Origin: Argopecten irradians
Taxonomy: Eukaryota > Mollusca > Bivalvia > Pectinida > Pectinidae
DNA: 64,000 nucleotides
Reading direction: 5' to 3'
Assembly: GCF_041381155.1 (NCBI RefSeq)
Contig: NC_091135.1
Span: 61,354,567 to 61,418,566 of the forward strand
Shown here: one piece after another, positions 1-64,000 of the stretch
How the letters are laid out: every line of letters begins with the position of its first letter
Numbering within the stretch: the stretch's first letter is position 1
Position numbers and translations under genes: made by a program
The notes under the pieces: generated by a model
Databases searched by the model: none
Told to the model about the DNA's origin: nothing
What the model saw: only the letters and a program-made list of their open reading frames with translations

Positions 1-785
1 TTTGAGAAAAATCCCTTCAGTACTTTGTGAGAAATAGCGATAACAATCTTTAACTATCAAAATCCAAGATGGCTGCCTGGCGGCCATTTTGTTGACCGAT
101 CGATCCAAAAACGCATTATGCACAACTAGAGCCCTAGGGGAACCTACATATGAAATTTGAGAAAGATCCCTTCAGTACTTTGTGAGAAATAGCGATAACA
201 AACTTTAACTATCAAAATCCAAGATGGCTGCCTGGCGGCCATCTTGTTGACCGATTGGTCCCAAAATGCAATATGCACAACAAGGGCCCTAGGGGAACCT
301 ACATATGAAATTTGAGAAAGATCCCTTCAGTACTTTCTGAGAAATAGCGATAACAAACTTTAACTATCAAAATCCAAGATGGCTGCCTGGCGGCCATCTT
401 GTTGACCGATTGGTCCCAAAATGCAATATGCACAACTAGGGCCCTAGGGGAACCTACATATGAAATTTGAGACAGATCCCTTCAGTACTTTCTGAGAAAT
501 AGCGATAACAAACTTTAAGTATCAAAATCCAAGATGGCTGCCTGGCGGCCATCTTGTTGACCGATTGGTCCCAAAATGCAATATGCACAACTAGGGCCAT
601 AGGGGAACCTACATATGAAATGTGAGACAGATCCCTTCAGTACTTTCTGAGAAATAGCGATAACAAGAATTGTTAACGGACGGACGGACGGAAGGACGGA
701 CGGACGGAAGGACGGACCACGGACCACGGACCACGGACAAAAAGCGATTTGAATAGCCCACCATCTGATGATGGTGGGCTAAAAA
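1..785 (+). repeat. Tandem-core interspersed element (family B), right part
   Basis: About four and a half tandem copies of a ~155-bp unit; the shared word AAATTTGAGA recurs near 153, 308 and 463. They are followed by an (ACGG)n-like tract (about 676-740) and a perfect 12-bp stem with a 4-base loop at 754-781, TAGCCCACCATC / GATGGTGGGCTA. The left end lies outside the window. The same family recurs reversed at 28926-31290 and in pieces near 56.0-56.5 kb and 57.8-57.9 kb. The layout (tandem core, ACGG microsatellite, hairpin end) is that described for bivalve 'pearl'/Helitron-derived non-autonomous elements; that assignment is inference, since I see no helicase or Rep gene. Confidence 0.8.
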
Positions 786-1195
786 TATAAAAAATATAAA
801 CATTGAAACGTATAGTGAAGCGTATAGTGCAAGTTTGTCGATTTAATTAAAATTTACTCTCCTTTTCGTAATTGAATTTCTTATATTCGAGATTCTTTGT
901 AGTATGTGGCAGTAGGAAAACAGGAAAATCTAGACGCATTCTGGCGATCAGTTTTTGCCAAGTATTCACTCATGGAATCGCATTGGTATTGCATGATTAC
1001 ATCTGGATTTTCGTGAAAAGTCGTCTTCTGACAGAAGACGCTATTAAGCAGCTTTCCAAAACCAATTGGTCGTGCGAATTCATACAACTGCACATGCTAC
1101 TGCGAGAATAGGTTTTTCATCAGGGAACAAATGTAGTCCAAAGTTTAAGTTAATTTAAATACTTCCACTTGTCCTGTCTCCTTTCCTGTCCACAG

Positions 1196-1424
1196 TTGGC
1201 CGTCAATAGAGACAGCCATCGAGCTCATCGACCTGCCCCAGACACTGGAGTTTGTGTCCATGCATGTCTATAATCTCAATATATCCGGATTTTATGTCAC
1301 CAAGTATGACGTGGTCTTTACTATCGATAGCAGGAACGAAGTGTTTGGAGGACACGTCTTGTTGGTAGCTTTAGTCACCAGGGATGACTCGGCCATCACT
1401 GAGATAGCGGAACTTCACCTGTAG
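1196..1424 (+). CDS. 3'-terminal coding exon of an unrecognised gene
   Basis: After a good acceptor (pyrimidine-rich tract ending CCACAG at 1195) one frame stays open for 75 codons to TAG at 1422-1424, entered with one base of a split codon. The peptide begins WPSIETAIELIDLPQTLEF, has the middle YDVVFTIDSRNEVFGGHVLL and ends TEIAELHL. The exon is clearly more GC-rich than its surroundings and has codon-like composition, unlike neighbouring repeats. Upstream exons are not visible; 1-785 is repeat, so they probably lie left of the window. I do not recognise the family, and the hydrophobic/acidic alternation gives no diagnostic motif. A poly(A) signal on this strand follows at 2311 and 2328. It could be a decayed exon, but there is no sign of that. 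Confidence 0.55.
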
Positions 1425-2345
1425 GCTGGGTCATGTGCATAAATTGGGTCATGTTCAATGAATGGTATGATTTGTCCACTACGCATTCTCTATTTACAAA
1501 TGTTTAAAGTGGGTTTCAAATTATATAAGTTTGTTTTATGAGCCAATTGCTAACGACACCTTCACTGAAGGTAGGGTGTTTTAATGGTACATGCTGTCCC
1601 ACGGCATGAAAGTAAAAGACGACTAAATTTGGTATCTTAATTTCGTGGCTACCTAGATGAAAATACTTTAATTTTTCAACCATTTTCAACCACGACTGTA
1701 TCTTGAAGTCACATGAGCTGGGTGACGGGGGAGGAATTGCGCCCTATTCAATTAATGGTATATGTTCACTAAATATTTCTTGGTTTTCTAGAACGAATAT
1801 AGGTACTTAACCTACTATATACAGAGACGACACGCATTTTCTGTCTACAGGTCTTTTGAGCTACAATATTGCAGCTAAGGATTTCCATGTTGAATTTAGT
1901 AAGTGTTTAAGCTATTTACGTTTGGTTTATGAGAAAATCTCAAGCGGCACCTACATTGCAAGTAAGATGTTAAAATTGTACCTATCGTGAAAGGCGATTA
2001 AACATGGTGCCTTTATCTCGAGGTACTTTTGGTTTGGTTGAATATACATGCTAGAACGGTCTGGGAGGTGAGCGGTTTGGGAGACTGTGGTATGGTATAT
2101 TTGTGTTGTGTCTTTTTATATCGTGAATATTTCAGGAATTATGTTTTTTTTCTGTTTTGCAATAATATAATAAAACTTTTGAGAATTGTCCCCTTACTTC
2201 CAGCAGAGAAAAGCGATTATAGGTTTCATTATCTATTAATTACTATACAAGTCCAAATCAAACCTTACATGAAGTTACCACATGGAAATGCGTAAGAATT
2301 CATATTTGTCAATAAATGATAAAAAACAATAAAAGGTTACTACAG
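1425..2345 (+). other. Probable 3' UTR of the upstream gene
   Basis: AT-rich sequence with no supported coding region, running from the stop codon at 1424 to AATAAA signals at 2311 and 2328. A ~65-base piece near 2055-2120 (GGGAGACTGTGGTAT) matches the interior of the SINE at 19615-20005, so a SINE fragment is embedded here. Confidence 0.4.
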
Positions 2346-2362
2346 ACTGAATCAACTTTATT
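2311..2362. terminator. Facing poly(A) signals of two convergent genes
   Basis: AATAAA on the + strand at 2311-2316 and 2328-2333, and on the - strand (TTTATT read on +) at 2357-2362. With the usual 10-25 base offset, + strand transcripts would end near 2345-2358 and CFAP418 transcripts near 2333-2347, so the two 3' ends would meet or overlap by a few bases. Cleavage sites are inferred, not seen. Confidence 0.5.
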
Positions 2363-3334
2363 TATCAACAAGCTTATCTATTATATAAATCAATAAATTC
2401 ATTTGTCTACTTACAATTATCACAAGAATGGTGTATAAACAGGATAATACACCCCCTTACATCACACAGAAAACTAATGTAAAAGTAGCTGTACTTGTAT
2501 AAAACATCATTTGATCCCTTCTATAAGGATTTCAGAAAGTACCTATATCATCACAGTCATCACAAACAAAAACGTTGATATGTCAATAAAAGTCACTTAA
2601 TGAAAGTATACATTTTACAAAGCGGATATCCCAGCAGTTTCTTGTTAAAGTTTTACAAAATTGTTGCTGTAAACATAGGCAACACTTTAAACTAATTTCA
2701 AATTTATATACATTATTGTACATTTTACTATGTTCATTAGGAATTTGCCAAACTTTAAATATCAATAAATATCCAATCTCCAGTAACTCAAACTCTCTTC
2801 ATCATTGAAGGTTTTATTTACCATACCTTTAATTTCTATCAATTAAAATACATAAATCGTCATTCTTTCTATTTACATTTGAATGAATAATGATATTATA
2901 TTCATTGTGTATTCCAAAATGATGTCTGGCTTTGGTTTGCGAGCAGAACAAAATATGAATCCTACATCCTTCCAGTTCTTGAGATATTACTAAATACATT
3001 TGTAAGTCAAAAGATCATAATAATTATCAACTTCACATAAAGGAAAGAGTTTTGTGAAATAACATCCTCCAAAAAAGAGAAGAAAAGAGGACAAATCCTG
3101 TTAGAGTCCAGGAAATAGTGTCACGTATCTTGTCAAAGTAATTTAGTTTTGTGTTGTGTAAAGTAATCCTCTACAACCAGAATCGAAGTGAACCCCCACA
3201 TCCGTACAGTGGTTTCAGGTTTCAGCAGTCATGGTATTTGACAGTTGTACTCAGGAAAAAAAATTGGTGATTGATGAGAATGTTGTCCAATTTGAAATGC
3301 AAATGAGTGATAGACGTCAACATATGGGCTATTA
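2346..3334 (-). other. Probable CFAP418 3' UTR
   Basis: AT-rich sequence between the CFAP418 stop codon (3335-3337) and the minus-strand AATAAA at 2357-2362. No further exon, RNA gene or repeat recognised. Confidence 0.4.
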
Positions 3335-6300
3335 TTAATGTTTCCCACACACCCACTTTAAACTTGGGTCAGTCAGTTTTTCTAGCGTGGAAACTGAACG
3401 ATTACAACACTGGCAACAATAGGCACGGCAGCCTGAAAAAGAAAAAGAAATCTTCAGGAGGACATCAATGTGGTATGGTGGTAAAGATTCGGACATCGGC
3501 GGCAAACATAATAGTTGCTGAGTATTTTACAGTTTATCAAAGGGACAATTAAGTCTAAAAGAACATTAAAATTTGCACATATATCAGAAAAAACCCAATT
3601 CTAATGGAAATTAGGTCAGTCGGTTTTATTCTGAAATGCCAGAAAAGCCCATAGTGGTGAAATGCGTATGAAATGTTCAAACTCGCTCGCTGTCCTCCAC
3701 TACACATTGTGGTCGAACATATTGTATGCCGAACCCTGTCCCTTGCTCGTAGAGTAATGCTACTTTTGTCAAGAACTGCTCAAATCGCTCTGACAATAGT
3801 GTGTTAACCTTATTAGGTGAATTGTCTTGCCTAGAATCATTTCATCACCTCCACAGTGGTTATGTAGTTCATTTTTATAACGTGCGTAACTTTGGCTCGG
3901 ATATAGGTACAGGGTACATATTGTACCTGCTTAATCATATTGATCACGATTTGTAATTACAATGGTACCAGTTAAAATACTAATTATGATGTGGAATTTG
4001 TCAATATTTTATGTTATATGTTTCATAAGAAATGTCGAACAATACATTTATGCCATATTTTGCTTCTTGGTTATGTAAAAGAATTAGCCTGAGTGAATTG
4101 TCCCTTTAACTTTATTCGTGAGTTTATAACTACTCTTCCGAATCAGCAAAACAGCATTATCTGGTCAACTTACCTCGCTTTGACCGCAGTTTTGATTTTA
4201 ATCTTTGGAAGTCTGGGCAATTATTCCTGAGAAATAGATAGTCAGTTGTTGTATCCCACTCAAAGTTGTCAAAAATGGCTACTTTAAAATCACATGATGT
4301 GCATCTCATCTGATCACAGGATCTAACAAGAGACAAAGGTTAACATGAACTAGATATAGCTTACACTCAATTTAAAGGTTAGACTTATACATGTATAATG
4401 ATAAGTGTCAAGGAAACACCAATAACCTTAATTAACATGTATTTAAAAATCATTGATATTTATTTAAGCATTGGTTGTCGTAATTTTGACATGCATTAGA
4501 GTGTAACATAAATTGGATGTTCTAGCATATCCAATGGTGTGTGCAGATATGCTAGAACACCAATACATGTAAATAATATGACAGCACCATTAGATATGCT
4601 AGAACATCCAATGTATGTTAAACACCAATGCATATAAAAACAAGATCTAATTGTGATGGGTGCCTTCACATAAAGTTCCCCCATCCTCCCATCATTCACT
4701 GATTTGTCACCGGTTTTAGCCGCGAGAGATTTCTCTGTCAATCCCTAAGGTATGACAGATTGCGTGCGTTAACTTTTTGAACCTGAACACAATTACGTGA
4801 CTTCATGACTTTATACAATGTGTCCGTGGCTTGCATTGTCGATGGTTGCTGTGAAAATGCTTTTCTTTAGGATATGATCTCTTCTTTTCCTTTTGTATAT
4901 GGGAGAAAAAGAATCATTCCCTACCTATGAGGGTGTGACAACAAAATCACAACCCTCGGGGGAATTCCTGAATGTCCAACCCTCGGCAAGCCTCGGGTTG
5001 GACGTTCATAAATTTCCCCTTGGGTAGTGTTGTCCCAATGATCAATTATAATTGATGTCTAATCGAAAAGACAACCGATTTCGAGTAATCGATAATGAGA
5101 TATCAACATTGACGATCGGTATCAAAACAGGAAGTGGAAATTCTACTTTCATTTTCCCTTAGAGAGTACAGAGTTTATGCCGTTTCTCTCTTTTGCAATG
5201 ACTTGTTTCCTAACCTGTTGTTAAAACAAATATAACAATATAAACATACATAATTTATATAGACCTAATTGTTAAATTGACTTGAGTCAATCTGATAATA
5301 AATTAAGATGCAAAACTATCCAGAATAAAGCCAGTATGAAAACAAAATGCATGAATGGCAGCCATCGATATTGTAAAGCTTTTATTTCATATAGGCCTAC
5401 ATTGATATTGTTTCACTGATATTGAATTTTAGAAGTCAACATAATTAAAGTTTGTAAATTGAATTTGAAGATTATTGTTTTTTTGCTTTTTGTCAAAAAT
5501 TTGGGAATAGGTCTTTTATTGGGAAACATCTTTTGCAACTGAAAACATGAAAAGCTTTAAAAAGAAAAAAACACTAATTGATATGTGATATCAATAAAAT
5601 TAATGCCATTGTTAAAAATAATGAATATTTCTAAGAAATAACGTAACACAAGAGTAATCGATTAATAATCGAAAATCGATCGGTTGACAGTAACCGATTT
5701 TATTCGATCATCGATGATGAAATCTGAACCGATTCCCAACACTACCCTCGGGTTGTCATTTCATTGTCACACCCTCTAGGTAGGGAAAGATTCTATTAAC
5801 CTCCACAGATCCTAATTTGACAAGAGTGACTTCCCCTGACATATTATTATATTTGCGTTCTCAACCATGTTCCTTTTTGTTCAATTTTGACAAATTGTAT
5901 GCTGCGGCGGCCATCTTGGTTCCTGGTCTGCAAAAGTTGCACATCTACAGGTCACCAAAAATGACCTCAAATAGTTTCGTGTCAATAGTAACAATATGAT
6001 TTATTACTTTAAAATACAACAAAAATGAACTTGGACCTAAAACCGATCCCTTCTGATCGGTGAATAAAGGGAGATAACTCTTACTGGTTTAAGATAATTT
6101 GAAACAGTTGAAAAATTTCGTTTTTTTTTCACCTATAATAATGGTATTTTTCACTTTAAAATTTAGAATCTGATTTATATTACATATTGACACTGATTCC
6201 AGGTAAATCGGACCAGCAGTTCAATTTTGAATAATGAAAGGCTGTGGTGGCCATCTTGGAAGCTTGTCGGAAAAAATGAAACCGGTTACCTAACACATCT

Positions 6301-9300
6301 GCAGGTCACCAGAAATAACCTTGCCAAATTCCATGGTGATCAGACTTATAATTTTTGGGAAAATGGTCGGACAAAGTCGCGGTGGAAAAAGAAGAACCAG
6401 AAGAAGACCAATAAGAAGAATAATAAGAAACGGAGCAAACACAATAAGTTCTCCCACCATTCACTGATTTGTCACCGGTTTTAGCCGTGGGAGATTTCTC
6501 TGTCAACCCCTAGGGTATAACAGATTGCGCACTCTAACCTTTTGAAACTGAAGACAATTACGTGACGTCATGACTTCATGCGGTGTGACCATGGCCTGTA
6601 GTGTCGATAACGTTATCAATATTGACATGCAAACAATGGAACCATGTTCATGTCGCGGTGAAAATGCTTTTCTTTAGGATATTATCTCATCTTTTTCTTT
6701 TGTATGTGGGAGAAAAAGAATCATTCCTTACTTATGAGGCTGTGACAACAAAATAACAACCCTCGGGGAAATTCTTGATGTCCAACCCTCGGCAAACCTC
6801 AGGTTAGACGTTCATGAATTGACCCTTGGGTTGTGATTTTGTTGTCACACTCTCCAGGTAGGGAAGGTTAATAGAATCTTACATGGACAGGGATATTTCA
6901 ACCCTAGTGAAAGATTTTGGCTTGTTAACCCGAGTAACATGTGATGTGGCAATTGTGGTGTCACATGTAATTAGGACATAATAACCAATATGAATCAACT
7001 GGCAATTGTCATGGTGGACAAAATCAAAGTGCCAAGGCCACTCATAGATGCTGTGAATGAAGAACTCAAACAAAGGAATAAAGAAATTGGTTTTGCATTT
7101 AAATATTGAATTTAGTATACTAAGTGTACAGTGTTAAAATAGGGAGTTAAACAAAATATATTTACGGTATATCCTATTTGTTTTATGATATTTAAAGTTG
7201 ATTCAAGAACAATAAGCTGAATAAATCATTTTCCTGTAGTAAATTTTATATTAAAAATTTTAAATTATTTCTGAAATAACGATTTCAACAACAATAAAAC
7301 CGGTCAGAATCTGAGTATCATTTTTTTATGATTCTTTATTAATTACTAAAATTATCAATTTCATCAATATCTCTTCAAACATTTTAAAATATTTTCGGAA
7401 AAATATAAAATTAGAAATACATGTATTACCATTTCAGGGTATGTTTTGGTTCCCTTTCTAAAAAATTAACATGGGTTGCTTTGACGACTTTTGACTAATA
7501 AATCACGGCCAGATACTTTTGCAAAATAAAAGGTACATTATTTCGTTACCTATAACACTCAGATTTATTTTAAATTCACAAGAAGGCTAGTCGGTAACAG
7601 CAAAAAAATTCATGTAATGCATTGGACTTAAGCAAGTCTTCGAAAGACGCAGTAACTGGCCATGGTTGCATTGGCGACATATTATCGCAAAGAACATATT
7701 AACGTGATTTTTGCTTTGCCGACTTTTTAATAATAATAAATCATGGCCAGATATTTAAGCCAAATAAAAGGTACATTATTTGGTTACTTATAACACTCAA
7801 ATTTCTTTTTAACTTATGAGAACGATAACGTCAAGAAAACTAGATGCAATGCATTGGACTTTAACAAGTCTTCGTAAGGCTACCGTACATTACACGACAA
7901 TATAAGTTCATTTGTCACTTTTAGTTGCTCGTACATATATAGATCTATATTATCATTATATTTTGTAAGTTTGACTTTATGTTGATAAATTTTGTACTTT
8001 TTTCCTTTCAATATAACGTAGTTGTTGATAAACATTTCATTACATTAATCGATCAGTAGCATGAATTACATAAAATTGAAATAGACATACACAATCCAAA
8101 ATCGACCGAAAGTCTGCCGCAGAGGAAGACATCGAAGAAACAAAATTTAAAAATTTTGTATACTCATTGAAAATATTTCTGTGCTTAATAGAATCTTGCA
8201 GCCTATTAGTAATATGAAATGTGTCATTTTTGTTTTGAAATATTTCCATATTTCCGTTTGCCTAAAGACACGTGTCACATCAAATTATTGAACTTGTTTG
8301 ACTAGATCCTCTGTTTTGACTTCCTATACCATAAATTAAAGGGTAACAGCAAACGTACATACTTTAAAAAGAAGAAATTATGATCAAATATAGATTATGT
8401 CCTACCTTGGAGTAAGAGAATTGGCCATTCCTAGAGAACTAGAAGAACCTCCTAAATACAATGGGAAACATCTGTAAGAGAAAGACAACACATGAAAACA
8501 ATTAGTTAAATTAATACATAAGTGTAAAATCTTGGTGAAAATAAAACATTTTCTCCATGGATCTTAGACTTAATGGAAAATTAATATTTATTCAACCCCC
8601 CAAAAATGTCACTTTCATATAAATTTGAATTACCTCCCCTGAACAAATAGCATTAAGCAATTGAATAAATTGATGAACCTGAAAAATCTTTACAGATAAT
8701 TGGATGATCTACCCTGATATTTTTTTAGAACAAATGATTTTCTAGCTTTTAATATTGATATAAATTGGCTGAACTAAAAATTATAAGTCAAGCATTTATT
8801 TAACTGAATACATACAATATGTAATTTTGTTTTAAGGATGTGTGCTAAGTTTAGGTGGAGAAAAACCAAAGTATCCGCAGGAAAAACACCAACATGCAGT
8901 CGTACATTCCAGCTTGTGACCCTTTACTAAATAAAACCACACAGCCACAGGGGCCCCTATATGAATAATGATATCTTATGTTATATAGTGTTGACTTACT
9001 TGCGAGCTGACTCTGGACGATTAACAGCTTGATTACTAGACTTAGTGTCACTGTATTTCTGTAATCAAAACAAAAAGGTTAAAAATATTTATCTATGATG
9101 GAAAATGAAGTCTCACTAAAATTATTTGTACCAAATTATAATGTAAATGAAAGGATTCGTTACTGCTTGATCTGTCAAGGAATTTTGGATAGTGTAATTT
9201 GATTCAATCCATTCATGCTATATATATATATACTTACAATAGGTTTAAAATCAGAATCTACTGTTATATCATTCAAAATGTCATCCAGGTCATCATCTGT

Positions 9301-12300
9301 TGATTTTCTGAATAAAAAGTGACAGTCAGGTTATATAACAATGGAATAAAAATTCCCCAACAGCATTAAAGAGATTTATAAATGTATATATGTATATGTA
9401 TGGAGACTGAATTCATCCAAAAGACTTAATAAAAGCAAGGATTTATAAGTGAGAAGGATTTGTAACTCCTAAACACCATACAAGACACCTATGAACCTGG
9501 AATAAAGACCATTTTTCTCAACCAATACTTGTCTTATCAAGTAAAAAAACCCACCAAATTAAAGCTGAATAAATTTCATGATGTACTGTATATTTTTTGT
9601 TTTAAGGATGGAAAATTTAGAAGAAATGTCTTAATTTGAAAAAAAAAAATACATCTCGTGAAATGAAGGCCTGCTTCAGAAAGCAAGACGGTAAGCCTGG
9701 CCTGGCACCTGCAAGCTACATCAAAGGTTGTGCCGGCGGATATCAAAGGAAAATCAGTCGTTGCCCAACGTCACGGTCAGTGCACAAACACAAAAGCGCA
9801 TGTGACGTATTCGTCCAAAACCTCGAGTGACAAATCCTTCTCATTTATAAATCCTTGATAAAAGGTACTACAAAATAGTATACAGTATACATGTATCAAA
9901 TAAATTAATAAGAACGGGTGAATTTGTATGTATTTTACTGGTTACAAATGTTAGATAATGTAGAATTTCATTACCCACAGTTTGAGCTGATCATTTACCT
10001 TTAAAATCAAAAACATGGAAATATTTACATGTATTTGAGTCAAGGAGCCACCAATTCAATCTCAGGGTCACTCATATGAGGATGGGTGTTAATAAAGGAG
10101 ACACCAATTGACATGCAGGGTTATGAGGATGGGACGTTTCAAGAAGAGGTATGTGCGCCAATTCAATGTCAGGGTCATATGAGAATGGGTGTCAATAAGA
10201 CATATACGATGATTGGTGTCATTTTAAGACTATTAGCCCTTAGGCTGCTGCAATGGTTTGTATAGTAATGGCTCTCAGTGCTGCATTAATTTTGTAAATT
10301 CCAGGGAAATAATAACTTAATTATAAATGATTATATCTTGAAAACTATTTGCATTATGTGAATAAAAGTTATATGAAAATTGTTTGTTATTGCCTGTAGT
10401 TTATATTGATACTGTTTATTCCGCAAATATACTTCTCGTTAAGCATACTGGTAACAATACAGGTGACTACAGGTAAAAATATTAGGTTGTATCAAATAAT
10501 AACAAGAAAACTCAATTAAAATTATGAAATAAAACCAATTTAATAGAGTAACCTTAGTATTGAGAAGCATATGACTTCATTTGGTTATTAAGTCTTTGAA
10601 AAAATCCAGGTAAAAACTTCTAAAACTAATTAATATTCACAAACAAAATCTTGATAATTGTTCATGAAGGAAAGAAGCTAGTTTCCCGTTTAATTTCTGG
10701 TCTATCATCACATAGTGTATGCATTTGCATTATGTACCACATATTATCTCTATCTTAGACCAAGTTACCCTTAAAAGTATTGTTATAGCTCAGGTGAGTC
10801 CAGGTAAGTCATTTTCAGTCAGGTGAAAGTTAATTAGACAATATAACTAGAAAACGATCCTAAACAATTTCTGAAAAATTGTTTTTCAAATGCATCATGA
10901 CTTGACCAACAGTGGTGTAAATCACTCAATCTGGATAAAACCCATAACTAGCCGTTATCAACGTAAAAGAAACACCTGCATCTCAGAAAACGTAATCCCA
11001 GTGTCATTTTTTGTTCATGTTTTCTTTCAACATGCCGGTCATTGACAGTAAACTTCGTGTAGATAATATAAATAAATTTGTGTGAACAACTATATTTTCT
11101 ATATTGTAATCATCCAAAAATGCTTTTAAAAGCAACTAGCTTACATTTATTCATGTTATGCATTAATTTCAACTCGCCTGTGAACGGAGCATTGTGAAAG
11201 TCAATCTTGTCATCTCTCGACACGGCAGCCGGCCGCGTGAGAGGCTGCCTCATGTTCTGTGTTGGCATCGGGCACACACTTATTTATAGGAGAAATTAAA
11301 ATAATGTTGCCTTCTATTGGATCCCAATCTAAAGTATCTGACCCTTAAAATTTACTTTCAACTTCTGACACATCGCTAGCAAAGAACTGTTGTACACATT
11401 CTCCATCACTTCGATCTATCGGAGCGGCCATTCTTCTTTAGTCGTAAATTCCTCCTGCATAGGAGCACCTCCTGTGTTGGAGTCAGAACATCTGATGTGA
11501 GAATTCCTCCACCACTCAAGTAAGTCTCATGCTTTAGTACTGTACAGTTATGTTAATAAGCACAAGTATATATACACACACACATATATCCATCCAGGTT
11601 GTCCTTGTAATACTCATGTAACATATAACGAGAGATTCACTTGGTGCTGGCCTCACCCTTCTACGACTAGCTAAGGGAATGTCAAGCGTGGGTTAAACAG
11701 GCATAAGGTATTAAGCATAACAGGCGGATCTAAGTAGCGAAAGTTCATACGCATCAAGCAGATCACAGCACAACATGAAGGCAAATGCTACCAATGCAGT
11801 GCCACCCGAAATCCTTCCTATCTTTTCCTTCGTTTTGGTTGTAGCTTTAGCGGACGGTACCGTACAATATGCAGTCTGTAACACAGTCTTCTTGCGTGAT
11901 AGTCAATTTTCAGAGTTAGATTTTTATAAGTATCCCTTTGCCTGGGCTTCGGTGGGAACATAGAGCTGTCTATGAGTAGTTGAGTAATATCAGCTTCTCT
12001 ATTGACATCTAACATATTGTCTTGGATACAGAATTCCAATTCTCTTACTATTGGATCAATGGTATCCATGATGTCCGTGCGATGATCAGCGACGTGCATC
12101 GAAGGAGAAAGTGCTCCTTGTCCTCAGTTTCCTTCTTACAGAGTTGACATATTGGAGAAACATTGGTCTGATTGAAGGCTTTCCTGTTAGTCTGAAGAAT
12201 GTACATTCCCGTGGCCAGTTTTAGCTTTGTATGGAGTCTTGTGACGTCCCTCGGGTTTGCGGATGATGTAATTAACAACGGATGAGGCTTGCCTGGAGTA

Positions 12301-15300
12301 TACTGTTGCGCGCCGAGATTTTTGAAGGAGCTGTAAGATACTGATTGGTTAATAATTTGTTCCTTCCAGTAAAGTTGAGTGGTTTTGTTTACAATCGACT
12401 TCCATCTCTGTGTTTTTGGTGGATTGTGTAAGAGCTGTACAGCATCTGGTAGTTGATATTTTGCCAACAAGAATTTAACTTGGGTGAACCAGCTCTTGCT
12501 GCTAGTTGGCTTGAATGTCAATTGCCTCATGGCGAGTTTTCTCTCTAGGCTTCCAGTCCTTTGGTTGATAACAGCACTATAATGGATCAATATTTTGTGA
12601 TGAATCTGACCCTTGACGAGAATAAGACCTGACAAAATGTATACTGCAGGGTCTGCTGTGGTTACAGGTAGTGATAGGACTTGTTTCAGTGTCTTTTTCA
12701 TATATAGATCCAGTTTACGTAGGAGAGGCCCTGAAGGTGTACAGACCTCCATGGAATAGAGTAGGATTGGTATTACATACACTTGGATAAGATGGATTGA
12801 TGTTGCTGGGTCAAGTCCATTTTCCCCATGTAGGCCAGGTCTCATCAAACTATACATACGTCTTCTAGCTTTCTGGATATTCAACTCAACAGTAGCTGCA
12901 GTTGTAGACTGGGAGTCTCTGACCATTCCAAGGTGCCCTGTGGATTGTTGAATTTCGATTCTTTCATTTCCCAAACAAAAAGAGGAAGACTCTCGCTGCT
13001 TAGCGCTCTTAATAGCTGGAACTTCTATTATAGCACTTTTCGTGGGTTGGAGTATGTATCTTTCATTCCTGCTATAGTGTACTATTGCATCTAGGAGCAC
13101 CTGCATATCCAAGGGATTACTCGCTAGTAGAGCCACATCGTCTGCACAGATTGGTGCTGTACATCTGAGGTTACCTATCTTGGCACCTTCTGCCTCACGC
13201 TGTAGTCTCTCCAACAGGTTGTTGATGTATATTTTGTACATAATTGTACTCAGAATCCCACCCTGGCGCAGGCCTTGCAAGATGTTGAACCTTTCTGAAG
13301 TTTCGCCATTCCATTTTACTGCACTTTGAGTATCCTTATGTAGGTCTCTTACCAATTGCCATGTTTTTCCACTGATACCATTTATATAACTTTCTAAGGA
13401 GGCTGTTATGATTTACCACATCGAAAGCTGATTTTGCATCCAGGTAGGCTGTGTAAATTGAGGACTTCAAGTCCTGGGAGTCCCTTAAGACCTTGTCAAT
13501 GATAGTGGCGCACAATAATTGGGAGGCATTCCTCGTGAATCCTCTCTGCATTTCACTCTGTGAAGATTCAAAGATTGGCTCCACTATGTTCTGCAGTAAT
13601 AGCTCCAGTACTTTTGTCACCACAGGTGTAACAGTGATCCCTCTATAGTTAATAGCCTCGTATTTACTACCCTTGTTCTTGTAGATAGGGGTGATGATGC
13701 CCTGTTTCAGCGCAGGTGGTATGGTACACATGTCTGAGATGGCATTCATTATGCCTGTGAGTGCAGGAATGCACCCATCACCCGCTACCAAAAGGTGTTC
13801 GGCAGCTACACTGTAGATGTCCTCTGCCTTGTTTCTGTTCAGTGATGCGATAGCTCTCTTGACTTCGTCTTGAGTAAACCTTAGGGTAGAAGCCTCCTTG
13901 TCACATATTTCAGCAATGGAGTCCACGTCCAGCTGGACCTGGTTAATGTAAGAGTTGTCAAAAGAGTCATGGTCTGCTGGTTGAGCCAGGGAGGAGAAGT
14001 GCTGATGCCAACCCTGCAACACGTCTGACTGTCCACTAAATACTTTCCCATTTACCCATATCTCCGAGACACACGAGCCTAGGTCCCCTCTGTGTTTTCC
14101 AACCAGGCGAAATAGCTTCTGCATATCAGACTCCCTTGCCTCCATTATCTCTTGTCTGCTGTCTAGCTTCTGCTGTGCTACAGCTAACTGGATTAGGCGA
14201 CAGAGTTCTTTACAGGCCTCCTTCCTTGCCTTAAGATGTTGATTGCTGGGGTCAGTTGGTTTTCCCCCCTCTTTCCATCTCCAGTGACATTTCCTGTTAT
14301 GCTGGATGGCCTGCTTTATATCCTTATTCCACACTATGAGGTTAGGGACTCTTCTCGACTTCCTGGACGAAGAGTTACCAGTCGTACTTAGCGAGACTGC
14401 TGTCGTAAGGATTGAGTTAAAAGATCTTATAGCAACATCCAAATCAAGGCGCGAGTCTGCTGATGATACTACAGTTTCCAGCCTCTCTAAATCAGCTGAC
14501 ACTAGCGCTTGGTACATGTCATTGTCTACCTTCCCCCACTTTGTTTTTGCAGAGAGGACTTTCCCTCGTTGTATGTTTGAGTTTCCTATCTCTATTCGGG
14601 TAGTTATTAACACTGGGTAGTGGTCTGAGGTGTTTGTAGCCAAGTCATTAATAACATGGGTATCCAAAAGAGTCAAGTCTTCGTTAAGCATGAAATAATC
14701 AATGGTTGATGAATCTTTACCGTTTGGGTGAATGAATGTGGGTCCTGTTTTTGTATGAGACAATTTATGTTCCTGGAGAAATTCCCTCAGTCTTCTATTT
14801 CTTTTGCCTTGTCCTATCCTGGTCAAATCCTCATTAAAATCACCACCAATAATGATGGAATGAGTAGAGCTGAATTTTTCAATAAGTTTGTGAATTTGTT
14901 CAAGTGTCTCAACAAACTCTTCAGAATCATCAGATGAGTTCCTGCATGGCATGTAGACTGCAACTACAACTGTAGATTTCCCTCTCGTATACATTTCAAT
15001 TGCCTGTATCCGGTTGCCTCCATCATCTAACCTGATATGCTGGTCCAGTTCCCTGTGCCAGAGAATAGCGATACCTCCATACCCTCGTGGCATCTGACTT
15101 GGTGTTATAGGATCACCGCTGTCCACCGCCTTCCCTGTGCCAGTGACATGGTTGCATACCTCTTCTAGGATGCCCAAATGCAAATCAAAGAGCCAGTGTT
15201 CTTGTATTAGCAAAACTGAGACAGTACGTGTTCCTCTCAAACAGTTCACGAATAGCTAGAGCAGAGGTGTGTAAGTTCTTACAGTTATATGTACCCAGTT

Positions 15301-16558
15301 TGACCTTCTTTTTGACGAGTCAGTATACCATTCGAATTCCTCCACATCTATGGTTATTTTTAGCGTATAATCCCGAGAATATCGAATATAATTACACTAG
15401 AACCAATCGGAAGCATTCTACTTTCGTTTTCAGTCATAATTTTAGCAACAGGAGGGAGATTTGACGATCGGACCGCCGGTTGAAAACTCGGAGTCAAAAA
15501 ACGTCTTTTTACGCGTGTAGCACTGAGGGCCATTTAAACCAACGCGTATATAGCCGCGTGTAGCAGTCTAAGGGTTAGGATGATTGTCAAGGAGACACAA
15601 CTAATATAACCTGGGCTATATGAGGACATTAGAGAGATTAATAAATCTGTTTAAACATAGATGTCTTAAATTTAGTTTGCTATAAACTTTTGTGAGAATC
15701 CGCTATGCGATTCACTCAGTTTGCAAACACAATTTATTTCATAACCTGATGAAATAAAATAGTGACATCAATGATTATAATTAATTTTGAAGACTACTTG
15801 ATGAAATAAAATGCATTTGCATGTACGATTCCATTGATTTTTCCAATGGATTATTTTCCGAATCAATATGCAACGTCAATCACTCAATGTTTCTATTGTG
15901 ACGTTATGATAATGTGATGTGACATAATAAGACTCATTCACATTACACCTGCAGATACCCGATAATGTTTGTGCGGGACTATTGTTTCTATTGGTGATGG
16001 AATGATGTCTAATGACGTTATCGCGGGATAACGCCTTTTTAGATTACAAAGAGTTATACTCCATCACCACTGGAGATACTAGTCCTGCACAAACTTTATC
16101 AGGTATCATGTGGTATGTGAATTAGTCCCATTGTGATATAGCGACATTCTAAAAAATATTCAATTACTATGTACACTACACTGTAAACAAATATAAAGAA
16201 CTAAGAAAAAATATTGTTACTGTATCCTCAAACAGTTTTGAGCTAACAAATGTATATTTGTTGTCATTTATCAATAGTCAAAAACGTGAATATAATTTTG
16301 GTCCGTAAAATATTTGTGCAGCGGTGTAAAATTGGTCGAACAGTACAATACAAGTCCATGTATGTATCACATTTACTGTGTATGGTCTGGCACCCTCCCC
16401 GCTTTCCCTCTCCCCAGACGGACACAATCCGGTACACCATATCAACACTTTTGGGATCACAAATACCTATTTCTATTAAACTGTTTGTTTTTCTGTTTGT
16501 CTCTCGAACAATATTTAGTCTCAACTTCATCAAGAAGATCATCTAAATCGTCTGCCAT
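3335..16558 (-). CDS. CFAP418: CFAP418 (C8orf37), ciliary/photoreceptor maintenance protein, six exons
   Basis: Exons in transcript order: 16558-16467, 9307-9238, 9058-9000, 8471-8406, 4322-4174, 3432-3335. All have GT/AG ends and the phases join exactly, giving 534 nt and 177 residues (human protein 207). The N-terminus MADDLDDLLDEVETKYC matches the human start MAEDLDELLDEVESKFC. Exon 2 gives an acidic TDDDLDDILNDI, exon 4 CFPLYLGGSSSS (human PVYLGGSS), exon 5 CDQMRCTSCDF and DYLFLRNNCPDFQ, exon 6 RAYCCQCC and the end WVCGKH. In vertebrates it acts at the ciliary base and photoreceptor outer segment, and its loss causes retinal dystrophy and Bardet-Biedl syndrome 21. Positions matching human R177 and Q182, both mutated in patients, are kept (R148, Q153). 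A LINE sits in intron 1 and MITEs lie in introns 1 and 5. The 3' UTR appears to reach about 2340. Confidence 0.93.
3539..4109. mobile_element. MITE with AAAGGGACAATT termini
   Basis: Terminal inverted repeats AAAGGGACAATT (left) and AATTGTCCCTTT (right), ~560 bp, no coding capacity. A second copy lies at 53047-53559 in the same orientation, alignable along most of its length (shared words TGCCAGAAAAGCCCA and TGAAATGTTCAAA). The second copy is flanked by TTAA on both sides, suggesting a piggyBac-like TTAA target; here only the right TTAA is intact. It lies in CFAP418 intron 5. Confidence 0.75.
4670..5795. repeat. Palindromic repeat copy 1, split by a hAT insertion
   Basis: Homologous to 6440-6868 over its whole length (shared words TTTGTCACCGGTTTTAGCC, TCTCTGTCAA, GAAAATGCTTTTCTTTAGGA). 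Its right part folds on itself: with the hAT element 5025-5744 removed, TTCCCTACCTATGAGGGTGT on the left pairs with CACCCTCTAGGTAGGGAA on the right, with arms of ~75 bp around CCTCGG-CAAGC-CTCGGG. No open frame of interest. Confidence 0.7.
5025..5744. mobile_element. hAT-type non-autonomous element
   Basis: Starts TAGTGTTGTCCCAATGAT and ends GATTCCCAACACTA, so the TIR is roughly TAGTGTTGNGGAATC. It is flanked by CCCTTGGG (5017-5024) and CCCTCGGG (5745-5752), an 8-bp target duplication with one mismatch, the hAT hallmark. The uninterrupted related copy at 6719-6868 lacks this insert. The interior is AT-rich with ATCGAT-type palindromes and encodes no transposase. Confidence 0.85.
6227..6440 (+). 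repeat. Short repeat pair with GGCCATCTTGG motif
   Basis: The segment 6240-6330 resembles 5905-5965: both carry GGCCATCTTGG followed ~35-45 bases later by CTACAGGTCACCA or CTGCAGGTCACCA and a run of A-rich sequence. They appear to be fragments of one interspersed family. An open frame across 6227-6484 is lysine/asparagine low-complexity and is not believed. Confidence 0.4.
6440..6868. repeat. Palindromic repeat copy 2 (uninterrupted)
   Basis: Second copy of the family at 4670-5795. The foldback at 6719-6868 pairs TCCTTACTTATGAGGCTGTG with CACACTCTCCAGGTAGGGA around the centre CCCTCGGCAAACCTCAGG. Serves as the empty-site comparison for the hAT element in copy 1. Confidence 0.7.
6880..7470. 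other. AT-rich intronic sequence, nothing recognised
   Basis: Inside CFAP418 intron 4. No exon, RNA gene or repeat with clear ends seen. Confidence 0.4.
7473..7895. repeat. Two-copy direct repeat, ~238-bp spacing
   Basis: AATCACGGCCAGATA (about 7501) and AATCATGGCCAGATA (about 7739) start two alignable blocks. Both continue AATAAAAGGTACATTATTT, then TATAACACTCA, then GCATTGGACTT with AAGTCTTCG. An old tandem duplication, non-coding. Confidence 0.6.
9436..9857. mobile_element. MITE with ~36-bp TIRs and 7-bp TSD
   Basis: Left end CAAGGATTTATAAGTGAGAA and right end TTCTCATTTATAAATCCTTG are inverted copies (~36 bp). ATAAAAG flanks both sides (9429-9435 and 9858-9864). The centre is unusually GC-rich for the region but has no convincing coding. 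It lies in CFAP418 intron 1. Confidence 0.8.
9870..11589. other. Intronic sequence without recognised genes
   Basis: CFAP418 intron 1. A weak three-fold repeat with CCAATTCAAT...AGGGTCA...ATGAGGATGGG lies at about 10040-10200, and a short CA/TA microsatellite at about 11568-11590. Nothing else supported. Confidence 0.4.
11590..15310 (-). mobile_element. Non-LTR retrotransposon (LINE) ORF2 remnant: endonuclease + reverse transcriptase + zinc knuckle
   Basis: Reading leftward: an AP-type endonuclease with GTYNCKN (about 15297-15275), QEHWL, IIIGGDFNED, DYFMLNEDL and SDHYPV. Then a reverse transcriptase with YRGITVTPVVTK, DAKSAFD, LRQGGILSTIMY and CADDVALLA (in place of the usual F/YxDD), a C-terminal C-x2-C-x9-H-x4-C knuckle (CQLCKKETEDKEHFLLRC) and a basic end LKLQPKRRKR near 11818. 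Coding is spread over frames, with shifts near 15.24, 13.35-13.39 and 12.05-12.10 kb, so the copy is dead as it stands. The 3' limit is set loosely at the CA/TA microsatellite near 11590; no poly(A) tail is clear, and no ORF1 lies to the right. Domain order fits the I/Jockey/CR1 groups; clade not assigned. Same strand as its host gene CFAP418. Confidence 0.85.
15931..16127. repeat. Foldback element with ~75-bp arms
   Basis: GACTCATTCACATT at 15931 pairs with AATTCACATACCACATGAT read from the other strand at 16127. The arms share GTTTGTGC, GGACTA and GGTGATGGA around a ~35-base centre. Non-coding; in CFAP418 intron 1, ~340 bp from exon 1. Confidence 0.7.
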
Positions 16559-17002
16559 GGCCACAAATCCTTTCGAACCGGTTCACACGATTTTTCTTGT
16601 TAGAAGTTTTCAATGTTTACATCGGGTTTACATCATTGTCAAAACAATTCGTATTCGAATCAAGCGTATACATGATCCTGATTATTTTACAAACAAAAAA
16701 CAGATTCATTAGACTAAGCCTTATCCGCTTGTTTTTTTAATTACCACAGTATATTTTATCTGTATAATTTCATCTAGTGAGTCAATTAAAATTTTGTAAT
16801 ATTAATATCAAGAAGTGTTTGCATTGGTAGCAATTTTATGAAAGTAATTCGTTTCATCAATCCGATATTTCGACACAACCGTCTCGATTTCACATCCGAC
16901 TTATGTGTACGCATGCGCAATACACGAAGCTGTCTGGCAGACGTGACATAGGTTAAAAACCAACAATCTTTACCAAATTTAACTCGCTCTGTACTTACAG
17001 AG
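16559..17002. promoter_or_regulatory. Shared CFAP418/VAP head-to-head promoter region
   Basis: Only 444 bp separate the CFAP418 start codon (16558, - strand) from the VAP start codon (17003, + strand). At about 16908-16919 lies TACGCATGCGCA, which matches 11 of 12 positions of the NRF1 consensus YGCGCAYGCGCR, a factor typical of bidirectional housekeeping promoters. No TATA box stands out. Both genes are broadly expressed in other animals. Promoter activity is inferred from layout and motif only. Confidence 0.6.
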
Positions 17003-20000
17003 ATGGCAAGACAACAAGTTCTACATCTAGAACCTTCAAATGAACTGAGGTTCCGAGGTATGGCACTAAACATGATGAAATATCGCGGCCCACACCCATG
17101 CTGTAGTCTCTCAAAAACGCGAAGTTTCCGACAACATTTTCGTCATACCGGGTTATCCTGTAAAATCGATTCCGAAAGTTGCATGATTCAGTGCATTTGT
17201 GTGGAATCTATATCCCCGGAAATGTCTAATAGATAGATATTGATGTGTATAACATGATAACAATTGTACGCATAGAGATATAGCATGGAATTACAGATAA
17301 CGAATTCGAAAGTGCTAAATCAATAATGATCTTGAGGTAGCCTATCGATATTGACCGATATTTTCGCACCTTTAATTCCATCAAGATGTTACTTTTACAT
17401 TATCAATATGCTCATTGTTACTTAGTATACTATACACATCTATCTAAAACAGAGACTAGATTTATGTTATGCACTTAATCCAAGTGGGTTCTAACTCATC
17501 ATTGCACTGTTTAACTTTTGACATCAGAATGACTTGTCAAGGCATTGCATGGTCACTGATCATGATGGAGAATGAGATGTCAATACTTCCAAATTAGAGA
17601 CAGGCTCAAAGGTTTGAGCACATTTGTCTCTGCGAAGTGACATCAATAAATACATATATATATATATATATATATATTTTTTAAAGTGTCATAGTTATTT
17701 GAACTCTGCAGTGATGTAGAGTTGTAAATAAATTGTACAAATTACAGATATGATGCGAAGATTGAATGTAAATATTCTATTATATGGCTCTCATATTGAT
17801 CGTGTAGCGGAATTGGACTGCATGTGTTGATCATTGACATTGATGACCTGAGACCTAGATGGAGCTGAAACGAATAGCAGATTTTGATATTCGTATATTC
17901 GTTTGATGTATTAGAATATTCGGACCTTAATGTCAAAGATCTTTGAAACTCCCAAACTCTCCGTACTCATTAAGATTTCCCGCTCGCTACTGTACCGGAA
18001 GTAAATATGGGCTTCGTCCTTTAGTGGTGTTTCTCGATGACTGTCCCGCAGAAAATAGAAGCAAAAATGAGGTCACCATTGTGTTGTGATTGTAAACAAC
18101 CTTGCTTCAATCGGATGATTTTCTGTGAATTAACTAATTTTATGATTGAACATGTGCTGGTACGTACATGTAATTATTTTCATCTTCATCATATTTCCAA
18201 TATACATTATTTCTTTGGAATGCTTTTACTGATATTTGTCTGATATCTAACTTTGCTAAACTGACGAGTAATACGAAAGTAAAACTTTTTCGATTTTCAC
18301 ATGTGAATAACGACGTAATAATGCGTCATAAGGGATATTGGAAGGAAGGTAAATGTTCACCGAATATTATTTTACTATTCAAATATTTTATAAAAAGGTA
18401 TTAATTCGCGAATATTCGTTTCAGCTCTAGAAAAGCTTAATCAGCAGAGCATCATGTGGCTATAATGTTCAGAAGTCCAGGGTTCCAAACCTGCCGGGAT
18501 CTTTATGGTCACTACATAATTCTCTTCGATCCTGTTACAAACGTGACGCCAAAATAAAATACCCACGGTAGTTGTATAAGGGTGTATATAATTTAATACT
18601 AAGTCTTTTCATATTTGTATTCAACATGCATATTGTTGATATTAAGACAGACAATTGGTTCCTGTTATACTTTATATAATTACCATTGTCCAGTGCTATT
18701 TAACACCCCAATCACATATGATACAACATTGTAAGTAATATAACTTACGGAAGGGCCGGTGAGCTTATGTCCATCCTCCGTCCATCCTTCAACATTTCCT
18801 TTAAATCGCTACTAGTCATAGAGTTCTACATAGGTTGTAACCAAATTTTGCCACAAACATCCCTGGGGGAAGGGGAACAGAACTTGTATAAATTTTGGCT
18901 CTGACCCTCTTGGGGCAGGAGGGGGGGGGGCCCAATAGGGGAAATAGAGGTAAATCCTATAAATTGCTATTTGTCCTAGAGTTCTGCATGGATTGTAACC
19001 AAATTTGGCCACAAACATCCTTGGGGGAACAGAACTTGTATAAATTTTGGCTCTGACCGCCTGGGGGCAGGAGGGGCGGGCCAAATAGGGGAATTAGAGG
19101 TAAATCCTATAAATCGCTACTTGTCCTAGCTAGAGTTCTGCATGGATTGTAAACCAAATTTGGCCACAAACATCCTTGGGGGAACAGAACTTGTATAAAT
19201 ATTGGCTCTGACCCCCTTGGAGCAGGAGGGGTGGGGCCCAATAGGGGAATTAGAGATAAATAATCAAATTCCTTCAGAAAAGAAACAATGAACCTGTATT
19301 CAGAACATTACTTGGCATTACAAACCAGGTGAGCGATACAAGCCCTCTGGGACTCTTGTTTATGACTTAGTATGAATTTATTTTCACAATTAGTCCGATA
19401 GATTCATTTAAGATGATAATGCAAGTTAAAAAGTATGCATTTGAGATTAAAAAAAAGTAATAAAGTATTTTTTTTCAAAAATCCTATTTGAGACAACCCC
19501 TTGTGTTTATAAGGAAGTGCAGTTGCCATTTTTGTTTACGTCTGCTAAAATTTTACACACCTGTCAAGCTTGGAGATAAGTTCTCATTCCTCACAAACAT
19601 GTGCAGCGTTTGATTTTTTTTGTTTGTTTGATTATTTTAACGTCCTATTAACAGCCAGGGTCATGTTAGGACGGTCCCCCATGTATGCAGTGTGTAGCAT
19701 GTTTGAAGTGCAAGGTGCATGTCTTGGGAGACTGTGGTATGTTCGTGTTGTGTCTTCTTGCATAGTGGAACTGTTGCCCTTTTCATAGTACTATATCACT
19801 GAAGCTTGCCGCCGAAGACACCAAGCAACACACCTCACCTGCATGGTCACATTATACTGACAACGGGCGAACCAATCGTCCTTTTCCCTGTATGCTGAGT
19901 GCCAAGCAGGAGCAGAAACTACCACTTTTATAGACTTTGGTGTGTCTCGGCCAGAGGACAGAACCCAGAGCCTTCCTCACAGGGGCGAACGCTCAACTCA

Positions 20001-23000
20001 AGGCCAAAAGTGAGGTGGTGCCTAAGGTGGCATTAGGAAAGATAAAGTCAGTTAGGAAGAAGAGAAAAGATAAGATTCTAAATTTAGTGGCCTTTTACGA
20101 TCATTCAATAGGGGCAGCAGGTACAATTCTAAACCCTACCTGTAGGGCACATGCGCAGCGTACATTTCTTAGGAATGCTCTGAACTGGAAAGAAGTTTCG
20201 GAAAATAAATGATAGTAAATGGTTATCATAGCCATGCAGATTTGCTGTTTCTAATTAATAGGGCTGCCGCGGTTCACCGGTATATTGAGGTATTGCAATA
20301 CACCACCAAAAAATATTGTACCGCGATACAGTTTACCTGTACCGGTTTTTTACGATATATTTTCTTAGTATCATAATTTCATTAATTTGATATAATTAAA
20401 ACGTCCTGTCATTAAAACAAAACCAGCAAGTTGTATTTGTTTTCCTTTCCGATAATATGAAGCCATGTGGGTATCCCTTTCGTTTTCATTCGATTCAGAT
20501 GTCGGTCAAATGTTTGTAACTAACGTGTATAATGTTCAAATGATTCAAACATTTGCATGACGTTGAATATAAACAATATGACATAAGGCTAGTTTCTGAA
20601 ATATTATCAAGCTGATTCGCTCCATCAATCAACAATACCGGAATATCTAATTCTCTAAACACATTTAAGGCCCGGTGAATACATGGCTGCAGGGATTTTG
20701 CCAGCTTTTTCAGGCTTCATCGTCCGCCGCCATTTTCGATTTCCTACACGTGTCAAAACAACACTGCAAGCCGGTCAGCCCTTTGAAGTTTAATCACGAT
20801 CGTAAGCTTATTTTGCCAGGACAATTGTACGTAAATTTGTTCATCATTTAGGTTCAAAAGTGTAAATATTAGCAGACACTATCATGTTTAGTTATTGCAT
20901 TATTAGGTTACGATCGTCTGTAACAGTTAGCCTAGCGTTTTCACAAACAGACTCGCATTTTTTTAAAACAAGAACACATTTGAACATTTTTGTTACTCAA
21001 CAACATGGTTCAAATCGATGTAAAACTACATAACATAGCACTGTATGTTTGTATAATGTAATGGGTGTTTTTTATTATGGAATATATAACAAAATAGACA
21101 ACACATATGTTAATGTCAAAATATTGCAATACATATCACAATACAGTTGTTGTGTATCGCAATATATCGTGGTACGCTTCTGCCGTATCGCGGCAGCCCT
21201 ACTAATTAATAAACCCACAATATCTATATTAGAACAAAATCAATCCAAGATTGACACTTGACACTACGACAGAGTGATTAGTTTTCACAGTGCATTTACA
21301 ATGTATATAGGTACTTGGTGTATTTTCTGGTGTTTATTTACGTGTGACTGAAGACCTTGAAGAGTGCAGGTATAAATATTAATGTAATCTTACAAAAGAA
21401 ATGTAAATTATGTGGTGATTGGTTCAACAGACTAGGAAGGTTTGTACTTGATACTTGAAAGGGGTTTAATTGGCAGTATGCAGGGTTTGTGGTATTAACA
21501 TTTAACAGGGTTTTATATAGAGAGGAAATCTCTTCCAAAAACTATGGCAGTATGCATGTGCACATGGGGTTGGCAATATATCGGGGGCAGTAATGGGGGA
21601 CTACTTTACAGTGTGTAACTTTCATATATAGGTTGTGTCGACATTAAAAAGTAGGGAAGTCATTTGTGCTGCAGTGCGCATGCCATAATTTTCATACTAG
21701 ACAATGAATCAAGATGTAACTTTAATTTTATATCCAAAATAAAAATATTTTTTTTAACTATGTATATCTAGGTAAAGGAGGTCCATAACCCTCACTATAC
21801 TGAATGTCACACACTTGCGATTCACTTGCCTTTTTTTTTCAAAAATAAAAATGTCAGATCATCAGACGTCTAAAAAACCCTGTTTGAGGCAGCCAAATTT
21901 CTCTTGAGTAGGTCAGTCAATTCCAAACAAACAATATTTCATTTTGGTAACTTATTTAAGGCCCCCTATGTTTCCGAAATGGATATCATTTTTAAAATTT
22001 TAACTGTGAACAAGTTTGATAATTTTATGAGTCCAAAAAGTTGTTAGCTTACTGTTAATTATAATCTTATCATCAATACTCTCATCAATATGAGAATTAT
22101 TTTAGATATATGAAATAAGGTCATTAATATACATATAGATATCATGACATTATAATTGTTGTTACTTACCGGTAACTTTAATACTTTGTTTCAGAAACGA
22201 AGTGGCCCTTAAAAAAGTTATTAAGTACATTACATTATCATAATCTCAATTCAAACTAATGATTTACATTAAAATATCAAGTGAGTACTTTGTGATTCAA
22301 TTTTAAATTCTCTTTAACCTTTACATTTTGATTTTAGGTCCCTTTACAGATGTAGTTACATCAAACTTGAAGTTGAGTAACCCAGAAGGAAGAAAAGTTT
22401 TGTTTAAAGTGAAAACAACAGCACCAAAGCGATACTGTGTACGTCCAAATAGTGGAATCATTGAACCAGGAGCATCAGTTACAGTTGCAGGTTTGTATCA
22501 GCAATTAATTTAGTACAGGATTTTTTAAGACGAGTCCAGAACACTTATTTTCAAATTTGATGATCACATTCCAGTGCAAAGAATGAAATATAAATGGTTT
22601 TCATGATAAAAATTTTGGTGAGTCTCACAAGAAAATTGTGAGTCCAGGACTCGTCGAGGCGAGTCCCGTAAATCACATTTAAAATGTATAATCCTAAACT
22701 TAACCAGTGGCAGTGCTTATACATGTGATTGATATTTGCATAGAATCAATTGCAACAAAGTAATTTACAGTGTTGAAGTTAGGCACAGTATATATATATA
22801 TATATAGAAAAAAGAATGTGTCCATGTAGAGTTGAATATATAAAAAATAAAAGTCATCGACTTTCCTCTTGTACATTCACCATTTCATGATGGCTCTTCA
22901 GAAATATGTTTATTTTTAAAAGTTATATAGAGAATACATGGTTAGTATCTTACAATACAAGGTTTATTTTGGTGCGAGACTTAGGAAAGCCGAGATGACG

Positions 23001-26000
23001 AGGCTTTGCCGAGTCATCTCGGCTTTCCGTGTCGAGCACCAAAATAAAACTTGTATTGTAAGATACTAATCGTGTATTCTGTTTATCCTGCAACTATTAT
23101 GGCATTCAAAACGAAAGCAAATTGACAGTTATTTACTTGGTTTCGCTTGAAGCGTGACGCTTCTTTGATGCGGAGGTAAATATTCATTCACTAAACCGAA
23201 TGAGAGTGTACTCCTTTTTACTGCCGTGGGAAATAAATAAGCGCATTCACAAACACCATCCGTAAATCCATTCAGTGTAATATATCACTGAAACAATATG
23301 AAAATACTCAAAAAACAATATATACCCGTTTAAAAATTACTTCGCAATACATACCTTTGCCATGAGCCAAGAAAAAAACCACACCGCCATACGAGATTTT
23401 GGATACCGTAAAAATGACGTCATTCCGATGAATGTGACGTCACGTTTTAGCGGGACTGAATGACGTTTCATTCACCGTAAGGTTCAAGTTCTGGGTCAAG
23501 TTAGAAAAAGTTCCGTCAGATATGGAACAAATTCACGTGATCGTATTGACGGATAAAGCATTTCGTATTGACGGATAAAGCACAAGTTTATCCGGCAGAA
23601 GTTATCGGTCAGTATGTGGGACAGTTGCAGGATAAATAAAGGTATAACATTAAATTGATCATCTGCACATGCATGTATATGCTTATTGACATTCAAATTA
23701 CGTCGAGAGTCCGTTCTGGTGTGTTGCCTATGAACAGTAATACATGTAGTACATATGTGTTTAAACTGACCCTGTGGTGTCGAAATGTAAGACACCTAGA
23801 TGCAGTACATGTCCAATTATTATTGAATGTAGTACATATGTGTTTAAAAATGGCTTGCATTTTACTGTAAAAGCAAACATGAATTGCAAATCGAAGTGTG
23901 TGATATATGCTATAATTTGTTCTCGTTGTGGTGATTTTTACATCGGCCAAACTAGTAATGAACTTAGAACACATATGACTGTTCATAGGCAACAAACAAG
24001 AACGGATTCTCTACGTAATTTGAATGTCAATAAACATATACATGCTTGTGCAGGTGATCAATTTAATGTTATACCTTTATATCAATTACATTCTTCAGAC
24101 ACGGTTTTGTTGGATAACAAAGAGAATCAGCTTATAAAAATATTAAAACCAACTCTCAATGGGCCATAATAGAAAATGGCGCAACTTTATATTATTGTTA
24201 TGTAAACGTGTGTACCTTGTGACGTCACGCTATTCGTGACGTTATTAATTCGTTCTTTTAAAAATAAACATATTTCTGAAGAGCCATCATGAAATGGTGA
24301 ATGTACAGGAGGAAAGTCTTTGACTTTTATTTTTTATATATATATATACATAGTTTTCTAGTAGGGCTGTAACGAGTATCCGAGTACTCGAGTATTCACG
24401 AATTATTGACAAAGATCGGATACGAATATTCGTTACTCCTGATATTAATGGATCGCGATCTTTCAAAAGCAAAAAATAATACCTTCTTTAATGCTGTCAT
24501 AGCTCAAAAATGTAAAGGAATGTACACTGATGTCTGAATGTCATCGATGTTTTCATTTTGAAGTAGACCGGAAGTACACAAGAGCTGCGTGAAGTAAAGC
24601 TAGCAACATGTTATTTTCGTATCCACGCTTCGTTGCAATGTTGTGAATTTTTCATAAAATAATAATGATAAAACATAATTTTTGAATTTTAGAGATGTAA
24701 AAGATTATTATCAATTTCGTTTTCATTACGGGTCGGAAATATGTAAAAATAAGAATATATTATATTAGGCTACCGCATGAGTACTGTAGATGTGAACCCC
24801 ATGTTAAGGCTAATTATGAGTCAAACTAAATTAACTAAACTAAATTAAATTGTAACTACCCTTATAGATTTCAAATATTTTTTTTCTTAATCTCTATGTT
24901 TTTCTGTATTTGACCAAAATAAAAGTAACAATAAAAATGTTTTGATATGGTGATTTATGCCTTACCATGATAATTTATGTACAGTGTACCATTCCACAGA
25001 TGGTTTGATTTTGATTCATGCCGTAATTGATGTGCAGTAGTATTTTTGAGATGACGTCATTTCAAAATTCAAATGATTTGATTTTTTTTACAGTTACAGT
25101 GACTGAATCCTGCTGTACTTCACCTGTAACTCTATTGCTTAATGATAAGGAATGTAAAATTGCTAAAAATGGTTTTATTATCAATCAAACATTTATCTAT
25201 ATATAAAACCATTATTGATTTATAAAATCAACAAAAACAGTTTTACTTCATTTGAATCTTTTTCTTGTACCTCACTGGTGATTCGTGGTCCGATCTGTGA
25301 ATCGTCAACCCTGAATCGTGGATCGGATCGGATCGCCACATGTTAGACAATCCACAGCCCTATTTTCTAGCAAGGATATAATATTACATCATATCTCTTC
25401 AAAATAGAATTATATGATTATTACCAACATTAGAGCTAAATTTACATGCTTGCACTTTATATCCACATATTGGCTCGAGCAAAGCTATTGTCTTGTTAAA
25501 GTACAGGAAAATCATGTCACAATGTCTCTAAATATATTGGATTGGCAATTAGTATATATGTATACAATATATGTACAAATTAAAAACATCAGAAACAAAT
25601 TATTTTTAATTCATCTTTTCTACTTAACATATACAGCATTCAGTGCCATTCACTGTATCTATTCTGCCTGAAATAACTTCTCTCGATGTCCGCCATTATG
25701 TTCATTTCCTTTATAGTGAAATTGAGTATAGTTTATGAGAGAAAGAAGTGATAATTTTTCATCCTAATACCCACTTCCAGCCATTCCATGGGCAGTGTGT
25801 TAGTTTGCACTGCTGACTAATCGGTTCATTTCATGTGACACATAAAGTTGGTAGAATGATAATCCATTGATTAACTAAAGTTTTATCATATCTTTCCTAG
25901 ACATTATCCAGGGCGTTTTCTCATTAACATGGGAAGGAGCATTTGATCTCATTTTGAAGAAATTTCAAGGTGTAAACTGCGTATTTTGGGGACTTTGGCA

Positions 26001-29000
26001 TAAATTTGATATACCGATAATTTCCATTGGGAAAGGGGTCCGTTATCGGCTCCAGAAAACTCTAGATCTGTTGTCGGTTAGATTACTGTTGACAATATAT
26101 ATTTTGTTGTTATTGAATATTGATTAATTTAGATAGATTATGTCAAATGATTTAAATAACTTTACATACTTTAATTTCAGTTATGCTGCAACCATTTGAA
26201 TATGATCCAACAGAAAGAAACAAGCACAAGTTTATGGTACAGACTCTTTTTGCACCAGATGGTCCCATAGAAAGCCAAGAAGAATTGGTATGTGTGGTTG
26301 AGATGCTCACAGAGGTTTTTATTTTTGTCTGAACTAAAAGAAATTCAAAGTATAAAGGCCACACAAAATTTGTGTACAATGAAAAAGAAAACAATTTTGT
26401 ATTACATTATATACAGAATTCAAATACTAGGTGAAAAAAAGTTTTTTTTAATTAATCTGTTCTGTGGATAACTTGTTTTTTCTTCTATCTTATACATCAT
26501 GTTGCTGAGTCATAGACAAAGATATAATTTGCATTAATATATGGATGATCTTGTTATTGATGCAGCCTTGTTTAGTTCATCGTATACTGAACTCTAACTA
26601 AAAGATATTTAATTTTAAGTGGAAGGAGGTTACACCTGAAAACCTCATGGACTCCAAATTGAAGTGTGTGTTTGAATTACCTGCAGATAACAGTCATATT
26701 GCTTCTCCATCAAGCGTAAGTTGATAAATTCATCTGATCAGTGACTTACATACTACGACGGTGTTTTAGCTCACTTGAGACTTTTTTTCTCCAAAAGTTC
26801 TGAAACAAATTCAATGAAATTAGGTTAATCATATTTGTGAATTATATGTCCCCCTCCCGCCTCCTTACCCTAGGGGACTGTGGGAGGGACCAAACGGGGT
26901 AAAATGGACTAAAATTTCAAAACTTTCTCAACTCACGGAAATGGTAGAATCAAATAATCTTCGTAAATTGAAGGGTCTAAGTCCCTTCACTTCACAAGTA
27001 ATATGAATTTCATAGCTCTGTGGTCCAAGATATTCCTCTTGGGGAGGGGGTCAAATTTATTATTATAACTTTTATAGGGGCCTGAGGGGTGGAACCAAAT
27101 GTGGTCAAATGACTAAAATTTCAAAAATCTTCTCAATTCACAAATGTGGTACAATCAAATACTTTTCATAGATAAAAGGGTCTTATGGCTATTTACCAAA
27201 ATTTGAATTTCTTTGCCCTAGGGTCTCCGATTTTTCCCTTAGGGAGTGGGTCAAATTCGCAGTATTTCATATAGGGATAACACATTTTTGAGCAATAAAT
27301 ATATTCGTTCACTTTCCATAGGAATCTTTGAATTTGTTGATGCTGCAATCAGTGGAAAAGAAACACCATTAATATTCATTTATTTGTTACTACAAAATTC
27401 TGGTAATTAATCTTATTCAGACTGCAAATAAAATTAAACAAAAACATTACAGGTAAGACAAATTATTACATGTCATAATCTTGGTCCAAATTTGACTTGC
27501 TGAAACATAATATATGAAGGTAAAATTTTAGAGGGAGCTTCTTTTATAATCTGGTAGTTCTGTTATAATACCATTCTGCCTTGGTAGTATACATTGTATT
27601 TGTATAAGCTTTGTTCATGGCAAATACAAAAATGTATTGAAATTGTAAAATATGTGCATGGAATGTGCCTCTATTGCTCTGCATTTTGTGGTGTTATTTT
27701 ATTTTTGAACAAACATGTCTTTGTTTCAATTTTGTGATACAACATAACAGAAAATAATGTTTCTTTGATAGGGCAACAAAGAATCTGAGGAGAAGCCATT
27801 AAAACCTGTCAAACAAGTTCAGCTAGAGAGCTCACCACCAACCAAAGTAATATAATAACTTCTTTGTAATGCATTCTCTAAATATAGTGTTTTAAGTCTC
27901 AGTTGACCTATTATTAATACCTTTTGGCTGATGCCCATCATGTATATTAGACCTGCAGCATCCTGAAATGAACTACTACCATGTTTATTTATAGAAATGG
28001 TCTTAATTTTAATCCAGGGTCAAATAAAAAAAATCTGACAGTACCAAGAGATTTAGAGACCAGAAAATTATATTCATTTTACGTAATTCAAATAAATGAC
28101 TTAAACCTTTTCAAATAAATGACTTTAATCTTCAGTCCATAGGTTTTAGTGGCACAGTCAAGTATGCCAAAACATTAAAATTTATTCAGACATTGTAATT
28201 CCCGCTAAATTTTAGCATGATAACACAACATTTAGTACTCAAAAACTAAATCCTTCCTGGCGAACTGGAGAATAAACTCTGAGATTGTGTAAAAAATGTA
28301 AAGGTCTTGAATCCTTTGTTTTAATTAACAGTGTTGTTATTGAGAAAATGGTAGGACAGAACGAAAACTTTCAGATATCAAAGAATAAAGTATGGTAACT
28401 ATGGTAAAACAATTTACTTGAAATTTTTGTCACTACAAACAAAATACTCAAAAATTAAATCAACAAATGCAAAGATTTTATGCTCATAGATCTTAGAGTT
28501 CAACTGTACTTTTTATTTTAATTACAGGCAACAAGTCAAGATGCAGAGTTACGTAAAGCCCTGGAAGATAAACACAAATTAGAGAAGGACGTACAAGGTC
28601 TAAGGGATGAAATTAGCACTCTAAAGGTAAATCTGGATTCAAAGTATTATGATTTGGTCATCATTGTGTGTCCCCATTGGGAACCAGGAGAGGGGGATAA
28701 TAGGTTTTTGAATTGTGTCTGTCAATTCAACCTGTCTAGGCTATATCTTTTATTATCCCTTTATACAAATATACAAATGGGTTCCGTACGTACGTACGTA
28801 CGAATGGTTTCCGGAGCATAACTCTAAAACCAGTAGAGATATTTCCACGAAACTTCATACACACATTGGTCTTATGGTCTAGTAGTGCCTTTTGCTATTT
28901 TTAGGTTTTCACTTTTTGTACTTTTTAGCCCACCATCAACAGATGAACGTTAGCAATTCTTGTTACCGCTATTTCTCAGAATGTACTAAAGGGATGTTTC

Positions 29001-32000
29001 TCAAATTTCATATGTAGGTTCCCCTAGGGCCCTAGTTGTGCATATTGTATTTTGGGACCAATCGGTCAACAAAATGGCCGCCAGGCAGCCATCTTGGATT
29101 TTGATAGTTAAAGTTTGTTACCGCTATTTCTCAGAATGTACTGAAGGGATCTTTCTCAAATTTCACATGTAAGTTCCCCTAGGGGCCTAGTTGTGCATAT
29201 TGCATTTTGGGACCAATCGGTTAACAAGATGGCCGACAGGCAGCCATCTTGGATTTTGACAATTGAAGTTTGTTACCGCTATTTCTCAGAAAGTACTGAA
29301 GGGATCTGTCTCAAATTGCATGTGCAGGTTCCCCTAGGGGCCTAGTTGTGCATATTGCATTTTGGGACCGATCGATGAACAAGATGGCCGACAGGCCGCC
29401 ATCTTGGATTTTGACAATTGAACTTTGTTACAGCTATTTCTCAGAAAGTACTGAAGGGATCTGTCTCAAATTGCATGTGCAGATTCCCCTAGGGGTCTAG
29501 TTGTGCATATTGCATTTTGGGACCGATTGATTAACAAGATGGCCGACAGGCCGCCATCTTGGATTTTGATAGTTAAAGCTTGTTACCACTATTTGTCAGA
29601 AAGTACTCAAGGGATCTGTATCAAATTGCATGTGCAGGTTCCCCTAGGGGTCTAGTTGTGCATATTGCATTTTCAGACCCATCGGTGAACAAGATGGCCG
29701 ACAGGACGCCATCTTGGATTTTGATAATTGAAGCTTGTTACCACTATTTCTTAGAAAGTACTGAAGGGATCTGTCTGAAATTTCATGTGCAGGTTCCCCT
29801 AGGTCTCTGGTTATGCATATTGCATTTTGGTACCGATCAGTGAACAAGATGGCCGACAGAACGCCATCTTGGATTTTGACAATTGAAGTTTTTTTCCGCT
29901 ATGTCTAAGAATGTACTGAAGGGATCTGTCTCAAATTGTATGTGCAGGTTCTTCTAGGGGTCTAGTTGTGCATATTGCATTTTAGGACCGATCGGTGAAC
30001 AAGATGGCCGACAGGTAGCCATCAAGGATTTTGATAATAAAAGTTTGTTACCGTTAGAGCTGTTATCGTAGAGAAAATGTGCATCGCGATATCGTCAAAA
30101 TTTGACGATATCGTCACGATAATATCGCGATTTTTGCCGAGTAAAATATAAAAGGAATTTATGGAAATATAAGTCATGTTTGGGGGACCAATCATGAAAG
30201 TACAATAAAGAGTGTAATTTGTAAATAAATAAAGTGAAACATTCATCAAAACTAGGGCTGTCACGGGTACTAAATTTTGTCCCTGGGTTCCTGAATTTTA
30301 GTACCCGACCCGTACCCGAGTACTCGACACAGATCTACTGCTTTAGTAACAAATTGGGTTACGTTGTGTTTGTTGTTTGGAAAGATTGGTTGATCGACGG
30401 AGATTCGATGAAATCATATGTGAGTTCAGTAAAGATAGCTTCAGTCGTTAAGTGTCTACTTCATTTCTATTTGACTTTCATAATTGCTAATGAGCTGCCG
30501 TAAAGTGTCAGTCTAGCCAGCGTGTCTGTAGCTATACCAGTCCCAGAGGAAATGTTTTTGCACATGCGCAACAGGAAGTACTACATTCGGACGGTCTCTT
30601 GTGTTATCCGATATCACTATAGTGTGACCTATTTAAGTGCACATGTCCGTCAAGTAGGCCTAGATTGTTCTCGCATCAAAAGACGGTAATGAGAATTAAA
30701 ATGTATTGAAAAGATAAGGTTTCATCCTTGGTGAGTGAAAACAAATACAAATGAGTTGGATTTTCTAATACTTTTGATATAAGTTCTAGACTTGTTTACG
30801 TACATCCAGACGAATTGTCCTATTTTGACGGGTACCCTGGTACACATTTTTTGACCCGGTTACAACCCCAACCCGACCCGTAACCGGGTACTCGTAACAA
30901 CCCTAATCAAAACAAACGTTTATTTGTGATACTTTTAATTAGATGTTTGTTTACAAGTCAATCAGATTCTGTCCGTGTCCGACAGTGCAATGTTTTTGTT
31001 TCCTTTCCAACTAACACATGATGGGTTACGGCTGACGACAATATCGTAGATATAACTTTTTTAACGATATCGTCGTCTCTTCTCTACAATCGTGATATAT
31101 CGCGATGCCGATATATGATAACAGCTCTAGTTACCGTTATATATCTCAGAAAGCAGTCAAAGGATCTTTCTGAAATTTCATGTGTAGTAATATGTAGTAA
31201 AAGCTTGAAAAGCAGAGAAAAGATCCCTCTTGCCTTTGTCAGACAAAGATCGTTCTTAGGTGGGCGCCAAGATCCCTCTGGGATCTCTTGTTTCTGTAAC
31301 CATGGAAACATTGCTGAAAATATAATATTTTTGTACCAGGTTCGTTTCCGCAACATAACTGGAAAACCGGTTGAGATATATGCATGGAACTCCATAGGCA
31401 CATTAGTCTTATGGTCTAGTAGTGCCTTTTGCTATTTTAAGGTTTTCACTTTTTGTACTTTTTTCTGTAACCATGGATACATTGCTGAAAATGGCAGATT
31501 TTTGTGTAAGAATCGTTTCCGGAGCACAACTCTAAAACCAGCAGAGATATTTCCATGAAACTTCATAGACACATTGGTCTTATGGTCTAGTAGTGCCTTT
31601 TGCTATTTTTAGGTGTTCACTTTTTGTGCTTTTTTCTGTAACCATAGAAACATTGCTGAAAATATATTTTTGTAGCGGGTTCATTTCCCGAGCATAACTC
31701 TAAAACCAGCAAAGATATTTCCACGAAACTTCATAGACACATTCTTTTTATGGTCTAGTAGTACCTTTTGCTATTTTTAGGTTTTCATTTTTTGCACTTT
31801 TTCCGTTACCATGGAAACATTGCTGAAAATATCATGGTAAATGGTAAATGTTACTTTGCAAAACTCCACCCATCTTTGTGTATATAGTCTAATATAAATG
31901 TCAAGGCTGTATACCTGATTCAACAATTGCAGCCCCGCTCTACTTGAATTATACTCCATCTTTCTTTAGCTCAACTTCCTTTTTTTTGGTTTTTTTTTCA

Positions 32001-33495
32001 TACACATAAGTCTCCACAATCAAACTTACTTCAGCTTTGATATCTCCATTGGCGGGGGATCTGAATGACTATGTCCTTGTACTAAATGGCTTTGAATCTT
32101 TATACTTGATATCGGTATGTGGGTTCTCCTAGGTGGTATGTTAAAACTAGTTCACTGTGACTTATATTTGACCTTTGACCTTATTTGTATAAAAGAAAAG
32201 CTTCTCCAAGCTATATCTCTTATAGAACGAATACACGTACCTGGCCTACTATAACTTTTGGCCGGGTACGAAATGGTGCCTATGTGTCTTAGTGGAGCAC
32301 TGCCTCAGAAAATCACGCATAACTTTCTATACTTTTTTGTGGGTTTCCAATTATTTCATGGGTATGTATGCATTTATATATTATTTTTATCCAAAACAAT
32401 CATAACGGCCATTCTTAATATCTACTGTACCATTCACAAGACGTCAAGTTTTGTAGACTTGTCGTATTTTTTCTTTCGAAAGAACCATCATATTTATATG
32501 TGAAACAAAAAATGTCACGCTGTGAATTTAATATTGCATGCGGTTCAGTTTTATTGCCTGGTAGGTAAGTGATATAAAACACGTAGTGCATACAAACTTT
32601 TTAATAATGGTTTGCGCAATCATTATTTTTGAATTGCTCAATTAGCAGTAATAGGCACCAATTGAAGCTCTAGACGACACCATTATCTGTCAAAAAGCCT
32701 TTTGAGCTACAATATTGCAACTATATCTCCTATACTATAAAGCCTTAAAACTATTTTCTATATGTGGGTCCACCATGGTGAGATGGTGTGTAGCATATAA
32801 AAACTATGTTACTGTGACCTATAATTTTATCTCAATTTCAATCAAGCTTGTGTAATATTGTGAGACATAAGGTGAGGGACTTAAATAGATGAATTAGCTT
32901 GTTAACTTTATTCTGCCTCCGGCAATCACCAGTTTCTATTTCATTTGTATTCTGTTTTTCTTGAATAGTAAAAGTGAGATAATTAGGCCTCACCATACCA
33001 GGCCTAAGCCATGCTAAGGTACTCTGTATCATGTTTGTCCATATCTGAATCGCCTTTAATGAGTATTTAATTATCAACCTTTTCAAAATCAAAGGCAACT
33101 GTGTGTGAAATCATTTGTTATGTACATGTGTAGATGTATGCTAGTTCAAATAACTTCAAGTATAACTGCTGCTTTATGGTCTGAAGTTTAATCCCAAATT
33201 ATTTTGCTTTTGATAATGGTATTTGGTGTTAAATATTGTTGTTGTATATATTATATAGGTCAAGATGGTCATAGTGTTAGTGTGGCTTATAGTCATATTG
33301 TAATACAGCTAATTTTCTCCACAGGAAAATGAGGTGCGCCTACGGAAGGTTGCCATGTCGGACACAGTGAAGTCTACCCCAACGCCAGCCCCAGTGTCAT
33401 CGTCGTCCCAAGCTCAGACCCTGAACCTTCCTCCAGTTGTCTACCTTATTGCTGCAGTTGTGATAGGAATTATCATCGGCAAGTTAATACTGTAG
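17003..33495 (+). CDS. VAPB: VAMP-associated protein (VAPA/VAPB), ER contact-site receptor, seven exons
   Basis: Exons 17003-17057, 22338-22490, 26181-26287, 26620-26715, 27772-27846, 28528-28626, 33325-33495. All have GT/AG ends and the phases agree, giving 756 nt and 251 residues (human VAPA 249, VAPB 243). The MSP domain (about 5-125) begins [20 protein letters not shown], contains [15 protein letters not shown] and [11 protein letters not shown], and ends KCVFELP. P55 equals human VAPB P56 (P56S causes ALS8); K86 and M88 equal the FFAT-binding K87/M89. A coiled coil lies at about 165-205 and a C-terminal anchor at 233-251 ([19 protein letters not shown], with GxxxG). VAP sits in the ER membrane and binds FFAT motifs of lipid-transfer proteins at contact sites. 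Introns 1, 2 and 6 are full of repeats. It is closest to the VAPA/B ancestor, so the B symbol is a convenience. Confidence 0.95.
17240..17855. other. VAP intron 1, AT-rich, nothing recognised
   Basis: Contains a (TA)n microsatellite at about 17655-17680 and no supported gene. Confidence 0.4.
17860..18429. mobile_element. hAT-like non-autonomous element without clear TSD
   Basis: Left end TGGAGCTGAAACGAATAG and right end ATTCGTTTCAGCTCTA are inverted; AATATTCG and TATTCG words recur inside. The 8 bases on each side (GACCTAGA / GAAAAGCT) do not match, so this copy is old or its ends have changed. Non-coding; VAP intron 1. Confidence 0.6.
18431..18510 (+). mobile_element. tRNA-derived SINE head (degenerate)
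   Basis: A tRNA-like stretch: TTAATCAGCAGAGCATC resembles a D-arm/A box, GGCTATAATG an anticodon region, and AGGGTTCCAAACCTG a T-arm/B box (consensus GGTTCGANTCC). The acceptor stem does not pair, so it is not a working tRNA gene. It abuts the hAT-like element. A SINE head is the best explanation. Confidence 0.5.
18745..19355 (+). repeat. Tandem-core interspersed element (family C)
   Basis: About three and a half tandem copies of a ~150-bp unit with GTAACCAAATTTGGCCACAA and AACTTGTATAAATTTTGGCT. They are bordered on the left by GGGCCGGTGAGCTTATGTCC with a short CCATCC/CCGTCC tract, and on the right by CAGGTGAGCGATACAAGCCC. The GGTGAGC words near both ends and the tandem core give it the same layout as families A and B. 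Non-coding; VAP intron 1. Confidence 0.7.
19615..20005 (-). mobile_element. tRNA-derived SINE, full-length-looking, reverse orientation
   Basis: Read on the - strand it starts GGCCTTGAGTTGAGCGTTCG (A-box-like) with GGGTTCTGTCC (B-box-like) ~30 bases on. It ends GGCTGTTAATAGGACGTTAA followed by an A/C-rich tail (AATAATCAAACAAAC). The same tail sequence class ends the other SINE family at 39085 and 56113. A fragment also lies near 2055-2120. Confidence 0.65.
20259..21201. mobile_element. hAT-type non-autonomous element, perfect 8-bp TSD
   Basis: TIRs TAGGGCTGCCGCGGT (left) and ATCGCGGCAGCCCTA (right), flanked by CTAATTAA at 20251-20258 and 21202-21209. Subterminal regions are rich in TATTGCAATA and CGATATATT words. 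No transposase frame. VAP intron 1. Confidence 0.92.
21210..22337. other. VAP intron 1, right part, nothing recognised
   Basis: AT-rich, no repeat with clear ends and no supported gene. Confidence 0.4.
22849..24335 (+). mobile_element. Penelope-like element fragment with GIY-YIG endonuclease, inverted-repeat arrangement
   Basis: The frame 23774-24169 encodes a cysteine-rich linker (CKTPRCSTC) followed by a GIY-YIG domain ([39 protein letters not shown]) and the end [12 protein letters not shown], typical of the C-terminal endonuclease of Penelope-like elements. No reverse transcriptase is present. The piece is palindromic at two scales: 22849-22924 is the inverse of 24253-24335, and 23641-23737 is the inverse of about 23977-24075. 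It therefore reads as two truncated copies head to head, the left one carrying extra inserted DNA (22925-23640). It looks broken. VAP intron 2. Confidence 0.7.
22931..23080. repeat. Near-perfect foldback, ~68-bp arms
   Basis: AGAATACATGGTTAGTATCT on the left pairs with AGATACTAATCGTGTATTCT on the right. The inner stem GGAAAGCCGAGATGAC / GTCATCTCGGCTTTCC is perfect around a 13-base loop. It adjoins a stretch bordered by TTTATCCTGCAACT (about 23083) and AGTTGCAGGATAAA (about 23622), which looks like another TIR element. Confidence 0.75.
24362..25362. mobile_element. hAT-type non-autonomous element, perfect 8-bp TSD
   Basis: Begins TAGGGCTGTAACGAGTAT and ends GACAATCCACAGCCCTA, flanked on both sides by TTTTCTAG (24354-24361 and 25363-25370). 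AT-rich interior with GGATCGGATC words near the right end; no transposase. VAP intron 2. Confidence 0.92.
25371..26180. other. VAP intron 2, right part, nothing recognised
   Basis: AT-rich sequence, no supported feature apart from the exon 3 acceptor at its end. Confidence 0.4.
26764..27290. repeat. Tandem-core repeat, about two ~190-bp units
   Basis: Two and a half diverged units share GGACTAAAATTTCAAAA/TGACTAAAATTTCAAAAA, CTTTCTCAACTCAC, GGTAGAATCAAATA and GGGAGGGGGTCAAAT. The left border TTTTAGCTCACTTGAG resembles the borders of family C. VAP intron 4. Confidence 0.6.
30055..31129. mobile_element. hAT-type element inserted in family B, perfect 8-bp TSD
   Basis: TIRs TAGAGCTGTTATCG and TGATAACAGCTCTA; target duplication GTTACCGT at 30047-30054 and 31130-31137. 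Subterminal palindromes include GATATCGTC and ATCGCGAT. About 414 bp without the element nested inside it. VAP intron 6. Confidence 0.93.
30253..30905. mobile_element. hAT-type element nested in another hAT element, perfect 8-bp TSD
   Basis: TIRs TAGGGCTGTCACGGGTACT and AGTACCCGGTTAC...AACCCTA type (right end GTACTCGTAACAACCCTA), flanked by ATCAAAAC at 30245-30252 and 30906-30913. Rich in CCCGACCCGTA words near both ends. No transposase. Confidence 0.93.
32086..33324. other. VAP intron 6, right part
   Basis: AT-rich. A ~30-base word TTTGAGCTACAATATTGCA at about 32700 also occurs at about 1856, indicating another low-copy repeat. No gene seen. Confidence 0.4.
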
Positions 33496-36155
33496 TATAA
33501 CCTCAACAAGCTGAGCGACTTTTAAAAACTTCTAATGTAAAATGACATAAATGTGCAAGACTTACAAGGAAAAGGAACGACACAGGCTACACGAATAAAT
33601 ATCCGATGAAGGTGAAGAAGGGTTCTGATTCTTTGTCTCCCACAACAAGAGATAGCAATGATCATGCTGGTCAGTCATTATAACATGACTGAGACTCTTA
33701 TTGTTTGCCAATCCAACTAGCTAGTAAATGTCTTTTTTTTTCAGCTAGGTGGCGAACTTGTTTGTGTTTCAGTGTTTATGAAGAATATGATATATTAGTC
33801 ACTTACCTAAACACTTTACTTTTGTTATAAATAGCCCTTCACAATCATTTTGACACTGTATTAAGATCAACCAAATCATTTGTGAAGTAAGGGGGTCATT
33901 GTATAACAATGTAGTCAACACTCACTGCACATTTTTTTTTAATTCATTAGAAACTATTTTGAATGTTAAAAACAATACCTTCCTACAGCCTTTGGAGGAC
34001 GCCTATGTGTGTTTTGTTTGTAATCTGAAGCATTGGTTAGGATTGGTGATGGTGAATATTACCAAGGAATAGAAAGTTTTAATCTGATAATGTCACACAA
34101 CTGCAGAGAACTCAGCAGACTTTGTATAACTAAACTTGTATTCATGATCAATCAGTTGCTGAGATAAATATGAAGAAGTTAAATAAGCCTTATCGTAGTT
34201 TTGAAGTCAACATAAAAAGCATTAGAGTATGTAAGGTTCAAATCACTGCGGGTGTAGTTTTTAATTTGATTAACAATGGTATTATGCTAGGGTAGTCATC
34301 ATAAAGTAATAATTAAACTGAAAATCCTGATACAACTGCTCTTGTGTGACAACCAAAACATTAAATTGCAAATGACCTATTTCTTCTTTAGTTCTGTTGT
34401 AACATGCAATACCAAGTGTTGTTATTCATGAAGAATGAACACTTGCTTTACTGCTGTAAATGATGGTAGACTGATAACTTCCGTAGTGACTTATACCGGT
34501 AAATCATATACAGTTATTAATACAATTGTATAGAAATTCAAGGCTTTGCTACTATATCTTGATATGTATAATGTTTGGGAAAGTCAAACTTGGTGACATA
34601 ATTACGTCACTTTTTGTGTATATGTATACATGTATATAAATGTTATTAATTATTAATGTGTCCTTGGTACATATAGTAATTGCACTAAATAGCAAACTTG
34701 TTTATTTGCCATCAATTAAGAATCCCTCATTGTTGAGTTTTTTTTGTTGTTTTTGCTGGGGTTTTTTTTTTTACTTATAATGGTATAAGTAATTGTTATG
34801 CATGGATTAAAACAGCACGACCACACCACATAACTGTATACATCTGTTTAAAACTCCTGCTATATTTATAGTATATGCAGCTGTGCTATTTGGGTCATTT
34901 GTGCATCTAATATATATATTTAATTAACCCCTTTTCTGTACAGAGCAATATTACAGTCTACAAAACAAAATAAAAGAATTAACTTGCTCAAACATTTTCA
35001 CAGTTATTCGGTGCTTTCTTAAACATTTGGTGTTGAAATTTTATTTCTGTGAATATAAAATTAACATTGCTCTTTGAAATCATCTGTAAAAACTGACTGC
35101 AAATTAAATAAGAACATGTAGTATTTAAAATCAAAACAGAATTGGAAATAGCAGCTTTGCTAGATTTCTGTTAAATGTTTACATTATGTATCATCGAGTG
35201 TTCATCTGGAAAAAACCATGTTCATGTATCAGGAACTGATACCTCGAGACACAGCCATACCTGTGTATTAATTCATCTTTATAAAGCAAGTACTGAGTAA
35301 TGTAGTTACCATGGCAATTAAAGTAAACTAAGTCAATGTATAGTAAATTTGTAAAATTATAATGGTAGTGATGGTTATAACATAATGACATCATGGGATA
35401 GGGATTTAGATGAAAAGTTGAATAGTGCCAAGTTACTTATTTTTACGGTTTGAAGTGGTAAATGTCTGTACATTGGGAGGGAAATGGTATTTCATTAAGT
35501 TATTATCTCCCCTTTTGTGTTTTTCATTTACACTAACTTAGTGCAATTGAACGCAAGTATGAGTACTATAGCTACATTAGCTTGTAGCTGTAGTAAAGAG
35601 GTTTTAAAAGGCAACTGTCTATAAAGGAAGATATTATAATGTAGATCAAGTACCACAATGTTTGTAATCTTATTTGATATGTGCTAAAATACTGCAATAT
35701 ATGTTACAATTATACAAACCCATTTTACATTTATATGAAGTGAAAGTGCATGATTGTATGGCGTTTTGAATAGTTATGTAGTGTTGAAGTGGAGGATAGA
35801 AAATGTGAATTGGACATTATGATTTGTATAATTATTGAGTTGTATAGATTATTTAAATTAGTGCTCATTCGTGTATTACTTAACTCTCAACACATCATAT
35901 CATATATAAATGAGAAGGCAGGTCATATTATACTGCACTGTTTGAGTTATAAGGTTTTGTAGTCAATTCTTTTTTCTTTCTCTTTTTTTTTTTTGCTAGC
36001 CAACGATAGATGTGGACATTTGTCCAACTTGTAATTGATAAAATTCATCTTCACTATAGAACAATATAGTGTAATACCAGATTTGATTTTATGAATTTTG
36101 AAACCCTAAAATAATGTCTGAATACCTGAAATAAAACTTGTTAAACAGAAGCTGT
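33496..36155 (+). other. Probable VAP 3' UTR
   Basis: From the VAP stop codon to AATAAA at 36130-36135, AT-rich with no competing coding region and no clear repeat. Length ~2.65 kb is inferred from the signal; a further AATAAA near 37996 could serve a longer form. Confidence 0.5.
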
Positions 36156-36944
36156 TGTGCATGTTAGAATTTCTTTGTCCACTACAGTAAGAGAATGTGA
36201 TGATAAATGAACTCTACCAAATACTACTGTAGCAGAAATGTTAGTTTGACTTTTCCCTCAGGCCTAGCCTATTGAATTGACATTTGGTGATAATGTGTGT
36301 TTACAAATTTTGTATTGCTATCTTTTGTGAGTGATGGAGGTATTTTTATATTAAGTCTGTTCCCAGTAAATTATTTTAACGCCTCATTTTCAAATGAATC
36401 ACAGAACAAAATCTTTCAATTGTACAATCAGCACTGGAAGTCATAAAGAATATCAAAAGATGTATACGGTATATATCTTGTGGAGGATCTCTAATTCTTG
36501 ATAGTTTTGGCACGATACATAACTTCTAGTACTGGTAGTGACTGGGACCATTTTTATTGAGAACTCTTATATTAATCGGGGAACAGAATCATAGTTTTAA
36601 GTATGCAAAATTGTGATCAAAATTACATGATGAAGGAACCTGTCTAGTAAAAATGTAATTTGATATTAGTTTGTTGAGTGACAGCTATATTTTGAAACCA
36701 TGTTAAATGTTTTTAACAGATGCTCATCTATGAAAATAGAGAATCGTGTGTGATAACAACATTTAGTCACAAGGTTAGTGAACACAATCAACAGGCTAGC
36801 AGACATCACTATGTATATACAGCAATTGACAAGAGGGGGAGGGGCCGGGGGTATCACACATTTACATTTGAGGGGTCAAATGCCAGTGCAGATAAGTGTT
36901 ATAGAGCCATGTTACTGGAGAACTATATGTAACACCTAACTGTA
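36156..36944. other. Intergenic, nothing recognised
   Basis: AT-rich sequence between the presumed VAP poly(A) site and the CA-rich minisatellite. No supported feature. Confidence 0.4.
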
Positions 36945-37805
36945 CACATGATTCACACACCATTCTGTGACACATGGACCCAACACAAGGTCAACAGATG
37001 AACCTACACACATAGCACACACACTCATAAAGGTATTGTGACATGTGCAGTACACATAGCACTCACATAATGGTGATGTAACATGTGTAGTACACATATC
37101 ACACACACACCGAAAGATGATGTGACATGTGTTATACACATAGCACACATACATAAAGATGATGTGGCATGTGTAGTACACATATCAAACACAAACACAC
37201 AAAGATGATGTGACATGTGTTATACACATAGCACACATACATAAAGATGATGTCGCATGTGTAGTACACATATCAAACACAAACACACAAAGATGATGTG
37301 ACATGTGTTATACACATAGCACACATACATAAAGATGATGTGGCATGTGTAGTTCACATTGCACACACGCACACAAAAAGATGATGTGACATGTGTTATT
37401 CACATAGCACACACATACACATATAAAGATGATGTGACATGTGTAGTACACACGTCACTCACACAATGGTGATGTGACGTATATTACACATAGCACACAC
37501 ACATTGGTGTTATGACATATGTATAACACATAGCACACACATAAAGGTATTCTAGCATGTGTGTTACACAAAGCACACACACACAAAAAAGGTGATGTGA
37601 TATCATGTGTATGTGTGATACACACATCACACACATAAAGGTGTTGTGATATGTTTATTACATGCAGCATACCGGTAAAGGTGTTGTGATGTGTATTGCA
37701 CATAGCACACACACACAATGGTGTTGTGACGTGTATTACATGTAGCACACCGGTATTACCCAGAGTACACATATATAATGGTGATGTGATATATGTGTTA
37801 CTCAT
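36945..37805. repeat. CA-rich minisatellite
   Basis: Irregular tandem units of about 55-65 bp built from CACATAGCACACACA, ATAAAGATGATGTGACATGT and GTAGTACACATA, about 14 copies. Open frames on the - strand across it (methionine/cysteine/histidine-rich) are by-products of the repeat. Confidence 0.8.
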
Positions 37806-38411
37806 TTCCTTGTATCTATGCTACAATATCCATGTTTTCCACTTCATTTGATTTTGTTATTATTTTCTTATGATATTTTGTTTCATGTATGATAATGCCC
37901 TTCCAGTGTTAAGTGTTGTTTTGACAGAAACACCCTGATAGTGATTTTATATAGTATATCTAATTTATGTTCATGTTATATGATCATTTAAGTCAATAAA
38001 ATTCCCATATTCATCACCTCAAACTTGTATGATTATTTGTTATTCCATTTAATAGTATATGTTAAAGACATTTATTAATTGTGATTTCATGTAATTTCTA
38101 TCAAAAAGGACTTCTACGTGTAATAATGATATCATTTTGGGCTGATAGTTGTAGCTGTGCATGTGTTTGATGTAGACTTTTAGTTTCCTTGATATTGATT
38201 TAAACCTTTCTTTAGTTCTTTTTCTGTTTCTATGTATTTTCGGTGTCTTTTGCCCACCTGAAGAAGATTATGTGAAATCACTTGCTTGGCATTCTGAGGA
38301 CATACCTATAAAATCAAAACCTGTCAATTTCTATGAGAAATCTCTCTGGAGTTTACACACAGAAACAACAACAACTAAGAGACTTGCATCCATAAGAATT
38401 TTCTACGGACA

Positions 38412-39066
38412 GGAAAATATCATCCTCGGTCCCAGGTGTTCGTCGCACTATCGCTCACTAATCCCTGGGACCATGGGTGCATTTGCCGTGGTTCTAATAA
38501 ATATTCATAAAACTGTCCACCAATGAACAAGCGTGTTCAAGTTATCGGCACACTTGTGCAGGTCCAGTCGATCACTATATAAGGAAGTGATGAACAAACA
38601 TGATGTCGCTGTCTACTTACCTGGCATCCATAATGCATTGCGTAACTCGTCCAATCGACTAAATTAAATGTGGTCATATGGTCACTTTTACTATGTATTT
38701 ACACAGGGGACCAACTCAATGTACCCTGTGTGTATTTACTATGCGAAAAGCACGTGTTATGTGTTCAATTATTTCTTTTGATTCCGGGTAAGTCATAAAA
38801 TAATTAAATGTTTGATTCTTTGAATGAAGAACGTACATATATCTACGTCCTTGAAATATATAATCAAAGTGTACCAAATGATATCCGAAGTCTTTTTTGA
38901 GATACGAAATTTGATTGCATCCGGCTGATTTCACCGAAGCCAATCAAATGACCAGAGTTTGGGTAATGAATTTTTCATGATAGTACGGCAAATGCGGCTC
39001 ATGGTCCCAGAGGTCAGTAAGCAATAGTACGACAAGCACCTGGGACCGAAGATGGGAAAATATATG
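38412..39066. mobile_element. TIR element with ~95-bp inverted ends
   Basis: 38412-38508 is the inverse of 38966-39066: TCGGTCCCAGGTG...TCCCTGGGACCATG...GCATTTGCCGT on the left, ACGGCAAATGC...CATGGTCCCAGAGG...CACCTGGGACCGA on the right. Each arm itself holds a small inverted pair (GGTCCCAGG / CCTGGGACC). One arm of the same family lies alone at 56985-57073. Non-coding. Confidence 0.75.
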
Positions 39067-39084
39067 GCTTATGTAAATATTTTT

Positions 39085-39232
39085 GTTACCACAAGCCCTC
39101 CACCTTTGGGTTACGAGTACGAATTCCATGTGCGACAGATGCAGACTTTCCTCCACCAATAAACCTGACACGTCCTTGAATGGCACTGACCTTTGACAGG
39201 ATGCTAAACCAATCAACCGAAATCAAATAAGA
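39085..39232 (+). mobile_element. tRNA-derived SINE, 5'-truncated
   Basis: Retains a B-box-like GGGTTACGAGTACGAATTCC, then CCTCCACCAATAAACCTGAC and CACGTCCTTGAATGGCAC, and an A/C-rich tail (CCGAAATCAAATAAGA). The same family, with its A-box region, is at 56113-56303. The LINE at 39233 is inserted in its tail. Confidence 0.7.
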
Positions 39233-39584
39233 TACTATTCCTCCTCAATTCATAAAGGGTGTCTCTCAATCAATTATAAAACCTCTTTATGTAATATTTA
39301 ATAATTCTATATCATCTGTTATGCTTCCTGATGTGTGGAAAAATGCCAATGTTACACCCATATATAAAGGTAAAGGTTTACGAAGTGATCCTTCTGATTA
39401 TAGACCTATTTCTGTGACCTCTATTTTTAGCAAAATTTTGGAAAAAATTGTGTTTAAAAATCTTTTTAACTATCTTTCCAGACATAACATAATCTCCTAA
39501 CATCAATCAGGATTTTTACCTAAAGATTCAACAATATCAACTATTAGCTATACATGTATATGACACAATTGTAAAACATTTGGA

Positions 39585-41236
39585 TAATGGCAAAGAAGCA
39601 AAGCTTTTGATCGTGTCTGGCATGATGGTTTAATATATAAGCTTAAAAAATATGGAATCGAAGGTAACATGTTGACATGGTTTTCATCCTATTATGAATA
39701 GGAGACAGAGAGTGGTCTTTGATGGATTCAAATCTACTTTTAAATCCATACAGGCGGGGGTACCACAGGGATCTGTCCTGGGACCATATCTCTATTGTAT
39801 ATTAATGATATTGGTGATGATATTTCTTCTAATGTAAAATTGTTTGCTGACGATACTTCCTTAATAAGTCTCATTGAAGGAAATAGACAGGAATCTGCCG
39901 AAATTCTTAATAATGATATGAGAAAAATATCTTTGTGGACTGAAAAATGGGGCATACTTTTTAATCCTGATAAAACTGCATCTCTTCTTTTCTCAAGGCG
40001 AGTTGACTCCCAAATATTAATTCCTGAATTATTTTTCAACAATACTAAAATTACTAATGTTACCAAACATAAGCACTTAGGAGTATATTTCAATTCAATG
40101 GCAAATTGGTCTACCCATATAAATTATATATATATGAGAATTTCTGTAAACCTACTCGGATTTGAAATTCAAAATTTTTGATAGAAAATTGTGTTTCAAA
40201 CTATTTTATACTTCCTTTATTCGACCCATTCTCGAGTATTCTAAATATATGGTCCTAAACAACCAATCAGTGGATTTTTAGTCAATAAAGCTTCAACAAG
40301 CAGTACGCATTATAACTGGTTTAAGAAGGGGAACAAGTCACGCTATTATTTATAAAGAATTGGCCTAGTACCACTTATTGACATCTACATCGAAACTTTT
40401 CTAATGGCAAAGAAGCAAAGCTTTTGATCGTGTCTGGCATGATGGTTTAATATATAAGCTTAAAAAATATGGAATCGAAGGTAACATGTTGACATGGTTT
40501 TCATCCTATTATGAATAGGAGACAGAGAGTGGTCTTTGATGGATTCAAATCTACTTTTAAATCCATACAGGCGGGGGTACCACAGGGATCTGTCCTGGGA
40601 CCATATCTCTATTGTATATTAATGATATTGGTGATGATATTTCTTCTAATGTAAAATTGTTTGCTGACGATACTTCCTTAATAAGTCTCATTGAAGGAAA
40701 TAGACAGGAATCTGCCGAAATTCTTAATAATGATATGAGAAAAATATCTTTGTGGACTGAAAAATGGGGCATACTTTTTAATCCTGATAAAACTGCATCT
40801 CTTCTTTTCTCAAGGCGAGTTGACTCCCAAATATTAATTCCTGAATTATTTTTCAACAATACTAAAATTACTAATGTTACCAAACATAAGCACTTAGGAG
40901 TATATTTCAATTCAATGGCAAATTGGTCTACCCATATAAATTATATATATGAGAAAGCATACAAAAGAATAAACATACTCGGATTACTGAAATTCAAACT
41001 TGATAGAAAATCACTTCAAACTATTTATACTTCCTTTATTCGACCCATTCTCGAGTATTCTAATATAGTATGGTCTAATTGCAACCAATCTCAGTGTGAT
41101 ATTTTGGAGTCAATTCAGCTTGAAGCAGTACGCATTATAACTGGTTTAAGAAGGGGAACAAGTCACGCTATTATTTATAAAGAATCTGGCCTAGTACCAC
41201 TTATTAAACGAAGACATCTACATCGAAACTTTTTTC
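39585..41236 (+). repeat. 817-bp tandem duplication inside the LINE
   Basis: 39585-40401 and 40402-about 41236 are two copies offset by exactly 817. The first ~545 bp are identical (117-residue stretches encode the same protein). The last ~260 bp of the first copy instead differ by many scattered small insertions and deletions, while the second copy stays readable as reverse transcriptase. Damage upstream of this point, including the deletion before AFDRVW, is shared by both copies. May be real or an assembly duplicate. Confidence 0.85.
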
Positions 41237-41769
41237 AATATATTTAATAAAAATTGCCCTTCTCATATTTATGAATTATTACAACCCTCTTTAAATATTA
41301 GTGTTAATTACCATTTCCGACATAACAGATTATTTAATGTTCCTGCAGATAGAACCCAGTTATATAAAAGCCAGTAATATAAACGCAGCTTTTCCCCGTC
41401 TATTATGACCGAGTGGAACGAACCGTCCTGTCCATTTCCTACAATGTCATCTGTTAGATCCATCAAAAGTTTTACAGTAAATACATATATCTTTGATAAT
41501 AGAGCTCAATGTTCCGATATTTTCAAATATAATGGGGATCGTATTTTGCTAGTAACCTTAATACGGATCTCTTTAATTCTCATCTCAGTGACAGTCCAGC
41601 CTGCCTGTGTGGATTTCAAAACGAAGATTGCGAACACTATTTTCTTTACTGTCCTTTATACGTCAACCCTAGACGGCTCCTTTTTAACTCTATCTTGGAA
41701 CTTGACAATGGTATACCACTGACAACACAAACATTTTTGCAAAGCTCTGAAAGACACGATAGTAACATT

Positions 41770-43110
41770 AACAAGGACATAGTCATTCAGATCCCCCGCC
41801 AATAGAGATATCAAAGCTGAAGTAAGTTGGATTGTGGAGACTTATGTGTATGAAAAAACCCAGGAAAAAGGAAGTTGTGCTAAAGAAAGATGGAGTATAA
41901 TTCAAGTAGAGCGGGGCTGCAATTGTTGAATCAGGTATACAGCCTTGACATTTATATTAGACTATATACACAAAGATGGGTGAAGTTTTGCAAAGTAACA
42001 TTTACCATTTACCATGATATTTTCAGCAATGTTTCCGTGGTAACGAAAAAAGTGCAAAAAATGAAAACCTAAAAATAGCAAAAGGTACTACTAGACCATA
42101 AAAAGAATATGTCTATGAAGTTTCGTGGAAATATCTCTGCTGGTTTTAGAGTTATGCTCCGGAAATGAACCTGCTACAAAAATATGATATTTTCAGCAAT
42201 GTTTCTATGGTTACAGAAAAAAGCACAAAAAGTGAAAACCTAAAAATAGCAAAAGGCACTACTAGACCATAAGAACAATGTGTCTATGAAATTTCATGGA
42301 AATATCTCTGCTGGTTTTAGAGTTGTGCTCCGGAAACGATTCTTACACAAAAATCTGCCATTTTCAGCAATGTTTCCATGGTTACAGAAAAAAGTACAAA
42401 AAGTGAAAACCTTAAAATAGCAAAAGGCACTACTAGACCATAAGACTAATGTGCCTATGGAGTTCCGTGCATATATCTCAACCGATTTTCCAGTTATGCT
42501 GCGGAAACGAACCTGGTACAAAAATATTATATTTTCAGCAATGTTTCCATGGTTACGGAAAAAGTGCAAAAAAGGAAAACCTAAAAATAGCAAAAGGCAC
42601 TACTAGACCATAAGAACAATGTGTCTATGATGTTTCATGGAAATATCTCTACTGGTTTTAGAGGTGTGCTCCGGAAACGATTCTTACACAAAACTCTGCC
42701 ATTTTCAGCAATGTTTCAATGGTTACAGTAAAAAGTACAAATACAAAAAAGTGAAAACCTTAAAATAGCAAAAGGCACTACTAGACCATAAGACCAATGT
42801 GTCTATGAAGTTTCGTGGAAATATCTCTTCTGGTTTTAGAGTTATACTCCGGAAACGAACCTGGTACAAAAATATGATATTTTCAGCAATGTTTCCATGG
42901 TTACGGAAAAAAATGCAAAAAATGAAAACCTAAAAATAGCAAAAGGCACTACTTGACCATAAGACCAATGTGTGTATGAAGTTTCGTAGAAATATCTCTA
43001 CTGGTTTTAGAGATATGCTCCGGAAACCATTCGTACGGACGGACGGACGGACGGACGGACGGACGGAACCCATTTGTATATCCCCCGCCAACTTCGTTGG
43101 GCGGGGGATA
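41770..43110 (+). repeat. Tandem-core element family A, inserted in the LINE
   Basis: Left end ACAAGGACATAGTCATTCAG then ATCCCCCGCCAA; about six ~171-bp units (AAAAATAGCAAAAGGCACTA, ATTTTCAGCAATGTTTCC); a (CGGA)7 tract at about 43035-43066; and an end hairpin TATCCCCCGCCAA-CTTCG-TTGGGCGGGGGATA at about 43070-43101. It is the inverse-oriented partner of 28741-32085, sharing even the same left-end words. Open frames on both strands are by-products. Confidence 0.85.
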
Positions 43111-43473
43111 ATAAAGCTATATTGGATAAAGTTCAGTGCTTTGTCAGAGATACCAATAGATTTCGCTGATTTTGTTGTATAGATTTCGTTGAGTTCGTTG
43201 AATATCTTGTAAAATCATTTTTTTCTATTTGTAATGATATGAACTAGGAGACATTTTGTATATGAAGTTTATCAATATCTAGCTTGATGTTTTAGGATAT
43301 TATCATCATTAAATAAATATAGCAATTCAAATTATTTATGTATATATCAATATTAATTTGTATGTACTGTTAATATGTAAGGAGAGGGCGTTTATAGGCA
43401 TGTTGTCTGTTGCCCAATTCCGATTGTCTGTAACATCTGACAATAAAATATTCTGAAATGAAATCAAATAAGA

Positions 43474-44551
43474 ACGAGATCATTAACATTCAATACATGC
43501 ATACAAACGTAAGACATATAATCAATTATTAATTTTGTGGTGCTTACACAGGGATTTGAGAATTAGTACAGTTTATCTACATTTATACCTACCAAAGTAT
43601 CCATAGACGTCTAGATCAAGAATCGGTAAAAAGCATACTCTACATTGTGTATAAAAGGAGATGAGTGAAATTAATATATAAGCTGTTTTCAGTTATAAAT
43701 TTTCAGACCCATGTGGTCCTAACTGACTCAATTTCATGTAAGGACTTGAAAAGTGTATGATTTTTTTCGCCGGTATTTCCTTTAAAATTTGGTATTGCAT
43801 TGCAATGCTGTTTAACATTCATGTAGTTTCTGGTTCCATGTATTACAAGCGTATTTCATTTGCCATCCTTTGCGTCAAAATGTCAGAGGTACGTGCTAAT
43901 GACATGGGATTTGTTGCCGGCTATATATATACATTAAATTCTTGTCTTGTCAAAATATATGAAAGTCCGATCGTTTAATTATATTTTTATAGTGTAAGCC
44001 AGGGTGATGACAATGATCCCTAGCCTTCAAGAACATAATACAACATGTGCTTGCTCAATGCTCTGCGAGCGCGAAAGTGGATTTGTATATCACCAAACTG
44101 ATTTTGATAAGAAAAAAAAACCATATGCAAATCGCATTGTTTTGTTATTGACATTTACAATTAATGAAGTTTGTGTAACTTAAAGTTATACCAAGTTATA
44201 TTTATTATGTTAGTGCAACATAATAGTAAAGGAAATAGAATGGAACCTTGACGGCCTCGTTACCAATTTGAGAAGTCCTTGCACGCGAAACTCCGTTCAT
44301 TAGTCAGATTGAACAGATTGCGCTGTATGTTTGTAGTTAGTACCTTAATTAGGGTTTTCAATGTGAGCAATGGACTTTTAGAAGCACCATTTTGCATTAC
44401 ACAACTGTTTGACAAACACAAATAAAATACATGTTGTACATTATGTCCGAAAGACCCTATTGGATAAAAAACATAATTACCTTTCGTTCTTTTTAATATC
44501 GTAAACTTATATTCTGTTTTCCAATAAGAATCCTAAACTACAGAATAATTT
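43474..44551. other. Intergenic and probable 3' UTR of the Kelch gene
   Basis: AT-rich. A minus-strand AATAAA (TTTATT at 44201-44206) could end the Kelch gene transcript ~350 bases after its stop. No other feature supported. Confidence 0.4.
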
Positions 44552-47500
44552 TCAAACAGCTTTTATTTCTTCATGTAAATATCTTCTACTTATTCCACTG
44601 ATGACACTATAATATTGATTTGACAGTCGTTTCCATGGCAAATTCACATTTCTACGAGGGTTTTGTTTTTGTGTGCGTAATTCAAACGCTCTCATTTCTG
44701 TCGACTCTGTCTTGTTGGATGTCCCGCCAATGATGTACAGCATTCCCCCGGAGTAGACACACGAGAAATCCATGAACGAAGATGCATGTGCTTTCCCTAG
44801 TAACACTGGATCCCTGCCGTATTCATATTCCATCACGTGACCTCGGGGACTTACTATATATAGAATATGTTCGTGCAACGCTATGTCGGTAAAGCTGCAT
44901 TGCATTGGGAGATTAGTTATTACACAACATGTTTGATTTTCCGTGTCAAAGCACTGAACAGCATCCGTGTACTCTCCAAAAGAGAGTGACCCACCGCACA
45001 CCAATATGTTGTAGCCTATCACCGCTGCAGATGCATCAGAGACTGGAAGCGCCAATGCCCCACAGTGGCGCCACAACTTCAGCCCAAAGTCGTACTGTTC
45101 TATACCAGATATGACGATGTGCACCTGGTTTCTTCCTCCTATAACATAAACGGAATCGCTTGTTGCAACAGCGACGTGTTCCGACCTTGCTTCTCTGAAT
45201 TTGGGCAAAGATGTCCATTTATTTTTGTTGATGTCATATTTAAAGAACACACATGGGTTACCTGAGCCTCCAGTCAGATATATAAACTGTCCAAAAGAAC
45301 ATGCGGCGAAGGCACTCCCTGGTTCATAGTTTGAAATCGAAGCTAGCTTAAACCATTGCTTAGTTTTGAAACTGAAACAGGCCACGTGTACACCAGTATC
45401 CTGACCACTAGCCCTGACCACCAGTAACACCTGTTCATTGCGCTGTCTTTCAGATGTACATGTAGTTTCCATGTCGGAATTGTCTATGACTGTCTGCATG
45501 AAGTTGCACGAATCCCTGGGAAATTTATTGTTTACCATTGCGGCAGTGATGCTCGACTTGTTTACGTCTTGAAGACTTACACTTCGAAGGAGAATTGTGA
45601 GATCTTCGTCTTGTCGATGGCACGATGAAAACCATTTCAGTACAGATTCGAAAACTTCCGTTTCGTCTGCAACGTCTAAATCGTCGTCTTTTATAAATTC
45701 AAGTAGCTGATCCCTCGACAATGAAGAGAATTCTTTGCTCCTGGTAACTTCATGGAAGTTGAGGACGATATACGACAATGCTTTATTTCGTAAAGATTCA
45801 AGGCTGTTCAGCTCTGCTAGTCTCAACACTCCAATTATATTGTCAGGATCTGCGTTGTTTATTAAGAATCTCTCGCACTGCACCTGTAATCTGCTGATCT
45901 GGAAATAGGAACACGTTGAAATAAGACTTTCAACATTCGTCACACTAATGTCTTCCTCTCCCAGATATACAGCGTTCAATATTCTCCTGAAATCAGTCTT
46001 TTTCACTCCGTATATATCGATCTCATCAGCGTCTGTTTCGCGCATCCCCGACAGAAACATTGTATCAAAAAATGGAGAAACTGCTGCGAGAATAGCTTTA
46101 TGGCACCGAAATGGTTGACCTTCGACCTTTAGTATAACGTCACTTAATGTGCCGTCTTTGTAACATTGCTGTAGTTTCGAAGAAAACTCTGTCATCCACG
46201 ACTTTCTGAGTTGGTTATTCGTTGTCAATTTACCTTTAACAATTTTCGGTTTATAGTTCAGGATGAAATTGATTTTTAGATCAGATGCAATTGGCTTCAT
46301 TTCATGCTTCAATATATCAGATGTGATTTCTGGTAAGGAGTACAACCAAGCAAGAACTACATCTAAAGGCCACGGAAGTTCGGGTAGTTTGATGACAGAC
46401 TTTCTCTTGTGTGTCGTGCTTATTTGTGGCATGAATGCATCCATCAATATCCTGTGGGCTCGAGAAGAACTTTTACCGTCGCCAATAGTGACGTCAGTGT
46501 GACGTTCTTCTTTCCATAGCCGACAGAGGCCGTCTAGTATATAGCCTGCGTGTGTTGAATCTCTGGGAGATTTCTCCTGTAAGCATAGAAAACAGATTAT
46601 AAACAGTACATAATTGTAGTAGAGTATGTTGTAGGTAAAACACGTGTTCCTATGATAATATAGATCCTATATACTATAGGAACAAACTAAGAGAGGAAGC
46701 TCGGTTAAAGCAGGACAAAGAAGAAGGCGTATTTTTGTACAAAGTGCGAGGACCGCCGTGGAATAGACGGGTCATCCGTTTTGAGAAACGAAACATATGA
46801 TAACATATAGCCATATTTGAACTTAATATGAACTCTACCTGTATATACAAATCAAGTATTAATTTCGATAATTCAATCTAAACTACTATAGATATGGATA
46901 TAGAGGCAATGTATGCCTGCATCCATCAAATTACTATATGATATAATGCTATTTTGTATTGAGAATTCCACCTTTGCGATACACATGTACATGCCTACAT
47001 TGTTCGTATAGGTCTGATACATGTATATATGTTTCTATTTTTCATCAAACTACACAAGGAGTCTACTCCACAACATAGAGTGCTGACCGTTTTATCACGC
47101 AGACAGCTGGCACTGAGCCATCGGAAACTATAAGGTTATCTAGAGCAAAGGGAGCTGCCTTCACACGAATCTACTGACCTAGTCAACAGACACTCAGAGC
47201 AGCCAATGTTGGTTTGACTGTGGTCATTAAAATAATCGATGTATCAATTTTATATTATATTACGGGGTTTAATTCACAACGAAAAGTGAATCTGAGTCAG
47301 GACGTGCCGGGTATAAAATCACACTTCGATATTATATTTTTGTTTTCGAGGTAAGGAAAGGAGAGATTAAACATTTTCAACATAATTTTATAATTAAGTT
47401 AAGGCCTACACGTACATCAATCATAGGCCCATTTAGCATATTGTATATACATGTATATATAATATAAATGTGACTTTTATAAATGCGACTTCAGTGAAGT

Positions 47501-47705
47501 ATTGATTATCGCATTTGGTTTTTATACGTAACGTGTTTACCATCAAGCGCATTAAACATCAGAACAGCACTGCGTCTTAGAGAATGGGGCGGGGTCGTTC
47601 CATGAGCAATTGTTTAATCACCCACATACTGTATCTGCGTAGTTTATATCTGACTTAGAATAATATTATCGAAAGGAAATATACATGCAGCGGTGTACTT
47701 ACCAT
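44552..47705 (-). CDS. Double-BTB, BACK and Kelch-repeat protein (Kelch-like family)
   Basis: The last exon 46576-44552 carries 674 codons after an acceptor TGCTTACAG. The proposed first coding exon is just the start codon at 47705-47703, followed at once by GTAAGT, and both sides are phase 0, giving 675 residues. A first, degenerate BTB lies at about 16-105 (EERHTDVTIGDG, RAHRILMDAFMPQ) and a standard BTB at about 135-238 (LSDVILKVEGQPFRCHKAIL, SPFFDTMFLSGM). BACK follows at about 243-340, then Kelch motifs from about 400 to 660 (IYLTGGSGNP, VYVIGGRN, ILVCGGSL, LYIIGGTS). Such proteins are usually substrate adaptors of CUL3 ubiquitin ligases. A Leu/Met start inside the exon (LMDAFMPQ) would cut the first BTB in half, so I prefer the spliced start. 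Not assigned to a named KLHL. Confidence 0.85.
46577..47702. other. First intron of the Kelch gene
   Basis: AT-rich intron (donor GTAAGT at 47702, acceptor near 46577). No repeat with clear ends or other gene recognised. Confidence 0.5.
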
Positions 47706-48023
47706 TTTTAAACAAATCGATGCTATCTCACACTAACCCATATGGCTCGTCACCCCGGTGGAGATACACATGCATACACATGTACCTGTTGTTTACTTGT
47801 ATCTAGGGTCAAGTCGGGGGAGGTAACTCTCACATTAGATTGGTGTGCAGAACGATTGACAATATTGACGATTGATATTATGTTATATATTTTTGTGTGA
47901 TATGCCAGGTCAAATATGACCAAATGAGTTGAAAATATTTGACTTTTTTTTATTGAAATGTAATATGTAGCTATTGCTACCGACCGCATTATAATTTTAA
48001 AATCTGCTCAGGCCAACAAATAT

Positions 48024-48226
48024 AATATGTCTGTTTAGGGTTACCCGACCGACCCTATTTTTTTTTTTACCCCGACCCTAATTGAAAGTTGGGATTTCGA
48101 TCTTAGACTCCCGCTCCGGCCATTATTTAAGAGTGAAAGACACACAAAAAAAAAAAAAAAAAAAAAAAACAACACCCGACCTACTGACCCTATTTTTTTG
48201 CCAATGTAACCCTAAACAGATATATT
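48024..48226. mobile_element. Small TIR element
   Basis: TCTGTTTAGGGTTAC near 48030 and GTAACCCTAAACAGA near 48206-48220 are perfect inverted ends of a ~190-bp stretch. Inside, CCCGACCGACCCTATTTTTT and CCCGACCTACTGACCCTATT repeat directly and a run of 24 A lies between. Looks like a MITE; target duplication not certain. Confidence 0.6.
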
Positions 48227-49312
48227 TTTTTGGTCTAATTAGTTCATAGTTAGTTTGGGGGCATTTAGAATAAATGTTAATTTTAGACATTTTCCAACTG
48301 GTCCTAAGGACCGACTGACCCTAAAAATTACTGGTCCAGACTGAAAATTACTGCATGGTCCTTACAGTGTACACTGTAGGTCCTATACAAAGTTACAATT
48401 AATCCTTGTAGTTTATATACTAACAAAGTAATAGTTTTACTAACAAAAGTATCCACATATCTGTTTTAATTTCGTGCGCCCTCTACAAAGTTGACTGAAA
48501 ACCCGGAGAATATTACGAAAATTTGTTTTGTACAATTAATTGATCTTCAACCTTTCTACAATGCTACTGCTATTTTCATTTTTTAATATATCTTAGTAGA
48601 CTAGTCTATCAGAACTGGACCAAAAAGTTGCGGGTCAAAGGACCAGTTGCATGGCAAAAATTGTCTGCCCTAATGTAAAGTTGCCGGTCATGGGCAGACG
48701 GACAGGCGTTAATTTCGAACGCTGGGTCTATTCCTTGATCTAAATATATAATTTGTTACACAATATAACGTTAACTGTAACTAATCCTTAGATCCCTGTG
48801 ATTTTTACTATCTAGTTGATGTTAGGCATATTAATATATTTCATCATAACAATTGGTATTACAGCAACAAAGTTCCTTTTATTTTAAAATTTCGATTTGA
48901 AAGACCATTAGAATATTTTAGCATAAACGAAGTAGGGGAAAAGGTTTCCGGAAACAGTTTTCCGATACCGAATTTAGACATCCCGGAACTTGGAAGCCAA
49001 CGCGGAAGTTGGAAGTTGACCATGGAGGACATTGAAACCCTAAAAGTCCTTCTAGAAAATAATCTAGATCACGTGTTAGCAATGGCTGTGTCTTAAGACG
49101 GGTTGTAGGAAGTTCTCTTCATAGAACCAGTACTGTAAACTGTCCGCCTGGACAACCATGGACCGGTGAACGGAATCTCTCAACAAATTGACAAAGGGAG
49201 CACCTGCTGTCAAACATTGTGAACATAAACAATAACAGAATCGGGATGTATAGTGTTCATGGCGGATGTGTATTAACATTAGAGATGGTCTGTTGATGTC
49301 ACCGGATATACA
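48227..49312. other. Region upstream of the LRP12-like gene
   Basis: A short frame at 49022-49096 (MEDIETLKVLLENN...) has a good start context but no donor leading to a known exon, and I do not call it. The block 48285-48700 repeats GGTCC/GGACC words and may be an old repeat. 5' sequences of the LRP12-like gene presumably end at 49312. Confidence 0.3.
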
Positions 49313-52300
49313 ATGACAATGCTGAATTTTGGATTAAAAGGTTAGATAATAGATTAGGCGTTCTTAGCGTTTTAAATTGACATGTCTGTTTTATAATTTA
49401 CACAATTTCATTTGTAAGGGGCCTTTAAATTTCAAGTAAACAAATATTTGTTCATAATAATTTATCATAATGATATTTAACAAAATCACATGTACCCAGT
49501 GTTAAAAATTCCAGAATTGCGTTAGTGCACTATAATTATGCTGTCTTTTTGAAGAAAACAGAATATGTGTACAGTGGAATAACTGTATGATCAACTCTAC
49601 TATATGGTCTTCTATTAAAATGTAATATATATATATGATCTTACATGAGTTTTCATTTCATATTAAATTTTATGAAACAAGTCTAAGGAGTTTTAATTTT
49701 TGTGACCCTTGGCAAGCAAAAATTAAAACTTCGAGATGAGTTTCATAAAACCTCATATATGAAATGAACACAAATTTAAAGATGCTCCACCGCTGACAAA
49801 TGATATCTTTTTGCCATCAAAAACAGGATAAGACAATTTAGTATTTTTCTTCAGTTACAAAAGTTACTTACTTTACACCATTACCAGCATTCTCCAATAC
49901 AAAAATATTAAAGATAATTAATTGCATACCGAAAAAAATCTGTGGCATTATGTTCTATATGGAATGAAGTATTGATTGCGCACATACTAAAAGCAAAATG
50001 AATTATTTTGTATTATATTTTGTGTTAATTAGACATACAAATACACGATTAAACACCAATTATTGTTAAATTGATAAAGATCATTTATACTCTGTCAGCT
50101 GTGTTCCGGGTATTCCACTTTCATGAAGGCTTGTCATATATCAAATTATTGAACTTGTTATAATAATTTTCATATTACATAGCATTTAGCCACGTATGTA
50201 AGATCCTCTATGTATGATTGATTAGAACCTGTTTTATTTTAGTTTTGAGTGTGACGTACCTTATGAATCTGATGGGTCCATGTGTCAGGTCCCAGTCTAC
50301 AGGTAAGTTTTACAAACATGTAGTTTAGTGGTGGATTTGATGATTGAATGTTAGTCATATTAGTGTCTTTAGTGTTTTCAGAACAGGAAAATAAATATTT
50401 GATAATTAGGAGTTAAACGCTTAAGCTTTAGATTTACTTTTAATGTGATCGTAAGTTACAGGCTGCTTTGGCATGGAAGTGCAGGGTAAAAATACCGGCT
50501 ATGGCCATGATTCAGAGATCTTGATACAACATATTCAAAACATCCATGTAATTTTGGTTTATAACCTCCATGAAATTTTACTATTTTAATCATCATGTTT
50601 TTGGTGAATGGGTTTAATATTTTCATATATTATTCGTCTCGTAGAATGTTCAGTCATAGAGGGAAGCTAAACAAGATTCAATTATTGATAGCATGTTTAA
50701 AAAGTACATATTCTGTCTTTCGATATTAAAGAGTTATCTGCCCTTGCGGGTTGGTATTGGTTGTTACATCATAAGTTTGTGAACGTCATATTTTTTAGAG
50801 AAAACACTGAGTTTCGCTCACAAAAGATGATGCTACGATTGCTACCTTTCCACAAGGGAAGTAACTCTGTAATATGTAAAGACTGATTATACATTGTATA
50901 ATGTGATTTTGATTGACAGACATTTGTAAGAGTGAGGAGTACAACAAGGATCATGGCACTATTACCAGCCCCAACTACCCATCACCATACCCAACCAACT
51001 TCTGTAAGGACTGGTTCATCACTGGTAACACCAACGATGTCATCACCATCAGGTTTGTTTCAATATCAAACAATTAATAAAGAAACATAAATACATAGTG
51101 ATTGGAAACTCCTTTGTCATACAGGGCTGTATCTGCCAATTACAGAAGCCATTGTCTGTCTCATGCCTATACTTCTAAGCCTATCCCTCTGTTACAACCT
51201 TCTGGTGTCATCCAAGCCCTTTCTCATTTATCCATTTCACATAATTACTGTAAAACCTGTTTATAAAGACTAGTCAAGGAAGAAAAATGTCTAGTCAAGT
51301 GGTGGTGCTGGGTGGGGTGTGTTATACACAGGTTATGTTGTAATTGGCCAGTAGGAACCTCACGGTCCCATTAAACAGGTGGTCATTTTACTGAGAGTGA
51401 TTGAAGGCTGGTTGTGCTGAAATGGATAGGAAGCCATTATAACTCATAATGTCATAATCATTATAGAATGTTGAATGACAGCTTAGTTTGTGATAAAGCA
51501 TGTGACATAACCTCCGGGGAAAACTTTAGGTCCAGACAATGTCACATTCTGGCCCAGCATGTGACATAACCCCAGGGGAAAACTTTAGGCCTAGACATTC
51601 TGGTCCAGCATGTGACATAACCCCAGGGGAAAACTTTAGGCCCACACATTCTGGTCCAGCATGTGACATAACCACAGGGGAAAACTTTAGGCCCAGACAT
51701 TCTGATCCAGCATGTGACATAACCCCAGGGGAAAACTTTAGGCCCAGACAATGTCACATTCTGGTCCAGCATGTGACATAACCACAGGGGAAAACTTTAG
51801 GCCCAGACATTCTGGTCCAGCATGTGACATAACCTCCGAGGAATACTTAAGGCCCAGACATTCTGGTCCAGCATGTGACATAACCCCAGGGGAAAACTTA
51901 AGGCCCAGACATTCTGGTCCAGCATGTGACATAACCCCAGGGGAAAACTTAAGGCCCAGACGTTCTGGTCCAGCATGTGACATAACCTCCGGGGAAAACT
52001 TTAGGACCACACATTCTGGTCCAGCATGTGACATAACACCAGGGGAAAACTTAAGGCCCAGACATTCTGGTTCAGCATATGACATAACCTCCGGGGAAAA
52101 CTTTAGGCCCAGACAATGTCACATTCTGGTCCAGCATGTGACATAACCCCAGGGGAAAACTTTAGGCCTAGACATTCTGGTCCAGCAGGTGACATAACCC
52201 CAGGGGAAAACTTTAGGCCCAGACATTCTGGTCCAGCATGTGACATAACCCCAGGGGAAAACTTTAGGCCCAGACATTCTGGTCCAGCATGTGACATAAC

Positions 52301-55300
52301 CTCCGAGGAAAACTTAAGGCCCAGACATTCTGGTCCAGCATGTGACATAACCCCAGGGGAAAACTTTAAGCCCAGACATTCTGGTCCAGCATGTGACATA
52401 ACCTCTGAGGAAAACTTAAGGCCCAGACATTCTGGTCCAGCATATGACATAACCCCAGGGGAAAACCTTAGGGCCCTGACATTCTGGTCCAGCATGTGAC
52501 ATAACCCCAGAGGAAAACTTTGGGCCCAGACATTCTGGTCCAGCATGTGACATAACCTCAGGGGGAAACTTTAGGCCCAGACATTGTGGTCCAGCATGTG
52601 ACATAACCCAAATAATTACATTTGGTAATTAAGATTAACAATAATATAGAAACTAACATTACTTTTGAAACGAGAATTTATTGATGTTATATTATGATAT
52701 AACCTTGTATAAAGAGTTCTATATATAATGAATGTTTGTACTAGGTACCGATAGTTTTATGAAATACATCTCAATATGTCTATACTGTATTATCTCTACA
52801 ATTACTCTTGATATGTTTCAGTTTTAAGATGTTTGATGTTGAGACTGGTATCCTGAAGTCTTGTGACCGTGACTTCCTTGAGATTGGGCCAGACCCAAAG
52901 ATCAAAATATGTGGTGACATCAACAACATCCAGAGGGTTTACATCTCAAATACCAAACATGTCAGAATTCATTTTAACTCTGACTACATGACAACGGGCA
53001 AGGGCTTCGAGCTGATGTATATCATGGGTAGGTCATGGGTATTTAAAGAGACAATCCCGTCTAAGAGTACATTAAAAATTGCACATATTTTGGAAACAAA
53101 CCAGTTCTAATAGAAATTAGATAAGTTGGTTTTATTGTGATATGCCAGAAAAGCCCACTGTAGTGAAATGTATGTGAAATGTTCAAATTTGCTTACTGTC
53201 CGCCATTACACATAGTGGTCGGATGCCTTGTATGCTGAACCCTGGCCCTTGCCTTCTGTAGTAAAGAAATTTTTGTCTAGAGCTACATGTATTCAAATTG
53301 CTCTTACAGTAGGTATTTATAGTGTATTTACCTAATTAGATGCATGTTCTTGTCTAATAAAAATAGTTTCATCAACTCCTCAGTGGTTATGTATTGCATT
53401 TATTTAATGTGCATGACTTTGGCTCAGGTATGGGTACACCGTACATGTTGTACCTACTTAATCGTATTTATCAACAATTTGGAATTTCAACAGTATCAAT
53501 GAAAATTATTTCATAAGGAATGTAGAGCAATGCATTTGTGAATTCACTGAATTGTCCCTTTAAATATTATGGATCAGTATATATATGTTGTCTGTTAGAA
53601 CTCGGGAAATAATCAAGGTATGCTCCCAAACTTTTAACTCTTGTTGACATTTGTTTCTTATTGTATTTATCATTATCATTTGTTTTTTGTTGCAGAAAAA
53701 ATTAACAAAAGCTCAAAAACCAAAAAACCCTTATTTCATATTATCTTTTGTGTTAACTAGACATATATATACACGATTAAACACCAATTATTGTTCAAAT
53801 GACAAATACCATTTATAATGTGACGGCGGTGGAGAATCTTTAAAGAAATTATGAAAAGTCTAATTTGTGTGTCAATTTAAATAATGTATTCTATCACAAA
53901 TATTGTCCTAAGACTACCTCATAATTAGATATTTTATCTTCTAAGAAGAGAAAATATATTCAGAGACACATATGTGGCAAAAATTGGAAGATTATGTATG
54001 TACTGATGTATAAAGATTAATTGATATCAACTCCACATATATTGTCTGTTTGTTGATTTCAGGTCCATTGTCTATGAGGAAATGCCCACAGGAGCGGTTC
54101 CGCTGTGACAATGGGAAGTGTATCTATAAGGAGTGGAAGTGTAATGGCGTAGCAGAGTGTGAGGATGATAGTGATGAAGCAGACTGTCCTCATAGTATGT
54201 ATTGATATGGAACCTTTAATTATGTATCTAGCATAGAAATCAAAACTTAGAGATAAATTCTATGAACTCTTATTGGTGTATTGAACATGTAACCTAAGAT
54301 CTGGTCACATCTCATAACTTTCAAAATTAAACCTGGTATATTGTTTTTGTCATTTGTAGAAGTCCCCTCGACAACAGCTACGACGACTGTGATTTGTACC
54401 AATAGCAGTTTGCTGTGTGAGGACCTGACAACGGGTAGTAATCGGTGTATACCAAGATCTCAGTGGTGTGACGGGGAGCGTGACTGTCTGTACGGAGAGG
54501 ATGAGGATAAGAAACTGTGTCGTAAGTTGCAACATCTGGATCAGTGAAACACTTGTCGCATTGTCATATTAAGTTACAACATCTGGGTCAGTGAAACACT
54601 TCGCACTGTCGTAGGTTGCGAATTCTGGATCAGTGAAACACTTGTCACACTGTCATAAGTTACAACATCTGGGTCAGTGAAACACTTTTCACACTGTCGT
54701 AAATTGCAACATCTGGATCAGTGAAACACTTGTCACACTGTCATAAGTTACACCATCTGGGTCAGTGAAACACTTGTCACCCTGTCGTAAGTTACAACAT
54801 TTGGATCAGTGTTACACTTGTCAACCTATCATAAGTGACAACATCTGGATCAGTGATACACTTGTTACACTGTCATAAGTTACAACATCTGGATCAGTGA
54901 TACACTTGTCACCCTGTCGTAAGTAACAACATCTGGATCAGTGAAACACTTGTCACACTGTCGTAAATTGCAACATTTGGAACAGTGAAGCACTATTCAC
55001 ACTGTCGTAAGTTACAACATCTGGATCAGTGAAACACTTGTCACCCTGTCGTAAGTTACAACATCTGGATCAGTGAAACAATTGTCACACTGTCATAAGT
55101 TACAACATCTGGATCAGTGATACACTTGTCACCCTGTCGTAAGTTACAACATGTGGATCAGTGAAACACTATTCACACTGTTGTAAATTACAACATTTGG
55201 AACAGTGAAGCACTATTCACACTGTCGTAAGTTGCAACATCTGGATCAGTGATACACTTGTCACACTGTCATAAGTTACATCATCTGGATCAGTGAAACA

Positions 55301-58300
55301 ATTGTCACACTGTCATAAGTTACAACATCTGGATCAGTGAAACACTTGTCACACTGTCGTAAGTTACAACATCTGGATCAGTGATACACTTGTCACACTG
55401 TCATAAGTTACAACATGTGGGTCAGTGAAACACTTGTCACACTGTCATAAGTTACAACATCTGGGTCAGTGAAACACTTGTCACCCTGTCGTAAGTTACA
55501 ACATTTGGATCAGTGAAACACTTGTCACACTGTCGGAAGTTACAACATTTGGGTCAGTGAAACACTTGTCACGCTGTCGTAAGTTACAACATATGGATCA
55601 GTGAAACACTTGTCACACTGTTGTAAGTTACAACATTTGGGTCAGTGAAACACTTGTCACCTTGTCGTAAGTTGCAACATTTGGATCAGTGATACACTTG
55701 TCACACTGTTATAAGTTACAACATCTGGATCAGTGATACACTTGTCACACTGTCGTAAGTTACAACATTTGGGTCAGTGAAACACTTGTCACACTGTCAT
55801 AAGTTACAACATCTGGGTCAGTGAAACACTTGTCACACTATTGTAAGTTACAACAGCTGGATCAGTGAAACACTTGTCACACTGTGATAAGTTACAACAT
55901 CTGGATCAGTGATACACTTGTCACACTGTCGTAAGTTACAACATCTAGGTCAGTGAAACACTTGTCACACTGTCGTAAGTTATAACATCTGGATCAGTGA
56001 AACACTAGTTGTGCATATTACATTTTGGGATAATTTTGATAGTCAAGTTTGTTACCGCTATTTCTCAGAAAATTCTCAAATTTCATATGTAGGTTCCCCT
56101 AGGGCCCTAGTTTGGGGTCCGCAGTGGTTAAGATGTTCCGACATATTACAACAAATTCAAATGCTATGTGGGACAGTTGCCTGGTACTGACCGCTAGTCT
56201 GTGGTTTTTCTGCAGGTACTCCGGCTTTGCTTCACCAACAAACCTAGCACGTCCTTAAATGACTTTGGCTGTTTACAGGACCTTAACTAATGAAAACCAA
56301 AACCCCTAGTTATGCATATTGCATTCTGGGACCGATCGGTCTGCAAGATGACAGGCTGCCATCATGAATTTTGATAGTTGAAGTTTGTTATCAGTATTTA
56401 TCAGAAAGCACTCAAGGGATCCTTTTTAAAATTTTATATGTAGGTTCCCTTTGGGCCCCAGTTGTGCATATTGCATTTAGGAACTTCTTGGTTAACAAGA
56501 AGGCCGATAGGCCCCATACTTGCCAACTTCCCCGAATCTGTTGGGAAATTCCCTATTTCAGACTCCCTATTCGTTACCTGATCGTATTGTTCAAAAAGAC
56601 AGTAATCTCCTGATTTTGAAAGACCACTTATCAATTAGAAATGACTGCTCCAATACAGACTTGCTGATTACCTTACGGGGGACAATGAGTTGCTTATATA
56701 TGTTATAAAAGTGAACAGTATTTGTGAATTTATGTTTCATGGCCTGTGTAACATTTAAGACTACAAGTCCTAATCAAGATGAGCTGTAACAGTAAACGCA
56801 TTTGTTTAGTGTAAACTTTAAGCGGCGTATCATACAAACTCTTGCATCACAATATTCTAAGCATCTGATCGACTTTGGAAACTTCCGGAACAATACAATG
56901 CAATTCAGGTTTATATTGTCAATAAAAGAAAGTGACGAAACGGATAACTTTTAGTACCAGCCACATATTTAATTTATTTCACATCATCCTAGGTCCTAGG
57001 TGTACGTTGCATTAGCGCTTACTAAACCCTGTGACCATAGACTGCATTTGCTGCAGTTCTAATTAATATTTATAGAATTAAACAGCTTTGCGTGAGAGAA
57101 ACAGAATAAAAAAAACACATTATAAAATATCAGTCTGAGTGTCTGAGCTCTAGATTTAATGTACCCCAGAAAGGTGTTCAAACATGACACAGGTAAGTCA
57201 CCACGGGCCCAGAGACTGGACGGTGTTCTAGCGGACGACTATTTTGAACAACGAAACAAGTTTATCATATCAATATCAATATGATAATAAACACACTTTT
57301 ATGTAACAAAGAACTTCAAAGTAATTTTACATTTAAAGTTCTGATGAAGTGAAGGAAAGTATTTACTACCATGCACCTAGGGCGTAAACCATCTCCTTGC
57401 AATAAAGTCCCAAGGATAATTAGGGAAAGTGCTACGTACACCTGTTGCAGAGGATGATTTCATATAGCGGAAATTAAGGTTAGGAAGTATTTAGCGAGCA
57501 CTTAATGTCTAACAAACATATTTCTAGTTTATTTTGTCAGAGTTTTTGCCTGCTTAATTAATTTTATAACTTAAATATATATTAGACAGACTATTATTTT
57601 TAAATAAAAAGAGAGTACAGATCAACATAAATATTTACACATACACAGCATTAGATAAAAAAAGAAACAAAATCCTTTTCTTTAATAATTGGATTAATTA
57701 TCTCCCCTTGATTTAATGCACAATTTGTACCATGTGCGACATGTGTTTCAGTTGGAAAATGTCGTTCCACACTTTCTCCTCCATGTGAATTTTGTGAAAG
57801 TTGGCAAGTTTGAGGCCTCAACTTCAGAGAAAGATCCCTCTTTCAAATGTCAGACATGGATTAATCTTTGGTGGGCGCCAAGATCCCTCTTGGAGCACTG
57901 GTATCAGTATATATATAATACAGTATATTAAGATGAAATATTTGTTTTTGTTTTCAGCGACCTTTAAGTGTAACAGTCACATTGACCGCCAGACAGGGTT
58001 CGTAGTATCACCAAACTTTCCCAAAGATTACCTCAACAATCTCAACTGTACTTGGACAATCCATGTCCAGGATATGTCTGCTCAGGTTCAACTTAGGTTT
58101 GTAAAATTTGAACTTCAAAATGAGGCTGGGACCGATTTCCTAACAGTGTATGATGGGACGTACCATGAAGGCAAGGTCATCGGTGTGTATTACGGGGGAC
58201 TAGAGAATGTTCCTACTCTGTTGGAATCCACATCTGATTACATCACTCTCAAGTTCCAAACAAATGGTGTCCGAGCTGAAAGTGGATTTAACATCACATT

Positions 58301-58571
58301 CCAAAAGAAAGGTAAGGAAGTGACCAGTTGATGATAACATCTGTCTCTGTGGACCAAATAAATAACTTTTTAGACGCAAAAATTTAGTTGATTATATAAT
58401 ACATATTGTAAGTGTGTTATACTATAGTCCTTATTGATGTGGTTTTGACAGGAGTATGTCTCCCAGACCAGTCATCGTGTGGACCGATAGAGAAAGACTG
58501 TTACCCTAAAGATAAAGCATGTGATGGCATGTGGAACTGTCGCATTCATGGAGGAGATGAGAAGGGCTGTG
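49313..58571 (+). CDS. LRP12: LRP3/LRP12-type receptor, N-terminal 398 residues (gene continues past the window)
   Basis: Exons 49313-49340, 50243-50302, 50920-51052, 52822-53027, 54063-54194, 54360-54521, 57958-58311, 58452-58571; phases agree throughout. Residues 1-29 form a signal peptide ([20 protein letters not shown]; this first exon is the least certain). Then CUB1 (about 32-143, [20 protein letters not shown]), LDLa1 (150-184, [14 protein letters not shown]), LDLa2 (199-240, WCDGERDC), CUB2 (about 245-358, [18 protein letters not shown]) and LDLa3 (361-398, six cysteines). CUB-LDLa-LDLa-CUB-LDLa and its spacing match LRP12/LRP3, which then have two more LDLa and a membrane segment. 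These are endocytic, ligand-binding surface receptors. The introns after LDLa2 and LDLa3 begin with splice-donor minisatellites. An invertebrate form may be ancestral to LRP3/10/12. Confidence 0.88.
49650..49770. repeat. Foldback element, ~50-bp arms
   Basis: TCATTTCATAT...TTTTATGAAAC...GGAGTTTTAATTTTTG on the left pairs with CAAAAATTAAAACTTC...GTTTCATAAAA...ATATGAAATGA on the right around CCCTTGGCA. In intron 1 of the LRP12-like gene. Confidence 0.7.
49777..50105. mobile_element. TIR element, left part
   Basis: Starts TTTAAAGATGCTCCACCGCT. Its interior (ACACGATTAAACACCAATTA at about 50043) recurs at about 53769, where the matching right end GGCGGTGGAGAATCTTTAAA is preserved (53823-53845). 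Here the right end is lost near 50105. Non-coding. Confidence 0.6.
51496..52608. repeat. 51-bp minisatellite, ~22 copies
   Basis: Units run CCAGCATGTGACATAACC, then CCAGGGGAAAACTTTAGG, then CCCAGACATTCTGGT. An 8-base insertion (AATGTCAC) makes three 59-bp units at about 51538, 51750 and 52115; the spacings 212 and 365 equal 59 + 3x51 and 59 + 6x51 exactly. Because 51 is a multiple of three, long open frames appear on both strands ([17 protein letters not shown]) but they are by-products. It lies wholly inside the intron between the two CUB1 exons. Confidence 0.92.
53047..53559. mobile_element. MITE, second copy, TTAA-flanked
   Basis: AGAGACAATCC to AATTGTCCCT, flanked by TTAA at 53043-53046 and 53560-53563. 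Same family and direction as 3539-4109. It begins only ~19 bases after the donor of LRP12 exon 4. Confidence 0.8.
53690..53846. mobile_element. TIR element, right part
   Basis: Right end GACGGCGGTGGAGAATCTTTAAAG, inverse of the left end at 49777, with the shared interior ACACGATTAAACACCAATTA. The left end is lost. Confidence 0.55.
54515..56006 (+). repeat. 44-bp minisatellite starting on the donor of the LDLa2 exon, ~34 copies
   Basis: Unit: CACACTGTC, GTAAGTTACAACATCTGG, ATCAGTGAAACACTTGT. The first unit spans the exon 6 boundary: the exon ends CTGTGTC at 54521 and the intron opens GTAAGTTGCAACATCTGG, so the donor is part of the repeat. By eye about half of the later units keep TC-GTAAGT; others read ATAAGT or GTAAAT and could not act as donors. 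The array ends at about 56006, where a family-B fragment begins. Confidence 0.93.
56007..56520 (-). repeat. Family-B fragment interrupted by a SINE
   Basis: CTAGTTGTGCATATTACATT, GTTACCGCTATTTCTCAGAA and TAGGTTCCCCTAGGGCCCTA before the SINE, and ATGCATATTGCATTCTGGGA and TGTAGGTTCCCTTTGGGCCC after it, belong to the ~155-bp unit of family B. Confidence 0.75.
56113..56303 (+). mobile_element. tRNA-derived SINE with 8-bp TSD
   Basis: Begins TGGGGTCCGCAGTGGTTAAG (A-box-like TGGTTAAGATGTTCCGAC) and ends with AATGAAAACCAAAAC. It is flanked by CCCTAGTT at 56105-56112 and 56304-56311. The part CACCAACAAACCTAGCACGT matches the SINE at 39085. The B-box region is eroded. Confidence 0.75.
56521..57957. 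other. Right part of LRP12 intron 6
   Basis: Contains one arm of the 38412-type TIR element (56985-57073, TAGGTCCTAGGTGTACGTTG) and a piece of the family-B left end (57830-57900, GTGGGCGCCAAGATCCCTCT). The rest is AT-rich with no recognised gene. Confidence 0.5.
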
Positions 58572-61500
58572 GTAGGTAACATGGGGGAGATGAGAAGGGC
58601 TGTGGTAGGTAACATGGGGGAGATGAGAAGGGCTTTGGTAGGTAACATGTGGGAGATGAGAAGGGCTGTGGTAGGTAACATGGGGGAGATGAGAAGGGCT
58701 GTGGTAGGTAACATGGGAGAGATGAGAAGGGCTGTGGTAGGTAACATGGGGGAGATGAGAAGGGCTGTGGTAGGTAACATGGGGGAGATGAGAAGGGCTG
58801 TGGTAGGTAACATGGGGGAGATGAGAAGGGCTGTGGTAGGTAACATGGGGGAGATGAGAAGGGCTGTGGTAGGTAACATGGGGGAGATGAGAAGGGCTGT
58901 GGTAGGTAACATGGGGGAGATGAGAAGGGCTGTGGTAGGTAACATGGGGGAGATGAGAAGGGCTGTGGTAGGTAACATGGGGGAGATGAGAAGGGCTGTG
59001 GTAGGTAACATGGGGGAGATGAGAAGGGCTGTGGTAGGTAAGATAACATGGGGAGATGAGAAGGGCTGTGGTAGGTAACATGGGGGAGATGAGAAGGGCT
59101 GTGGTAGGTAACATGGGGAGATGAGAAGGGCTGTGGTAGGTAACATGGGGGAGATGAGAAGGGCTGTGGTAGGTAACATGGGGGAGATGAGAAGGGCTGT
59201 GGTAGGTAACATGGGGGAGATGAGAAGGGCTGTGGTAGGTAACATGGGGGAGATGAGAAGGGCTGTGGTAGGTAACATGGGGGAGATGAGAAGGGCTGTG
59301 GTAGGTAACATGGGGGAGAGATGAGAAGGGCTGTGGTAGGTAACATGGGGGAGATGAGAATGGCTGTGGTAGGTAACATGGGGGAGATGAGAAGGGCTGT
59401 GGTAGGTAACATGGGGGAGATGAGAAGGGCTGTGGTAGGTAACATGGGGGAGATGAGAAGGGCTGTGGTAGGTAACATGGGGGAGATGAGAAGGGCTGTG
59501 GTAGGTAACATGGGGGAGATGAGAAGGGCTGTGGTAGGTAACATGGGGGAGATGAGAAGGGCTGTGGTAGGTAACATGGGGGAGATGAGAAGGGCTGTGG
59601 TAGGTAACATGGGGGAGATGAGAAGGGCTGTGGTAGGTAACATGGGGAGATGAGAAGGGCTGTGGTAGGTAACATGGGAGATGAGAAGGGCTGTGGTAGG
59701 TAACATGGGGGAGATGAGAAGGGCTGTGGTAGGTAACATGGGGGAGATGAGAAGGGCTGTGGTAGGTAACATGGGGGAGATGAGAAGGGCTGTGGTAGGT
59801 AACATGGGGGAGATGAGAAGGGCTGTGGTAGGTAACATGGGGGAGATGAGAAGGGCTGTGGTAGGTAACATGGGGGAGATGAGAAGGGCTGTGGTAGGTA
59901 ACATGGGGGAGATGAGAAGGGCTGTGGTAGGTAACATGGGGGAGATGAGAAGGGCTGTGGTAGGTAACATGGGGGAGATGAGAAGGGCTGTGGTTGGTAA
60001 CATGGGGGAGATGAGAAGGGCTGTGGTAGGTAACATGGGGGAGATGAGAAGGGCTGTGGTAGGTAACATGGGGGAGATGAGAAGGGCTGTGGTAGGTAAC
60101 ATGGGGGAGATGAGAAGGGCTGTGGTAGGTAACATGGGGGAGATGAGAAGGGCTGTGGTAGGTAACATGGGGGATGATAAGAAGGGCTGTGGTAGGTAAC
60201 ATGGGGGAGATGAGAAGGGCTGTGGTAGGTAACATGGGGGAGATGAGAAGGGCTGTGGTAGGTAACATGGGGGAGATGAGAAGGGCTGTGGTAGGTAACA
60301 TGGGGGAGATGAGAAGGGCTGTGGTAGGTAACATGGGGGAGATAAGAAGGGCTGTGGTAGGTAACATGGGGGAGATGAGAGGGGCTGTGGTAGGTAACAT
60401 GGGGGAGATGAGAAGGGCTGTGGTAGGTAACATGGGGAGATGATGAGAAGGGCTGTGGTAGGTAACATGGGGGAGATGAGAAGGGCTGTGGTAGGTAACA
60501 TGGGGGAGATGAGAAGGGCTGTGGTAGGTAACATGGGGGAGATGAGAAGGGCTGTGGTAGGTAACATGGGGGAGATGAGAAGGGCTGTGGTAGGTAACAT
60601 GGGGGAGATGAGAAGGGCTGTGGTAGGTAACATGGGGGAGATGAGAAGGGCTGTGGTAGGTAACATGGGGGAGATGAGAAGGGCTGTGGTAGGTAACATG
60701 GGGGAGATGAGAAGGGCTGTGGTAGGTAACATGGGGGAGATGAGAAGGGCTGTGGTAGGTAACATGAAGGAGATGAGAAGGGCTGTGGTAGGTAACATGG
60801 GGGAGATGAGAAGGGCTGTGGTAGGTAACATGGGGGAGATGAGAAGGGCTGTGGTAGGTAACATGGGGGAGATGAGAAGGGCTGTGGTAGGTAACATGGG
60901 GAGATGAGAGGCTGTGTAGAACATGGGAGATGAAGGGCTGTGGTAGGTAACATGGGGGAGATGAGAAGGGCTGTGGTAGGTAACATGGGGGAGATGAGAA
61001 GGGCTGTGGTAGGTAACATGGGGGAGATGAGAAGGGCTGTGGTAGGTAACATGGGGGAGATGAGAAGGGCTGTGGTAGGTAACATGGGGGAGATGAGAAG
61101 GGCTGTGGTAGGTAACATGGGGGAGATGAGAAGGGCTGTGGTAGGTAACATGGGGGAGATGAGAAGGGCTGTGGTAGGTAACATGGGGGAGATGAGAAGG
61201 GCTGTGGTAGGTAACATGGGGGAGATGAGAAGGGCTGTGGTAGGTAACATGGGGAGAGATGAGAAGGGCTGTGGTAGGTAACATGGGGGGAGATGAGAAG
61301 GGCTGTGGTAGGTAACATGGGGGAGATGAGAAGGGCTGTGGTAGGTAACATGGGGGAGATGAGAAGGGCTGTGGTAGGTAACATGGGGGAGATGAGAAGG
61401 GCTGTGGTAGGTAACATGGGGGAGATGAGAAGGGCTGTGGTAGGTAACATGGGGGAGATGAGAAGGGCTGTGGTAGGTAACATGGGGGGAGATGAGAAGG

Positions 61501-64000
61501 GCTGTGGTAGGTAACATGGGGAGATGAGAAGGGCTGTGGTAGGTAACATGGGGGAGATGAGAAGGGCTGTGGTAGGTAACATGGGGGAGATGAGAAGGGC
61601 TGTGGTAGGTAACATGGGGGAGATGAGAAGGGCTGTGGTAGGTAACATGGGGGAGGATAGGTAACATGGGGGATGAAGAGGGCTGTGGTAGGTAACATGG
61701 GGGAGATGAGAAGGGCTGTGGTAGGTAACATGGGGGAGATGAGAAGGGCTGTGGTAGGTAACATGGGGGAGATGAGAAGGGCTGTGGTAGGTAACATGGG
61801 GGAGATGAGAAGGGCTGTGGTAGGTAACATGGGGGAGATGAGAAGGGCTGTGGTAGGTAACATGGGGGAGATGAGAAGGGCTGTGGTAGGTAACATGGGG
61901 GAGATGAGAAGGGCTGTGGTAGGTAACATGGGGGATGAAAGGTGTGGTGGAGATGAGAAGGGCTGTGGTAGGTAACATGGGGGAGATGAGAAGGGCTGTG
62001 GTAGGTAACATGGGGGAGATGAGAAGGGCTGTGGTAGGTAACATGGGGGAGATGAGAAGGGCTGTGGTAGGTAACATGGGGGAGATGAGAAGGGCTGTGG
62101 TAGGTAACATGGGGGAGATGAGAAGGGCTGTGGTAGATAACAGGGGGGGGGGGAGATGAGAAGGGCTGTGGTAGGTAACATGGGGGAGATGAGAAGGGCT
62201 GTGGTAGGTAACATGGGGGAGATGAGAAGGGCTGTGGTAGGTAACATGGGGGAGATGAGAAGGGCTGTGGTAGGTAACATGGGGGAGATGAGAAGGGCTG
62301 TGGTAGGTAACATGGGGGAGATGAGAAGGGCTGTGGTAGGTAACATGGGGGAGATGAGAAGGGCTGTGGTATGTAATTATATGGGGGAGATGAGAAGGGC
62401 TGTGGTAGGTAACATGGGGGAGATGAGAAGGGCTGTGGTAGGTAACATGGGGGAGATGAGAAGGGCTGTGGTAGGTAACATGGGGGAGATGAGAAGGGCT
62501 GTGGTAGGTAACATGGGGGAGATGAGAAGGGCTGTGGTAGGTAACATGGGGGAGATGAGAAGGGCTGTGGTAGGTAACATGGGGGAGATGAGAAGGGCTG
62601 TGGTAGGTAACATGGGGGAGATGAGAAGGGCTGTGGTAGGTAACATGGGGGAGATGAGAAGGGCTGTGGTAGGTAACATGGGGGAGATGAGAAGGGCTGT
62701 GGTAGGTAACATGGGGGAGATGAGAAGGGCTGTGGTAGGTAACATGGGGGAGATGAGAAGGGCTGTGGTAGGTAACATGGGGGAGATGAGAAGGGCTGTG
62801 GTAGGTAACATGGGGAGATGAGAAGGGCTGTGGTAGGTAACATGGGGGAGATGAGAAGGGCTGTGGTAGGTAACATGGGGATGGGGAGATGAGAAGGGCT
62901 GTGGTAGGTAACATGGGGAGATGAGAAGGGCTGTGGTAGGTAACATGGGGGAGATGAGAAGGGCTGTGGTAGGTAACATGGGGAGATGAGAAGGGCTGTG
63001 GTAGGTAACATGGGGGAGATGAGAAGGGCTGTGGTAGGTAACATGGGGGAGATGAGAAGGGCTGTGGTAGGTAACATGGGGGAGATGAGAAGGGCTGTGG
63101 TAGGTAACATGGGGGAGATGAGAAGGGCTGTGGTAGGTAACATGGGGGAGATGAGAAGGGCTGTGGTAGGTAACATGGGGGAGATGAGAAGGGCTGTGGT
63201 AGGTAACATGGGGGAGATGAGAAGGGCTGTGGTAGGTAACATGGGGGAGATGAGAAGGGCTGTGGTAGGTAACATGGGGGAGATGAGAAGGGCTGTGGTA
63301 GGTAACATGGGGGAGATGAGAAGGGCTGTGGTAGGTAACATGGGGGAGATGAGAAGGGGTGTGGTAGGTAACATGGGGGAGATGAGAAGGGCTGTGGTAG
63401 GTAACATGGGGAGATGAGAAGGGCTGTGGTAGGTAACATGGGGGAGATGAGAAGGGCTGTGGTAGGTAACATGGGGGAGATGATAAGGGCTGTGGTAGGT
63501 AACATGGGGGAGATGAGAAGGGCTGTGGTAGGTAACATGGGGGAGATGATAAGGGCTGTGGTGGTAACATGGGGAGATGAGAAGGGCTGTGGTAGGTAAC
63601 ATGGGGGAGATGAGAAGGGCTGTGTGTAGGTAACATGGGGGAGATGATAAGGGCTGTGGTAGGTAACATGGGGGAGATGAGAAGGGCTGTGGTAGGTAAC
63701 ATGGGGGAGATGAGAAGGGCTGTGGTTGGTAACATGGGGGAGATGAGAAGGGCTGTTGTAGGTAAAATGGGGGGAGATGAGAAGGGCTGTGGTAGGTAAC
63801 ATGGGGGAGATGAGAAGGGCTGTGTAGTTGGTAACATGGGGGAGATGAGAAGGGCTGTGGTGGTAACATGGGGAGATGTAAGGCTGTGGTAGGTAACATG
63901 GGAGATGAGAAGGGCTGTGGTAGGTAACTTGGAGATGAGAAGGGATGTGGTAGGTAACATGGGGAGATGAAAGGGCTGTGGTAGGTAACATGGGGGAGAT
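58547..64000 (+). repeat. 33-bp exon/donor minisatellite, ~165 copies, runs off the window
   Basis: The first unit, 58547-58579, is the last 25 bases of the LDLa3 exon (CATGGAGGAGATGAG...GGCTGTG) plus the first 8 intron bases (GTAGGTAA). Every later unit is almost the same with CATGGGGG in place of CATGGAGG, so each holds an exon-like stretch and a GTAGGT donor. 5454 bp / 33 is about 165 units, with occasional gain or loss of a G in the G5 run and a few shorter units. The units become more irregular from about 63.5 kb. The open frames ([11 protein letters not shown] on +; [11 protein letters not shown] and its two sister frames on -) come from a stop-free unit whose length is a multiple of three. 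Confidence 0.97.

What the first reader, a model, noticed from the sequence alone, without database searches (positions are those of the whole stretch)
58452..64000. A splice donor expanded into a >5.4-kb minisatellite
The last 25 bases of the LDLa3 exon plus the first 8 intron bases have been copied head-to-tail about 165 times, starting exactly at the real exon end. The true 5' splice site (58571/58572) is therefore followed by more than 150 near-identical exon-end + GTAGGT copies with no spacer. A tandem array built on a donor, of this size, inside a conserved receptor gene is unusual, and the splicing machinery must choose among identical sites.
Basis: partly seen in the sequence, partly recalled or inferred. 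Interest (0 to 1): 0.92.

Follow-up and report, generated by a model that had tools for sequence, protein, structure and literature searches.

The report
Splice-donor minisatellites in a receptor gene
In an animal receptor gene the last bit of an exon together with the start of the next intron has been copied head-to-tail more than 160 times, a very large case of a known kind of repeat that is thought to leave splicing intact because only the first copy can give a working message.

Summary
A 33-bp unit (last 25 bases of an LDLa exon, 58452-58571, plus 8 intron bases) is repeated 166 times plus a fragment from 58547 to the window end. 116 of 166 units equal the consensus; 156 keep GTAGGT. A second array, not in the finding, lies in the same gene: a 44-bp unit, 34 copies, 54518-56009, with the donor of the preceding LDLa exon inside its first copy. 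Six exons joined at the first donors give one open frame of 368 codons, CUB-LDLa-LDLa-CUB-LDLa. Donors in later units, or intron retention, add an in-frame stop (after 2 codons at LDLa3, 8 at LDLa2), so only the first unit can be productive. Boundary-spanning minisatellites are known as 'mirages' in amphioxus, where splicing is reported normal, and a donor minisatellite is known in human IFI6. So this is a very large new member of a known kind, probably outside cephalochordates. Unusual are its size and the independent double occurrence in one gene. Donor use and true copy number cannot be tested here.

The parts
58452..58571 (+). LDLa3 exon, 120 nt, phase 1-1; its last 25 bases are the exonic part of unit 1
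   Evidence: AG/GT bounds and frame; Pfam Ldl_recept_a E 0.0021, profile 3-37 of 37, 18.7 bits, below the 24.1-bit cut-off
58572..58577 (+). First 5' splice site, TGTG|GTAGGT, inferred to be the one in use
   Evidence: frame and phase; donor score 7.03 with recalled human frequencies
58547..64000 (+). 33-bp minisatellite, 166 complete units plus a fragment, running off the window
54360..54521 (+). LDLa2 exon, 162 nt, phase 1-1
   Evidence: Pfam LDLa E 2e-05; AG/GT and frame
54518..56009 (+). Second donor minisatellite, 44-bp unit, 34 copies; the donor TGTC|GTAAGT at 54521/54522 lies in the first copy
   Evidence: TRF 54518-56006, 33.8 copies; segmentation; boundary query score 48 against shuffle maxima 27 and 25
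53022..53041 (+). Short duplication over the donor of exon CUB1b (TCATGG|GTA again 11 bases on), a possible nascent case, weak
   Evidence: 9-base run at period 11; reached by 0.9% of 529 background GT sites and 1.6% of all background positions, uncorrected for six donors
50920..51052 (+). CUB1 exon, first half
   Evidence: Pfam CUB 7e-05
52822..53027 (+). CUB1 exon, second half
   Evidence: Pfam CUB 1.5e-04
54063..54194 (+). LDLa1 exon
   Evidence: Pfam LDLa 1.2e-11
57958..58311 (+). CUB2 exon
   Evidence: Pfam CUB 1.1e-22; frame; AG at 57956-57957

Best explanation
It is a donor-spanning ('mirage'-type) minisatellite. Shown: a segment spanning the exon end and its 5' splice site is tandemly repeated, the exonic copy keeps its frame, and a second array with an unrelated unit begins at another donor of this gene. 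Inferred: a short tandem duplication put a second copy of the donor into the intron, harmlessly, because the upstream copy stayed intact; slippage and unequal exchange then grew the intronic copies to 5.4 kb or more and kept the middle uniform. Inferred: the spliceosome uses the first donor, because it is transcribed first and closes the shortest exon, and messages from later units stop at once and would be removed or give a cut-short protein. The array is then mostly tolerated intronic ballast, held in place on its exon side by selection on the exon.
For: Unit anatomy and counts. Six exons joined at first donors give 368 codons with 0 stops, AG/GT at the boundaries (CUB2 acceptor). The stop follows 2 codons after the LDLa3 exon and 8 after the LDLa2 exon if the first donor is passed over. 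Of 12 splice boundaries queried, only the LDLa2 and LDLa3 donors have copies more than 20 bases away in 50800-64000 (scores 48 and 80; shuffle maxima 27 and 31, with two misplaced boundaries redone). The distal edge is less uniform than the middle: variants in 14 of 16 units against 32 of 144 (p 4e-7). On the exon side substitutions occur in 3 of 5 units against 13 of 144 (p 0.009). The two arrays differ in unit and uniformity: mean pairwise difference 0.8% among 132 of 166 33-bp units, 10.7% among 31 of 34 44-bp units; unit-to-unit score 15, shuffle maximum 17. Amphioxus mirages are a direct precedent.
Against: No RNA evidence was available, so use of the first donor is inference. The first donor is no stronger in sequence than its copies. 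The far end of the array and the next exon lie outside the window, so that this intron is spliced is not shown. LDLa3 scores under Pfam's cut-off alone (18.7 against 24.1 bits) and is not among the two LDLa stretches counted in the joined protein at E 0.001. On the exon side the excess of variants of any kind is not significant (3 of 5 against 32 of 144, p 0.085) and indels are absent there (0 of 5); the blocks of units were chosen after looking. For the LDLa2 array the exonic overlap is certain for only 4 bases, and an exact-run test sees only a 5-base run at that donor, which is ordinary (36% of background).
Confidence: 0.8

Rival explanations
1. Assembly artefact: a short real duplication was inflated by an assembler looping through a repeat.
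For: 34 of 50 variant units carry indels, often a single G loss ('-G4' in 19 units), which looks like uncorrected long-read error; copy number is therefore not to be trusted exactly.
Against: 40 distinct unit sequences and no repeated run of units holding two or more variant units, which looping would be expected to produce; variants rise towards the far end.
Confidence: 0.1
2. A regulated switch: donors in later units or intron retention are used on purpose to make a shortened, secreted form of the receptor ending in ...KGCGR.
For: All such messages stop at the same place, before any further exon; 153 of 166 units keep the donor context.
Against: A stop soon after a passed-over donor is expected by chance; near-identity of the units means that donor retention need not reflect selection; in the LDLa2 array only 16 of 36 segments keep GTAAGT, so donors are not maintained there.
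Confidence: 0.06
3. The repeat is an independent satellite or mobile element that lies next to the exon, and the likeness to the exon end is coincidence.
For: The window is rich in other tandem repeats.
Against: 24 of 25 exon-end bases match the unit and encode the end of the LDLa match; in the boundary test only the LDLa2 and LDLa3 donors match sequence elsewhere in the gene.
Confidence: 0.02

Closest known systems
Amphioxus 'mirage' minisatellites (Adh3, globin BflGb6 and BflGb9, troponin C, PGBD5)
   Same: Tandem repeats over an exon-intron boundary carrying copies of splice signals; splicing said not to be disturbed for Adh3, globin and troponin C; Adh3 units 10-72 bp; cluster edges left out of homogenisation in BflGb6 (passages of PMC3087553 and PMC3902484).
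   Different: Here 166 or more copies over 5.4 kb, against 6 and 3 copies in the two haplotypes of BflGb6, which lie at an acceptor side; two donor arrays in one gene; organism probably not a cephalochordate (inferred).
Human IFI6 (6-16, G1P3) donor minisatellite
   Same: A minisatellite that supplies multiple splice donor sites (title of Turri et al. 1995, seen only as a citation in PMC4526556).
   Different: PMC4526556 says in its introduction that two downstream repeat units serve as donors and give different isoforms; here later units give stops. A unit of about 12 bp and about 26 copies is recalled, from no call.
Intron gain by duplication of AG/GT-bearing segments (Rogers model)
   Same: Starts from the same event, duplication of a segment carrying a splice signal (discussed in PMC3087553, passage).
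   Different: Here an existing intron was enlarged; no new intron is seen.

Membership tests
Mirage-type (exon-intron boundary) minisatellite | Head-to-tail repeat whose first unit spans an exon-intron boundary | tested here: met
   33-bp array: unit 1 = 58547-58579 over the boundary 58571/58572. 44-bp array: boundary 54521/54522; exonic overlap certain for 4 bases TGTC, possibly 9 with 6 of 9 matching; if those 4 were chance the array would start at the first intron base
Mirage-type (exon-intron boundary) minisatellite | Repeat copies carry the splice signal | tested here: met
   GTAGGT in 156 of 166 units; GTAAGT in 16 of 36 segments of the other array, two flanking pieces included
Mirage-type (exon-intron boundary) minisatellite | Repeats do not disturb the normal mRNA | not testable with these tools
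   No RNA data; the first-donor gene model is open over 368 codons
Mirage-type (exon-intron boundary) minisatellite | Length polymorphism, including somatic | not testable with these tools
   One sequence only; no reads
IFI6-type donor minisatellite | Later donors used to make protein isoforms | tested here: inconclusive
   Donors of later units give a stop after 2 codons, so no longer isoform is possible; whether a truncated form is made is unknown
CUB/LDLa receptor of the LRP3/LRP10/LRP12 type | CUB-LDLa-LDLa-CUB-LDLa order | tested here: met
   Domain order by Pfam; that this is the order of LRP3/10/12 is recalled. LDLa3 is below the Pfam cut-off on its own
CUB/LDLa receptor of the LRP3/LRP10/LRP12 type | Further LDLa repeats, membrane segment and cytoplasmic tail | not testable with these tools
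   Beyond the window end

The most novel reading that the evidence does not exclude
Splice donors are preferred seeds of minisatellites in this lineage: something about a 5' splice site makes the DNA there duplicate and expand, so that one gene carries two independent donor arrays of different uniformity and a possible third, nascent one.
Probability: 0.2. Interest if true: 0.8.

Novelty: new member of a known kind. Interest (0 to 1): 0.5.

Why it matters
It extends boundary-spanning minisatellites to what is probably another phylum and to far larger size than the cases I could read about. It offers a natural experiment: more than 150 donors with the same 9 bases in a row after one exon, where only position can tell the spliceosome which to use. 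Two independent cases in one gene raise the testable question whether splice donors seed tandem repeats.

Tried and rejected
Independent satellite: rejected, because the unit matches the exon end and encodes the end of the LDLa match. Assembler looping: not favoured, since no repeated run of units with two or more variant units was found, though indel-rich variants suggest an imperfect consensus. RNA structure hiding the later donors: the fold of 58520-58720 is no better than shuffles (z 0.52, 139 of 200 shuffles at least as good). G-quadruplex or G-richness as the common cause: the 33-bp unit is strongly G-skewed (+0.78) and the array has G4Hunter 1.16, but 0 motifs of four G3 runs with loops of 1-7 (1 with loops up to 13), and the 44-bp array has G4Hunter 0.018, so G-richness cannot explain both. 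A protein encoded by the array: the exon frame is closed; one forward and all three reverse frames of the unit are open, and the 1842-aa reverse ORF is repeat arithmetic. Rfam: 0 matches at gathering score in the window; ARAGORN tRNA: 0. Bacterial promoter/terminator scan of 58400-58700: 0 sites, not meaningful for a eukaryote. Identifying the species through stray DNA: a 30-base unit pattern had 0 exact matches in viral contigs (not tried on genome contigs), and a 28-base piece of the 155-bp repeat had 0 in genome contigs and 0 in viral contigs. No whole genome is held. Paper searches: minisatellite + splice site + bivalve, 0 papers; tandem repeat + donor splice site + each repeat unit + intron, 0; 'mirage minisatellite', 0; tandem repeat + intron + splice donor + oyster, 3, none on this to judge by the listing.

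Rows dropped before counts: the 12-base partial unit at the window end is left out of all 33-bp counts. The 33-bp distance used 132 of 166 units, those of exactly 33 bases. The 44-bp distance used 31 of 34 units (30), the first three, nearest the exon and most divergent, being left out. Background for one search left out the 51-bp and 44-bp arrays. The boundary test leaves out the 20 bases on either side of each site, so it cannot see the CUB1b duplication. Misplaced sites: LDLa1 donor at 54192 and 54193 (54194 is right, used); CUB2 acceptor one base late (57957 is right). Redone, both stay below shuffle level (22 against 29, 21 against 27). One search also tried the CUB2 exon from 57959, which gives 5 stops.

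Full report
What is there. The window ends inside a tandem array of a 33-base unit that starts at 58547. Segmenting it gives 166 complete units and a 12-base fragment; 116 of 166 are identical to the consensus, 156 keep GTAGGT and 153 keep TGTGGTAGGTAA. Unit 1 is the last 25 bases of an exon (58547-58571) and the first 8 of the intron (58572-58579), with one base different from the consensus, synonymous by reading (GGA against GGG, glycine). The exon, 58452-58571, has AG and GT at its bounds and is 120 nt long in phase 1-1. Its translation matches Pfam Ldl_recept_a over positions 3-37 of 37, with E 0.0021 and 18.7 bits, under the 24.1-bit cut-off; it has six cysteines by reading.

A second array in the same gene. 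At 54518-56009 a 44-base unit is repeated 34 times (TRF 33.8 copies to 56006; segmentation). The donor of the LDLa2 exon, TGTC|GTAAGT at 54521/54522, lies in its first copy. The exonic overlap is certain for four bases and possible for nine, with six of nine matching; if the four were chance, the array would begin at the very first intron base. Queries of 40 bases centred on 12 splice boundaries found copies elsewhere in 50800-64000 for only two, the donors of LDLa2 (score 48; shuffle maxima 27 and 25) and LDLa3 (80; 31 and 26). The other ten stayed below their shuffle maxima (two of the ten were misplaced by one base and, redone, also stayed below). That test leaves out the 20 bases on either side of each site. 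A test for exact runs across each donor finds a 49-base run at LDLa3 but only a 5-base run at LDLa2, which is ordinary (36% of background positions), because the second copy there has diverged. It finds a 9-base run at period 11 at the CUB1b donor (0.9% of 529 background GT sites, 1.6% of all background positions, uncorrected for six donors), which is suggestive only; the other three donors are ordinary. The third array of the gene, a 51-base unit at 51497-52609, lies within an intron away from both ends. It was asked after the fact and rests on one gene.

The two arrays look like separate events. Their units are not alike (local score 15, shuffle maximum 17). Mean pairwise difference is 0.8% among 132 of the 166 33-base units and 10.7% among 31 of the 34 44-base units, so the LDLa3 array is the younger or the better homogenised. 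In the LDLa2 array 16 of 36 segments hold GTAAGT; the commonest change at the first intron base is G to A, 12 of 31 units, which fits decay at a CpG (inference).

The gene. Joining six exons at the first donors gives 368 codons without a stop, with AG/GT at the boundaries (CUB2 acceptor). Pfam counts two CUB and two LDLa stretches on the joined protein at E 0.001 and finds LDLa3 weakly on its own, in the order CUB-LDLa-LDLa-CUB-LDLa. PDB sequence matches (the 60 shown of 83) are to LRP2, cubilin, neuropilin-2, VLDLR and similar proteins. That the order resembles LRP3/LRP10/LRP12 is recalled. If the first donor is passed over, the LDLa3 frame meets TAA after two more codons and the LDLa2 frame meets TGA after eight. 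The TAA is at 58577-58579, before any donor of unit 2. The one other GT in the first 8 intron bases, 58576, would add four bases and shift the frame. So only the first donor keeps the phase.

How it probably grew and is tolerated. A tandem duplication that includes the donor leaves the exon and its first donor untouched, so it is harmless as long as the first donor wins. From then on copies can grow by slippage or unequal exchange. In line with this, the distal edge is less uniform than the middle: 14 of the last 16 units differ from consensus against 32 of 144 (p 4e-7). On the exon side, substitutions occur in 3 of 5 units against 13 of 144 (p 0.009), but variants of any kind are not in significant excess there (3 of 5 against 32 of 144, p 0.085) and indels are 0 of 5; the blocks were chosen after looking. 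The rise in the last 16 units suggests that the true end lies not far past the window (inference). The first donor is not stronger in sequence than its copies: it scores 7.03 with recalled human donor frequencies, and 153 sites have the same 9 bases; the second GT of the unit, TAG|GTAACA, scores 5.32. So position must decide: the first donor is made first and closes the shortest exon. This step is inferred. RNA folding of the first units is not unusual (z 0.52).

Is it an artefact? 34 of the 50 variant units carry indels, often loss of one G, and a few units look scrambled, which may reflect imperfect long-read consensus. But there are 40 distinct unit types, and no run of units holding two or more variant units occurs twice, so simple assembler looping is not favoured. 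The exact copy number should not be relied upon.

What is known. Tandem repeats over exon-intron boundaries were named 'mirages' in amphioxus. I read passages of PMC3087553, which describe them in globin genes and cite Adh3 with units of 10-72 bp, length and somatic instability, and splicing that seems undisturbed. I read one passage of PMC3902484 on PGBD5, Adh and troponin C. In human IFI6 a minisatellite provides several donor sites; I saw this as a citation (Turri et al. 1995) and one sentence in the introduction of PMC4526556, since that paper is not held. The Adh3 paper is not held either. Passages of PMC2812944 report tandem repeats at exon-intron boundaries in human duplicated genes. 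Passages of PMC12783039 report repeats inside an earthworm metallothionein intron; they do not say that these reach the donor. Searches, the two aimed at oysters and bivalves, listed no such report; the library lacks most subscription papers.

Which organism. Not established. G+C is 32-42% in the fourteen 4-kb blocks before 56001, and the window has 155- and 171-base tandem repeats, in two places followed by (ACGG)n. This resembles the Helitron-type elements with central repeats that are abundant in oysters (passages of PMC11136912, where the term ACGG has 0 occurrences; the ACGG tail is recalled). I infer a bivalve or other mollusc. If it is an amphioxus after all, the case is less new.

Verdict. 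A real, very large donor-spanning minisatellite of a known kind, with a second one in the same gene. The splicing puzzle is smaller than stated, because only the first donor gives a working message, and precedents exist.

Noticed in passing
54518-56009: Second donor minisatellite (44-bp unit, 34 copies) at the LDLa2 exon of the same gene, more divergent and with many decayed donors.
   Followed up: yes
56005-56080: The 44-bp array ends in sequence like the 155-bp repeats elsewhere in the window (CTAGTTGTGCATATT..., by reading), as if a Helitron-type element had cut into its far end.
   Followed up: no
58472-64000 (minus strand): All three reverse frames of the 33-bp unit are open, giving a spurious 1842-aa ORF that gene finders may annotate.
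   Followed up: partly
51497-52609: 51-bp minisatellite, about 20 copies, inside the CUB1 intron, with a 365-bp higher-order period.
   Followed up: partly
1-738, 28960-30053, 42014-43067: 155- and 171-bp tandem repeats, the first and last followed by (ACGG)n, like bivalve Helitron-type elements.
   Followed up: partly
39744-40123 and 40561-40940: Reverse-transcriptase-like stretch present twice 817 bases apart, with identical translation over 127 aa on the minus-strand reading.
   Followed up: no
44552-46666 (minus strand): BTB-BACK-Kelch gene in one long open frame of 704 codons (Pfam).
   Followed up: partly
12051-15255 (minus strand): LINE-like pair of long open frames (endonuclease/reverse-transcriptase-like by reading only).
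   Followed up: no
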